From: Paludibacteraceae bacterium | GTDB lineage: Bacteria; Bacteroidota; Bacteroidia; Bacteroidales; Paludibacteraceae | Length of the DNA: 48,078 nt | Direction: 5' to 3' | NCBI GenBank assembly: GCA_017557345.1 | Contig: JAFYZR010000060.1 | Coordinates: 1-48,078, forward strand | Notes under the pieces: generated by a model | The model's input: only the letters and a program-made list of their open reading frames with translations | Databases searched by the model: none | What the model was told of the DNA's origin: nothing | Program-made: the position numbers and the translations under genes | In this document: positions 1 to 48,078 of the stretch, one piece after another | How the letters are laid out: each line of letters starts with the position of its first letter | Position numbering within the stretch: position 1 is the stretch's first letter

Positions 1-724
1 CAACTGACAGCTGTTCCGGGCGCAACGTAAAAATATTCTCTTCCAGGATGGGATTTCCCTTACCTACCAGCTGCTGAAGAGAATTGCGCATCTGTTTTCG
101 TCGCTGGTTAAAGGCCGTTTTAACAACTGTTTTAAAGAGCGTTTCGTCGCAATCTAATCGTCGTCGTTTGTTCCGCGTCATTCGAATGACAGCCGATTTG
201 ACTTTAGGCGGCGGATTGAATACATTTTCATTAACTGTAAATAAGTACTCTATATCGTAATAAGCCTGTAATAATACCGATAAAATACCGTAAGCTTTGT
301 TACCGGGTTTGGATGCCAACCGTTCTGCTACTTCCTTTTGAATCATACCTGAGCAAACAGGAATACGGTCTTTATAATCCAATACTTTAAAGAAAATTTG
401 GCTGGATATATTATAGGGATAATTACCAATGACGTTGAAATCTCCTTCCGGGATTAGCTGATCCAAATCAATCTTCAAGAAATCTCCTTCGATAAGATGT
501 AATTCCGGATACCACTCACGCAGATAAGCGACAGATTCTCTGTCGAGTTCAATAGCGGTAAGGTTGATAGCAGGATTTTTGAGAAGGAATTGCGTAAGCA
601 CACCCATACCCGGTCCGATTTCAATCGTTCGTCCCGAGGTTATGGTCTCAGCAATTCTCCGGGCGACTGTCAAGTCCGTCAAGAAGTGCTGCCCCAAAAA
701 CTTTTTGGCATGTACTTGTTGCAT
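1..724 (-). CDS. rsmA: 16S rRNA (adenine1518-N6/adenine1519-N6)-dimethyltransferase, 3' end cut by the window
   Basis: SAM-dependent enzyme that dimethylates two adjacent adenines in the 3' hairpin of 16S rRNA during small-subunit maturation in the cytoplasm. I translated the reverse strand directly. The N-terminus has the family hallmark KKFLGQHFL, then the SAM-binding IEIGPGMGVL, the catalytic NYPYNISS motif, and the C-terminal NPPPKVKSAV and AFNQRRKQMRNSL motifs. About 241 codons are visible and the last few dozen residues lie beyond position 1. The start at 724 (MQQVHAKKF) is the only ATG in frame, because an in-frame TGA lies about 36 nt upstream. A promoter at 876-907 on the same strand gives a leader of roughly 145 nt. 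Identification is secure. Confidence 0.96.
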   Translation of the reverse strand, partial: MQQVHAKKFLGQHFLTDLTVARRIAETITSGRTIEIGPGMGVLTQFLLKNPAINLTAIELDRESVAYLREWYPELHLIEGDFLKIDLDQLIPEGDFNVIGNYPYNISSQIFFKVLDYKDRIPVCSGMIQKEVAERLASKPGNKAYGILSVLLQAYYDIEYLFTVNENVFNPPPKVKSAVIRMTRNKRRRLDCDETLFKTVVKTAFNQRRKQMRNSLQQLVGKGNPILEENIFTLRPEQLSV

Positions 725-875
725 TGTCCGCGTGATAATCGTCCATAGATGATGGTAATTTAGTCAAAAATACCAAATTAAAACGATGAACCATTGTTTT
801 AATTTGAGAGGAGATTTCACGATAATTACACGAGTTGCTGTAAGCAACGAAGTCATTAGTCGTCGAAATCGACGA

Positions 876-907
876 CAAAAGTACTGCTTTTTTTCGATAT
901 ACGCAAA
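876..907 (-). promoter_or_regulatory. Bacteroidetes-type promoter of rsmA
   Basis: Read on the minus strand: -33 TTTG at 907-904, a 20-nt spacer starting CGTATATC, and -7 box TACTTTTG at 883-876. It points at rsmA and lies back to back with the promoter of the GtrA-like gene. Confidence 0.75.
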
Positions 908-922
908 CTTTTGGGCATTTTT

Positions 923-954
923 TTTGCACATGTCAGAATTTTTTTGTAATTTTG
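923..954 (+). promoter_or_regulatory. Promoter of the GtrA-like gene
   Basis: TTTG at 923-926, exactly 20 nt, then TAATTTTG at 947-954. The predicted transcript starts near 961, about 26 nt before the ATG at 987. Confidence 0.75.
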
Positions 955-986
955 CACGCAATTTTATGAAGTTATAGTTATAAAAA

Positions 987-1508
987 ATGCAGAAATTAGC
1001 TCAAATAATAACGAAAATCATCGATTTTTTCTATCGTCCGTTTGACCGATGGATATCGGAACAGCTATTCCGTTATGCGGCATGCGGAGGAGGAAACATG
1101 GTTTTAGATTGGGTGCTGTATTTTCTGATTTATAACTTTGTTATAGGCCATGAGATAGTAAATCTTCAGTTTTCAGTATTCAGTATTCAGTTTACTCAGG
1201 CCATTACTCCGCATATAGCTACGCTATGTATTGTTTTTCCGATAACATTATTGACCGGTTTTTGGCTGCAGAAATATGTCACTTTTACGGCATCCAGACT
1301 AAATGGCTGGCGGCAATTAATGCGCTATATAACGATAGTGGCAGTTAATTTGGCGGTAAACTATTTCGGATTAAAGTTATGCGTGGAGACTTTCGGATGG
1401 TATCCTACTCCAAGCAAGATGCTAATAACCGTTGTGACGATAGCTATTAGTTATTTTGGGCAGAAATATTACTCGTTTAGAGTAAATAAGCAATCATTAA
1501 ATGAATAG
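987..1508 (+). CDS. GtrA-like four-helix membrane protein
   Basis: A 173-residue integral membrane protein of the GtrA/DPMS family (PF04138). Members are thought to flip or help transfer undecaprenyl-phosphate-linked sugars for cell-surface polysaccharide modification. Visible features are FRYAACGGGNMVLDW at about residues 29-43, which opens the first helix, then further hydrophobic segments and the characteristic GFWLQKYVTF after the second helix. The loop between helices 1 and 2 contains QFSVFSIQFTQ, encoded by four perfect 7-nt repeats (1165-1191), and looks expanded compared with family members as I remember them. It has its own promoter at 923-954 and no obvious polysaccharide genes nearby, so the substrate is unknown. 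Confidence 0.85.
   Translation: MQKLAQIITKIIDFFYRPFDRWISEQLFRYAACGGGNMVLDWVLYFLIYNFVIGHEIVNLQFSVFSIQFTQAITPHIATLCIVFPITLLTGFWLQKYVTFTASRLNGWRQLMRYITIVAVNLAVNYFGLKLCVETFGWYPTPSKMLITVVTIAISYFGQKYYSFRVNKQSLNE
1165..1191. repeat. Heptamer microrepeat TTCAGTN x4 inside the GtrA-like gene
   Basis: TTCAGT begins at 1165, 1172, 1179 and 1186, a strict 7-nt period. Because 7 is not a multiple of 3, each unit is read in a different frame and gives residues QFSVFSIQF. The reading frame stays open. Confidence 0.85.
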
Positions 1509-1534
1509 TAAAAATAACAAAAATGCCGTGCGTG

Positions 1535-1566
1535 CTTGCGTATGTCATTTTTTTTTATTATCTTTG
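1535..1566 (+). promoter_or_regulatory. Promoter of the isomerase-aldolase-CoA-transferase operon
   Basis: CTTG at 1535-1538, a 20-nt spacer starting CGTATGTC, and TATCTTTG at 1559-1566. The leader to the ATG at 1628 is about 55 nt and AT-rich. Confidence 0.72.
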
Positions 1567-1627
1567 CAGCGAATTTTTAAAACCAGTATTTTATAGGCAT
1601 AAAATAAACCCTTAAATATTTGATTCT

Positions 1628-2728
1628 ATGTTATACACACTCTGTTCACAGCACCACACTGAAGTATCCGGAATGCCATTCAAGGTGTCGAATTACTTTA
1701 TTGAAAAAAATCAGGTAGTAGCTGTATTATCCGGCGGCACAGAAGCCCAGTTTGTCGAATTAATTCGTGCAAAGAAAATAGACTTAAAACGCCCTATATT
1801 TCTAATGGTCAGCGGTTACAGTAACTCGATGGCCGCAGCATTAGAGATACTTAGCTTCATTCGTCAGCGCCAAGGCATAGCAAAGATTATGCAGCATGCG
1901 CAGGATACGGTATTCCCGGAGGAGAATGAGACAGAATCGTTAACTCGCGTGCCGTTAGAGAAAGTGCTGAAGAATGAGAAAAAACAACGGTTGGGCATTA
2001 TAGGCGCTCCATCTGACTGGTTGATAGCATCGCAAGTGGACTATAAACAAGTAGCCAAAGTGATGAATTTTGAATTAGTGGATGTGCCAATAGAGGAAGT
2101 AAGCAGTTTAGGTGAAGTAGATCCGGGCATGAAGGGTGCTGAGGCTATCTATAATCGCATAAAAGAGCTGATTGCAAAATATAAGCTGGATGCAGTAACG
2201 ATGCGTTGCTTCGACTTAATAAAGACTGTGAAGAATACCGGATGTATCGCTATGAGTAAGTTGAACGATGAAGGTATTCCTGCAGGCTGTGAGAGTGATA
2301 TACCTGTATTGCTGACGATGATGGCATGCAAGAAACTAACAGGTGAGCCGGGCTTTATGGTTAATCCTGCTCGTATTCAACCCGACGGTCAGATATTATT
2401 TGCTCATTGTACAATTCCATTGAAGATGACGAAGAGTCATGAGTATACGACGCATTTTGAATCAGGAATAGGTGTAGCTATTCACGGCGAGTTAGAACCG
2501 GGAGATTATACGTTAGTTAAGTTGAGTAGCGACATGAAGCGTTTGTTGGCTGTGAATGTGAAGCTGACTCGTTGCCAATACGAGAAAAACCTATGCCGTA
2601 CGCAGGTTTGGATTCAGACAACACCTATTGTATGCCAGTATTTCTTGACAGCGTCGATTGCAAACCACCATGTGCTCATCAAAGGCCATCATGCGGCAAA
2701 ATTCTGGAGAAATGCAGAATCAGATTAA
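1628..2728 (+). CDS. L-fucose/L-arabinose isomerase-like family protein
   Basis: A cytoplasmic 366-residue protein resembling the short fucose/arabinose isomerase-like family. These enzymes interconvert aldoses and ketoses with a divalent metal. Residues that look like the metal/catalytic region are TMRCFDL (about 194-200), CESDIPVLLTMM in the middle, and the C-terminal NHHVLIKGHH. It is clearly shorter than classical FucI (about 590) or AraA (about 500), so the substrate cannot be inferred. It is first in a three-gene operon: a class II aldolase follows after 38 nt, then a CoA transferase. That order suggests a sugar or sugar-phosphate route to acetyl-CoA end products, but this is inference. 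The ATG at 1628 fits the promoter; the Met at residue 16 is a possible alternative start. Confidence 0.65.
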   Translation: MLYTLCSQHHTEVSGMPFKVSNYFIEKNQVVAVLSGGTEAQFVELIRAKKIDLKRPIFLMVSGYSNSMAAALEILSFIRQRQGIAKIMQHAQDTVFPEENETESLTRVPLEKVLKNEKKQRLGIIGAPSDWLIASQVDYKQVAKVMNFELVDVPIEEVSSLGEVDPGMKGAEAIYNRIKELIAKYKLDAVTMRCFDLIKTVKNTGCIAMSKLNDEGIPAGCESDIPVLLTMMACKKLTGEPGFMVNPARIQPDGQILFAHCTIPLKMTKSHEYTTHFESGIGVAIHGELEPGDYTLVKLSSDMKRLLAVNVKLTRCQYEKNLCRTQVWIQTTPIVCQYFLTASIANHHVLIKGHHAAKFWRNAESD

Positions 2729-2766
2729 TATATTAACATTTTAACAACAATTAATACTTTTAAACA

Positions 2767-3765
2767 ATGGTAAGTTATAAGGAATTAGGCCTTGTGAACA
2801 CCCGTGAGATGTTTGCAAAGGCAATCAAGGGAGGCTATGCTATCCCTGCGTTCAATTTCAACAACATGGAGCAATTGCAGGCTATTATCAAAGCTGCAGC
2901 AGAGACAAAGAGTCCGGTTATTCTTCAGGTATCGAAAGGCGCTCGTAACTACGCAAACCAAACCCTTTTGCGTTATATGGCTCAAGGTGCAGTAGAGTAT
3001 GCAAAGGAACTTGGCTGGGAGCATCCGCAGATCTGCTTGCATTTGGATCACGGAGATAGCTTTGAGCTCTGCAAGAGTTGCGTTGACTTTGGTTTCTCAA
3101 GCGTTATGATTGATGCTTCTTCGCTTCCTTATGAGGAGAATATTGCTTTGACTAAGAAAGTGGTAGATTATGCTCATCAATTTGATGTAACCGTTGAGGC
3201 TGAGTTAGGCGTATTGGCAGGTGTAGAAGATGAAGTATCGTCTGCAGTAAGCCATTATACCAAGCCGGAAGAGGTAGTTGATTTTGCTACCCGTACAGGC
3301 TGCGACAGTTTGGCAATCTCTATTGGTACGAGCCACGGAGCATACAAATTCACTCCAGAGCAATGTACTCGTGACCCGAAGACAGGTAAACTCGTTCCTC
3401 CTCCATTGGCATTTGATGTATTGGATGCTATCATGGAGCAACTTCCGGGCTTCCCAATCGTACTGCACGGTTCGTCGAGTGTACCGCAAGAGTATGTAGA
3501 TATGATTAACAAATATGGCGGCAAACTGCCAGATGCAGTAGGTATTCCTGAGGAGCAACTGCGCAAGGCATCCAAGAGTGCTGTTTGCAAGATCAATATC
3601 GACTCTGATAGCCGTTTGGCTTTCACAGCAGCTGTTCGTAAAGTATTTGCCGAGAAACCGGGTGAGTTCGATCCACGTAAATACTGCGGTCCGGCACGTG
3701 ACTTGATGGAGGAACTCTACAAGCATAAGATTATCAACGTGCTTGGTAGCGACGGAAAAGCATAA
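2767..3765 (+). CDS. fba: Class II fructose-bisphosphate aldolase family protein
   Basis: A zinc-dependent aldolase of 332 residues that cleaves ketose 1,6-bisphosphate into glyceraldehyde 3-phosphate and dihydroxyacetone phosphate, or the reverse. Hallmarks: CLHLDHGDS (catalytic Asp94 and zinc ligand His95), VEAELGVLAGVEDEV, the zinc/phosphate motif GTSHGAYKF, and VLHGSSSVP. Length and motifs fit the FbaA-like class II group. Specificity for fructose versus tagatose bisphosphate cannot be read from sequence. This matters because the GatZ/KbaZ-like protein at 26740 has no catalytic GatY/KbaY partner in the window. It lies between the isomerase-like gene and the CoA transferase gene on one transcript. 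Confidence 0.93.
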   Translation: MVSYKELGLVNTREMFAKAIKGGYAIPAFNFNNMEQLQAIIKAAAETKSPVILQVSKGARNYANQTLLRYMAQGAVEYAKELGWEHPQICLHLDHGDSFELCKSCVDFGFSSVMIDASSLPYEENIALTKKVVDYAHQFDVTVEAELGVLAGVEDEVSSAVSHYTKPEEVVDFATRTGCDSLAISIGTSHGAYKFTPEQCTRDPKTGKLVPPPLAFDVLDAIMEQLPGFPIVLHGSSSVPQEYVDMINKYGGKLPDAVGIPEEQLRKASKSAVCKINIDSDSRLAFTAAVRKVFAEKPGEFDPRKYCGPARDLMEELYKHKIINVLGSDGKA

Positions 3766-3790
3766 TCGTTGAAAGTCGAAAGACATTTTT

Positions 3791-5293
3791 ATGATAAACT
3801 TTGTTACAGCAGACGAAGCTGCGGCTCTCGTCTTTGATGGTGCGATATGCGGCATGGGTGGTTTCACCCCTGCCGGTGCACCGAAGGATGTTCCTACGGC
3901 CATTGCCAAGAAAGCAGAAAAACTACATGCCGAGGGTAAACCCTTTAAAATCGGTATGTATACCGGTGCTTCAACCGGAGACTCGTGCGATGGCGAATTG
4001 GCACGTGCACATGCTATTCTCTTCCGTACGCCTTATCAAGGTAATAAAGACCTTCGAACCGAGTTGAACGCCCAGGGAGCGCACTATTTCGATATGCACT
4101 TGAGTGAACTGGCGCAAGATTTGCGTTATGGCTTTATGCCAAAGCCTGATTTTACGATTATCGAGAGTTGTCAGGTGGTAGAGAAAGGCGAGATGGTGGA
4201 GATTGTTCCAACGGCCGGTGTGGGTAATATGCCTACTTTCTGTCGTTTGGCGGACAAGGTGATTGTGGAATTGAATGAAGCCATGCCGGCAACGATGCGT
4301 GGTATGCATGATATTTACGAGCCGGCAGATCCTCCTCAACGCCGCGAAATACCGGTTTATAAGCCTTCTGATCGTATAGGTACGGATTGTATCACTATTC
4401 CTGCAAGCAAACTGGTAGCAGTAGTAAAAACAAACCGTCCGAACGAGGTAGGTAAGTTCACTCCGCTGGATGAAGTGACCGAGAAGATAGGCGAGAACGT
4501 AGCTGCTTTTCTGGAAGCAGAGATGAAAGCCGGACGTATTCCTGCATCCTTCCTTCCTATACAGAGTGGAGTGGGTAACGTAGCAAATGCCGTTCTTGGA
4601 GCGCTTGGAGAGAATAAGCATATCCCGCCGTTTGAGATGTACACGGAGGTTATTCAAGATTCCGTAGTAGGTCTGATGGATGAGGGACGTATCAAATTTG
4701 CTTCCGGATGTTCGCTGACAATCGGCGCGGATAAACTGCAGCATATCATGGATCATATCGATTTCTTCCGTGATAAGATTGTTCTTCGTCCGCAAGAGAT
4801 AAGCAATAATCCTGAATTGGCTCGTCGTATGGGATTGATAACCATCAATACGGCGCTGGAAGCGGATATCTACGGCAATATTAACTCAACGCATGTATGC
4901 GGTACGAAGATGATGAACGGAATAGGCGGTAGTGGCGATTTTACTCGTAATGCGTATATATCGATTTATACTACTCCTTCTACGGCCAAAGGCGGAGCTA
5001 TTTCGGCTTTTGTACCGATGGTGAGCCATCTGGATCACAGCGAACACAGCGTAAAGATTATCATCACAGAGCACGGAATAGCCGATTTGCGTGGCAAGAG
5101 TCCGATTCAGCGTGCGCATGAGATAATTGAGAATTGCGTAGACCCGCAATATCGTCCATTGTTGCGCGAATATCTGGAGATGAGTAAAACGGCTCACACA
5201 CCGCACACGCTCAGTTGTGCACTCGCGATGCATGAGGAGTTCCTCAAATCCGGTGATATGCGGAATACGAAGTGGGAGAACTATAAACGATAA
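3791..5293 (+). CDS. Acetyl-CoA hydrolase/transferase family, probably succinyl-CoA:acetate CoA-transferase
   Basis: A cytoplasmic enzyme of 500 residues that moves CoA between acyl groups via a glutamyl-CoA thioester. The probable catalytic glutamate is Glu286 in MYTEVIQDS. Other family features are GMGGFTPAGAPK near the N-terminus, QSGVGNVANAVL and the C-terminal TEHGIADLRGKSP. Succinyl-CoA:acetate CoA-transferase supports the acetate/succinate fermentation typical of Bacteroidales; which acyl-CoA pair is used here is inferred. It is last in the operon that starts at 1628, followed by a strong terminator hairpin. The 25-nt gap to the aldolase gene contains two 7-nt units (GAAAGTC, GAAAGAC). 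Confidence 0.9.
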   Translation: MINFVTADEAAALVFDGAICGMGGFTPAGAPKDVPTAIAKKAEKLHAEGKPFKIGMYTGASTGDSCDGELARAHAILFRTPYQGNKDLRTELNAQGAHYFDMHLSELAQDLRYGFMPKPDFTIIESCQVVEKGEMVEIVPTAGVGNMPTFCRLADKVIVELNEAMPATMRGMHDIYEPADPPQRREIPVYKPSDRIGTDCITIPASKLVAVVKTNRPNEVGKFTPLDEVTEKIGENVAAFLEAEMKAGRIPASFLPIQSGVGNVANAVLGALGENKHIPPFEMYTEVIQDSVVGLMDEGRIKFASGCSLTIGADKLQHIMDHIDFFRDKIVLRPQEISNNPELARRMGLITINTALEADIYGNINSTHVCGTKMMNGIGGSGDFTRNAYISIYTTPSTAKGGAISAFVPMVSHLDHSEHSVKIIITEHGIADLRGKSPIQRAHEIIENCVDPQYRPLLREYLEMSKTAHTPHTLSCALAMHEEFLKSGDMRNTKWENYKR

Positions 5294-5310
5294 TTCTCAT
5301 TCATGATGGT

Positions 5311-5344
5311 AAAAAAACTCGCACGTATGCGCGTGCGAGTTTTT
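5311..5344. terminator. Bidirectional intrinsic terminator
   Basis: Stem ACTCGCACG (5317-5325) pairs with CGTGCGAGT (5332-5340) around a 6-nt loop, with an A-run before and a T-run after. It serves the CoA-transferase operon from the left and gcvH from the right. Confidence 0.92.
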
Positions 5345-5368
5345 ATTGTATAATATATTGTATATATA

Positions 5369-5743
5369 TTAGAGTATAGCCTGGTATGCAGCAGCATCCA
5401 TCAGGCTATCAAGTTCAGCAGCATCCTTAACAGCGATGCGGATAATCCAACCTTCACCGTACGGATCATTATTTACCAATTCCGGCTGTGCATCCAAAGC
5501 CTCATTTACCTCCAGCACCTCACCCGATACAGGCATATTAAGGTCACTAACAGTTTTAACGGCTTCTACACTACCAAATACCTCACCTTGACCAACAGTC
5601 TCACCTACGGTTGGAACATCGATAAAAACGATCTCACCTAACTCTGATTGTGCGTAGTCTGTGATACCTACAAAAGCTTCATCACCCTCTACGCGAATCC
5701 ACTCATGTTCGCTTGTATAGCGAATATTTTCAGGAAAATTCAT
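5369..5743 (-). CDS. gcvH: Glycine cleavage system H protein
   Basis: Lipoyl carrier of the glycine cleavage complex, shuttling the methylamine group between the P, T and L proteins in the cytoplasm. At 124 residues it is normal for the family. It starts with the typical MNFPENIRYTSEHEWIRVEG, and the lipoylated lysine is Lys63 in GSVEAVKTVSDL. It lies 26 nt downstream of gldJ on the same strand and has no promoter of the usual form in that gap, so it is probably co-transcribed with gldJ. The other glycine cleavage genes are not in the window. Confidence 0.97.
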   Translation of the reverse strand: MNFPENIRYTSEHEWIRVEGDEAFVGITDYAQSELGEIVFIDVPTVGETVGQGEVFGSVEAVKTVSDLNMPVSGEVLEVNEALDAQPELVNNDPYGEGWIIRIAVKDAAELDSLMDAAAYQAIL

Positions 5744-5769
5744 ATCTATAAATTTTAAATACTAACTAT

Positions 5770-7371
5770 TTATCTCTTCCCCGAACCACTTGGAATCTGG
5801 TTACCTAGCGTAGACATAGCGCAACGGAAACCAATCTTAGACGAAGCTTTGTCTTGGTCCATATAACGACGGTTAGACGGGTTCAACCAGTAAATACGGT
5901 CAGCCCACGAACCACCTTTGTAAACACGGCTCTTATTCGTTACGCGCGGAGCCAAGATATCTGTTGGGTCGGTTTTTACTTCTGCCAAGTTCTCAACACC
6001 TACTGTATCCAGCGGATAATCGGTATCAATAAGGCTGGCAAAATCACCATCCAATACATCACGTCTATCATCCTCTTTACCCCACGATATCTTGATGCAA
6101 CCAACGGAGTCAAGTTCATATTTGCCATTGTCGTCCAATACCGGATGGCTATATATGTTACCACGATAGGAGTTATACTCGCTTGTCTCTTGGAAAGTAG
6201 TCTCGCGGTATACATCCATAATCCATTCATTCACGTTACCTGCCATGTTATACAGGCCAAAATCGTTGGGTTCAAAAGCATCCACAGGGTTGGTGATAAC
6301 GTGTCCATCATTCAATGCGCCACTCACACCCATCATGTCGCCTCGACCACGAATATAGTTGGCTTGCATCATTCCGAGGTTCTTTTTCGTCATGTCACGC
6401 GGATGATATCCACTCCACGGATAAACCTTACCCTCGATGGTCAAACCATCCTCTCCGGCTACCGGAGCATAAGCGGCAAATTCCCACTCGGACTCCGTCG
6501 GCAGACGATAACCGGTAACAAAAATACCATCTGCTCTCGTCACCTTGCGTTCGTTGCCATAACTATCCAGTTGCGGTTTACGACCAAAATCAGGGATATA
6601 GGTCTCATCCATTAAGTATTTTTCAGTATTGAATACAAACTTATCACGAATCCACTCGTAACTCGGACGATACATCGTCACGGATTGCGTAGGATCCTCC
6701 GGGCTTACTTCTTCATAAGCGAACATCTCATAGCCCGTTTGCTGTTCCCATTCATCTTTAAATGCCTCATCATCGGTAGGCTGTAAGTCTCCGAATGGAG
6801 GAACAACGATAGCACCTGCGTTGATAAGCGCCAACTCGTTAACACGGTCGGTACGCCATTGGCAATATTTCATTGCTTGCTCCCACGTTACACCTACGAT
6901 AGGGTAGAAAGAGAAAGCAGGGTGATCAAAATAATTGTCTACATACGGATCGTTGTATGCCATGTCTTCACGCCAAACGGTATGATCCGGACGAGCCTGA
7001 TCAACCAATTCAGGAGCTACAGGACCAAAGACATACTCCAGCCAATGTAGATATTCGTTCCAGTTCAGGTTGGTAACCTCGTATTTGTCCATATAGAAAG
7101 AACTAACGGTCAATGTACGGGTTTCATTGTTACGCGGTGAGGTAACGAACTCATCTTTCTCGCCTACGGTAAACGAACCACCTTGGATAGGCACCATACC
7201 GACGGGATTAACATTTCCAACGCCTTCTTTAGCTTGGAAATTCGTTGTCTGTTGGTCGAAATAGTTCCAACCGGTCGTGTTACTCACGCGGGTATTCAGT
7301 TCGCGCTGTTGGCACGCAACTGCTACCAATCCTACTGAAGCAATCAATAGATACTTAAATACGTGTTTCAT
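5770..7371 (-). CDS. gldJ: GldJ-type gliding/T9SS lipoprotein with formylglycine-generating-enzyme fold
   Basis: A 533-residue lipoprotein: signal peptide ending VAVAC with Cys20 as the lipidated residue. The rest is a SUMF1/FGE-sulfatase-like domain: VGMVPIQGGSFTVGEKDEF, FYMDKYEVTNLNWNEYL, YPIVGVTWEQAMKYCQWR, then GYRLPTESEWEFAA, LYNMAGNVNEWIMDVY and the C-terminal VYKGGSWADR with IGFRCAM. The N-terminal TGWNYFD stretch and the WRED..YNDPYVDNYFDHPAF region match GldJ better than GldK/PorK. GldJ is an outer-membrane lipoprotein required for gliding and for stability of other Gld/T9SS proteins in Bacteroidetes; in non-gliding Bacteroidales it marks a T9SS. This supports the idea that the shared C-terminal tails on secreted proteins elsewhere in the window are sorting signals. 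Confidence 0.85.
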   Translation of the reverse strand: MKHVFKYLLIASVGLVAVACQQRELNTRVSNTTGWNYFDQQTTNFQAKEGVGNVNPVGMVPIQGGSFTVGEKDEFVTSPRNNETRTLTVSSFYMDKYEVTNLNWNEYLHWLEYVFGPVAPELVDQARPDHTVWREDMAYNDPYVDNYFDHPAFSFYPIVGVTWEQAMKYCQWRTDRVNELALINAGAIVVPPFGDLQPTDDEAFKDEWEQQTGYEMFAYEEVSPEDPTQSVTMYRPSYEWIRDKFVFNTEKYLMDETYIPDFGRKPQLDSYGNERKVTRADGIFVTGYRLPTESEWEFAAYAPVAGEDGLTIEGKVYPWSGYHPRDMTKKNLGMMQANYIRGRGDMMGVSGALNDGHVITNPVDAFEPNDFGLYNMAGNVNEWIMDVYRETTFQETSEYNSYRGNIYSHPVLDDNGKYELDSVGCIKISWGKEDDRRDVLDGDFASLIDTDYPLDTVGVENLAEVKTDPTDILAPRVTNKSRVYKGGSWADRIYWLNPSNRRYMDQDKASSKIGFRCAMSTLGNQIPSGSGKR

Positions 7372-7463
7372 ACTATTTAGATGTGTTTTTTGTTATCGTT
7401 TTTTTGTCTTATTTCTTGCCAATTATGAGCATGCGCATATGTTCGCACACACGTTTCAGCCTG

Positions 7464-7496
7464 CAAAGATACAATTTTTTTCTCAAACACACCAAA
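7464..7496 (-). promoter_or_regulatory. Promoter of gldJ-gcvH
   Basis: Minus strand: TTTG at 7496-7493, 21-nt spacer, TATCTTTG at 7471-7464. The leader to the ATG at 7371 is about 85 nt. Confidence 0.65.
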
Positions 7497-7566
7497 AAAA
7501 ATCGCAAAAAATTAAAAAAAAGTGCATTTTTCTTGCAAAAACGCCAATTATTTGCAAAAAAAGCAG

Positions 7567-7574
7567 TACCTTTG
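7567..7574 (+). promoter_or_regulatory. -7 box of folP-dacA
   Basis: TACCTTTG lies 19 nt before the folP ATG. No TTTG lies at the usual 20-nt spacing (a TTTG at 7551 is only 12 nt away), so only the -7 element is confident. Confidence 0.5.
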
Positions 7575-7593
7575 TGCCGTGAAAGCTCAAATC

Positions 7594-8322
7594 ATGGCCA
7601 TCGGCAATGTGACGCCGGATAGTTTTTATGCTGCGTCCAGGTTGATTAACTCCTCTTCCGAAATGACGATGGAAGAGGTTGTTGCGGCATGGGCACAAAA
7701 TGCATTGGATGAAGGAGCGGATATCCTCGATATTGGTGCCTGCTCCACTCGTCCTAATAGCATACCGGTGGAAGAGGAGGAAGAGTGGCGGCGTTTGGAG
7801 CCTGCACTAACGGTTATTCGGCTTAGATTTCCGCAGGCGGAATTATCGTTAGACACCTTTCGGCCAAATATCGCCCATCGGGCATTGGAGCAGTTTGGTC
7901 CGATGATCATCAATGATATATCCGGAGGTAGTGATGCAATGTACGAAATAGTGCATGCATATGATGTTCCGTATGTTTATACATTCCGGGGAGACTATAA
8001 TGACCTTAGAATCCTAGACTTTATGCCTGATTTGAAATGGATTTTAGACCCTGGATTCGGCTTTTGTGGCGGTGTAGAGCAAGATTATGCGTGTTTGCGA
8101 AAAATGGACCAATTGCGTGCCTATGATAAACCTGTTTTGGTGGGAGTTAGTCGCAAATCGATGCTTTGGAAACCGCTTGGATTAACGCCGGAAACATGTC
8201 TTACAGCCACGCAGGCGCTACAATTATATGCACTTGAGCATGGCGCAACGATCCTGCGTACGCATGATGTACGCGCTACGCGCGAAATAGTTAGATTACA
8301 TGAAATGATAATTGGTAAATAA
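7594..8322 (+). CDS. folP: Dihydropteroate synthase
   Basis: Condenses p-aminobenzoate with 6-hydroxymethyl-7,8-dihydropterin diphosphate in folate synthesis. Family signatures are MAIGNVTPDSF at the N-terminus, ADILDIGACSTRP, LSLDTFRP, IINDISGG, ILDPGFGF and VGVSRKSM, and the protein ends with an LRTHDV stretch. The open frame runs upstream to 7522, but the -7 box at 7567-7574 lies inside that extension, so the true start must be downstream. ATG at 7594 gives 242 residues and a leader of only about 13 nt. GTG at 7579 is an alternative that would be essentially leaderless. It ends 12 nt before the diadenylate cyclase gene, an arrangement common in Bacteroidetes as I recall. Confidence 0.93.
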   Translation: MAIGNVTPDSFYAASRLINSSSEMTMEEVVAAWAQNALDEGADILDIGACSTRPNSIPVEEEEEWRRLEPALTVIRLRFPQAELSLDTFRPNIAHRALEQFGPMIINDISGGSDAMYEIVHAYDVPYVYTFRGDYNDLRILDFMPDLKWILDPGFGFCGGVEQDYACLRKMDQLRAYDKPVLVGVSRKSMLWKPLGLTPETCLTATQALQLYALEHGATILRTHDVRATREIVRLHEMIIGK

Positions 8323-8334
8323 CAAAGATAAGAT

Positions 8335-9117
8335 ATGCATTTTTTAGCTTTTTCCTTTGGATTTAAGGATATAATCGATATCCTATTGGTGGCTTGCATT
8401 TTATTTGAGACCTACCGTTTGCTTCGCAAGACAGGCGCATCCAATCTCTTCTGGGGTATATTGGCGTTTATACTCGTTTGGTTTCTTGTTAGTTTTGTTT
8501 TCCAACTCGACCTTACGGGAGCACTCTTTGATCGTATCATTTCTGTCGGTGCCATTGCACTTATTGTTATTTTTCAGGAAGAAATACGTATGTTCTTCTA
8601 TCGTGTAGGCTCGCGTTTCTCATCATGGAAGATATTTCGCTCGAAACCTCAGGATGATACCGCATCGCGTCAGCAGATTCTGGAAATCACCCAAGCTTGT
8701 CGTCATATGGCTTCTACCAAGACGGGAGCGCTTATTGTGCTGGCCGGAGGAGGAAGTCTGAAAGAGATAGTGGATACTGGCGAACGGTTGGATGCTACGG
8801 TTTCTGCACGACTGATAGAAAATATTTTCTTCAAGAATACGCCTTTGCATGATGGCGCGCTCGTTATACGCGATGCCAAGATGCTGGCTGCGGCTTGTAT
8901 TTTACCGGTCAGCAAGAATCAGACGATTCCGCATCATTATGGTCTTCGTCACAGAGCAGCTTTGGGTCTTACAGAAAAAACGGACGCAACGTGTATCGTT
9001 GTATCCGAGGAAACGGGTCGTATATCCGTAGCGGCTGAAGGAAAGATTCGCGAAGTGAAAGAAGACGAATTATTCCTCGTACTTCATTCCTCTACTACCA
9101 CTGTGCCGGCGAGCTAA
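8335..9117 (+). CDS. cdaA: Diadenylate cyclase, CdaA type
   Basis: Membrane enzyme that makes cyclic di-AMP from two ATP. Three hydrophobic segments occupy about residues 12-30, 38-58 and 68-82, followed by the DisA_N/DAC domain. The two catalytic motifs are intact: DGA at residues 173-175 (PLHDGALVIRD) and RHR at 205-207 (GLRHRAALG). Length (260) matches CdaA/DacA. It is co-transcribed with folP after a 12-nt gap. Its last 48 nt overlap the 3' end of the convergent barrel gene. Cyclic di-AMP usually controls potassium and osmolyte transport and envelope homeostasis; no target is visible here. Confidence 0.95.
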   Translation: MHFLAFSFGFKDIIDILLVACILFETYRLLRKTGASNLFWGILAFILVWFLVSFVFQLDLTGALFDRIISVGAIALIVIFQEEIRMFFYRVGSRFSSWKIFRSKPQDDTASRQQILEITQACRHMASTKTGALIVLAGGGSLKEIVDTGERLDATVSARLIENIFFKNTPLHDGALVIRDAKMLAAACILPVSKNQTIPHHYGLRHRAALGLTEKTDATCIVVSEETGRISVAAEGKIREVKEDELFLVLHSSTTTVPAS

Positions 9118-10053
9118 ACTACGGTAACTATCGCTACAAATCACGCAACGTCCCTCTTCCGGCATTGGGAATAGGATGGTGAACTTCAAACCGATGGTAA
9201 AACTGTGTACTGACTCGGCAAAATCGGTAGTACGCATGATATCGTTCATCTCCAGATTATCCACCATTCCTGTAGATGAATATTCGGTTGGAGTCTTGAA
9301 TGATTCCAGGCTTTCTGCAGAATGAATATCATTCAATCCGTAATCAAAGAATCCTGCCAAACGATATTCGATCTTACGTTTCGGGACATCGAATCCGACA
9401 GCATCGGTAATGAATCCCAAGCGACCGCCGACTTCAAAACTCAATGCGAGATCAGGCTTGAGAGAAGTACGTTCTTTCTTCGATAACGGCAGGTCAGTAA
9501 AGAATTGATTAGCAGGATCATCATACAAATCCTCAAACTCAAATTGCTCATAGTGCCCGTAGGTAGTTACCAAACCTGTGGTATGTGATTTGGTGGCAAC
9601 GTGAGCATAAAGTTTCAAACCCGCTAAAGCGTAGAATTTGCGGTATTGCACACCTACCATCAGCGGTATTTGCAAAGCAAAATCCGTATATTTATCATGG
9701 CGATTATTCAATATGTAATTGTAAGTGAATTTGTCGCCATCGCTATCCAAGATACCATCTAATGCCACTTTGGCGTTGCTGCTCTGCATAAATGCCGTTG
9801 TTCCGCCTTGCAGACCCACACCTAAATCGAGCAGGAATCTGGCAGAACCGGTTTTCGGACCAACTTGGAGTTCATACAGGAAACCTGCCCCGCCTGCAAC
9901 ACCAAAACTCGTGCTGTAGTTACTCTTGGAAGGCATGAACGACCATTCTCCAATATTGCAGAAACCGCCAACATAGTTGCTAACTTTTGCTTGAAGCGTA
10001 TTGCAACTAAGTAAGGCTAAGAGAAAAACCCAATATGATAACTGTTTTTTCAC
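9070..10053 (-). CDS. Outer-membrane beta-barrel protein of unknown function
   Basis: A 327-residue protein with a signal peptide (cleavage near LQAKVS, about residue 23) and alternating hydrophobic/aromatic strands, for example YVGGFCNIGEWSF, LLDLGVGLQGG, YRKFYALAGLKLYAHV, LALSFEVGGRLGF, LAGFFDYGLN and a last strand SFTIGLKFTILF. This resembles the small outer-membrane beta-barrel proteins (PorT/OMP_b-brl group) of Bacteroidetes. I do not recognise a specific family. After the last strand comes an unusual basic, cysteine-containing tail (EEGRCVICSDSYRSLARRHS) that overlaps cdaA antisense; the tail may be a read-through extension. Its promoter (10129-10160) overlaps the metG control region. 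Confidence 0.72.
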   Translation of the reverse strand: MKKQLSYWVFLLALLSCNTLQAKVSNYVGGFCNIGEWSFMPSKSNYSTSFGVAGGAGFLYELQVGPKTGSARFLLDLGVGLQGGTTAFMQSSNAKVALDGILDSDGDKFTYNYILNNRHDKYTDFALQIPLMVGVQYRKFYALAGLKLYAHVATKSHTTGLVTTYGHYEQFEFEDLYDDPANQFFTDLPLSKKERTSLKPDLALSFEVGGRLGFITDAVGFDVPKRKIEYRLAGFFDYGLNDIHSAESLESFKTPTEYSSTGMVDNLEMNDIMRTTDFAESVHSFTIGLKFTILFPMPEEGRCVICSDSYRSLARRHSGSRGMKYEE

Positions 10054-10059
10054 TATTTA

Positions 10060-10091
10060 TTTGCACATTTGGATTTTTTGTTGTACCTTTG
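10060..10091 (+). promoter_or_regulatory. Promoter of metG
   Basis: TTTG at 10060-10063, 20-nt spacer starting CACATTTG, TACCTTTG at 10084-10091. The leader of about 98 nt runs through the divergent promoter of the barrel gene. Confidence 0.72.
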
Positions 10092-10128
10092 CACCCGATT
10101 TTGCAGTCGTACATCCAAAATGCGAACG

Positions 10129-10160
10129 CAAAAGTACTACTTTTTTTTGATATACGCAAA
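10129..10160 (-). promoter_or_regulatory. Promoter of the beta-barrel protein gene
   Basis: Minus strand: TTTG at 10160-10157, 20-nt spacer starting CGTATATC, TACTTTTG at 10136-10129. It faces the metG promoter, so the two transcripts start out overlapping by about 30 nt. Confidence 0.72.
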
Positions 10161-10195
10161 TTTTTTTGAATATTGATACAAAAAATACACAAAAT

Positions 10196-12271
10196 ATGGC
10201 ATTTAATCGCACTTTAATTACCGCAGCACTGCCATATGCCAATGGTCCAGTGCATATCGGACACCTCGCCGGAGTATATGTTCCGGCGGATATTTATGCA
10301 CGTTATCTCCGCTTAAAGGGCAAAGAAGTGCTCTTCGTGTGCGGAAGTGATGAGCATGGCGTGCCTGTTACGATTCGCGCAAGAAAAGAGGGGATTACCA
10401 CGCAAGAGGTGGTAGATCGTTATCATGAGTTGATCAAACGTTCGTTTGCTGATTTCGGATGCTCGTTCGATATCTATTCTCGTACTACATCGGCTATCCA
10501 TCATCAGTTTGCAGCGGATTATTTCCGCAAGATGTATGATGCCGGTCAGTTTGTAGAAGAGACGAGTGAGCAGTTCTATGATCCGGAGACAGGTCATTTT
10601 CTGACGGATAGAAATATCCGCGGTGAATGCCCAAGGTGTCATTCGCTTGGAGCGTACGGAGATCAATGTGAGAAATGCGGAGCAACACTTTCGCCAGATG
10701 AGTTGATAAATCCTTATAATGCAGAGACCGGAAATCCGCTTACTAAGAAAGCTACCAAGCATTGGTATCTCCCTCTGGATCAATATCAAGCATGGCTGGA
10801 AGATTGGATTCTGAACAATCATAAAGAATGGCGACCGAATGTATATGGCCAATGTAAGAGTTGGCTGGATGGCGGACTCAAACCGCGTGCCGTGACGCGT
10901 GACTTGGAATGGGGTATTCCTGTGCCGGTAGAAGGTGCTGAAGGCAAAGTGCTCTACGTTTGGTTTGATGCGCCGATTGGCTATATATCCAATACGATTG
11001 AGTTATGCCAAAACCAACCGGAGAAGTTCGGTAATTGGGAGAAATGGTGGAAACAGGAAGATACAAGAATGATCCATTTCATCGGAAAAGATAACATTGT
11101 TTTCCATTGCATCGTTTTCCCGGCTATGCTGAAAGCGCAAGGCTTTAACCTGCCGGATAATGTACCGAGCAACGAGTTCTTGAATCTTGAGGGAGATAAA
11201 ATCTCCACTTCCCGTAACTGGGCTGTTTGGTTGAATGAATATCTCGAAGACTTCCCCGGCAAACAGGATGTATTGCGTTATGTTTTGACAGCCAATGCAC
11301 CAGAGACGAAGGATAATGACTTTACTTGGGCAGACTTCCAGGCTCGCAACAATAATGAACTGGTTGCCATTTATGGCAATTTTGTCAATCGTGCGCTGGT
11401 ACTGACCAATAAATATTTCGAAGGCCGTGTGCCGGCTTGTGGCGTATTGACCGATTATGACAAAGAGACGATTGAGGAATTCAAAAATGTAAAAGCTACA
11501 TTGGAGCAACTCATTGAGAATTTCCGTTTCCGCGATGCCCAGAAAGAGGCAATGAACCTTGCCCGTATCGGTAATAAATATCTGGCAGATACAGAGCCAT
11601 GGAAACTGGCAAAAACCGATATGAATCGCACGGCAACTGTGCTCCATCTGGCTCTTCAAATTGCAGCTAATCTGGCTATCGCTTTTGAGCCATTTTTGCC
11701 GTTCTCATCGGAGAAATTGAAGGCAATGCTGCAACTCGATGCCACTATCGGATGGGATGATTTGGGCAGAATCGATTTGCTCAACGAAGGTCAAGCGCTT
11801 GGTGAAGTAAGTCTTCTCTTTGAGAAGATTGAAGATGCGGCTATTCAGGCGCAACTCGATAAACTCGAGCGCATTAAGAAAGAGAACGAAGCGGCAGCAC
11901 AAGCTGAGGCTTTGAAAAACTGGCGTCCGGAACCCATCAAAGAGGCTACAAATATCGATGAATTCGAGAAAAATGACATCCGTGTAGGTACGGTGCTGGA
12001 ATGCACGAACGTCAAGAAATCTGACCGTTTGTTGCAATTTAAGATCGACGATGGAATGGAAGGAAGAACGATTCTTTCCGGTATCGCGCAGAGTTATCCC
12101 GATCCATCGGTTCTGGTTGGCAAACAAGTGCTTTTTATCGCTAATTTCCCGCCACGTAAGATGATGGGCATCGAATCGCAAGGTATGATTCTCTCCGCGG
12201 TCAATGCCGATGGCAAACTGGTTGTAACAACTGTTTCGGCTCCTGTTAAGAACGGTAGTCAAGTCGGATAA
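10196..12271 (+). CDS. metG: Methionyl-tRNA synthetase
   Basis: Charges tRNA-Met. At 691 residues it has the class I catalytic core with HIGH at residues 20-23, a four-cysteine zinc knuckle (CPRC..., CEKC), the KMSKS-equivalent KISTS at 335-339, and the anticodon-binding helical domain. The C-terminal tRNA-binding EMAP/Trbp111 domain runs from about [16 protein letters not shown] through [13 protein letters not shown] to the end, as in long MetG proteins. The frame is open back to a TTG at 10166, but ATG 10196 begins the conserved [15 protein letters not shown] and is preferred. A promoter lies at 10060-10091 and a terminator at 12401-12428. Confidence 0.97.
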
Positions 12272-12280
12272 ACGAAATGT

Positions 12281-12390
12281 GAATCGGTATTTAATCGGTA
12301 TCATATCGGGGTTATCTCGGTATTATGTCGGGTTTTTATAGCTGTTGCATAGGTAATGATACCGACAAAACCTCGATGAAATACCGAGAG
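12281..12390. repeat. Two opposed arrays of an 11-nt CCGA-type repeat downstream of metG
   Basis: TCGG starts at 12284, 12295, 12306, 12317 and 12328, five units exactly 11 nt apart. In the opposite orientation CCGA/TCGA/CCGA start at 12362, 12373 and 12384, again 11 nt apart. Read in the CCGA direction the unit is roughly CCGAYAWAAYA. The arms can pair: TCTCGGTATT (12316-12325) is the reverse complement of AATACCGAGA (12379-12388), and pairing continues inward with interruptions to about 12336/12367. The 360-nt gap between metG and the next gene also holds a terminator and a promoter. Confidence 0.85.
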
Positions 12391-12400
12391 GTAGAAAAAG

Positions 12401-12428
12401 AAAAGAGAGGCATGGAGCCTCTTTTTTT
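12401..12428 (+). terminator. Intrinsic terminator after metG
   Basis: Stem AAGAGAGGC/GCCTCTTTT around loop ATGGA (12412-12416), followed by a T-run. Confidence 0.85.
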
Positions 12429-12590
12429 GTACCACTATCGAAACTAATTTGCAAGAAAAAATGACATATGCAACTATAATTCATAAAAAATGTAAAGGTT
12501 TGTCGCTATCCGGACAAAACGTGTCGCTAATTTTATTTGCGTCATTGCTCATATTCAATAAGTTATAAATTCATTTGTCGCAATAAAAAA

Positions 12591-12622
12591 TTTGGTTGTC
12601 TCAAAAAAATGTAGTACCTTTG
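12591..12622 (+). promoter_or_regulatory. Promoter of the HTH regulator-TonB-domain operon
   Basis: TTTG 12591-12594, 20-nt spacer, TACCTTTG 12615-12622. Upstream are three TGTCGC copies (12501, 12522, 12576), a possible binding site of unknown significance. Confidence 0.75.
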
Positions 12623-12631
12623 CAGTCGAAA

Positions 12632-13555
12632 ATGAAACTGTATTTTGTATTTATGAGACACTCTTATTTATACATACTTATTTTTTCCGCTTGCGTGGGA
12701 TGTACTACATACGTGTCCAACGAGTCTATTCGTAATGCTGAAGCAACACTGCATTATGCCGATTCCTTAGAACAAACAACGATGCCTTATGCGGACACCG
12801 CATTACTGCAAAGCGCTTTACGCGTATTTATCGGTCAAAACAACATGTCTGCTGCTGCTAAAACGTACTACCATTTGGGAAATGCATACAAAGAATACGA
12901 AGAAGATTCGCTCGCATTCACGTCATACGCACAAGCGGCAGATTTATTCCTTATAGCCAGTGACTCTATTTATTATCCGCTTTCTGTACTCGAGATGAGC
13001 CTGATAGCAGAGCGGCGCTATCAAGAAGAAGGCAATGCAACCATGCTACAGGCAATACGAACCATACAACGGAAAATGATTCTCGACAAGAAGGAAAATA
13101 ACCGTTGGAAATCATTAGAATGGGTGTTATTAATAGTCGTAATTGCAAGCCTTATCGCTTTTGCGATTATTATCCGACAGAGAAAGAAATCTCATGATTT
13201 CCCGATAACGCGCAAAGACTTAGAGCGCAATATTGAATTAGTCCTGTCTCAAGGCAATATTGCTGCAACGCTTCATTGGTCGGATTATCCGCAGTTCTGC
13301 AAAACAGTGAACGCGTACCTATATAATATAGTGGATAAACTGCAGGCTACCGGACAGCAACTCTCGGAACAAGACATTCGCTTCTTGGTACTTGTATTGC
13401 TCGACCTTTCAGCCAAAGAAATCGCAGACATTATGAATCTATCCCCCAATAGCATAAGCAATAAAAAAACACGCACGGCGCAGAAACTCGGTACCATTGC
13501 TGCGGACCTGCGGGAAACAATAATTCGTATAACTCTCAAAACAAAAGAACAATGA
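12632..13555 (+). CDS. Membrane-anchored TPR-like protein with C-terminal LuxR-type helix-turn-helix
   Basis: About 307 residues (300 if ATG 12653 is used). The N-terminus is hydrophobic and ends in CVGC, so a signal peptide or lipid anchor is possible. It is followed by TPR-like helices (YYHLGNAYKEYEEDSLAFTS) facing the periplasm. One membrane helix (WVLLIVVIASLIAFAIII, about residues 163-180) leads to a basic cytoplasmic stretch and a C-terminal HTH (DLSAKEIADIMNLSPNSISNKK) of the FixJ/LuxR kind. This architecture is seen in Bacteroidetes one-component membrane regulators; the ligand is unknown. The frame extends to a TTG at 12596, but the -7 box at 12615-12622 lies inside that extension. 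ATG 12632 would leave about 3 nt of leader and ATG 12653 about 24. It overlaps the next gene by 4 nt (ATGA). Confidence 0.75.
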   Translation: MKLYFVFMRHSYLYILIFSACVGCTTYVSNESIRNAEATLHYADSLEQTTMPYADTALLQSALRVFIGQNNMSAAAKTYYHLGNAYKEYEEDSLAFTSYAQAADLFLIASDSIYYPLSVLEMSLIAERRYQEEGNATMLQAIRTIQRKMILDKKENNRWKSLEWVLLIVVIASLIAFAIIIRQRKKSHDFPITRKDLERNIELVLSQGNIAATLHWSDYPQFCKTVNAYLYNIVDKLQATGQQLSEQDIRFLVLVLLDLSAKEIADIMNLSPNSISNKKTRTAQKLGTIAADLRETIIRITLKTKEQ

Positions 13556-13986
13556 AAACGAAAGTATTATTCAGCGCACTCTGTCTGCTCGTTTCTATAA
13601 GCGTGTGCGCTGCGGATCAGGAGACCGTGAAGGCTGCAAGTGATAATAGCCAAGAGCCTGTTTATGAACTCCCGAAACTGAATTCGGAGGATATGCCGGA
13701 ATATCCGGGTGGCATGTCTGCTATGATGACATTTATCCAGGAAAATATGAAGTATCCAAAGGATGCAAAAGCAGCAAAAAAAGAAGGAAGAGTTCTCTGT
13801 TCTTTCATCATTGACAAAACAGGCGAAGTAACTGAAGTAAAAGTAGCCAGATCGAGTGGCACACAGAGCCTTGACGACGAGGCTGTTCGTGTCGTAAGTC
13901 TAATGCCGAATTGGAAGCCAGGCATGGAGAGCGGAAAACCAGTTCGTGTTATCTACACTATTCCTTTAGTGTTTAAACTCCAATAA
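13552..13986 (+). CDS. Small periplasmic protein with TonB C-terminal domain
   Basis: A 144-residue protein: signal peptide MKTKVLFSALCLLVSISVCA, a short linker, then a TonB C-terminal domain (PF03544). The domain shows MPEYPGGMSAMMTFIQENMK, VLCSFIIDKTGEVTEVKV, LDDEAVRVVSLMPNWKPG and the final VRVIYTIPLVFKL. Unlike true TonB it has no proline-rich spanning region and no retained membrane anchor. It may bind receptor TonB boxes or act as a stand-alone sensor partner. Translational coupling (4-nt overlap) to the membrane HTH regulator suggests the two proteins work together; no specific function can be claimed. Confidence 0.85.
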   Translation: MKTKVLFSALCLLVSISVCAADQETVKAASDNSQEPVYELPKLNSEDMPEYPGGMSAMMTFIQENMKYPKDAKAAKKEGRVLCSFIIDKTGEVTEVKVARSSGTQSLDDEAVRVVSLMPNWKPGMESGKPVRVIYTIPLVFKLQ

Positions 13987-14003
13987 TTGACAATTAAACA
14001 ACA

Positions 14004-14031
14004 AGAGAGCGACCCCGAAAGGTCGCTCTCT
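14004..14031. terminator. Hairpin between the TonB-domain gene and tRNA-Leu
   Basis: An 11-bp perfect stem AGAGAGCGACC/GGTCGCTCTCT with loop CCGAAA. It lies 3 nt from the tRNA 3' end and can serve both converging transcripts. Confidence 0.85.
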
Positions 14032-14034
14032 CTG

Positions 14035-14120
14035 TACCGCGAGTGGGACTTGAACCCACACAGCCATCACTGGCCAAAGGATTTTAAGTCCTTCGTGTCT
14101 ACCTATTCCACCATCGCGGC
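14035..14120 (-). tRNA. tRNA-Leu (anticodon UAA)
   Basis: 86 nt on the minus strand. Acceptor stem GCCGCGA/TCGCGGT with discriminator A, a D-arm with GGTAGACAC, and anticodon loop CTTAAAA (anticodon TAA) in an AAGGA/TCCTT stem. A long variable arm typical of class II tRNAs and a GTGGG-TTCAAGT-CCCAC T-arm follow. CCA is not encoded. Confidence 0.97.
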
Positions 14121-14168
14121 GCGTGGCATAAAACCGACGCAAATAGTGATTTTCGTCAAAATCGGGTG

Positions 14169-14200
14169 CAAAAGTACTGCTTTTTTTTGACATATGCAAG
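14169..14200 (-). promoter_or_regulatory. Promoter of tRNA-Leu
   Basis: Minus strand: CTTG at 14200-14197, 20-nt spacer starting CATATGTC, TACTTTTG at 14176-14169, about 49 nt before the tRNA 5' end. Confidence 0.72.
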
Positions 14201-14215
14201 AGAAAGCAAAAAAAA

Positions 14216-14247
14216 TTTGCATATATCAAATTATTTTTTTATCTTTG
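14216..14247 (+). promoter_or_regulatory. Promoter of the seven-gene plsC-CBM9 unit
   Basis: TTTG 14216-14219, 20-nt spacer starting CATATATC, TATCTTTG 14240-14247. The start near 14254 rules out the upstream in-frame ATG at 14194 for the acyltransferase. Confidence 0.78.
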
Positions 14248-14277
14248 CACACTTTTTTGTGCAAAGGGTCATTAAGT

Positions 14278-15291
14278 ATGTCGTCGATACAAGACAAGAA
14301 CAAATTGTACACTTTTCTTCGTCCGTACGTGGACTGGATGTTCAGGCGTTCGTATCGTCATATTCAGTATGTAGGCAAGGAGAATATCCCGACCGATGGC
14401 GCAGTTATTTTTGCTCCGAATCATACGAACGCGCTCTGTGACGCGATGGCGATCCTTGGTATAGACCGTTCTCGCAAGGTGTTTGTCGCTCGCGCAGATA
14501 TCTTCCGCAAGCCCAAGCAAGCCAAATTGCTGACATGGCTCAAGATCATGCCTATCCGTCGAATGCGTGATGGCGTGGATGAAGTGCGGCATAATGACGA
14601 GACGATGGATAAAGCTGTAGAGACTTTGCATGATGGTGTTCCGTTCTGCATTCTTCCTGAAGGTACGCATCGTCCGATGCATTCGTTGTTGCCGTTGAGC
14701 AAAGGCATTTTCCGTATCGCTTTGCGTGCGAATGAAGAGTTTGGTGCGGAAAAACCGGTATATATTTTGCCTGTCGGTTTGGAATATGGCGATTATTATC
14801 ATCTCTGGAATGATTTGACAATTAATATCGGTCTGCCGTTGAATGTGACACGGTTTGTACAGGATCATAGCGAATTAGAGCGCCCACAGTTAATCATGGC
14901 TTTGCGTGAAGAGTTGACACGCCGCATGCGCGGGCAGATAATGTGGGTGCCTGACGATGAACATTATGAGGAGAATTTTGAACGCCTGAAAGCTAATCCT
15001 CCTGCGCCATTTAATCGTTTTAAGAATCATCGTATACCTCGCTGGCTATTATTGATTATTTTGGTGCTCCTCTCGCCACTATTTTTGATAAGTTTGGCGT
15101 TGACAATCCCATTATGGGCTGTCTGGCTGCTCATCCGCTGGAAAGTGAAAGACCCTGCATTCCATAATTCCGTGCAGTATGTATGGCAGGTGATTTGTAT
15201 TCCGCTGACGCTATTCATCACCATGCCATTCTGGATGTTCTTGCAGGAATATATGTATCAAGTAAGGCAATTTAAAAATAACAAATCATGA
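14278..15291 (+). CDS. PlsC-like lysophospholipid/glycerol-phosphate acyltransferase
   Basis: A 337-residue enzyme of the LPLAT/PlsC family (PF01553) that transfers acyl chains to lysophospholipid-like acceptors at the inner membrane. Motif I is APNHTNALCDA (NH-x5-D, one residue longer than the common NH-x4-D), and motif III is FCILPEGTHRP. C-terminal hydrophobic stretches (WLLLIILVLLSPLFLISLALTI and following) give two or three membrane helices. ATG 14278 (MSSIQDKNK) is chosen because it follows the promoter. It overlaps the next gene by 4 nt, and six further genes follow with gaps of at most 22 nt. Confidence 0.85.
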   Translation: MSSIQDKNKLYTFLRPYVDWMFRRSYRHIQYVGKENIPTDGAVIFAPNHTNALCDAMAILGIDRSRKVFVARADIFRKPKQAKLLTWLKIMPIRRMRDGVDEVRHNDETMDKAVETLHDGVPFCILPEGTHRPMHSLLPLSKGIFRIALRANEEFGAEKPVYILPVGLEYGDYYHLWNDLTINIGLPLNVTRFVQDHSELERPQLIMALREELTRRMRGQIMWVPDDEHYEENFERLKANPPAPFNRFKNHRIPRWLLLIILVLLSPLFLISLALTIPLWAVWLLIRWKVKDPAFHNSVQYVWQVICIPLTLFITMPFWMFLQEYMYQVRQFKNNKS

Positions 15292-16460
15292 TACGAGTTT
15301 ACATTATTATTGCGTTGTATGTATTAGTTCCGGTGCTGATTATTGAGTGTTTCAAGCGCTGGACCTGGATGCAGAAAATAGGTACCGTAGTGGCAGCCTA
15401 CGCAGTAGGAATTATCTTCGCGTTGACAGGTTTTGTGCATTTTGAGGCAGGAACAGATGCTGCTTTGACATTCGGCAAACTGCAATCAACGATTATGTCG
15501 GTGGCTGTGCCATTAGCTATTCCGTTGATGCTGTTCAACTGCGATTTCCGTTTATGGACCAAAGCATTGCCGAAAACTATATGGTCGTTAATCGGAGGAT
15601 TGGTGGCGGTATTGGTAGCCGTTGTGAGCGGATACTTCATCTTCCGCACGCCTGATGTGCCGGAATTTAATAAAGTAGCGGCGATGATGACAGGTATCTA
15701 TACCGGCGGAACAATGAATTTCAATGCCTTGGGTGCTTCGCTCGGCGTGGATAAAACACTAATGGCGATTGTGCTGGCATTTGAGATGGTACTGACAACT
15801 CCGTATATATTCTTTATCATCGGTGGCGGATATAAGGTCTTCCGTAAGATTTTGCCGTATGAAGATGTGACGCGCAAGGGCCGTACGGATGAAGATGTGG
15901 CTTCGAAAGATGTGGAGAATTATCGCGGTATGTTTGCCAAACAGAACATAGGAGGTATGTTTGCCGGTTTGGGTTTAAGTGTGCTTTTTCTGGCCATCGG
16001 TGCCGGTTTGGCATTGCTTATCACTGGCACATTGAATGAACTGGTGGTCATATTGACAATAACTACATTGGCTATTATCGCTTCGTTCTTTAAGAAAGTG
16101 CGTGAGTTGCCGAAGACATTTGAATTAGGAATGTTTTTCATTCTTATATTCTCGGTTATCGTAGCTTCGCTGTTCGATATCCATAGTGTTAACGGCGGTT
16201 CGCTGATGATAGGTCTGTTTGTGGCATGGGTGATGATTATTGCTGCGGTACTGCATCTCATCTTCTGCCGTATCGCCAAAGTGAGTGGTGATCTATTCTG
16301 CGTAAGTCAGATAGCGCTATTGTGCTCACCGCCATTCGTGCCACCTGTTGTGGGTGCAATGCAAAACAAGAAGGTACTAATCTCGGGTATTGTGATTGGT
16401 CTTGTCGGCTATGCAGTTGGCACGTATCTTGGCGTACTCATCGCATTTGTATTGAAATAA
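15288..16460 (+). CDS. DUF819 family integral membrane protein
   Basis: A 390-residue polytopic membrane protein with about ten hydrophobic segments. It resembles the DUF819 (YjcL-like) family: VPLAIPLMLFNCDFR, a glycine-rich GIYTGGTMNFNALGASLG and SQIALLCSPPFVPPV in a C-terminal repeat. Members look like inverted-repeat secondary transporters, but no substrate is established to my knowledge. The start overlaps the PlsC-like gene (ATGA), so the two are translationally coupled. Confidence 0.82.
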   Translation: MIRVYIIIALYVLVPVLIIECFKRWTWMQKIGTVVAAYAVGIIFALTGFVHFEAGTDAALTFGKLQSTIMSVAVPLAIPLMLFNCDFRLWTKALPKTIWSLIGGLVAVLVAVVSGYFIFRTPDVPEFNKVAAMMTGIYTGGTMNFNALGASLGVDKTLMAIVLAFEMVLTTPYIFFIIGGGYKVFRKILPYEDVTRKGRTDEDVASKDVENYRGMFAKQNIGGMFAGLGLSVLFLAIGAGLALLITGTLNELVVILTITTLAIIASFFKKVRELPKTFELGMFFILIFSVIVASLFDIHSVNGGSLMIGLFVAWVMIIAAVLHLIFCRIAKVSGDLFCVSQIALLCSPPFVPPVVGAMQNKKVLISGIVIGLVGYAVGTYLGVLIAFVLK

Positions 16461-16482
16461 AAATTGAAAGTAAGCAAAGAAT

Positions 16483-17988
16483 ATGAAGAAACTGATAACT
16501 CTTGTTTTGGCCGTCTTGTTGGTTCTGCCGTTAGCTGCGAAAAAAGAACCTAAACCGCAGGAAGTAGACTCGCTGGGAAGGAAGATTAAAACGGGATGGA
16601 ATTTCGGTATTTTGCCTTCCGTGGCGTATGATGCAGACTATGGTTTTCAAGGTGGTTTGTTGACGAATGTCTATTTCTATGGCGATGGAAGCCAATATCC
16701 GGAATACATTCATTCGCTTTATTTTGAAGCGGCTTATACCACCAAGCATCATGGTATTTTCCGTTTTAATTATGATTCCAAATATCTCATCCCGGGTTAT
16801 CGCTTGACGCTGGATGCTACCTATCTTCCGGATGCCATGTGCGATTTCTATGGCTTTAACGGCTATGAGTCGAAATATAATTATGATTGGCACTTCTGGA
16901 AGAAAAAGACGGAAAAAATGAAGAACCCGGAAGAGTATGTTTCCCGTGTGTTCTATAAATATAAACGCGATTTGATTCGCGTGGCGGGAGATATTGAAGG
17001 CACGATTTATCAAGACCTCAAATGGAATGCCGGTTTGGGTGTACTTGGTTATATCATCGATGATTGTGACATTAATATGCTCAATGGCAAAAAGAATGTG
17101 TATGACCCATCTTTGCCTCACTATGCCCAGAAAGCGCTTGATCCTTCCGTTCAAGGCTTGTATGAGAAATATAAAACATGGGGATTGATTGGTGATGATG
17201 AAGAGCAAGGCGGTTGGCATCCTTATCTTCGCGGTGGTATCACCTACGATACGCGCGATAAGCGTCAAGGTCCGAACAAAGGTATTTATACAGACCTTTT
17301 CTTTACCTATTCAGCGGCCTTCAATGCCGCTTATGGCCAGCAGGCAGCAGCGGGATATAACCATTTGCAATTCAACTTCACTTTCCGTCATTATATACCG
17401 TGTTATTACGACAAGAATGGTATTAATCGTATCACTTTCGCATATCGTATAGGAACGCAAAATAACATCGCAGGACGTTCGCCATTCTACATGAATAACT
17501 ACCTGAATACACTCTTTATCCAGCGCGTTTATTACGAAGGATTAGGCGGAGGAAACTCAATTCGCGGTATGATGGCAAACCGTATTTTGGCGAATGGTTT
17601 CGCTTTTGCGAACGTAGAATTCCGTTTCCGTGTTGTAGAGTTTGATATCAAACACCAGCATTTCTATATCGGCTTAAATCCTTTCTTCGATATGGGTATC
17701 ATTACGCAGCCATATAAATTGGATGAACTAGTGGAGATGCATACCGGCGGAGAATATCATAGTCTGAAGGATATTATGGCCGCCAAGACACCGGAGGATA
17801 AATACGAAGACTATTTCGACACGACAAAGGATATGAATGTTTATATGCCGCATATGTGTGCCGGTCTTGGACTCAAAGTAGGTATGAACGAGAACTTTGT
17901 TCTTTCCGCTGATTGGGGAATGCCGATTAATAAACAAGATAATGCCAAGTGGGCTAATTTTTATGTGAAGATGGGTTACCTCTTCTAA
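16483..17988 (+). CDS. Omp85/BamA-TamA-like outer-membrane barrel without POTRA domains
   Basis: A 501-residue protein: signal peptide MKKLITLVLAVLLVLPLAA, then a beta-barrel of the bacterial surface antigen type (PF01103-like). Features are GWNFGILPSVAYDADYGFQGG, PYLRGGITYDTRDKRQGPNKG, and the lid-loop motif GGGNSIRGMMANRIL with RGM in place of the usual RGY. The last strand ends FYVKMGYLF with a terminal aromatic. There is no room for POTRA repeats, so it is a short barrel-only relative, common in Bacteroidetes. It may insert or export lipid or protein, but the function is unproven. It lies between DUF819 and DUF4832 genes with gaps of 22 and 16 nt. Confidence 0.8.
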   Translation: MKKLITLVLAVLLVLPLAAKKEPKPQEVDSLGRKIKTGWNFGILPSVAYDADYGFQGGLLTNVYFYGDGSQYPEYIHSLYFEAAYTTKHHGIFRFNYDSKYLIPGYRLTLDATYLPDAMCDFYGFNGYESKYNYDWHFWKKKTEKMKNPEEYVSRVFYKYKRDLIRVAGDIEGTIYQDLKWNAGLGVLGYIIDDCDINMLNGKKNVYDPSLPHYAQKALDPSVQGLYEKYKTWGLIGDDEEQGGWHPYLRGGITYDTRDKRQGPNKGIYTDLFFTYSAAFNAAYGQQAAAGYNHLQFNFTFRHYIPCYYDKNGINRITFAYRIGTQNNIAGRSPFYMNNYLNTLFIQRVYYEGLGGGNSIRGMMANRILANGFAFANVEFRFRVVEFDIKHQHFYIGLNPFFDMGIITQPYKLDELVEMHTGGEYHSLKDIMAAKTPEDKYEDYFDTTKDMNVYMPHMCAGLGLKVGMNENFVLSADWGMPINKQDNAKWANFYVKMGYLF

Positions 17989-18004
17989 TTCAAAATTTAC
18001 AGAT

Positions 18005-19543
18005 ATGAAAAATATAACCACAAAATTTCTTTGTTTGGCAACGCTGTTAGTTGCAACCATGTGGACTGCTAATGCGGTAGTTGTGACCTATACGCCGGAC
18101 AATACAACGGTCTTCAAGAATCCGGAACGCGGATTTACAGAGGAATGCAGTTACGGGGTAAGTAAAACTCACCCGAACGTAGTGAAAGGTAACGTGGACG
18201 AAAAATGGGGCCAGAAAGAAAACATGACACTGATGGTGGTACTATATAACTTCCGGTGTTACAAAGATCAGGATATTGATGAAGAAGTGCTTGCCGGGTT
18301 TGATGAAGATATGCAGGAGTTGCGTGATCATGGCCTGAAATGTGTGTTACGTTTTGCTTATACAGAAAATGAGAATGACAATGTAGATGCTAAACCGGAA
18401 TGGGCGCAACGTCATATGGAGCAGCTCCAACCGCATCTGGCGAAGAATACCGATGTGATTTATGTCCTAGAAGCTGGTTTTGTTGGCGTATGGGGCGAAT
18501 GGTATTATTCTGCCAATTATGGCAATGAAACGCAACATATGAATAAAAACAGACGTTTCATCATTGATAAACTTTTTGCCAATGTGCCATCTGAACTCTT
18601 TATTCTTTTCCGCTACCCGATGATAAAAACGGAGTATTTGAATGATGAGGAACCGCTTACGGCAGAAGAAGGTTTCAGCGGAACAGTCAAAGCCCGCATG
18701 GGTTGCCATAACGATGCTTTCCTTAATAACTATGGCAATCATGGCACTTATGCGAGCGATGATTTGAGTGACGATCCAAAAGTACGGGAATATATAGCTA
18801 AGGAAACGCTGTATGTACCCAATGGCGGAGAGACGAACGTAGAGTCTAACTCGTCTGCAGAGAAGGTCTATACGAAGGCTCCGGCAGAGATGAGTGAATA
18901 TCACTGGTCGTTCTGCGGCAAATCGTACGCGCAAGCCGTCACCAAACGTTGGCGTGAGAGTGGTATATTTGATGAACTGAATGCACACATGGGTTATCGG
19001 TTTATGATGATTAATGGCGAATTCAGCGATAAGGCAGCTCCTACGGGTAAGATGAATGTCACGGTTCGTTTGGTCAATGCCGGTTATGCACCGATATATA
19101 ACGAGCGTCCGGTATACTTGGTGCTGAAAGGCGATAACAAGACTTATTCCTTGCCTCTCAAAGCGGATCCAAGACGGTGGTTGCCGAATTATGCTTCCAG
19201 CGCAATCAACGAGCAAGTGACTATTCCTGCTGATATGCCTGAAGGCACTTATCATCTCTATTTGCATTTGCCAGATAAGCATGCGTCTATTGCAGCCGAT
19301 CCGCGTTATGCAGTGCGCTTGGCAGATGAGAATGTATGGGATGAGAAAACGGGTTGGAATGATTTAGGCGCTTCTGTTGTGATTTCGAAAGAGGTTCCAT
19401 TAGACCCGGGAGAACTGCCGGACGGAATAAATACGCCTACTTCTGAATCTTCCCAAAGAAGAGGAGAGAAGTTTATTAAGGAAGGACAACTTTATATTCG
19501 TGCAAACGGGAAAGTGTATGATGCGCAAGGAAAAGGAATATAA
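18005..19543 (+). CDS. Secreted DUF4874/DUF4832 protein with C-terminal sorting-like tail
   Basis: A 512-residue protein: signal peptide to about residue 24, then a TIM-barrel-like DUF4874 domain beginning FKNPERGFTEEC and containing LEAGFVGVWGEWYYS. A DUF4832 domain follows (HWSFCGKSYAQAVTKRW, YRFMMINGEFSD) with a beta-sandwich end. These domains occur together in glycan-associated loci and are suspected glycoside-acting proteins; the activity is unknown to me. The last about 35 residues contain GEKFIKEGQLYIRANGKVYD, nearly the same as the tail of the metallophosphoesterase at 34449. The tail ends abruptly at KGI, where the HAD gene overlaps by 26 nt. Confidence 0.8.
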   Translation: MKNITTKFLCLATLLVATMWTANAVVVTYTPDNTTVFKNPERGFTEECSYGVSKTHPNVVKGNVDEKWGQKENMTLMVVLYNFRCYKDQDIDEEVLAGFDEDMQELRDHGLKCVLRFAYTENENDNVDAKPEWAQRHMEQLQPHLAKNTDVIYVLEAGFVGVWGEWYYSANYGNETQHMNKNRRFIIDKLFANVPSELFILFRYPMIKTEYLNDEEPLTAEEGFSGTVKARMGCHNDAFLNNYGNHGTYASDDLSDDPKVREYIAKETLYVPNGGETNVESNSSAEKVYTKAPAEMSEYHWSFCGKSYAQAVTKRWRESGIFDELNAHMGYRFMMINGEFSDKAAPTGKMNVTVRLVNAGYAPIYNERPVYLVLKGDNKTYSLPLKADPRRWLPNYASSAINEQVTIPADMPEGTYHLYLHLPDKHASIAADPRYAVRLADENVWDEKTGWNDLGASVVISKEVPLDPGELPDGINTPTSESSQRRGEKFIKEGQLYIRANGKVYDAQGKGI

Positions 19544-20162
19544 TACCATCGTTTTTGATTTGGGTGGGGTGATCATCAACCTGAATGTGCCGCGATGTGT
19601 GGGTCATTTCAAGCAGTTGATGGGCGAAGAGAATGTGCGCAATATCCTTGGCATCGACGATGAAGGAGAAGGCGTTGTGGCCGTAAGTGCCGCTACGAAA
19701 CAGTTGATGCATGATTATGAATACGGTCAAATCAGTACGGATGATTTTTTGCGTGCCGTTTGTTCTTATTGCCATCCGGGCACTACAATCGAGCAAGTCC
19801 GTGCGGCATGGCTGAGTATGTTGGATGAATTACCGCAAGAGCGCTTGGATTATATTGTGTCTTTACGTAAGGCGGGATATAGAACGGTGTTGCTCTCCAA
19901 TTCCAATGAATTGCACTGGAATCCTATTTATGAGCAATACTATCTGGAACGCTATTTTGACCGTATTTTTGCCTCACATCAGTTGCATATGGCTAAGCCG
20001 AACAAGGAAATTTTTGACTATGTTGTTCGCGAAGCGGATATTGATTCGGAACATACCATTTATGTGGATGATTTGGAGAAAAACCGTAAGGCAGGAGAGC
20101 AATTCGCAGGCTGGAAGACGGTGGCTTCCATCGAAGAGTTGAAGCAAATTTGTAATTTGTGA
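19518..20162 (+). CDS. HAD-superfamily hydrolase, subfamily IA (YihX-like)
   Basis: A cytoplasmic phosphatase-like protein of 214 residues. HAD motif I is VFDLGGVI, motif II LLSNSNE, motif III lysine in MAKPNKEIF, and motif IV YVDDLEKN. The GG in place of the second Asp of motif I is common in the YihX-like group, which acts on sugar phosphates such as alpha-glucose 1-phosphate. Two adjacent ATGs (19518, 19521) lie inside the end of the DUF4832 gene, so translation is coupled. Placed before an anomeric-kinase-like gene, it may act on a sugar phosphate of the same pathway. Confidence 0.86.
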   Translation: MMRKEKEYNTIVFDLGGVIINLNVPRCVGHFKQLMGEENVRNILGIDDEGEGVVAVSAATKQLMHDYEYGQISTDDFLRAVCSYCHPGTTIEQVRAAWLSMLDELPQERLDYIVSLRKAGYRTVLLSNSNELHWNPIYEQYYLERYFDRIFASHQLHMAKPNKEIFDYVVREADIDSEHTIYVDDLEKNRKAGEQFAGWKTVASIEELKQICNL

Positions 20163-20178
20163 TTAAAGATTATATACC

Positions 20179-21255
20179 ATGAATGAGATTCTAAAACATT
20201 TTGCCATTTGGAATGAAGTGGAAGAACCACAACCGCTACGCATCGGCTTTATCAACGATTCCTTTGTCGTTCCAGCGAAGCGTGTTGGCGAAACTTCGTA
20301 TTGTTTGCAACGCATTAACCATCGTATTTTCAAGGATGTGGAGGGTTTGATGCGTAATATTGAGATTGTTACCTCTCACATTCGTGAAAAACTGTTAATT
20401 GCCAGAGAGGAGAATATCGAACGCAAAGTGCTGCATCTAATTCCGACCAAAGAAGGTAAGACATTCTATAGGACTCCTGAAGGCGAATATTGGCGTTTGT
20501 ACGTGCTTGTAGAGCCGGCAACATCGCAGGAGAAAGTAACGCCTATGTCTGCTCAGTTAACGGGTGAAGCGTTCGGCCGTTTCCAGAGTCAATTGGCTGA
20601 CCTGCCGTTTAATGCCTTATGCGAGTCGATTCCGAATTTCCATAACATGGAGTTTCGCCTGCAAGAATTAGATGAAGCATTGGAAGCCGACGCGGCAGGC
20701 AGAAAAGCAGCATGTACGGATATCATCGAGGCTATCAATAAGCGTCGAGATGAGATGTGTTTGGCGGAGAGGTTGTTTAGAGAAGGTAAACTGCATAAGC
20801 ATATCAACCATTGCGATACGAAAGTGAACAATGTGCTGTTCGACGAAAAGGGGCGACCTATTTGTATTGTCGATCTGGATACCGTAATGCCGGGATTCGT
20901 ATTCAGCGACTTCGGCGATTTCATGCGTACTGCAGCCAATACGGGGCTGGAAGATGATCCGAATTTGGATAACATCCATGTAGACTTGGAGATTTATGAG
21001 GCATATACAAAAGGTTATCTGAAGAAGGCTACATTCCTGACAGACTTGGAGAAAGAATTATTGCCATATGGTTGTCGATTGCTGAGTTATATGCAGACCG
21101 TGCGGTTCTTTACCGATTGGTTGAACGGAGACACATACTATAAGATTGCGTATCCGGAGCATAACCTCGTTCGTACACGCGCTCAATTGAGACTCGTGGA
21201 AGAGCAAGAGAAAGTGGCAGATGAGATGGCGAAGATTATTAAAAAACTATCGTAA
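20179..21255 (+). CDS. APH-fold sugar kinase, N-acetylhexosamine 1-kinase (NahK)-like
   Basis: A 358-residue protein of the aminoglycoside/choline phosphotransferase fold (PF01636). It resembles NahK-type kinases that phosphorylate GalNAc/GlcNAc at C1: IGFINDSFVV near the N-terminus, LHKHINHCDTKVNNVLFD (Brenner-type catalytic loop with Asp) and CIVDLDTVMPGFVFSDFGDF (DFG-equivalent, metal binding). NahK works in the galacto-N-biose/lacto-N-biose salvage route. No GH112 phosphorylase or uridylyltransferase gene is visible here, so the substrate is inferred only. It is flanked by the HAD phosphatase gene (16-nt gap) and the CBM9-like gene (9-nt gap). Confidence 0.8.
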   Translation: MNEILKHFAIWNEVEEPQPLRIGFINDSFVVPAKRVGETSYCLQRINHRIFKDVEGLMRNIEIVTSHIREKLLIAREENIERKVLHLIPTKEGKTFYRTPEGEYWRLYVLVEPATSQEKVTPMSAQLTGEAFGRFQSQLADLPFNALCESIPNFHNMEFRLQELDEALEADAAGRKAACTDIIEAINKRRDEMCLAERLFREGKLHKHINHCDTKVNNVLFDEKGRPICIVDLDTVMPGFVFSDFGDFMRTAANTGLEDDPNLDNIHVDLEIYEAYTKGYLKKATFLTDLEKELLPYGCRLLSYMQTVRFFTDWLNGDTYYKIAYPEHNLVRTRAQLRLVEEQEKVADEMAKIIKKLS

Positions 21256-21264
21256 TCTAAAATC

Positions 21265-21834
21265 ATGAAATTATCAATCGATAAGGTCAATTGGCCGAAA
21301 GAGTGGCCGGAGAAGCCGGAAGTAAGCGTGGACGTAACCAACGACCATGAGAAATTATATCTCACTTTCCATGTCAAAGGTGAGCAATTACGTGCTATAA
21401 CGACAGAAGATCAAGGCCCTGTTTGGGAAGATTCATGCGTGGAGTTCTTCTGCCAAGTGCCTGGTGAAAAACACTATATGAATTTTGAAACGAATTGTAT
21501 TGGCGCTATGGTAGCTTCCCGCCGATTAGGCAGAGAAGAAGATGTGCAACCGTTAACGAAAGAAGAGATGGCGCTTATTCAACGGCATTGTACTTTTCCA
21601 CGCAAGGCAATAGAAGAACAGGATGGAATATTTGAGTGGAATGTAGCATTGACGATTCCGTTGAAGTTGATTTTTAGAGATAAAAGTCCGGTATTTCCGC
21701 AAAAATTACGTGTTAATTTCTATAAGTGCGCAGACATGACAAAGAAGCCACATTTTGTTAGTTGGCAGCCGATTACATTACCCAAACCGAACTTTCATTG
21801 TCCGGAATTTTTCGGAGAAATAGTGTTAAACTAA
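21265..21834 (+). CDS. Carbohydrate-binding family 9-like protein (no signal peptide)
   Basis: A 189-residue single-domain protein similar to the CBM9-like/DOMON-type domain of Bacteroidetes (PF06452 kind): VSVDVTNDHEKLYLTFHV, VWEDSCVEFFCQ, YMNFETNCIGAM and LRVNFYKCADMTKKPHFVSW. There is no signal sequence, so it is probably cytoplasmic, where a sugar-binding module is unexpected. It is last in the seven-gene unit. Its stop codon is one nucleotide from the stop of the convergent metallophosphoesterase gene, so no independent terminator fits between them. Confidence 0.78.
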   Translation: MKLSIDKVNWPKEWPEKPEVSVDVTNDHEKLYLTFHVKGEQLRAITTEDQGPVWEDSCVEFFCQVPGEKHYMNFETNCIGAMVASRRLGREEDVQPLTKEEMALIQRHCTFPRKAIEEQDGIFEWNVALTIPLKLIFRDKSPVFPQKLRVNFYKCADMTKKPHFVSWQPITLPKPNFHCPEFFGEIVLN

Positions 21835-21835
21835 C

Positions 21836-24800
21836 TTATTGAATCTGCGTCCGCTGACCTAAGACAGTATAGGTATTAGAATCGCGGTGGATGTATAGTT
21901 GGCCATTATGAAGGAATTTCTGCATATCAGGAGTTCCTTCTGTTATGTCTATATTCGTTTCTTCTTGAACGTTTTCTGATTTCCATTGCGCGCCGGAATC
22001 AGGAGCAGACCAGTTATTGCGGTCATCTGCAGCAAAAGCAGCATAGTAATAGATATGCCCCACTTGCGCCGATTCATCGATACAAGTCTCTGCCGTACCG
22101 CGATAAATCTCCGTGCCATCATCGGGAGTAGCAGGAAAAGCCTCATCTTTGCGCACAATGACTGTTCTCGCATAGTCTGGCGCAGGGTAGATGTCGCCAC
22201 TGAGATGGAGATCATCCAGATAGAATGTACCGCTAACTGCATTGCCGGTTGATACGCCGAAAGAGAGTCGTACCAGTCCTTCCAGTTGGTTCTTTTCGTC
22301 TGTATTGGCATACCACTCAAAAGATTGCAATGTCCGCAAATCGAGTGTGATATTTTGCCACTCTGCTTTGGACAGGTCTACACTTTCGGTATACCACCAA
22401 TCTTCGTGTCCTGCAGACATGTTTTTACACACAATACGCAAATCCGTGTTAGTCCCGTTTCCTTTGAGACGAAAGGAGAGAAACGGTGTTTGGCGCATAT
22501 CGGTAGCAGCATCGAAAACATAGTCCGCAGATGCGGTAGCCCATGCTGCAGTAATGCCATAGTCACATTTGAGTGCGCCATCTATGATGCTTATAGACAT
22601 AGTAGTTCCTTCTTCTTGGTCTGTCTGCATCTTTCCTACTCCATCACTGAAATCAGCAAGAAGGTTATCTAAGTGGATTAAATGCGTGGGATTGCGCCAA
22701 GTAAGATGGTATTTGCCGTCCTTTTTATATCCGTTCAGTTCAGATGGAGCAGGCGGCGGGGTAGTATCTTCTAACAGATTGACTACTGCTGTTTTGCTGC
22801 TGAAATAGGTGTTTCCTCCGGATGTGATGGTAGCATAGATATAATATTTGCCTTTGGGCATGATATTACGTGTATGCCACATATATTTCTCTGTCGTTTT
22901 TGGGAGGTTTGTGACGATAGGTGTCATACCATCAATGCTCGTAGCATTTGGTGTTTGCGAATAATAGAAAGAGACAGCGGCATCACCGGCAGGGTCAAAA
23001 GTGAACCACTGCAGGCGGATAGAGTCTTCCACATCCACTTCTTTGGAAGGAACGGTGAAATTGACGGATGGGTTGATGACTTCGCCGTCATGCAAGAAAT
23101 CGTAAGTATAGAATTGGTTGCCAACCGAGTCGTATGCCGTGAGTGAAATCTTCGATGCATCAGCAGCCATATCAAGGGTGGAGAAGCACGATATTCGTTT
23201 ATAGAACATCGAGTATTTATAGTCATTGAGTTGCTTCTGCTGGTCGTAGTTGGCGTCGCGTCCGCAACCCGGGCGCAGATAATGTACGCCATCTTTATAG
23301 AGATGCTCGAAAGAATGGTCGTCACCGGAAAGGGAGATAATACGTTTGTTGTACGGAGCGGCTGCATATTTCTCGAAGAGCGTACCCATCTGACGCGGTT
23401 CATCTGCCCACTGGCCGTGATAACCGGTGGTATGAACGCCTACGTGGTGGCAGATGATAATCCATGGTTGGGTACATGCACCGAGAATAGAATCCGTCCA
23501 GGCGTATTGTCTGCTACCCGGTAAAAATTCCGGAGCACTCTCTTCTCCGTTTATATCAATTACAACAACATCTGCATTGCCGTAAACGAAATGGAAATAG
23601 GCTTCTCCACGTGGGTCAATCGTGTCACCTTCTGCCGCTCCTTCGTGGGAGAACTGATGGAAATAATCGTAGAAGGATGACCATCTCACACCACGCGGGT
23701 CGCCTGTCTCATGGTTGCCGGCAGATGAGATAATCGGCACTTGACTGAGGAATTTCGCACCCGGAGTAAAGAAATAATTATTCCAGTTACGGTCATTACC
23801 TTTGCTGCTGACGAAATCACCGTTCATAAGAGAGAAATCGCAGTTGAGTCCACAGATAAAGTCCTGCATATTCGACCAGTTATTACGCGCATTGCCATGA
23901 ATATCACTGATGGTGAAAATACGATAGGCTGTGCCTGGTTCAGGTGCTGTCTTGGTGCTGGAGACTTTATCAAAGCGGCGTGTAGCACTAGCTCCCACAG
24001 TGAAGTAATAACGTGTATTGGGTTGCAGACCGGTCAGGGTAACAACATGTACATATCCTTCGTCCGCTACATTCCACCCGGAATTGGTTTGAATCTGTTG
24101 GTCCAAATTGTCAGGATCGGTGCCGTAATAAACGAGTGCATCAGTAGGCGCAGTCTCGTCGTTCATCTGCCAGATCACTTTTACGGAAGTGGTTGTTGGA
24201 GCCATAGAATACGGCTGTTTGTAAGGGATATATGGGTCGCTACTATTATCATGCGCTTCAGTAGAAACGCCCCATCTTGGATCTCCGAGATTGCTATCAT
24301 CAGTTCCTGCACCTACTGCTGGACTATTCTTATATAATTGAAAATTACCATTTTCTGCATCTACGAAATAGGGATTTCGATTGATGCAATTGGCTTGTAC
24401 GGCACTTGTTCCTAACTTAATAGGCGCGTTAAAACAGAGACTGTTTTCTATTTTTGAGTTGGCGCCATAAAGGGCATAACTGACCGCTCCGGAAATCTCT
24501 GTGGGGTTCATAAAGATGCAATTAGTCACATGTGCTCCATCTATATTCGCGAGATAGACACCGCGCGTATCCCCGCTATTATAAAAGGTGCAATGATCCA
24601 CCTCTAATGAACCTTGTAATGGTAAAGCGTTGTCCTCATCGCCTGAATGCAGATAAATCATACGACCAGTTCCATTTCCTTCGCCCTCAAAAGTAGAGTT
24701 TTTTACAAGTAGACTCTTTAATTGTTGGGGCGTTTTTGTAGCAGCAATAGCGCGGGAAGCAATAACATTATCTGTTCCTACATTTTGTCTTTCGGGCATT

Positions 24801-25246
24801 TTGAAATGACAGTTTTCTACCGTCAGTTTGTCGATATAAGGGCTTTCTTGATCTGTGTTATAAGCACGAATGAAATAGGAAGGGCAACCGCTTAATTCGC
24901 AATCTTTAACCGTTACATTGTAAACAGTCTCTCCAGGAATCATACGTACGACTTCTGCCGTACTATTGACCTCTACCCCTTCCAAAGTAAAATCTGCTTT
25001 GACTTCAAAGCGGCTGGACATAGAAATAACCGGATGTTTTCCTTCAGCGGCTTTGATAGTCAAAGCCACGGTTGGCTTGACGTGCGATGACTCTGTGTAT
25101 TCTCCATCAAGAACCAGTATGTCTCCGGCAGAGGCATTCTGGACAGCTGTTTTGATGGTACCGGAACCCGCAGTTACATTGATAGTAGCTGCATTAACAA
25201 TGGATGCACATAGGCAGAAGCCAAAGAAAGAGATAATTTTTTTCAT
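21836..25246 (-). CDS. Secreted multidomain protein: beta-helix, Fn3, metallophosphoesterase, carbohydrate-binding-like domain, sorting-like tail
   Basis: 1136 residues. Signal peptide MKKIISFFGFCLCASIVNA; a right-handed beta-helix of the DUF4957/pectate-lyase-like type (about 20-330); a purple-acid-phosphatase-type Fn3 domain (about 345-430). The metallophosphoesterase domain (about 440-710) keeps its metal ligands: ISDIHGN, NGDFV, SAGNHETGD, IICHHVG and GDDHSFEH. An Fn3-like segment follows, then a galactose-binding-like module (FSDGVGKMQTDQ to GTFYLDDLHLSG), another Fn3, and the tail KFLHNGQLYIHRD. The substrate is unknown. It diverges from the aga-like operon across a shared 342-nt control region, which implies co-regulation, and is related in design to the three MPE genes at 30311-37715. 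Confidence 0.85.
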   Translation of the reverse strand: MKKIISFFGFCLCASIVNAATINVTAGSGTIKTAVQNASAGDILVLDGEYTESSHVKPTVALTIKAAEGKHPVISMSSRFEVKADFTLEGVEVNSTAEVVRMIPGETVYNVTVKDCELSGCPSYFIRAYNTDQESPYIDKLTVENCHFKMPERQNVGTDNVIASRAIAATKTPQQLKSLLVKNSTFEGEGNGTGRMIYLHSGDEDNALPLQGSLEVDHCTFYNSGDTRGVYLANIDGAHVTNCIFMNPTEISGAVSYALYGANSKIENSLCFNAPIKLGTSAVQANCINRNPYFVDAENGNFQLYKNSPAVGAGTDDSNLGDPRWGVSTEAHDNSSDPYIPYKQPYSMAPTTTSVKVIWQMNDETAPTDALVYYGTDPDNLDQQIQTNSGWNVADEGYVHVVTLTGLQPNTRYYFTVGASATRRFDKVSSTKTAPEPGTAYRIFTISDIHGNARNNWSNMQDFICGLNCDFSLMNGDFVSSKGNDRNWNNYFFTPGAKFLSQVPIISSAGNHETGDPRGVRWSSFYDYFHQFSHEGAAEGDTIDPRGEAYFHFVYGNADVVVIDINGEESAPEFLPGSRQYAWTDSILGACTQPWIIICHHVGVHTTGYHGQWADEPRQMGTLFEKYAAAPYNKRIISLSGDDHSFEHLYKDGVHYLRPGCGRDANYDQQKQLNDYKYSMFYKRISCFSTLDMAADASKISLTAYDSVGNQFYTYDFLHDGEVINPSVNFTVPSKEVDVEDSIRLQWFTFDPAGDAAVSFYYSQTPNATSIDGMTPIVTNLPKTTEKYMWHTRNIMPKGKYYIYATITSGGNTYFSSKTAVVNLLEDTTPPPAPSELNGYKKDGKYHLTWRNPTHLIHLDNLLADFSDGVGKMQTDQEEGTTMSISIIDGALKCDYGITAAWATASADYVFDAATDMRQTPFLSFRLKGNGTNTDLRIVCKNMSAGHEDWWYTESVDLSKAEWQNITLDLRTLQSFEWYANTDEKNQLEGLVRLSFGVSTGNAVSGTFYLDDLHLSGDIYPAPDYARTVIVRKDEAFPATPDDGTEIYRGTAETCIDESAQVGHIYYYAAFAADDRNNWSAPDSGAQWKSENVQEETNIDITEGTPDMQKFLHNGQLYIHRDSNTYTVLGQRTQIQ

Positions 25247-25280
25247 GATATTTTGTTTTTGGGATTACCGTTTCCGACGA

Positions 25281-25312
25281 CAAAATTACTGCCTTTTTTT
25301 CATATACGCAAA
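25281..25312 (-). promoter_or_regulatory. Promoter of the minus-strand metallophosphoesterase gene
   Basis: Minus strand: TTTG 25312-25309, 20-nt spacer starting CGTATATG, TAATTTTG 25288-25281; leader about 42 nt. Confidence 0.75.
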
Positions 25313-25360
25313 TAAATATTTAATTTTTTTCATTTCACTACTTTCAAAGCACTTGTTTTT

Positions 25361-25387
25361 CGAAATGTTACGAAAATAAAAACGAAA
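25361..25387 (+). promoter_or_regulatory. Candidate DeoR-family operator, CGAAA direct repeats
   Basis: CGAAA at 25361, 25371 and 25383 (10-12 nt apart), with more copies at 25417, 25430, 25512 and 25542. DeoR-family proteins commonly bind direct repeats of this sort about one helical turn apart. The same kind of pairs lie around the DeoR gene's own promoter at 41640-41702. The copies lie between the two divergent promoters of this 342-nt gap; no gene was seen in the gap. Confidence 0.55.
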
Positions 25388-25412
25388 CATATAAATGTCT
25401 CATATTGAGTAT

Positions 25413-25492
25413 GTTACGAAATATTGTTTCGAAAATATGCTATAAAGCATAGTGGATTATGACGAATAATTCGGAAAATTATGTTAATTTTG
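25413..25492 (+). promoter_or_regulatory. 80-bp promoter module of the aga-like operon
   Basis: Contains GTTACGAAAT, the inverted repeat TATGCT-ATAA-AGCATA (25436-25451), AATAATTCGGAAAA, and -7 box TAATTTTG (25485-25492). An equivalent module with the same spacing is at 41740-41819. No good -33 TTTG is present, which suggests activator dependence. The leader to the agaS ATG is about 90 nt. Confidence 0.72.
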
Positions 25493-25588
25493 CGTCGCAA
25501 AATGATTATTACGAAACCATTTGGAAACACCAAAATATCATCGAAACATCAAAAATTTTATATAACAATCTAAATACCTGTTTGTTTT

Positions 25589-26707
25589 ATGAACAATTTC
25601 ACTTTTAACGAGATTCATCAGCAACCAGCTATGTGGCGTAAAGAGTTACAGGCGCTGCTGGCCGCAAAGGCTGAGGTTAGTGCATTCATGCACAAGTTTT
25701 TGACCCCCGACACCGACATCGTTTTGACGGGAGCAGGCACATCTGCCTTCATCGGAGATGCGCTTTGTCCGGTTATGCGTGGTATGTGGCGCAATGTACG
25801 TTCGGTTCCTACAACCGATATCGTAACACATGCGAAATATCTGTTAGATGCAGAACGTCCGTTGCTGCTGATTAGCTTTGCCCGTTCAGGTAATAGTCCT
25901 GAGAGTGTTGCCGCTGTGAACCTTGCGAACAAAGTTTGCAAGAATGTAGCACATGTTTATATCACTTGCAACAAGAATGGTAAGCTGGCTCTGCAAGCTG
26001 CAGGAAAAGATAATATTCTGTTGCTGCTGTTGCCGGAAGAGACCGATGACAAGAGTTTGGCAATGACGAGTAGTTTCTCGACGATGTTACTGACCTGCTT
26101 GATGCTGGGTCACATCGATTCCTTGGATAAGGACGTCGAGCTAATCGAAAAGGCAGCTAAGAATGCAGAGGCTGTTATTGCGGAGTATGAAGAGAAGTTA
26201 AAGGAAATTGCAAGTCGCCCGTTTGAGCGTGGTGTATTCCTTGGATCGGGTGCGCTGAAGGGTATCGCAGAAGAATGCCATCTGAAACTGCAAGAGTTGA
26301 CAGATGGTGCCGTTGTTTGTAAGTTTGATAGTTTCCTTGGCTTCCGTCACGGACCGAAAGCGGTGGTTAACAGCAAGTCGATTGTCGTATATCTGATGAC
26401 CGAACAAGAAGAAGTGCAACGTTATGAGCGTGACTTGGTAAAGCAAGTGGATGCCAACAATACGCCGGTGGCACAGATTATTGTTATTGCCGGAAAGAAA
26501 CCAGAATTGCCGGGTGTGAAGGCTGACTTGGTAGTTAAGATGCCATTCGGTCCTGCAGAAAATGATTTCTACGGCATAGTACCTTACGTACTGGTTGGTC
26601 AGCTACTTGGCTTCTATGCATCAAAAGCTCATGGCTTGAATCCGGACGCACCGAGCGTAAGCGGAAATATCCACCGTGTTGTAGAAGGCGTCACTATTTA
26701 CGAATAA
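25589..26707 (+). CDS. agaS: Tagatose-6-phosphate ketose/aldose isomerase, AgaS-type galactosamine-6-phosphate deaminase
   Basis: A cytoplasmic double-SIS-domain protein of 372 residues. AgaS converts galactosamine 6-phosphate to tagatose 6-phosphate and ammonia in GalNAc/galactosamine catabolism. First SIS domain: LTGAGTSAFIGDAL and SFARSGNSPESVAAV. Second: FLGSGALKGIAEECHLKLQE and FLGFRHGPKAVV. The family-typical ending is LNPDAPSVSGNIHRVVEGVT, and ETDDKSLAMTSSF is also AgaS-like. Together these separate it from GlmS and KdsD. It is first in the operon, under the module at 25413-25492. No cytoplasmic GalNAc-6-phosphate deacetylase (AgaA/NagA) is in the window, so that step must be encoded elsewhere or the sugar enters deacetylated. 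Confidence 0.92.
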   Translation: MNNFTFNEIHQQPAMWRKELQALLAAKAEVSAFMHKFLTPDTDIVLTGAGTSAFIGDALCPVMRGMWRNVRSVPTTDIVTHAKYLLDAERPLLLISFARSGNSPESVAAVNLANKVCKNVAHVYITCNKNGKLALQAAGKDNILLLLLPEETDDKSLAMTSSFSTMLLTCLMLGHIDSLDKDVELIEKAAKNAEAVIAEYEEKLKEIASRPFERGVFLGSGALKGIAEECHLKLQELTDGAVVCKFDSFLGFRHGPKAVVNSKSIVVYLMTEQEEVQRYERDLVKQVDANNTPVAQIIVIAGKKPELPGVKADLVVKMPFGPAENDFYGIVPYVLVGQLLGFYASKAHGLNPDAPSVSGNIHRVVEGVTIYE

Positions 26708-26739
26708 TCTAAAATCTGAATCTTGAAATCTTTATAATT

Positions 26740-27969
26740 ATGGCAAAGACTGAAAACATCCTCCGCGTGATGGAGGAAAGAAAAAAAGCAACTGGAGTTC
26801 CAATGACACTTTTTGCAGCATGCCCGAACTCCTTGTCAGTAATCAAAGCATCCTTCCGTGCAGCGAAACGTAATAACTCGCCGATCTATTTCGCGACGAC
26901 GCTGAACCAGGTGGACTGCGACGGCGGTTATACCGGCATGACCCAGGAGATCTTCACGAAGATTTTGGCTCGTGAGGCTGCAGCCGTTCATTACACCGGT
27001 CCGTACGTAGTAGCTATCGACCACGGAGGCCCATGGTTGAAAGACGTTCAGAGTGTAGAGCGTTGGGATACCGAGCGTGCCATGAATGGTGTGAAGAAGA
27101 GTTATGAGGCTGCTATTCTTGCCGGTTATGACCTAATTCACGTTGATCCGACGGTAGATATCTTCCTGCCGAAAGGTGAGATTATTGATATCCATGTGGT
27201 TGTTAAACGTACGGTTGAGCTCATCAAGCATGCTGAGGATTTCCGTAAAGCACATAAGATCGCTCCTATTTCCTACGAAGTAGGAACAGAAGAGGTTCAC
27301 GGCGGTCTGGCAGATGAGAAGACCTTCGATACATTCCTCGAGGGCTTGAAGAAAGGTCTGCATGAGGTTGGTTTGGATGATATCTGGCCATGCTTCATCG
27401 TAGGTAAAGTAGGAACAGATTTGCATACCACCTTCTTCGATCCGCAAGTGGCACGCGATCTTACGGCTAAGGTTCGTCCTTACGGCAGTTACATTAAGGG
27501 TCACTATAGCGATGATGTAGAGAATCCAGAGGATTATCCAAAGGCAGGTATGGGTGCTGCAAACGTAGGTCCGGAGTTCACGATGAACGAGTACGATGCT
27601 TTAGCAGAACTCGAAGAAGAAGAGAAGAAACTGCACGCAGAAGGTAAGGTGGCTCAATTGAGTAACATGACCAAGGTGCTTTGGCAATGCGTTTACGACT
27701 CCAACCGCTGGAAAAAATGGTTGCGTGGTGACGAGGTTGGCAAAGACTTGAGCGAATGCACACCGGAACGTCAGCAATGGCTGGTTAAGACAGGTTGCCG
27801 TTATATCTGGCAGAAGCCGGAAGCGCTGGTGGCTCGTCAGATGCTTTACGATAACCTTGAGCGTCTGGGTATCCATGCAGAGGAAGTAGTGCTAATGCGT
27901 ATTGAGCACAATATGGATAAATACTACAATGCATTTAATATCGTTAACCTCAACGACTATCTGAAATGA
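26740..27969 (+). CDS. GatZ/KbaZ-like tagatose-1,6-bisphosphate aldolase subunit
   Basis: A 409-residue TIM-barrel protein of the GatZ/KbaZ family. Features are TLFAACPNSLSVIKASFRAA, FATTLNQVDCDGGYTGMT, VVAIDHGGPWLK and SYEVGTEEVHGG. In enterobacteria this subunit stabilises and activates the catalytic class II aldolase GatY/KbaY, which splits tagatose 1,6-bisphosphate. No GatY is adjacent; the only class II aldolase gene in the window is at 2767. Some relatives have been assigned epimerase-type activities, so an independent catalytic role is possible. The gene overlaps the acetyl esterase gene by 4 nt (ATGA) and follows agaS after 32 nt containing ATCT-centred 7-nt-like repeats. Confidence 0.88.
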   Translation: MAKTENILRVMEERKKATGVPMTLFAACPNSLSVIKASFRAAKRNNSPIYFATTLNQVDCDGGYTGMTQEIFTKILAREAAAVHYTGPYVVAIDHGGPWLKDVQSVERWDTERAMNGVKKSYEAAILAGYDLIHVDPTVDIFLPKGEIIDIHVVVKRTVELIKHAEDFRKAHKIAPISYEVGTEEVHGGLADEKTFDTFLEGLKKGLHEVGLDDIWPCFIVGKVGTDLHTTFFDPQVARDLTAKVRPYGSYIKGHYSDDVENPEDYPKAGMGAANVGPEFTMNEYDALAELEEEEKKLHAEGKVAQLSNMTKVLWQCVYDSNRWKKWLRGDEVGKDLSECTPERQQWLVKTGCRYIWQKPEALVARQMLYDNLERLGIHAEEVVLMRIEHNMDKYYNAFNIVNLNDYLK

Positions 27970-29345
27970 GAAAACAATTCTATCTGGTCGCTTTGTTAGC
28001 AGTTGTGCTGTGGGCTTGCGGGTGCGAGAAAAAGCCGAACGAGCCTCAGCCCGGTGATAAACCGGATATGGAGCTGATTACGCAGTCGGTTCCTGTGACG
28101 GACAACTGGATATGGAGCGGCAAACCGGCTATCACGCTGCATATAGAGAATGCAAATAGCATGGCCGTTAAGGTTGAGACGAAAATCATATTCTCAACGG
28201 ACCAGAAGAAGTCATTAATGACCATTACCGACAGCGTAGAAGTTGCCGGTAATGGCAAAATTGACTTTGTCATGACTCCGAGTGAGAATTTCGAACCGGG
28301 TTTCTATCGTGCTGTTTGCTTCGTGAATAATAAGTCTGCGCGGTCATTCATCTTCGGTATCGATCCGTTTGATATCGTCTCTGCTCCGGATATGCAATCT
28401 GACTTTACTGCGTTCTGGACGGCAACGAAAGAGCAGCTGGAGGCTGTTGACATGAAAGCGGAGTTGACGGAGATAACGGAGCGGAGTAGCGATGCACGCA
28501 AGGTTTATCTGGTGCAGATGCAGTCAATAGCCGATGGCTTGACCGGCGATCCGGTGATTATTCGTGGCTACTACTGCGAACCGCAGGATGGCCAGAAACA
28601 CCCTGTTATCTTCCATTTCTACGGTTATGATACGCAAGGCAGCAAGAGCAAATGCGAGTGCCCTTACGGTGGTTCATCCAACCAATTTGCAGAGTTCTAC
28701 CTCTCACATCGTGGACAATACCTCAATAATCGTCCCGCTACCACATATAACCCGGGAATTACGGAAGATTGCGTGAATATCTACGGCGACTGGTTTGCAT
28801 ATAACTTCGGTGATAAAAACGGTTATTATTATCGTGGCGCGTTTATGGATTGCGTGCAGGCGGTACGCTTTATGGCAACCCGTCCGACGAGCGATATGAC
28901 GAAGTTGTTTGCGGAAGGTTCGAGTCAAGGCGGCGCGTTGAGTTATGCATGTGCTTCTTTGAGTACCTTATGCGGATACTCCTTCACAGCGATTGCTCCG
29001 AATGTTGCCTTCTTGGGTGATTTCCCGGACTACTTCAAGATTGTAGGATGGCCGGCTGAGACGGCAAAAGCCAACAAAGGTTCCATGACCGATGAGCAGA
29101 TGTATGCCTTCTTGAGTTATTTCGATACGAAAAATCTGGCAACGCTTATCCCTGCTACCTGTGGTGTTTTGGGCAGTAGCGGTCTGCAGGATGGCACTTG
29201 TCCTCCGCATACCAATATCGCTCCTTTCAACAACCTGAAGACTCCGAAGACAAATAAGGAGTACGTCTTTGCACCGGAAATGCAGCATGACTACCCCGCT
29301 GGATGGACAACAAAACTCATGACGTTCTTCAAAGAACGTTTGTAA
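27966..29345 (+). CDS. CE7-type acetyl (xylan) esterase lipoprotein
   Basis: A 459-residue lipoprotein (LWACGC; Cys18 or Cys20 lipidated) with an N-terminal beta-domain of about 130 residues and an alpha/beta-hydrolase of the AXE1/cephalosporin-C deacetylase family. The catalytic triad is visible: Ser320 in EGSSQGGALS, Asp409 in GLQDGTCPPHTN, His441 in MQHDYPAGW. DPFDIVSAPD and PVIFHFYGYDTQGS also fit CE7. It probably removes O-acetyl groups from oligosaccharides in the periplasm or at the cell surface. Its translational coupling to the GatZ-like gene ties it to the amino-sugar pathway and suggests an acetylated target glycan; this substrate is inferred. Confidence 0.88.
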   Translation: MRKQFYLVALLAVVLWACGCEKKPNEPQPGDKPDMELITQSVPVTDNWIWSGKPAITLHIENANSMAVKVETKIIFSTDQKKSLMTITDSVEVAGNGKIDFVMTPSENFEPGFYRAVCFVNNKSARSFIFGIDPFDIVSAPDMQSDFTAFWTATKEQLEAVDMKAELTEITERSSDARKVYLVQMQSIADGLTGDPVIIRGYYCEPQDGQKHPVIFHFYGYDTQGSKSKCECPYGGSSNQFAEFYLSHRGQYLNNRPATTYNPGITEDCVNIYGDWFAYNFGDKNGYYYRGAFMDCVQAVRFMATRPTSDMTKLFAEGSSQGGALSYACASLSTLCGYSFTAIAPNVAFLGDFPDYFKIVGWPAETAKANKGSMTDEQMYAFLSYFDTKNLATLIPATCGVLGSSGLQDGTCPPHTNIAPFNNLKTPKTNKEYVFAPEMQHDYPAGWTTKLMTFFKERL

Positions 29346-29366
29346 TAAGATAAATATACAACAACC

Positions 29367-30311
29367 ATGAAAAAATTTGATATTATTGCTTTAGGTGAGC
29401 TGAATGTCGATTTGATTCTCAATCAGATCGAAGGCGAGCCGGAGATCGGCAAAGAGAAGTTTGCCAAACAAATGACGCTCACGTTAGGTAGCTCCACCGC
29501 TATTTTTGCTGCTAACGCTGCGGCTTTGGGAGCACGCGTGGCTTTCTGCGGAATGATCGGTGATGACAGCTTCGGCGATCTGGTAGAGAGCAGTCTGCAG
29601 GCGAAAGGCGTAGATACCCGTTATCTCATTCGTCAAAACAAGTATGCTACAGGTGCTACTATCTGCATGAGTTATGATGAGGATCGTGCTAACCTGACTT
29701 ATCAGGGAGCGATGGACTTTATGGGTTTGGCGGACATCAATCCGGAGGTTTTCAAAGAGACCAAACATATCCATATCTCGTCGATTTACATGCAGAGTGG
29801 CGTTAAACGCGACTTGATGAAGATCCTCGAACTCTGCAAAGAGAACGGTGTAACCGTTTCGCTGGATAGCCAGTGGGATCCTGCAGAGAAATGGGATTTG
29901 GACTTTAAGGCTGTGTTGCCGTTAGTATCGGTATTCATGCCGAATGAGACGGAATTGAAGTTCCTGACCCGCAAACAGACCTTGGAAGAGGCATTGGAGG
30001 CTATTCGTCCGTTTACGAACGCAGCGGTTATCAAATGCGGTAGCAAAGGCAGTATACTAATGCGCAAAGGCCAACCCGACCGCAAACAAGCAGCTCTGCT
30101 TAATAAGAATGTAGTGGACTGTATAGGTGCCGGTGATAGTTTCAACTCCGGTTTCCTTACACGTTTTGCGGCTGGAGATCCTTTGGATAAATGCCAGGAA
30201 TACGGCAACATGACAGGTGCTGTCAATACTACCGCTGCAGGCGGAACGACAGCATTCACGAATCGTGAAGACGTAGAGCGTATCGGACGCGAAAGATTCG
30301 GCTGGTCTTAA
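29367..30311 (+). CDS. PfkB-family sugar kinase, candidate tagatose-6-phosphate kinase
   Basis: A cytoplasmic ribokinase-fold kinase of 314 residues. N-terminal signature IIALGELNVDLIL, substrate region GSSTAIFAANAAALGARVAF, PNETELKFL, and the C-terminal catalytic motif DCIGAGDSFNSGF with base Asp257. Next to AgaS and a GatZ-like protein, the simplest role is phosphorylation of tagatose 6-phosphate to the 1,6-bisphosphate. A first-step kinase acting on free GalNAc/galactosamine is the alternative, and the sequence cannot decide. Its stop and the next start share a base (TAATG), coupling it to the first metallophosphoesterase gene. Confidence 0.88.
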   Translation: MKKFDIIALGELNVDLILNQIEGEPEIGKEKFAKQMTLTLGSSTAIFAANAAALGARVAFCGMIGDDSFGDLVESSLQAKGVDTRYLIRQNKYATGATICMSYDEDRANLTYQGAMDFMGLADINPEVFKETKHIHISSIYMQSGVKRDLMKILELCKENGVTVSLDSQWDPAEKWDLDFKAVLPLVSVFMPNETELKFLTRKQTLEEALEAIRPFTNAAVIKCGSKGSILMRKGQPDRKQAALLNKNVVDCIGAGDSFNSGFLTRFAAGDPLDKCQEYGNMTGAVNTTAAGGTTAFTNREDVERIGRERFGWS

Positions 30312-32638
30312 TGAAAAAACATATCTACATATCCCTTCTCCTCTTGCTGGCGCTTGGCGTGTCAGCAAGAGGGTGGTATGTAGCCTACGGAACGATTCAG
30401 TCTCAAATCAACCGTTGTCAGGCTGGAGATACCTTGTTCCTCGCTGCGGGCGTGTACCATGAATGTATCACGCTCAAGGATGGTGTGACCATCATCGGTG
30501 AAGAAGGACAAACGATTCTCGATGGTACGGGCAAGCAAACAAGGCTTATCAGTTGCGAGGCAGATTGTCAGTTGCCTACGCGCGTGGAGAACCTGGTGCT
30601 GCAAAACGCGCGTCATAACGAATTGGGCGGTGCAGCATGGCTGCGGGGAAAAGTGCTGATGAAGAACTGTATCGTTCGCGGGTGTAGCGGTCTGCAATGC
30701 GGTGGTGTATTGATTCAAGGAGATCTACCGGAAGCTTCTGCATTGGGCGCTAAATTGGAGGAATGTATTATCTATAACTGTACCGCTACGGGGCATGAAT
30801 GGCCGGACGCTGGCGGTGTAGCCAATTTCGATGGTACATTGATCAACTGCGTCATTGCCAATAACTACGGCGACCGATACGGCGGTATTCATTCGGAGAG
30901 TTCGGTTTATGACTGTATCATGTGGGGCAACCGCAATGAGTACGGATTTGTTGATCCGGCGAACTATGTATCCGATGAAAGCGAATCCGGCATCAGTCGT
31001 GCAGATGAAGGATTTGAAGATCATTTCTTTGAACAGCCATGGCTATCAACGGATAACGAAGCGCCTGATGGCCCGCATTTCCGTGATCCTTCTACGTTTG
31101 TCGGTGTGCCGGCGAATGAAACTGAACAGGCGATTATGTTGGCGGCTGATTATAGTATAGGTTCTCCTACGCATCGCATCGCATCGATGCCGGGCTCGGC
31201 GAGAAAAGACTTACTCACAGATTATACCCTCTATACTTCAGCAGATTACGCTATTCCATCTTTCATTGAATTCTTATTGACCAAAGACTCTTCCGTACTG
31301 CTACCGAAAGAAGAGCCCTATTGTATGGTAGCAACGATTAATGGTGACCCGAAGACACAAATGGGTTTCTGCTGGTTTACCAACGAGGGAATAGAACAAG
31401 GTTATGTCGAGATAACACCGACGGTCAACCGACGGTCACCCGACAGTCAAAGCATACGTGACGCTAGGATGGTGATACCTGCAACAGCCACAACGACAGT
31501 GCCATTGCACTATGCTATTTCGAGTTCGGGTATTCTCAAGGCTGCGCATATTGACAAAAACACCGCTTTCCGTTATGTGAGTCATAAAGCGCTTGCTACG
31601 AATCTGCAACCCGGTACGGAGTATACCTATCGCGTAGGATATGAGGGGCATTGGAGTGAATCAGGGCATTTCCGTACGGCCGATGCAGAGCAGGGAGAGT
31701 TTTCGTTCATATACATGACGGATAGCCATATACAAAATAAGGAATACGTGGACGCGGCGCGCTTGTGCGCGAACGCGGTTGCGCGATATGAGAAGAATGC
31801 ACGGTTTTGCGTCTTCCCCGGAGATTTTGTAGATACAGGCACAGAGAAAAATAGCGAATGGGAGTGGGAAAGCTGGTTTGAAGAAGCACTAAAGCCCGTT
31901 TTGCGACAGATGCCGCTGGTACCGACTGATGGTAATCATGACGATACACCGCTGATGAATTATAGCTATCATTTCAATACCGATACGTCGTTTAATGCAG
32001 AGACGGCCGTTCGTCCGCAATTCGCCGGAATTAACTATAGTTTCGTGTATGGAGATATGCAACTGATTGCTTTCTCGATGCAAGATTTCTGGCGAGGCGA
32101 ATATGATATGAAGCAAGGTACGTCTGAATACCTGGAGCGTGATTTAGGCGGTTGGTTCCGCCGTCAAGTAGCCGCAGCGCCTGATGCTACATGGCATGTA
32201 GGATTAGTTCATAAGAATCTCTTCTCGGGTTCGGATCATCAGCGTGATAAAGAAACGCCGTTATTGCGTGCCACCATGTTGCCGGTGATGAAAGACTGCA
32301 AGATGGATCTTATCTTGCAAGGTCATGATCATTGCTATGAAGTGATAGGTCCGGTAGATCCGGATACACGTAAACCGGCTCAAAAAGGCACTATCTATTT
32401 TATTGGAGCCACTTGCGGCGCCAAGCGCTATACTCCGTTGACGCGCGAGGAAATGGATGCCAGCAAACATATCCATCAGTTGGAGAACTATTATGATTTG
32501 TTCGCCAAATTAGACCAGCCGGGTGCACCGAGTTACACGCGTGTGACGGTAAACAAGAAATATCTGATGCTTGAGACTTTCAAAGTGCTTGAGAATGGAC
32601 AGACAGAATTATTTAATACTATAATAATCGATAAATAA
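30311..32638 (+). CDS. Secreted beta-helix + Fn3 + metallophosphoesterase protein (MPE paralogue 1)
   Basis: 775 residues. Signal peptide ending near GVSARG; beta-helix (about 20-220) with turns such as LVLQNARHNELGG; a linker; and a purple-acid-phosphatase-type Fn3 (EEPYCMVATINGDPK, GFCWFTNEG, YRVGYEGHWSESGHF). The metallophosphoesterase domain (about 462-750) has the complete ligand set MTDSHIQ, FPGDFVDTG, TDGNHDD, LVHKNLFSG and LQGHDHCYE. There is no lipobox and no sorting-like tail. A three-unit 11-nt repeat (31418-31450) encodes part of the Fn3 region. The substrate is unknown; a phosphomonoester or phosphodiester on the glycan used by this operon is my inference. Confidence 0.85.
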   Translation: MKKHIYISLLLLLALGVSARGWYVAYGTIQSQINRCQAGDTLFLAAGVYHECITLKDGVTIIGEEGQTILDGTGKQTRLISCEADCQLPTRVENLVLQNARHNELGGAAWLRGKVLMKNCIVRGCSGLQCGGVLIQGDLPEASALGAKLEECIIYNCTATGHEWPDAGGVANFDGTLINCVIANNYGDRYGGIHSESSVYDCIMWGNRNEYGFVDPANYVSDESESGISRADEGFEDHFFEQPWLSTDNEAPDGPHFRDPSTFVGVPANETEQAIMLAADYSIGSPTHRIASMPGSARKDLLTDYTLYTSADYAIPSFIEFLLTKDSSVLLPKEEPYCMVATINGDPKTQMGFCWFTNEGIEQGYVEITPTVNRRSPDSQSIRDARMVIPATATTTVPLHYAISSSGILKAAHIDKNTAFRYVSHKALATNLQPGTEYTYRVGYEGHWSESGHFRTADAEQGEFSFIYMTDSHIQNKEYVDAARLCANAVARYEKNARFCVFPGDFVDTGTEKNSEWEWESWFEEALKPVLRQMPLVPTDGNHDDTPLMNYSYHFNTDTSFNAETAVRPQFAGINYSFVYGDMQLIAFSMQDFWRGEYDMKQGTSEYLERDLGGWFRRQVAAAPDATWHVGLVHKNLFSGSDHQRDKETPLLRATMLPVMKDCKMDLILQGHDHCYEVIGPVDPDTRKPAQKGTIYFIGATCGAKRYTPLTREEMDASKHIHQLENYYDLFAKLDQPGAPSYTRVTVNKKYLMLETFKVLENGQTELFNTIIIDK
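31418..31450. repeat. 11-nt repeat x3 inside MPE paralogue 1
   Basis: CCGACGGTCAA, CCGACGGTCAC and CCGACAGTCAA start at 31418, 31429 and 31440. They encode TPTVNRRSPDSQS, where the paralogues at 32640 and 34449 share a different sequence (T/N-A-x-DFE/AS). The heads match the CCGA arrays at 12281-12390 and 40680-40712. Confidence 0.85.
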
Positions 32639-32639
32639 C

Positions 32640-34382
32640 ATGAAAAAGTATTACTATCTTTTCTTAGTTCTTTTCCTTGCTTTTACAGCTTGTGAGAAGC
32701 CGATTGTAGAACCGGAAGAACCGGAAAATCCTGACACGGCCAGTGTCCCGTTGACTGAGTGGGAGATTTTGGATACCACTTATACGGTTGCAGACTGGAC
32801 AGTACCAAGCCACACGGCTTTCAAGATTGCTTTAAAAACCTGTGCGGATAATCCGACAGACGAAAACAAAAAAGTCTTGGAGCAAAAAATCAACGAGTTG
32901 ATTCCAAAAGAGGAGCCGTATTGTATGGTGGCCACCTTTAACGGCGATCCGAAGCATCGGATGGGCTTCTGCTGGTTCACGAACGACGGCATAGAGAATG
33001 GCGAAGTACAAATCTTACCGACTTCGGATGCAACCGCAGCGGATTTTGAGTCCGGAAACGGAGTGTTGACAGTTCCGGCTCAGCCGACACAGACTAGGGC
33101 ATTGCGTTATAGCGGTAAAGCGCGTTATATCGTTAATGCTTCAGGCATCGATGCCAGTGTACGGTATAAATACATCAGCCATAAGGCTGTAGCAACGAAC
33201 CTTACTCCTGGAACAGAGTATAGCTGGCGTGTGGGTTATAAAGACCACTGGAGTTCAATTGGCCATTTCCGTACAGAAGATGCTTCACAAGGAGAGTTCA
33301 GTTTCATTGTGATGTCAGATAGCCATATTGAGAATCCGACGTATATTGCTGAGGCTCGTCGTTGTGCGTTAGCAGCTGTTAAGACCGTGCCGGAAGCTAA
33401 GTTCTGCTGCTTCCCGGGTGACTTTGTAGAAGATGGTGATGCCAATAACAGCGAATGGGAGTGGGAGCGTTGGTTTGAGGAGAGTCTCAATCCTGTTATC
33501 ATGAATATGGCATTAGTGCCGACGGACGGAAACCACGATGACAGCCCGAACATCAACTATACGTATCACTTCAATACAGATAATGAATTCAATAATGTTT
33601 ATACAGATGCTCCGCAATTCGAGGGTATTGTATATAACTTCGTTTATGGTGACGCGCTGTTTCTGGTATTTTCGATGCAGGATTTCTGGCGTGAGACGCA
33701 TAGTTATATCGACTGGACTTCCGTTTATCTGACCGATCATATAGGAAAATGGTTCCGTGACAAAACGATGCAAAATCCTAACACGAAGTACCGTATCTCA
33801 TTGGCGCACTTCAATCTCTTCTCGGGTTCTGACCACTCGACGGATAAAGAGCCACCGGTATTCCGTCATTGTATGTTGCCGGTAATGAAAGCATGTGAGA
33901 TTGACGTAGCATTGCAAGGCCATGATCATACTTACGAAGTAATCGGTCCGGTTAATCCGGATAACTGCACACCTATTCTGAGTGCGATTTCGGAGCGTGA
34001 GGAAGTAGGAGTAGATAAGAATAAGAACATGACCGGTTATAAGGGCGGCACGTATGTAGTGGATGATGGCACATTCTATTTCATCGGTGCTACTTGCGGT
34101 CACAAACGTTATTATCCGCATAGCCGCGAACGTATGGAAGCAGATTATACAGATGATAACAAGACTTTGCAGGACGACAAACATCATAATGTGAAGAACT
34201 ATTTCGATCTTTTCACCGGTATGTTCGGTCAGCCTGAAGCACCAACCTTCACGAAGATTACTGTGAAAGATGATTGCTTGCTCTTTGAATCCTATACAGC
34301 GGATGACGATCAAGGTCATGTATCGCTACTCAACACGATGAAGGTAGTGCGTACAAAGCCTCATGGAATACCGACGTTGTAA
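32640..34382 (+). CDS. Metallophosphoesterase lipoprotein (MPE paralogue 2)
   Basis: 580 residues. Lipoprotein signal ending FTAC (Cys18), a short Glu/Pro-rich linker, Fn3 domain (EEPYCMVATFNGDPK, GFCWFTNDG, SWRVGYKDHWSSIGHF) and metallophosphoesterase (about 220-570: MSDSHIE, FPGDFVEDG, TDGNHDD, LAHFNLFSG, LQGHDHTYE). It lacks the beta-helix of its neighbours, so it is the minimal catalytic version held at the membrane surface. One base separates it from paralogue 1. The insert after the GHDH motif (DKNKNMTGYKGGTYVVDDG) is shared with paralogue 3 and absent from paralogue 1, so 2 and 3 are the closer pair. Confidence 0.87.
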   Translation: MKKYYYLFLVLFLAFTACEKPIVEPEEPENPDTASVPLTEWEILDTTYTVADWTVPSHTAFKIALKTCADNPTDENKKVLEQKINELIPKEEPYCMVATFNGDPKHRMGFCWFTNDGIENGEVQILPTSDATAADFESGNGVLTVPAQPTQTRALRYSGKARYIVNASGIDASVRYKYISHKAVATNLTPGTEYSWRVGYKDHWSSIGHFRTEDASQGEFSFIVMSDSHIENPTYIAEARRCALAAVKTVPEAKFCCFPGDFVEDGDANNSEWEWERWFEESLNPVIMNMALVPTDGNHDDSPNINYTYHFNTDNEFNNVYTDAPQFEGIVYNFVYGDALFLVFSMQDFWRETHSYIDWTSVYLTDHIGKWFRDKTMQNPNTKYRISLAHFNLFSGSDHSTDKEPPVFRHCMLPVMKACEIDVALQGHDHTYEVIGPVNPDNCTPILSAISEREEVGVDKNKNMTGYKGGTYVVDDGTFYFIGATCGHKRYYPHSRERMEADYTDDNKTLQDDKHHNVKNYFDLFTGMFGQPEAPTFTKITVKDDCLLFESYTADDDQGHVSLLNTMKVVRTKPHGIPTL

Positions 34383-34390
34383 TTAGTAAA

Positions 34391-34418
34391 AAGACGAAAG
34401 ATAAAAGATAAAAGACAA
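34391..34418. repeat. Heptamer microrepeat AAGAYRA x4 between MPE genes
   Basis: Units start at 34391, 34398, 34405 and 34412, filling most of the 66-nt gap between paralogues 2 and 3. Confidence 0.8.
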
Positions 34419-34448
34419 CTTTTTTATTAACCAAAATAATTAATATTT

Positions 34449-37400
34449 ATGAAACGATTTCTATTTCTTTTGACGGTCTGCACGGTAGCGCTGTGCGCGT
34501 CAGCAACGAACAAGTATGTGATTGCCGGTGGAGCCGGAACACAAGATGGTAGTTCGTGGGAAAATGCTGCACCAACTATTGGATCTATGATCTGGAAGGT
34601 TGTAGCTCCGGGTGACACGATGTTTATCGCTCAAGGCGAATACAATGAAGGTATTGGCCTCTCCTCGCAGAATGGTACCACATATCTTGGAGGATACAAT
34701 CCTATGACAGGCGAGCGTGATCCGGAATTATATGAGACTATTCTTGATGGTACAGGTCTTTCCGGCTATTTCATCGTCAAGTACGATGACCCTCCTACCT
34801 CTCCTATGACGATTGACGGATTTACCATCCAAAACGTTCAACATGGCGAATGGGATGCAGGCGCAGTTTTTCTGCGCGGAAACATGACGTTAAGTAACTG
34901 TATTATTCGCGACTGCGAAACTACAGGTAATTCATATACAGCTGGTGTTTGGATTCAAAAAGGCGAAGCCGAGAATCCGGGAGTTGTCAGCAATTGTATC
35001 TTTGAAAACTGCGTTCGCAAAGATAAAACTAGTGGAGCTGCTGCTGTGTATAATCACGATGGCGGTATAATTGAGAATTGTATTGTTCGCGGTTGTCAAG
35101 GAGGTAATGGCGCTATCCGCAATGCAGCAGATGGAATCGTGCGCAATTGTGTACTATATAATAACCTTTCTGATTATAATGGTGCTCTCTATGGTGATGG
35201 ATTGTTCGTTAATAATACTGTATGTAATAATGAGGGAGCAAGCGGACGCTATGGCGGTTGCCGTATAACAGGAACAGTAATCAATTGTGTATTTTGGGGC
35301 AACCAAGTTCCCGGTACTGCTTCTGCCACGAATCAGAACTATATTGGTGGTACTTCTACTAACAATATCGCTGATGTCGGAACAGGTATGACTACTGGTT
35401 TGGCAACGAGCAACGTTGATGCAAACGGACCGAATTTTAGTAATCCTACCACTTTTATTGGACTTCCTAAAACAGATGCAGCTCGAATTACGATGCAGAA
35501 AGCTGAATTCTCGCTCACTGATCTTTCGACTGCTTTATTAAATCAAGGAACATTGGAAGGTGCCCCTGCAAAAGACATAGAAGGCATAGAGCGTCCAATA
35601 GGCACAGGTGTGGATATTGGTGCTTATGAGTACGATCCGAACGCTACTCCTATCGCTGTTACCGGCGTAAGTCTTCTGCAAACATCGCTCACGATGAGTG
35701 TAGGCTCGACAGGTACGTTAGTAGCGCAAATAGAGCCGACGAATGCAAAAAACAAACACGTCACATGGTCTATCGAAGACCCGACAATTGCTACAATGGA
35801 TAAAGGCAGGGTAACCGGTGTTAGTGAAGGTACGACGACGGCTTGGGTTGAGACTGAAGATGGAGGTTTTACAGCATCGGCTACAATCATTGTGAAACCG
35901 GTTAAATATCCGCATGAGGTATTAGAAGCTGAGGCTACTTATAAGATTGAGGACTATACTATTCCAAGTTTCATACCGTTCTTAGTAGCTAAAACAGAAG
36001 CCAAGATTGACAGTGTGGATCCCGAGTCGGACATCACTATTATTGCGGAGAAATTGGTGGTAATGAATCAGCGTATCTCTGAATTAAAAGCCAAAGAGGA
36101 GCCGTATAACCAAATTGCTACAATCAATGGTGATCCTCACACCCATATGGGATTCTGCTGGTTCACGAATGGTGGAATTACGGATGGTGTTGTTCAACTC
36201 CTGCCTATGGCCAATGCTACGGCAGAAGACTTTGCTTCTGTTGACGGTGTAATAACAATAAGTGCTAACACAAGCGATGCAAACCTTCACTACACGCCTA
36301 TTCAGGCAAGCGAAAGTCCGAAGTATGATATTTGTACCGCAGCGGGTCTGCCTCGTGACACGAAGTTTGATTATGTAAGCCACAAGGCTACTGCAACCGA
36401 ACTAACACCGGGTACGACTTATAGCTGGCGTGTCGGCTTCGATGGTCACTGGAGTGAGATTGGACAGTTTGTAACGCAAGATGAAAACCAAGGCGACTTC
36501 TCGTTCATTTACATGACGGATAGCCATATTCAAGATGCGGAATATATTGAGCAAGCAAGAAAATGTGCTGAGGCTGTAGCGCAGCATGAAACGGATGCGA
36601 AGTTCTGCCTCTTCCCGGGTGACTTTGTAGATACGGGTGGTAAGACTAACTCTGAATGGCAGTGGGAACGCTGGTTCGAAGGTTCTATGCGTCCGATGCT
36701 GAATAAGATGACTGTTGTTCCGACGGATGGTAACCATGATGATAGTCCGAGTTTGAACTATGATTACCACTTCAATACCGATTGGGGCTTTGCTACTGGT
36801 GCAGAAGTGAAACCGCAGTTCAAGGGAATTACCTATAGTTTCCAATATGGCGATGTGCTCTTCCTCGTCTTCTCGATGCAAGACTGGTGGCGTGAGAGCG
36901 GTACACATGAGAGTGAGATGCATTCGAAATATTTCACACAAGATATTCGCAACTGGTTCCTCGAGCAAATCGAAGCGCATCCTACGGCTAAATATCGTGT
37001 AACGCTATCGCACAAGAATGTATTCTCTGGCGCAGGTCACCATACGGATGATGAGTGTACGCTTATCCGTACGTTAATGTTGCCTATTATGAAAGAGTGT
37101 AAGATTGACTTGGCTATTCAAGGTCATGACCATTGCTACGAAGTAATCGGTCCGGTTGATTCAGATACCAAGACTGTTGTTCCGGGTTCAGTAACCGATA
37201 CCGTACGCTTATATCCGGAAATGGAAAAGAGATATGATCGTAGTTCCAATGCAACCGGTCTCGAAGGAGGTACTTTCACTACCGATGATGGTACGCTCTA
37301 TTTCATTGGCGCTACCTGCGGTCGCAAGCGCTATGAGCCGTATAGCCGCAAAGATATGGAAGATGAATATACAACCGATCCTTCTATCTTGTATGATTAT

Positions 37401-37715
37401 CATCACCATAATGTAGAGAACCTGTTCGACCTCTTTACCTCTAAGTTCGGTCAACCAGGTACTCCGTCATGGACACGCTTCAATGTAACGAGCGAGGGTA
37501 TAGAAGTTATCACCTATTATCTTGATAAAAATACGGGAAATAAGACCGTATTTAATACGATTAGAGTAAAACATGCTCCAGTTGCTACCGGAATTGATGA
37601 AACGGCAGTAGAGAATAAGGTAAGTAACGGTGAGAAATTCATCAAGGATGGTCAGTTGTATATCCGCAAGGATGGTAGAATTTATAACGTTATTGGGCAG
37701 GAAATGGCCCAATAA
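34449..37715 (+). CDS. Secreted beta-helix + Big_2 + Fn3 + metallophosphoesterase protein with sorting-like tail (MPE paralogue 3)
   Basis: 1088 residues. Signal peptide MKRFLFLLTVCTVALCASA; beta-helix (about 25-385) with turns such as NCIIRDCETTGN and ENCIVRGCQGG; a bacterial Ig-like group 2 domain (about 399-482: VTGVSLLQTSLTMSVG, VTWSIEDPTIATMD). Then the Fn3 domain with EEPYNQIATINGDPHTHMG, a metallophosphoesterase (about 683-1040: MTDSHIQ, FPGDFVDTG, TDGNHDD, LSHKNVFSG, IQGHDHCYE) and the tail GEKFIKDGQLYIRKDGRIYN. The three tandem paralogues differ in how they would be held: no anchor, lipid anchor, and C-terminal tail. It probably continues the aga-like transcript, since no clear promoter lies in the 66-nt gap. 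Confidence 0.87.
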   Translation: MKRFLFLLTVCTVALCASATNKYVIAGGAGTQDGSSWENAAPTIGSMIWKVVAPGDTMFIAQGEYNEGIGLSSQNGTTYLGGYNPMTGERDPELYETILDGTGLSGYFIVKYDDPPTSPMTIDGFTIQNVQHGEWDAGAVFLRGNMTLSNCIIRDCETTGNSYTAGVWIQKGEAENPGVVSNCIFENCVRKDKTSGAAAVYNHDGGIIENCIVRGCQGGNGAIRNAADGIVRNCVLYNNLSDYNGALYGDGLFVNNTVCNNEGASGRYGGCRITGTVINCVFWGNQVPGTASATNQNYIGGTSTNNIADVGTGMTTGLATSNVDANGPNFSNPTTFIGLPKTDAARITMQKAEFSLTDLSTALLNQGTLEGAPAKDIEGIERPIGTGVDIGAYEYDPNATPIAVTGVSLLQTSLTMSVGSTGTLVAQIEPTNAKNKHVTWSIEDPTIATMDKGRVTGVSEGTTTAWVETEDGGFTASATIIVKPVKYPHEVLEAEATYKIEDYTIPSFIPFLVAKTEAKIDSVDPESDITIIAEKLVVMNQRISELKAKEEPYNQIATINGDPHTHMGFCWFTNGGITDGVVQLLPMANATAEDFASVDGVITISANTSDANLHYTPIQASESPKYDICTAAGLPRDTKFDYVSHKATATELTPGTTYSWRVGFDGHWSEIGQFVTQDENQGDFSFIYMTDSHIQDAEYIEQARKCAEAVAQHETDAKFCLFPGDFVDTGGKTNSEWQWERWFEGSMRPMLNKMTVVPTDGNHDDSPSLNYDYHFNTDWGFATGAEVKPQFKGITYSFQYGDVLFLVFSMQDWWRESGTHESEMHSKYFTQDIRNWFLEQIEAHPTAKYRVTLSHKNVFSGAGHHTDDECTLIRTLMLPIMKECKIDLAIQGHDHCYEVIGPVDSDTKTVVPGSVTDTVRLYPEMEKRYDRSSNATGLEGGTFTTDDGTLYFIGATCGRKRYEPYSRKDMEDEYTTDPSILYDYHHHNVENLFDLFTSKFGQPGTPSWTRFNVTSEGIEVITYYLDKNTGNKTVFNTIRVKHAPVATGIDETAVENKVSNGEKFIKDGQLYIRKDGRIYNVIGQEMAQ
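37690..37715 (+). terminator. Hairpin over the stop codon of MPE paralogue 3
   Basis: A 9-bp perfect stem TTATTGGGC/GCCCAATAA with an 8-nt loop. There is no T-run directly after it, so it may protect the 3' end rather than terminate. Confidence 0.45.
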
Positions 37716-37735
37716 CGCAAATTTTGCATAAAAAA

Positions 37736-37767
37736 CTTGCGTATTTCAAATATTTGTTGTACCTTTG
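37736..37767 (+). promoter_or_regulatory. Promoter of the secreted repeat protein
   Basis: CTTG 37736-37739, 20-nt spacer starting CGTATTTC, TACCTTTG 37760-37767. The leader is about 92 nt. Confidence 0.75.
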
Positions 37768-37788
37768 CGGTCGAACCGCAATCAAAAG

Positions 37789-37856
37789 AAGACACACAAA
37801 TAAGACACACAAATAACACATATGTTATTAATTAACCAAATTCTATTAACCAAATT
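37789..37856. repeat. Tandem repeats in the leader of the repeat-protein gene
   Basis: AAGACACACAAAT occurs twice back to back (37789, 37802) and ATTAACCAAATT twice, 14 nt apart (37831, 37845), just before the ATG at 37866. ATTAACCAAA also precedes the gene at 34449. Confidence 0.7.
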
Positions 37857-37865
37857 TTATTCATT

Positions 37866-40547
37866 ATGAGAAAAATTCTCTCAATTTTCGCTGCGATGCT
37901 GGTAGCATTAGCAGTGAATGCTCAAGGAACGGATTTTGCAGCTCCTGGTTATTCGTGCGCTGCAGACGATGGAGTTATCAGTGGAGATGCTCCTGCTGAA
38001 AAAGTGTTCCTTCACTCTACAGATGACCCTCATTATATTGGATGGTCAGATGTAAGTAAATCGTATACCGCTGTTGTTTCATGGACAGTCACAGCCACAC
38101 GTGCTTGTTATATTTCTGTTGGCTTGGATTTAGGTCCGGTTATTGGTTCCAACAAACACATTTTTGAAGTAAAATTGCTGGACGCTGATAGTAATGAACT
38201 TGGAGCATTAGAAGAAGGTCCTGCCTATACAGGTGACGGATTTACCGAATCAGAACAAGTTAAGGCATTGACCGGTAAGTTGCTGATTCCTGCACCAGGT
38301 GTGTATACTATTGAGTTGAGAAATAATCGTGACTTCTGCAAGGGCACTATCAAGAATGTAATTCTTACTTATGCAGGTGATGCCCCGATTACAGATTTCG
38401 CGGCTCCGGGTTACTCATGTGCTGCAGACGACGCTGTTATTAGTGGAGATGCTCCGGCTAATAAGGTTTATCTCCAATCCGAAACCGATCCTCATTATAT
38501 CGGATGGTCGGATGTAAGTAAATCGTATACAGCTGAAATATCGTGGAAAATCATGGCAACACGTGGTTGTTATGTATCTGTAGATTTGGATTTAGGTCCG
38601 GCGATTAGTTCTAACAAGCACATTTTTGAAGTTCAATTACTTGATGAAGAAGGTAACAAACTTGATACTATTGCTGAAGGCCCGGCCTACACGGGAGATG
38701 GATTTACCCAAGCAGATCAAGTGAAAACCTTAGAAGGCACTCTTCTTGTTCCCAAAGCTGGTATCTATACAGTTGTACTAAAGAATAATCGAGATTTTTG
38801 TAAGGGTTCCATTAAGAATGTAATACTTACTTATGCGGCAGATGCTCCATTAGAGCCAAAGACATTCTACGGTGCAACTTCTTTTGTTACCGAAGGTAAT
38901 TATTCTGGTAATTGGAATGCTGTAGAGTGGAATATTACCCGTAATGCAGACAAGACCCTAACAGCTGTTGTAGAATGGAGTGGTGAAATAGTAGGTGCTG
39001 TTCCGCAACTTAAAATCGGCGATGGTAACTTTACTAATATGACAGTTGAAGGAAAGAAGGGAACATTAACCACAACAGCAACTTACGAAGATGGCAATGA
39101 TTTGAATGTTGAATTCTATATTGCATATGCTGGTGCAGCAAAGAGTATTCCTGTAACTTACACCGTTGGTTCTGAGAATGAGAAGCCTGCAACTCCGGTA
39201 GAGCCTGTAGCAGTACCGGCAGAGTTTGAGATTGATATGCAATCCGATGTATTAGGTAGTGAAGGTGCTGCAGTTAAGAGATGGCTGGTTGTTGGTGAAC
39301 CTAATGCATTTGAAGCAGCAGCTCCTGCAGAGTATAATGCCATTCTTGAGGCACAAGGATTCACAGCAAGTCACGGTTACCACCAATTGGTAGCAACCGT
39401 TCCTGTAGAGGCTGGTGATTACAGAGTAACGCTCGGTAAATGCCAATATGCATATTCGGCAGACTATACAATGGCTTATGTAAAGGATGAAGAAAACCAG
39501 ACTCTGGCATCCGTCAAGCAAAACACCACAAGTGAAGAAGAAGGCGGCGTTTGCTACCATCAAAATACTACCACCAATGTAGTAACGATGGAGTTTACCG
39601 TAGATGCAGCTCAAACCTTAAAGATTCTCTGCGCTCACTATACTCCGTATATCAAGGTAGAGAAAGTAGTTAAGAAATCTCTGTCAGAGTTCATAGCAGA
39701 TAAGCCAGCAACGGAAGTTACTCTGAAAGACCTGACCGTTCTCTTTGCTACCGGAAAGAATACGTATGTTATTGATGAAGAAGGTGTAGCTTTGGTAATC
39801 TTCGATAATGGCAAAACGTATTATGATGGTACTTTGACCGCAGGTAAGGTATTGTCCGGACAAAAGGCTACCTATACGGCTTACAAGAACCAGGATGAGA
39901 TTATTCCGACGAATACCGCTGCCATCTCTGACGGAACGGTTGCTACTCCTACCACGTTAAGCGAATTCCCGACAACAGCTAATGTAAATCAGTATGTGCG
40001 TTTGGAGAATTTAGACGCAAAAGCAGACGGAGGTAAGTATTATGTAGCCAATGGAGAAAATGCAAAGGCTTTGCAACTCTACGGTGCAACCGGAGACTTG
40101 AAGCCAAGCAAAGATGGTATCTTCAATGTAGAAGGTATAATCATTAACTTTAATAACACCCAATTGGAGATTATCGTTCTGGCTATTGAAGAAGTTAAAT
40201 TCGGTATCGTTATCGCAGACTGCGCAAATGGCGCTCTCGCATCTGATAAGACAGAAGCAGGTGTTGGCGAAACAGTTACATTGACCATTACTCCGGTAGA
40301 AGGCTATGAACTGGATGAGTTAACCGTTACAGGTGTGGCAGCAGCAGACATCACAATCGATGGTAATACAGCAACCTTCGCAATGCCGGCTCAAAACGTA
40401 GAAGCAAGTGCTACGTTCAAAGTAGCAGTAGGTACCGGTATGGATAATACCAATAGCGTAAAGGTAACGAAAGCTGTTGAGAATGGCCAGCTGATCATCA
40501 TCAAGAATGGTGTTAAGTATAACGCACAAGGTGCGGTAGTTCGCTAA
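37866..40547 (+). CDS. Secreted modular repeat protein with sorting-like tail, function unknown
   Basis: 893 residues. Signal peptide ending VNAQ, then two nearly identical 154-residue modules starting at about residues 22 and 176 (each FAAPGYSCAADD..., HYIGWSDVSKSYTA..., GPAYTGDGFT..., NNRDFCKG). A beta-sandwich domain (about 333-440) and another (about 450-605) follow. An OB-fold-like segment (about 612-770: VTLKDLTVLFATGKNTYVID) precedes a bacterial-repeat domain (about 771-850: GYELDELTVTG, ATFAMPAQNVEASATF). The last residues are the tail AVENGQLIIIKNGVKYNAQG. No catalytic motif was seen. The paired N-terminal modules look like ligand-binding domains, so a surface glycan-binding or adhesin role is plausible. 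It has its own promoter and a terminator at 40591-40618. Confidence 0.75.
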   Translation: MRKILSIFAAMLVALAVNAQGTDFAAPGYSCAADDGVISGDAPAEKVFLHSTDDPHYIGWSDVSKSYTAVVSWTVTATRACYISVGLDLGPVIGSNKHIFEVKLLDADSNELGALEEGPAYTGDGFTESEQVKALTGKLLIPAPGVYTIELRNNRDFCKGTIKNVILTYAGDAPITDFAAPGYSCAADDAVISGDAPANKVYLQSETDPHYIGWSDVSKSYTAEISWKIMATRGCYVSVDLDLGPAISSNKHIFEVQLLDEEGNKLDTIAEGPAYTGDGFTQADQVKTLEGTLLVPKAGIYTVVLKNNRDFCKGSIKNVILTYAADAPLEPKTFYGATSFVTEGNYSGNWNAVEWNITRNADKTLTAVVEWSGEIVGAVPQLKIGDGNFTNMTVEGKKGTLTTTATYEDGNDLNVEFYIAYAGAAKSIPVTYTVGSENEKPATPVEPVAVPAEFEIDMQSDVLGSEGAAVKRWLVVGEPNAFEAAAPAEYNAILEAQGFTASHGYHQLVATVPVEAGDYRVTLGKCQYAYSADYTMAYVKDEENQTLASVKQNTTSEEEGGVCYHQNTTTNVVTMEFTVDAAQTLKILCAHYTPYIKVEKVVKKSLSEFIADKPATEVTLKDLTVLFATGKNTYVIDEEGVALVIFDNGKTYYDGTLTAGKVLSGQKATYTAYKNQDEIIPTNTAAISDGTVATPTTLSEFPTTANVNQYVRLENLDAKADGGKYYVANGENAKALQLYGATGDLKPSKDGIFNVEGIIINFNNTQLEIIVLAIEEVKFGIVIADCANGALASDKTEAGVGETVTLTITPVEGYELDELTVTGVAAADITIDGNTATFAMPAQNVEASATFKVAVGTGMDNTNSVKVTKAVENGQLIIIKNGVKYNAQGAVVR

Positions 40548-40590
40548 GAAGCCTACCTCTAACTCCTCCCTAAAGGGAAGAGAATAAAAA

Positions 40591-40618
40591 ACAGCTCGCA
40601 GGAATGCGGGCTGTTTTT
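40591..40618 (+). terminator. Intrinsic terminator after the repeat-protein gene
   Basis: Stem ACAGCTCGCA (40591-40600), loop GGAA, TGCGGGCTGT (40605-40614), then a T-run. One T-G pair. Confidence 0.9.
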
Positions 40619-40679
40619 GTGTATGAAAAGTTTACTATTTTTAAGATTTGGTTAGGTAGGTGATGCATACGTAATGACA

Positions 40680-40712
40680 CCGATATAATACCGATAAGAC
40701 ACCGAACAAAAA
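40680..40712. repeat. 11-nt CCGA repeat x3, intergenic
   Basis: CCGATATAATA, CCGATAAGACA, CCGAACAAAAA at 40680, 40691 and 40702, preceded by GTAATGACA. Very similar to 12355-12390 (GTAATGATA then CCGA units). Confidence 0.85.
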
Positions 40713-40732
40713 TTGGCCCGAAAACGGGCCAA
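40713..40732 (-). terminator. Terminator after the deoR-family gene
   Basis: Stem TTGGCCCG/CGGGCCAA, loop of 4; a T-run follows on the minus strand. It lies 41 nt beyond the regulator stop and could also work on the plus strand. Confidence 0.85.
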
Positions 40733-40773
40733 AAAATGTACGATTTTTAAGATTTTAGCAGAAACGCGTTTTC

Positions 40774-41550
40774 TTAAACGATATGCACATCGATCCCTTG
40801 TGCTCGGAGTTTGGAAGCCATTCCGGGCGGAATAGCATGATCGGTAATGATAACGTCAATCTCTTTGGCATTCGCGATATGCGAGAAGCTGCGCTTGTTG
40901 AATTTCGACGAGTCAAAAACGGCAATCACCTGATCTGCCTGCTGAATCATTACCTGATTGAGCAAAGCCTCTTCGAGGCTTGGTGTAGAGATGCCATTTT
41001 CAATGGAGAAAGAATCGACACCGAGAAAGAGTTTATACCTGCTGAAGTTTCGTAGCGTCGTGAGCGCAAGCGGTCCGACCATAGAAAGGCTGGTAGTCCG
41101 CACATTTCCACCCAACAGGACGACATCGAAACGCTTGTAGTTCATCAGCTCCGCGGCAATATTCATAGCGTTTGTGATGATATGCAGATGATGGAACTTA
41201 TCCAGATGCTTAGCCACTTCGAGCGTGGTAGTACCGGAATCGAGCATGAGATAATCGCCATCCTTAATCAATTTCGCAGCCTCTGCTCCGATACGCTCTT
41301 TTTCCCGGAAATTGAACATCTGCTTTCTTGAGATGGCAGTATCGTCATTCGGATTATCCACAGGTCTACGCATCGCACCACCTCTTGTTCGTAACAAAAG
41401 ATGCCTGTTTTGTAGAATGGTAAGATCCTTTCGAATAGTAACTTCCGAAATACCCGTTTCTCGACTGATTTCGGTAACAAACACTTCTTCTTTTTGCTCA
41501 AGCATTCGCAAAATAAGTGCCCTTCTTTCTTTAGCAGATGAACTATTCAT
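40774..41550 (-). CDS. DeoR-family transcriptional regulator (AgaR-like)
   Basis: A 258-residue regulator. The N-terminal DeoR winged helix (VFVTEISRETGISEVTIRKD, LLRTRGGAMR) is followed by a C-terminal sugar-phosphate sensor domain (DSGTTTLEVAKHL, VVLLGGNVRTTSLSMVGP, AVFDSSKFNKRSF, DVIITDHAI). DeoR proteins of this type usually repress until a phosphosugar binds; in AgaR systems the inducer is a GalNAc-pathway sugar phosphate. The open frame reaches 41634, but the promoter's -7 box is at 41632-41639, so ATG 41550 (MNSSSAKERR) is the start. The position between the two glycan operons and the shared CGAAA repeats make it their likely local regulator. Confidence 0.92.
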   Translation of the reverse strand: MNSSSAKERRALILRMLEQKEEVFVTEISRETGISEVTIRKDLTILQNRHLLLRTRGGAMRRPVDNPNDDTAISRKQMFNFREKERIGAEAAKLIKDGDYLMLDSGTTTLEVAKHLDKFHHLHIITNAMNIAAELMNYKRFDVVLLGGNVRTTSLSMVGPLALTTLRNFSRYKLFLGVDSFSIENGISTPSLEEALLNQVMIQQADQVIAVFDSSKFNKRSFSHIANAKEIDVIITDHAIPPGMASKLRAQGIDVHIV

Positions 41551-41560
41551 GGTATATATG

Positions 41561-41612
41561 ATTAGTGATTTTCGAATTAGCGAATTAGTGGTTTTTCGAT
41601 TAGCGATTAATG
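41561..41612. repeat. ATTAGYG microrepeats in the regulator's leader
   Basis: ATTAGTG/ATTAGCG/ATTAATG at 41561, 41576, 41584, 41599 and 41606 (spacing 15, 8, 15, 7), interspersed with TTTTCGA. They would form most of the 5' leader of the deoR-family mRNA. Confidence 0.7.
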
Positions 41613-41631
41613 AATTTTCGAAATTCGGGTG

Positions 41632-41663
41632 CAAAGATACGAAATAATTTCGAAATATGCAAA
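41632..41663 (-). promoter_or_regulatory. Promoter of the deoR-family gene with an internal operator
   Basis: Minus strand: TTTG 41663-41660, 20-nt spacer, TATCTTTG 41639-41632. Two CGAAA copies (41640 and 41651, 11 nt apart on the plus strand) occupy the spacer, so binding there would block RNA polymerase. Confidence 0.75.
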
Positions 41664-41687
41664 TAAAAAGTTTCGGTTGAAATTTTT

Positions 41688-41702
41688 CGAAACATTGCGA
41701 AA
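41688..41702 (+). promoter_or_regulatory. Second CGAAA pair, candidate DeoR operator
   Basis: CGAAA at 41688 and 41698, 10 nt apart, between the divergent promoters of the regulator and the amidohydrolase gene. The whole 307-nt gap (41551-41857) is regulatory; no gene seen. Confidence 0.55.
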
Positions 41703-41739
41703 CATGTTTTTTATTTTATAAAAAGCTGATTTATAGAGT

Positions 41740-41819
41740 GTTACGGAATAGTTTCGCAAAAATATGCTATAAAGCATAAGTATAAATATTTAATAATTCG
41801 GAAAAAAGTTGTAATTTTG
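41740..41819 (+). promoter_or_regulatory. 80-bp promoter module of the amidohydrolase-GH36-SusCD operon
   Basis: GTTACGGAAT, inverted repeat TATGCT-ATAA-AGCATA (41763-41778), AATAATTCGGAAAA and -7 box TAATTTTG (41812-41819). Every element lies at the same distance as in the module at 25413-25492. The leader to the ATG is about 32 nt. Confidence 0.75.
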
Positions 41820-41857
41820 CAAGCAAATTAAATTAAATTGATTAAATCCGTCTAATT

Positions 41858-42958
41858 ATGAGAAACCCATTGTTAATCGTTCTCGTTAGCGCCTCGGTAG
41901 CATTGGTATCGTGCAATGCATCGCGTTCTAACGAAGCAGGCTCTCCTGCAGACAAAATCTTTTTAAAAGATTTTAACCCGATTGTAGTGAACAACATTCC
42001 TGTGACGCATGTAGAACGCGCTAAATTCGACATCATCGATATGCACGCTCATGATTATGCCGCCAATATCGAGGAAGTAGAGCAATGGACGAAAGTGATG
42101 GATCAAGTCGGCGTACTGAACACGGCTGTGATGCATTGCTCCTGGATCGGTCGTCCGTTTGAGGAATATGTAGAGCTTTACGCTCCGTTCAAAGATCATT
42201 TCAAATTCTGGTGCTGCTTCGATTATACGGGCATCGGCGAAGAGGGTTGGCCGGAGAATGCGATTGCTACTTTGGAGCGCTGCAAAGAGATGGGTGCTAT
42301 CGGAGTAGGTGAGTTGGGCGATAAAGGCGAAGGTGACACTTACGCACGTCCGGGTGACGGTCATAATATCCATATCGACGACCCGCGTGTAAAACCGCTG
42401 ATAGAGAAAGCCGGCGAGCTGAAGATGCCGATCAGCATTCATATCGCAGAGCCGTATTGGATGTACCTGCCGATGGATGAGACGAATGACGGTCTGGTAA
42501 ATGCCGTTACATGGCACGTAGATACCACGAATTGCTATGGTTATAACAAGCTGATGGAGAGCTTTGAGAATGCAGTACGCGAGAATCCGGGAACTATCTT
42601 CATCGCATGCCACTACCTGAATATGACGCATGACCTGCCGCGTTTGGGCGCATTGCTCGATAAATATCCGAATATGTATTTCGATATTTCCGCCCGCGTA
42701 GCCGAATCGGCTCATACGCCTCGTGCGACTCGCGAGTTCCTTATCAAATATCAGGACCGCGTATTGTTCGGAACGGATAACGGCATGGAAGCTCCGATGT
42801 ATCAGACGATATTCCGTGTATTGGAGACCAACGACGAGCATTTCTATTGCCCGGAATTAGGTTACCACTGGGCACTCTCCGGATTTAACCTGCCGGATGA
42901 GGTGCTGAAGAAACTATACCATGATAACGCAGAGCGTATTCTTACAGAATACAAGTAA
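41858..42958 (+). CDS. Amidohydrolase-2-type lipoprotein
   Basis: A 366-residue lipoprotein (ALVSC, Cys19) with a metal-dependent TIM-barrel hydrolase of the Amidohydro_2 kind. Candidate metal/catalytic residues are DMHAHD near the start of the barrel, ISIHIAEP, FIACHYLN and LFGTDNG. Members hydrolyse or decarboxylate varied small molecules, and periplasmic lipoprotein forms in glycan loci are poorly characterised. A role in deacetylation or lactone hydrolysis of a released sugar is possible but not shown. NagA/AgaA-type deacetylases belong to a different amidohydrolase group and are cytoplasmic, so I do not assign that function. First gene after the 41740 module. Confidence 0.82.
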   Translation: MRNPLLIVLVSASVALVSCNASRSNEAGSPADKIFLKDFNPIVVNNIPVTHVERAKFDIIDMHAHDYAANIEEVEQWTKVMDQVGVLNTAVMHCSWIGRPFEEYVELYAPFKDHFKFWCCFDYTGIGEEGWPENAIATLERCKEMGAIGVGELGDKGEGDTYARPGDGHNIHIDDPRVKPLIEKAGELKMPISIHIAEPYWMYLPMDETNDGLVNAVTWHVDTTNCYGYNKLMESFENAVRENPGTIFIACHYLNMTHDLPRLGALLDKYPNMYFDISARVAESAHTPRATREFLIKYQDRVLFGTDNGMEAPMYQTIFRVLETNDEHFYCPELGYHWALSGFNLPDEVLKKLYHDNAERILTEYK

Positions 42959-42960
42959 CT

Positions 42961-43002
42961 AGTCGAAAGTCAAAAGTCGAAAGTCAAAAGTCGAAAGAAA
43001 AA
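42961..43002. repeat. Heptamer microrepeat AGTCRAA x5
   Basis: Units at 42961, 42968, 42975, 42982 and 42989, then a degenerate AGAAAAA; they fill the whole gap between amidohydrolase and alpha-galactosidase genes. Confidence 0.9.
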
Positions 43003-43006
43003 AGCT

Positions 43007-44944
43007 ATGAAAAACATGCGTTTTATATGTTGTCTCGGACTCGCAGCTATGATGGTTGCCTGCGCTCCCAAGCCGCAAACAGAACGTCTGATCTGCGCAG
43101 AGACCGAGATGAATTCATTCCCGTTCAAGCAAGACGGTTTTAACGTAATCAAACAACAGACTATCACGCCGGTGGAAGGCGTTGAAGGCCTGGAAGTGAT
43201 TGAGACGAGTTTTATCAACCTCGGCAAGCCCGTGACGGTAAAGGGCTATGAGCTCTGCCGCACCGAAATAGAGGCGAAAGATAGCGTTGTATGGTCGCTT
43301 CAACCGACCAGCACAAACGCCCGTCTGGACTGGGTGCTTCCTGTGACCGAAGGATTCGAGAAAGAGAACTACCTCGGTATGAACAACAGCGACTACGGCG
43401 GCGGCATTCCGGTAGTGGATCTCTGGCAACGCGACGGCGGTATAGCTATCGGTCTGTTTGAGCCTGTTCTCCGCATGATCTCGATGCCGGTAGAATGGAA
43501 GCGCTATGGCAACAAAGTGACGATGGCGCTGCATTACAACATCCCCGAGCCAATAGAATTGGCTACCGGTGATACGCTGAAATGCTTCAAGGCTTTCCGT
43601 CTCAAACATGAGGGCGATTATTTCAATGCACTCCGTGTTTTCTCGGAATATATGCAAGCCAACGAAGGCGTAGAGATGAAGCCATCCGAGCCGGAGGCAT
43701 TTGAACCTGTCTGGTGCGCATGGGGCTACGGCCGTCCATTTAAGATGAAAATGGTGTTGGGTACGCTGGATAAGGTAGCAGAACTCGGATTCAAATGGGT
43801 GGATGTAGATGACGGCTATCAAATCGCCGAAGGCGACTGGAACACCAACGAGCTTTTCCCGGGCGGTGACAAAGACATGCGTCATATCACGGATGAATGC
43901 CATAAGCGCGGCTTGAAAGCCAAACTATGGTGGGCTCCGCTGGCAGCAGACCCGGACACCAAACTGGTGAAAGAGCATCCGGAAATGCTGCTTCTCACGG
44001 ACGAATGGGCACACGAATATATCACATGGTGGGATAGCTGGTATCTATCGCCAATCAATCCTGCCGTGGATGCTTATACTACGGATTTGCTGAAGATGTT
44101 CCTGCAGACATGGAACTTTGACGGACTCAAGATCGACGGTCAGCACCTGAACTGCTGTCTGCCGGATTATAACGAGAACACCGGTCTGAATAGCGCATGG
44201 GAGGCTCCCGAGCAGATGCCGACCTATTTCGGAAAGATCTACGATCAGGCACGCGCTATGAAACCGGATGCAGTCATCCAGGTTTGCCCGTGCGGATGTG
44301 CGGTGAACTATTTCCTGGTTCCGGAGATTAACCAGGCAGTGGCATCCGACCCGATGTCATCCCGCCAAGTGCGCATGAAACGTAAAGCTTATGCCGCAAT
44401 GGCTCCGGGTTTGGCATATTACGGAGATCATATCGAGTTGACCGACGGCGGCAACGATTACGCTACGCAAATCGGTACCGGTTCGGTTATCGGAACGAAA
44501 TTCACTTATCCGGAGGATAATCCTGATTGGAGTGAAGGTCCGTTCAAGCTGACGCCTGAGAAAGAAGCACTCCTCCGCAAATGGATGAAGATCTATAAAG
44601 AAAACAACCTCGCGCGCGGAGAATACCTTAATTTATATACATGGGGCTTCGATTATCCGGAGGCACATGTTATTCGCCAGAACGGTGCGTTGTATTATGC
44701 ATTCTATGTAGATCCTGTTGCTCCGGAAGGCGCGATGGATCCTGCGCATGTGGATGCATCTTCCGTGCCGGTTCCTTCTTATAACGGCATACTCGAGTTA
44801 CGCGGTCTGGATGCAGACAAGACCTATACCGCTGTTGAGTACACTGCTGATGAGCCGCGTGAGTTCATTGTGAACGGCGCAGATCCGAAGATCGAGGCGA
44901 ACTTCGAAAGAAGCTATTTAATCAAACTAACCCCAAATAATTAA
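43007..44944 (+). CDS. GH36/GH27-like alpha-galactosidase or alpha-N-acetylgalactosaminidase lipoprotein
   Basis: A 645-residue lipoprotein (MVAC, Cys19). An N-terminal beta-sandwich (about 25-225) precedes a clan GH-D TIM barrel: VWCAWGYGR, GFKWVDVDDGYQ, GLKAKLWWAPL. The nucleophile is Asp377 in FDGLKIDGQ and the probable acid/base is Asp448 in ASDPMSSRQVRMKR. A C-terminal beta-domain ends the protein. The family releases terminal alpha-linked galactose or GalNAc; the AgaS/GatZ genes make alpha-GalNAc the more attractive substrate, but this is inference. It is encoded directly upstream of susC (5-nt gap) and so belongs to the PUL. Confidence 0.85.
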   Translation: MKNMRFICCLGLAAMMVACAPKPQTERLICAETEMNSFPFKQDGFNVIKQQTITPVEGVEGLEVIETSFINLGKPVTVKGYELCRTEIEAKDSVVWSLQPTSTNARLDWVLPVTEGFEKENYLGMNNSDYGGGIPVVDLWQRDGGIAIGLFEPVLRMISMPVEWKRYGNKVTMALHYNIPEPIELATGDTLKCFKAFRLKHEGDYFNALRVFSEYMQANEGVEMKPSEPEAFEPVWCAWGYGRPFKMKMVLGTLDKVAELGFKWVDVDDGYQIAEGDWNTNELFPGGDKDMRHITDECHKRGLKAKLWWAPLAADPDTKLVKEHPEMLLLTDEWAHEYITWWDSWYLSPINPAVDAYTTDLLKMFLQTWNFDGLKIDGQHLNCCLPDYNENTGLNSAWEAPEQMPTYFGKIYDQARAMKPDAVIQVCPCGCAVNYFLVPEINQAVASDPMSSRQVRMKRKAYAAMAPGLAYYGDHIELTDGGNDYATQIGTGSVIGTKFTYPEDNPDWSEGPFKLTPEKEALLRKWMKIYKENNLARGEYLNLYTWGFDYPEAHVIRQNGALYYAFYVDPVAPEGAMDPAHVDASSVPVPSYNGILELRGLDADKTYTAVEYTADEPREFIVNGADPKIEANFERSYLIKLTPNN

Positions 44945-44949
44945 TCTCT

Positions 44950-47900
44950 ATGAAAAGACTACAAACAATCTTTTTCAGCCTCTTAGTAGTTGTATCAGCT
45001 TTTGCTGATATCAACGTAAAAGGTACGGTGATTGATGCCGACACGTCAGAACCGATGATTGGTGTGAGTATTCTCGTATTGGGAACGACCACCGGTACAG
45101 TAACTGATTTTGACGGTAATTTCGAACTCACAGTACCCGACAAGGCAACCTTGCAACTCTCGTACCTTGGTTACAAAACCATCGAGTTGCGTGCAGTGGC
45201 ACAGATGAACATCATCATGGAAACCGATGCACAGCAACTTCAGGAAGTTGTCTCCCTTGGTTATTCGGCAGTAAAGAAAGCCGAGTTGAGTTCAGCCGTT
45301 GTAACGGTAAACGCGGAAGCGCTGACTGATGTTACCTCGAGTGATATCGGAAACATGCTTCAAGGTAAAGTTGCAGGTTTGCAAGTATCCAACGCCGGTG
45401 GTCAGCCGGGCGACGCAGCCCAGATCCGTATCCGTGGTACAGGATCTATCACAGCCGGTAGCGAACCTGTTTACGTTGTCGATGGTGTGATGGGTGGAAC
45501 CTTCAACCCGAACGATGTAGAGACCATCTCCGTTTTGAAAGACGCCGGTTCAACCGGTATCTACGGTGCAGCCGCAGCAGGTGGTGTTATCGTTGTAACA
45601 ACCAAGAGCGGTAAGAAAGGCGACAAAGTACATGTTGACCTCCGCGCAACGGCCGGTGGCAAGCAAGCCCTCTTCGGAAACTTCAAGATGATGCAATCGG
45701 AAGAGTTGTACAACTACCACAAATCGATGTACAGTAAAGGTGCATTTGGCGCTACTTATCCTAAGCTGAGCAAACTGCCTGACTACAACTGGCAGAATGA
45801 GTTCTTCAAGATCGGTGTGATTCAGAACTACAACGTAGCCGTTCACGGCGGTTCAGAGCACGTAGGATACTATGTATCGCTCGATTACTTCGGTGAGCAA
45901 GGAACATTGAAAGGCACCGGAATGCAGAAAGTAAGCGGACACGCTTCTTTGAAAGCCGACATCACCAAATGGCTGGATATGAATATCAAAGTTGACTTCA
46001 ATAAGTCGTCTGTTGATTATCCGTCAAGCTGGACCATGTTAGGCGATGCTTATGGAAAAATGCCTTGGGATTGCCCATACGAATATGACGAAAAAGGCAA
46101 TGTGACCGACAAATATGTACGTATCGATAAAGGTATCCGTCCGGATAACGGCGGCAAATGGTGGAGCCAAGAGACTTGGAACTCGCTCCATGGTACAGAG
46201 TATAACTACGCTACATCGGATAACTTCGATTTTGCAGGCGTTCTCACACTGGGTGTTCACTTTGCTGAATGGTTGCATTTCACAACCACCAACACTTTCG
46301 GTGCAGGACATTATCTCTCGTCCACTTATATTGACCCGCGCACATACGATTCCTCTTATCCTAACGGATATATAGGCAAGAGCGTAGGTATGAGCAAATC
46401 GTTTGGTACGACCAACATCCTGAAGGGTGGTTACCAATGGGGCGCTCATAGCTTCAACGCAATGGCAGGTTATGAGTATAGCTTATGGAGTTCCGAATAT
46501 ACTTTCGCAGACGGTGTAGGTATGCCGAACGGCGTAGATGCATTGAACTCTTCTTCTCCGCTGTCTAACGGTGGTTATATCATCCCTGGTAAGAGCTGGG
46601 CAGCATTCCTGCAAGCCAGCTATGACTGGAACAAGCGTTACTTCATTACGGCTACTTTCCGTGCTGAGGCAAGTTCTATCTTCGCACCGAAAAACCGTGT
46701 AGGTTACTTCCCATCTGTGGCAGCTGCATGGATCATCACCAACGAAGATTTCATGAAAGGTCAGGATATCGTTTCGTTCATGAAGTTGCGTGCTTCTTAC
46801 GGTATCACGGGTAACAATAATATCCCGGCATATAAGTACCTGTCTACTTATGCTCTGAATGCATTGTATCAGATGAACGTAGCCGGAAGCCCGAGCCGTT
46901 TGGCTAACCCCGAACTGCACTGGGAAACCGCAAACATGGCTGCTGTGGGTGTTGACTTGACATTCATCAAACGCTTCGATATGTCTATCGATCTCTATCA
47001 GACGGATAACACCGGTCTGTTGCTGAATGTGCCGGTAGCTCCATCCACCGGTTTCTATGAGGTAACGAAGAACATCGGTTCCGTTCGTAACCGCGGTATT
47101 GAGTATCGCCTCGATGCGAATATCATCAATATCGGTAAATGGCGTTGGGATCTGGGCTTCAACATCGGTTTCAACCAGAACCGTGTAACCAGCCTGCCAA
47201 ATCATGAGGCATTCCTCCAGGTGGCTTCTTCTGTTCACCAACAGGTTAAAGAAGGCCAGGATATCTACACATGGTATATGAAAGAATGGGCAGGTGTTGA
47301 CCCGAAGAACGGTGACCCGCTATGGTATGTAGTTGATGCAAATGGCGACTATGTATTGGATGCAAATGGCAACAAGACAACCACGAATGACTACAACGCT
47401 ACGCAAGAGCATGCAGTAGGAAAAGCTACTCCGCTCTTCTCCGGCGGTATCAATACACAGGTTAGCTGGAATGGTATCTTCCTGCATATCAACTCCAACT
47501 TCATGTACGGAAATAAGATTTACAACTACACGCGTCAAGCATATGATGCCGATGGTGCTTATCTGGGTTACAACCAACTCTCTATCGAGCATTCGAAACT
47601 GGGCTGGAGCCGCTGGGAGAAAGCAGGCGATATAGCAACGCACCCGAAAGCTCAGCTGAACGGAAACAAGAGTGCAAACCAGATCTCCTCTCGTTATCTG
47701 GAGGATGGCTCGTACTTCCGTCTTAAGAACTTGACCCTGGGTTATGACTTCCCGGTAAATCTGATCAGCAAGGCAAAGATGACCAAATGCCGCATCTATT
47801 TCTCGGCTGATAATATCTTGACCGCTTCTAGATTCTCCGGTATGGACCCGGAAATCACATTGGAGACCGATGCGAATACCCTTGCCGGTATGTATACAGA

Positions 47901-47952
47901 GAACTATCCTGTAGGCCGTACCTTCCAAGGCGGTGTAGAAATTTCATTCTAA
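44950..47952 (+). CDS. SusC/RagA-like TonB-dependent outer-membrane receptor
   Basis: 1000 residues. Signal peptide MKRLQTIFFSLLVVVSAFA; carboxypeptidase-regulatory-like domain (about 20-108: VKGTVIDADTSEPMIGVSIL, GTVTDFDGNFELTVP); plug domain (about 120-225: IGNMLQGKVAGLQVSN, IRIRGTGSI, YVVDGVM, TISVLKDAGSTGIYGAAAA, GVIVVTTKSGK). A 22-strand-type barrel ends in GGVEISF. With SusD it imports oligosaccharides in a TonB-dependent way. The substrate cannot be read from the sequence; GH36 and the amidohydrolase in the same operon suggest an alpha-galactosyl-type oligosaccharide. No STN domain is visible, so regulation by an anti-sigma factor is unlikely and the DeoR/module control is the better candidate. 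Confidence 0.97.
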   Translation: MKRLQTIFFSLLVVVSAFADINVKGTVIDADTSEPMIGVSILVLGTTTGTVTDFDGNFELTVPDKATLQLSYLGYKTIELRAVAQMNIIMETDAQQLQEVVSLGYSAVKKAELSSAVVTVNAEALTDVTSSDIGNMLQGKVAGLQVSNAGGQPGDAAQIRIRGTGSITAGSEPVYVVDGVMGGTFNPNDVETISVLKDAGSTGIYGAAAAGGVIVVTTKSGKKGDKVHVDLRATAGGKQALFGNFKMMQSEELYNYHKSMYSKGAFGATYPKLSKLPDYNWQNEFFKIGVIQNYNVAVHGGSEHVGYYVSLDYFGEQGTLKGTGMQKVSGHASLKADITKWLDMNIKVDFNKSSVDYPSSWTMLGDAYGKMPWDCPYEYDEKGNVTDKYVRIDKGIRPDNGGKWWSQETWNSLHGTEYNYATSDNFDFAGVLTLGVHFAEWLHFTTTNTFGAGHYLSSTYIDPRTYDSSYPNGYIGKSVGMSKSFGTTNILKGGYQWGAHSFNAMAGYEYSLWSSEYTFADGVGMPNGVDALNSSSPLSNGGYIIPGKSWAAFLQASYDWNKRYFITATFRAEASSIFAPKNRVGYFPSVAAAWIITNEDFMKGQDIVSFMKLRASYGITGNNNIPAYKYLSTYALNALYQMNVAGSPSRLANPELHWETANMAAVGVDLTFIKRFDMSIDLYQTDNTGLLLNVPVAPSTGFYEVTKNIGSVRNRGIEYRLDANIINIGKWRWDLGFNIGFNQNRVTSLPNHEAFLQVASSVHQQVKEGQDIYTWYMKEWAGVDPKNGDPLWYVVDANGDYVLDANGNKTTTNDYNATQEHAVGKATPLFSGGINTQVSWNGIFLHINSNFMYGNKIYNYTRQAYDADGAYLGYNQLSIEHSKLGWSRWEKAGDIATHPKAQLNGNKSANQISSRYLEDGSYFRLKNLTLGYDFPVNLISKAKMTKCRIYFSADNILTASRFSGMDPEITLETDANTLAGMYTENYPVGRTFQGGVEISF

Positions 47953-47980
47953 TCTGAAGGTAAAAGTTAATAACTGAAAA

Positions 47981-48078
47981 ATGAAAGGTTTTATTATGAA
48001 AAACAAATTCTTATATTTAACTGTAGCACTCGGAATGATGCTCGGTTTCAGCAGCTGTAACTTGGATACCTTCCCATC
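47981..48078 (+). CDS. SusD/RagB-like lipoprotein, 5' end only
   Basis: Only the first 32 codons are present before the window ends. Translation gives MKGFIMKNKFLYL followed by a hydrophobic run and the lipobox FSSC, then NLDTFP, the usual SusD N-terminus. The position 28 nt after susC confirms the pairing. ATG 47996 (MKNKFLYL) is an equally good start. SusD caps the SusC pore and binds the glycan at the surface. Confidence 0.88.
   Translation, partial: MKGFIMKNKFLYLTVALGMMLGFSSCNLDTFP

Follow-up and report, generated by a model that had tools for sequence, protein, structure and literature searches.

Conserved linkage of predicted galactosamine catabolism genes with putative secreted metallophosphoesterases and an acetyl esterase in a mostly rumen Paludibacteraceae clade

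The two-step FpGalNAcDeAc/FpGalNase system of Flavonifractor plautii, in which a deacetylase is followed by a galactosaminidase (PMC11762096), the aga/gam pathway (PMC12118421), and the Pel clusters of Gram-positive bacteria (PMC7112168, PMC12345266), in the portions of these sources drawn on here, each resemble part of a locus in the window, the whole 48,078-nucleotide stretch of Paludibacteraceae DNA that was analysed. In common with the aga/gam pathway, the locus encodes an AgaS-like SIS enzyme, a KbaZ/GatZ-like protein, a kinase step, and a DeoR-family regulator; in contrast to it, no PTS gene is seen here, AgaA/NagA is not found, there is no GatY/KbaY, and the genes are joined to those of SusC, a GH36 enzyme, an amidohydrolase, a CE7 esterase, and four metallophosphoesterases (MPEs). 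The GH36 enzyme is a relative of FpGalNase with catalytic residues aligned by motif, although its partner here is a PF04909 amidohydrolase, a putative deacetylase, and Y464 of FpGalNase is not retained. Likeness to the Pel clusters lies in a DUF4832 hydrolase, an alpha-1,4-GalNAc/GalN polymer, and phosphate-related accessory genes. However, those clusters make the polymer whereas the window locus would consume it, and the DUF4832 likeness to SIR_1591, a demonstrated Pel hydrolase with this domain (PMC12345266), is at the domain level. Among the titles and abstract beginnings surveyed, this gene combination is nowhere described.

We consider it probable that these genes form one polysaccharide utilization locus made up of several operons. 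Its target would be an alpha-galactosaminide glycan, composed of galactosamine in partly N-acetylated form and carrying phosphate and O-acetyl groups, the substrate and phosphate chemistry being read from the predicted enzymes. The observed basis is the gene content, the conserved linkage, the intact catalytic residues, and a promoter-region motif common to both operons.

Arrangement of the locus

The genes agaS, gatZ, CE7 esterase, pfkB, MPE1, MPE2, and MPE3 are colinear on the + strand (25589..37715). The first, agaS (25589..26707), encodes a galactosamine-6-phosphate deaminase/isomerase-like protein of the SIS family and lies 32 nt before a gatZ-like gene (26740..27969; GatZ_KbaZ) for a predicted tagatose-6-phosphate 4-epimerase, which overlaps by 4 nt the gene of a CE7 (AXE1) acetyl esterase (27966..29345; PF05448), a putative lipoprotein with a Cys after its N-terminal hydrophobic stretch. 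A pfkB-family sugar kinase gene (29367..30311; PfkB) follows after 21 nt and overlaps by 1 nt the gene of MPE1 (30311..32638), which has a long N-terminal part and a signal-like start. A gap of 1 nt separates MPE1 from MPE2 (32640..34382; lipobox FTAC), and 66 nt separate MPE2 from MPE3 (34449..37715), with Pur_ac_phosph_N and Metallophos domains in all three, and, in MPE3, beta-helix and Big_2 regions as well as a tail judged T9SS-like on visual inspection. Re-measurement reproduced the ORFs, coordinates, seven-gene order, overlaps, and gaps of the initial annotation. Its three tandem MPEs are indeed present, but the set was understated, with a fourth, MPE0, divergent from agaS at 21836..25246 on the - strand (DUF5123, PAP-N, and metallophosphatase; a beta-helix match falls under the Pfam cut-off). 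Beyond MPE0, all on the + strand, lie genes for a CBM9_2-domain protein (21265..21834; Pfam), an N-acetylhexosamine 1-kinase (NahK)-like protein (20179..21255; PF01636; phmmer match to 4ocu, 8e-68), whose gene is close to agaS in many relatives, and a DUF4874-DUF4832 protein (18005..19543; Pfam) with a tail that again appears T9SS-like by eye.

Downstream of MPE3, a secreted-looking protein (37866..40547, +) has its own promoter-like site at 37736-37767 and is probably a separate unit from the agaS operon. It is followed by genes for a DeoR-family regulator (40774..41634, -; family match), an amidohydrolase with a lipobox (41858..42958, +; PF04909), a candidate N-deacetylase, a FpGalNase-like GH36 galactosaminidase and putative lipoprotein (43007..44944, +; assigned by sequence kinship), and a SusC-like TonB-dependent receptor (44950..47952, +; Pfam), after which the contig ends at 48078. 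The functional unit reaches further than the agaS-MPE3 operon first described, at least to SusC at the contig end. On the evidence of gene content, the agaS operon is one half of a predicted polysaccharide utilization locus, with the DeoR, amidohydrolase, GH36, and SusC genes at 40774-47952 as its complement. In relatives, SusC is followed by SusD, DUF4832, and GH31 genes, with SusD directly after SusC in G546, G554, G558, and G510; a SusD gene of the window locus would fall past the end of the contig.

Predicted galactosamine catabolism and its regulation

AgaS is matched by TIGR02815 over residues 4-371 of 372, with a score of 374 bits that lies below the cut-off of 529. In a profile search of 11 genomes, NagA (TIGR00221) was not found in the genome of the window and was found in one (G008), a point against the reading, as that genome also has the cluster. 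The signature is that of galactosamine rather than GalNAc, since NagA is not found in the window's genome and since an agaS gene unaccompanied by agaA has served as a mark of GalN utilization (PMC5583593, as given in the part of that account used here). The initial annotation had proposed GalNAc-type catabolism; the galactosamine type is retained, but not the GalNAc branch. Genes next door that support galactosamine use are those of the GH36 galactosaminidase relative, the amidohydrolase, and SusC.

GatZ residues D94, H95, E180, and H255 are invariant (16/16 sequences) and correspond by motif match to D87, H88, E171, and H257 of E. coli GatZ, for which a role as tagatose-6-phosphate 4-epimerase is described in the portion of PMC11907403 consulted. 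No gatY follows pfkB in any of 56 clade loci, and GatZ keeps 89-98% identity to the window copy across the clade despite the loss of gatY. Because no GatY partner is present in the clade, GatZ is more likely to act alone as a tagatose-6-phosphate 4-epimerase than as an aldolase subunit, a role rejected here. The genome has one PF01116 gene (window 2767-3765), of a kind found genus-wide; elsewhere in the genus, G022 gave no match, the gene is in two pieces in G010 and G036, and G030 carries the common kind twice, each time at full length. Candidate substrates of PfkB are galactosamine and tagatose-6-P. Following uptake, PfkB would phosphorylate galactosamine (or tagatose-6-P instead), AgaS would convert galactosamine-6-P to tagatose-6-P and ammonia, and GatZ, without GatY, would convert tagatose-6-P to fructose-6-P.

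A scan of both strands of the whole window with the Bacteroidetes-type promoter consensus returned 26 sites, among them sites before agaS (25458..25492, +) and before the amidohydrolase gene (41789..41819, +), each with 3/4 bases of the upstream box, and others upstream of MPE0 on the opposite strand, at 37736-37767, and on both strands of the DeoR-amidohydrolase gap. The six junctions inside agaS-MPE3 gave none. MPE3, initially described as having no clear promoter, has no Bacteroidetes-type site, but an E. coli-type scan gave a 9/12 match upstream of it at 34412-34440, and an 11/12 match just upstream of MPE2 at 32596-32625. Such matches are at chance level, as 35 were found and 33.3 expected. 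The matches before MPE2 and MPE3 are points against a single agaS-MPE3 transcript.

The promoter regions of the agaS and amidohydrolase operons have an exact 14-mer in common, the inverted-repeat motif ATGCTATAAAGCAT, a candidate operator at 25437..25450 (+) with its second copy at 41764..41777 (+). Alignment of the two upstream regions beats 300/300 shuffles in the window, and 200/200 shuffles in six of eight relatives (L092 being left out), although the six are not independent, as two of them, L111 and L112, are close kin. The exceptions are L096, which is marginal (1/200), and L072, in which 21/200 shuffles reach the score; the DeoR gene of L072 is immediately upstream of agaS and in its orientation, which may explain the lack of upstream similarity there. 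The exact core GCTATAAAGC is present in 11/160 loci, and the motif therefore varies. AgaR belongs to the DeoR family, and the DeoR protein encoded here may repress both operons through the common motif.

Predicted enzymes acting outside the cell

Metallophosphoesterases bind metal through ligands in the motifs DxH, GD, GNH, H, and GHxH, and all seven ligand residues are invariant in 23/23 MPE sequences. Purple acid phosphatases, which use the Tyr of GDxxY as a metal ligand, are alike in combining a PF16656 N-domain with PF00149 and are the nearest solved structures, however the Tyr position in the MPEs is Glu (16/23) or Asp (7/23). The MPEs were rejected as true purple acid phosphatases. A PDB search with MPE2 alone gave nothing useful, and the MPE0 query sequence lacked its first residue. 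The CE7 esterase matches PF05448 with 132 bits, and the Ser-Asp-His triad characteristic of this family is conserved as Ser320 (57/57), Asp409 (56/56), and His441 (55/55) in the rows covering each site. The T9SS tail model PF18962 has five matches genome-wide and none on this contig, the MPE3 homologue of L161 scores 23.3 against it, below the cut-off of 27, and GldM of the T9SS secretion system is present.

The number of MPEs, of which one combines a beta-helix with Ig-like regions, together with a CE7 esterase that could take off acetyl decorations, raises a teichoic-acid-like or phosphodiester-linked capsular GalNAc/GalN polymer, of the sort initially suggested, as substrate, with the MPEs as backbone-cutting phosphodiesterases. 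We regard this as quite unlikely, as no glycerol- or ribitol-phosphate catabolic gene was recognised among the Pfam-scanned window proteins, and the chain cutters present look like alpha-glycosidases.

The GH36 enzyme matches FpGalNase (9awt) with an E-value of 7e-48 and its catalytic residues aligned; the counterparts of D463 and D532 are present in 21/21 sequences, and the specificity residue Y464 is replaced by Gly in 21/21. Residues D61, H63, H65, H195, H252, and D307 of the amidohydrolase are invariant (27/27 sequences), and searches of the PDB with the single sequence and with a profile gave weak matches only (best E 0.49), with no clear solved relative. As the GH36 enzyme is of the FpGalNase kind, used on the A antigen, the glycan might be a host mucin or blood-group-A-type O-glycan. 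In that case the alpha-GalNAc caps would undergo deacetylation and then cleavage, following the scheme of Flavonifractor plautii, and the MPEs would serve another ester or general phosphate gain. The gut-borne habitat of the clade and a GH109 in a sister-genus locus agree with this, however mucin presents no obvious need for several MPEs kept in both gene orders, Pel clusters, in the portions of the sources cited above, include a DUF4832 hydrolase, and no sialidase, fucosidase, or hexosaminidase was recognised among the Pfam-scanned window proteins (part of the ORFs). We judge a mucin substrate unlikely.

In the streptococcal and clostridial Pel clusters, according to the parts of PMC7112168 and PMC12345266 used here, DUF4832 has genes for CotH kinase and polyphosphate polymerase as neighbours. 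A bolder reading, which we advance tentatively and think unlikely, is a dedicated utilization system for the Pel-type biofilm polymer (alpha-1,4-GalNAc/GalN) of Gram-positive neighbours, phosphorylated or polyphosphate-bound, in which the MPEs remove phosphate and the amidohydrolase is a new kind of glycan N-deacetylase. No utilization system for a Pel-type polymer was found in the literature searched.

Returning to the preferred reading, a polysaccharide utilization locus for a phosphate- and O-acetyl-bearing alpha-galactosaminide glycan, extracellular removal of phosphate would fall to the four secreted or lipid-anchored MPEs and that of acetyl groups to the CE7 lipoprotein. The chain would be cut by the DUF4874-DUF4832 protein (with the GH31 that follows in relatives), and SusC/D would import the pieces. 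The lipoprotein amidohydrolase may take off N-acetyl groups before the GH36 step, with the GH36 galactosaminidase then freeing galactosamine.

Conservation and variation across Bacteroidales

The CE7 gene lies between gatZ and pfkB in 51/52 loci of a mostly rumen Paludibacteraceae clade, and an MPE is the next gene recognised by the query set after pfkB in 47/48 clade loci, a level of conservation at which the gene order is not due to chance. Matches to GatZ and MPE2 are concordant in 36/37 genus genomes (19 both, 17 neither, and one with GatZ only). Where the title of a clade record states an origin, this is a stomach compartment or the faeces of a ruminant or horse. A search for the gene set in other Bacteroidales, as proposed initially, found the linkage of galactosamine genes, CE7, and MPEs conserved in the rumen clade. 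Many other Bacteroidales carry agaS-gatZ-pfkB-gatY and SusC genes with no MPE; none of 12 loci in one survey had an MPE near the galactosamine genes, and none of 19 other loci in which a gene could be seen downstream of pfkB had one there. Carriers of the gatY-type locus include Barnesiella sp. An55, Dysgonomonas sp. BGC7, and Paludibacter sp. 221, whose records bear no MAG label. The core pathway thus does not require phosphate removal, since these bacteria have the galactosamine part with no MPEs nearby. As L026-L042 and L067-L146 overlap in some of their contigs, counts were not summed, and L121 (GatZ 88.998%), grouped with non-clade loci by rounding, is too short to count.

In the near relative SIG114, MPE3/MPE0-type, CE7, NahK-like, and DUF4832 genes are found after SusD and share their strand with agaS, whereas in the rumen clade CE7 and the MPEs belong to the agaS operon; the set is kept together although its order differs. 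In a sister genus without a GatZ match, homologues of MPE3 and MPE0 occur in a SusC/SusD locus along with DUF4832, GH31, and GH109. The initially proposed tie between amino sugar catabolism and secreted MPEs with an acetyl esterase is upheld by linkage that persists even where order differs, but for galactosamine rather than GalNAc.

The MPEs might instead merely scavenge phosphate from nucleotides or phytate, having been recruited by chance beside a sugar operon. Purple acid phosphatases as the nearest solved structures fit this, as do the E. coli-type promoter-like matches before MPE2 and MPE3 and the unrelated contexts of other MPE relatives, both those at 36-42% identity (in a neighbourhood survey of other families, with L170 and L171 left out) and the MPE3 homologues of G145 and G392 (47%), which have no galactosamine genes alongside. 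However, the galactosamine linkage is kept in two gene orders, a second locus joins MPEs to DUF4832 and GH109, and Bacteroidetes-type promoter-like sites are absent from the internal junctions, and we hold scavenging to be distinctly improbable.

The MPEs were also considered as a direct replacement of gatY, which was rejected, as in the near relatives L122, L124, L125, and L128 gatY is missing and its place is not taken by an MPE; because these loci lack both, gatY loss precedes MPE insertion on the tree. The gatY of L123 is identified by a PF01116 match and a match to the L066 query. L113 and L116-L120 were rejected as ancestral intermediates, being nested inside the rumen clade in a quick tree (supports 87-89, not starred).

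With GatZ kept at 89-98% and gatY gone, the clade amounts to a natural experiment on whether GatZ is an enzyme by itself. If the preferred reading is correct, the four MPEs, amidohydrolase, GH36 enzyme, and DUF4832 hydrolase would be candidate enzymes for taking apart galactosamine-rich matrices, Pel and galactosaminogalactan among them, as well as for the removal of alpha-GalNAc, and a phosphate-bearing galactosamine glycan would be a food source in the rumen.

Organisation of the operon and its downstream half

The open reading frames from agaS to MPE3 (25589..37715, + strand) lie where the initial annotation placed them, with measured junction spacings, also as it had claimed, of +32, -4, +21, -1, +1, and +66 nt. 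The three tandem metallophosphoesterase (MPE) genes it described are present (MPE1, 30311..32638; MPE2, 32640..34382; MPE3, 34449..37715), but the set was incomplete, with a fourth, divergent gene, MPE0, at 21836-25246 (- strand). Pfam assigns the operon proteins to SIS, GatZ_KbaZ, AXE1, PfkB, and three PAP-N plus metallophosphatase architectures. The SIS protein is closest to the AgaS family in NCBIfam at 374 bits, below the curated cut-off of 529, and the pfkB-encoded kinase exceeds no NCBIfam cut-off. Sites matching a Bacteroidetes promoter consensus occur 5' of agaS, of MPE0, and of the gene after MPE3, and on both strands of the DeoR-amidohydrolase gap, with none at the six junctions within the agaS-MPE3 operon. 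An E. coli-type promoter scan gave matches before MPE2 (11/12) and MPE3 (9/12), though such matches are no more frequent than in shuffled sequence. A single transcript from agaS to MPE3 is predicted as likely. Elsewhere in the window, 37866-40547 encodes a secreted-looking protein of 893 aa with an N-terminal repeated unit, a divergent InlB B-repeat, and its own promoter-like site, and 5770-7371 (- strand) encodes a SUMF1-like protein with an FGE-sulfatase domain.

The locus extends beyond the operon, with genes for a DeoR regulator (40774-41634) and then for a lipobox amidohydrolase, a glycoside hydrolase, and a receptor of the SusC type, at which the contig terminates. The 14-mer ATGCTATAAAGCAT has two exact copies in the window, 5' of agaS and 5' of the amidohydrolase gene, and four matches with up to two mismatches, a number reached in 0/100 shuffles. 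These upstream regions align with a score of 103 (maximum of 73 in 300 shuffles), and the same test in the eight relatives that allowed a comparison of both regions (200 shuffles each) placed six pairs above all shuffles, with one further pair marginal and one negative. We take this as a candidate operator shared by the two regions, to which, most simply, the DeoR protein would bind.

Assignment of the glycoside hydrolase as a generic GHL10 was ruled out, its best solved relatives being the GH36 galactosaminidase FpGalNase (9awt, 7e-48) and 8x1b (2.5e-48), a chain nearly identical to 9awt deposited as an alpha-galactosidase. The FpGalNase catalytic residues named in PMC11762096 comprise an Asp pair, a Lys, the nucleophile Asp, a Cys, and a further Asp; 21/21 family sequences keep a counterpart, located by motif, of each of them, with Gly at the Tyr464 position in all 21.

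Conservation and history of the gene order

A search for the same gene set in other Bacteroidales, as the initial annotation had proposed, found the cluster kept in a clade of mostly rumen Paludibacteraceae with GatZ at least 89% identical to that of the window. Among 56 clade loci, pfkB is in view in 52, CE7 lies between gatZ and pfkB in 51 of these 52, and gatY follows pfkB in none of the 56. The next recognised gene is an MPE in 47 of the 48 clade loci with at least 2.5 kb past pfkB, with run lengths, in the 44 with at least 7 kb, of three (25 loci), one (8), two (5), four (4), five (one), and zero (one). In the 20 other loci showing pfkB (GatZ below 89%), CE7 precedes it in 0/20; a gene is in view after pfkB in 19, being an MPE in none and gatY in 10. 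Twelve loci of further families carry gatY in 11/12 and MPE or CE7 in 0/12.

GatZ (E <= 1e-40) has matches in 20 of 61 near genomes, every one of them from the window's genus, to which 37 of the 61 belong, and at E <= 1e-60 in 13 of 393 genomes drawn more widely from the order, the window's own among them. Named genomes gave 423 matches, and the best 80 of these come mostly from MAGs whose titles read Paludibacteraceae or Bacteroidales, with named sources mostly stomach compartments (goat, yak, deer, reindeer, buffalo, cattle) or horse faeces. Of the 37 genus genomes, 19 have a match to MPE2 (E <= 1e-120), all GatZ-positive (Fisher p 1e-9, kinship ignored), with G027, which alone is GatZ-positive but MPE2-negative, also the one retaining gatY. 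A quick AgaS+GatZ+PfkB tree (83 rows, simple model, long-branch warnings) places the G027 line outermost, with the horse and Colicola lines, which lack gatY, branching between it and an innermost clade of 50 rows; on that branching order, gatY would have been lost before the MPEs joined the agaS operon. The MPE array seems to grow by duplication, with MPE2 doubled in one locus (L077) and MPE1 and MPE2 each doubled in another (L083). Some MPE matches in four genomes (G007, G008, G010, G034) contain one or two in-frame stops, reflecting pseudogenes, assembly errors, or overrun of the gene end, and in L079 (10001-11304) the GatZ match is in two pieces across 1304 bp, which a short insertion, a frameshift, or an error in the assembly might explain.

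The same parts recur in other orders. The near relative SIG114 carries, as recognised genes on one strand, agaS-gatZ-pfkB-amidohydrolase-GH36-SusC-SusD-DUF4832-GH31-CE7-NahK-MPE3-MPE0, and in a relative from horse SusD has downstream of it genes of the MPE3/MPE0 type, a pair of DUF4832 genes, and a less similar CE7 (37%). In a sister genus, G356 has FecR-SusC-SusD-DUF4832-MPE3-MPE0-two others-GH31-weak DUF4832-GH109, the second DUF4832 match scoring 21.5, below the cut-off of 29.2, with no GatZ match at E <= 1e-60. Given these arrangements, the MPEs and CE7 seem to be regular members of alpha-galactosaminide loci and not there by accident. A contrary observation is that two Barnesiella-type genomes, G145 and G392, hold an MPE3 homologue (47%) without such neighbours. 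In two rumen relatives (G546, G554) SusC is followed by SusD, DUF4832, and GH31, so that these genes probably lie beyond the window's contig. A further type of CE7 linkage is seen in three loci of other Bacteroidales (L141, L142, L144), where CE7 homologues (44-53%) adjoin the agaS cluster; in L142 and L144 the homologue lies immediately 5' of the DeoR gene.

Sugar pathway and candidate substrate

NagA was found in one of 11 genomes and not in the window's own, and in PMC5583593 the presence of agaS without agaA serves to tell galactosamine utilization from that of GalNAc. The amidohydrolase residues D61, H63, H65, H195, H252, and D307 are invariant in 27 sequences, and the enzyme is the obvious candidate for an extracytoplasmic deacetylase. 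We favour a 4-epimerase role for GatZ, which retains the Asp-His, Glu, and His residues of a GatZ-type epimerase described in PMC11907403, and is kept at high identity across the clade despite the absent gatY, with the only PF01116 gene in the window's genome being an aldolase common across the genus. This gene (2767-3765) lies on the same contig as the operon; a search of the genome found no other class II fructose-bisphosphate aldolase, and tagatose bisphosphate might be a second substrate of the encoded enzyme. For PfkB, the candidate activities are galactosamine 6-kinase and tagatose-6-phosphate kinase. More distant GatZ-like proteins (32-35% identity; L021, L022, L024, L025, from Enterococcus, Pantoea, Klebsiella, and Listeria records) are encoded beside HAD hydrolases and PTS genes of the fructose type. 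Three of these four neighbourhoods also hold a transaldolase or fructose-6-phosphate aldolase, and none has an annotated GatY, another hint that GatZ works alone.

All metal-ligand residues of the MPEs are kept (23/23), the PAP tyrosine is not, and PAPs are the nearest solved kin in profile searches (6e-6). The C-terminal tails of MPE0, MPE3, and the DUF4832 protein are alike and T9SS-like by eye, with the Pfam T9SS tail model detecting none of the three; GldM is encoded in the window's genome.

PMC12345266 and PMC7112168 link the DUF4832 domain to Pel, an alpha-1,4-GalNAc/GalN polymer, with a streptococcal TIM-barrel/DUF4832 protein breaking up Pel-dependent aggregates, and place CotH kinase and polyphosphate polymerase genes in Pel clusters with DUF4832. 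We hypothesise a Pel-type polymer as the substrate, with mucin-type and teichoic-type glycans as alternatives; the DUF4832 link is that of a shared domain, which may occur in other settings, and the CotH kinase and polyphosphate polymerase genes would explain specifically why a galactosaminan locus should carry phosphoesterases. No description of this combination appeared among the literature matches listed, some lists covering only part of long results (12 of 1,212; 10 of 44). The individual parts of the locus are of known kinds; what sets it apart as a novel variant is the combination of parts, the conserved recruitment of MPE and CE7 genes into an agaS operon, and a GatZ that lacks a GatY partner at a SusC locus.
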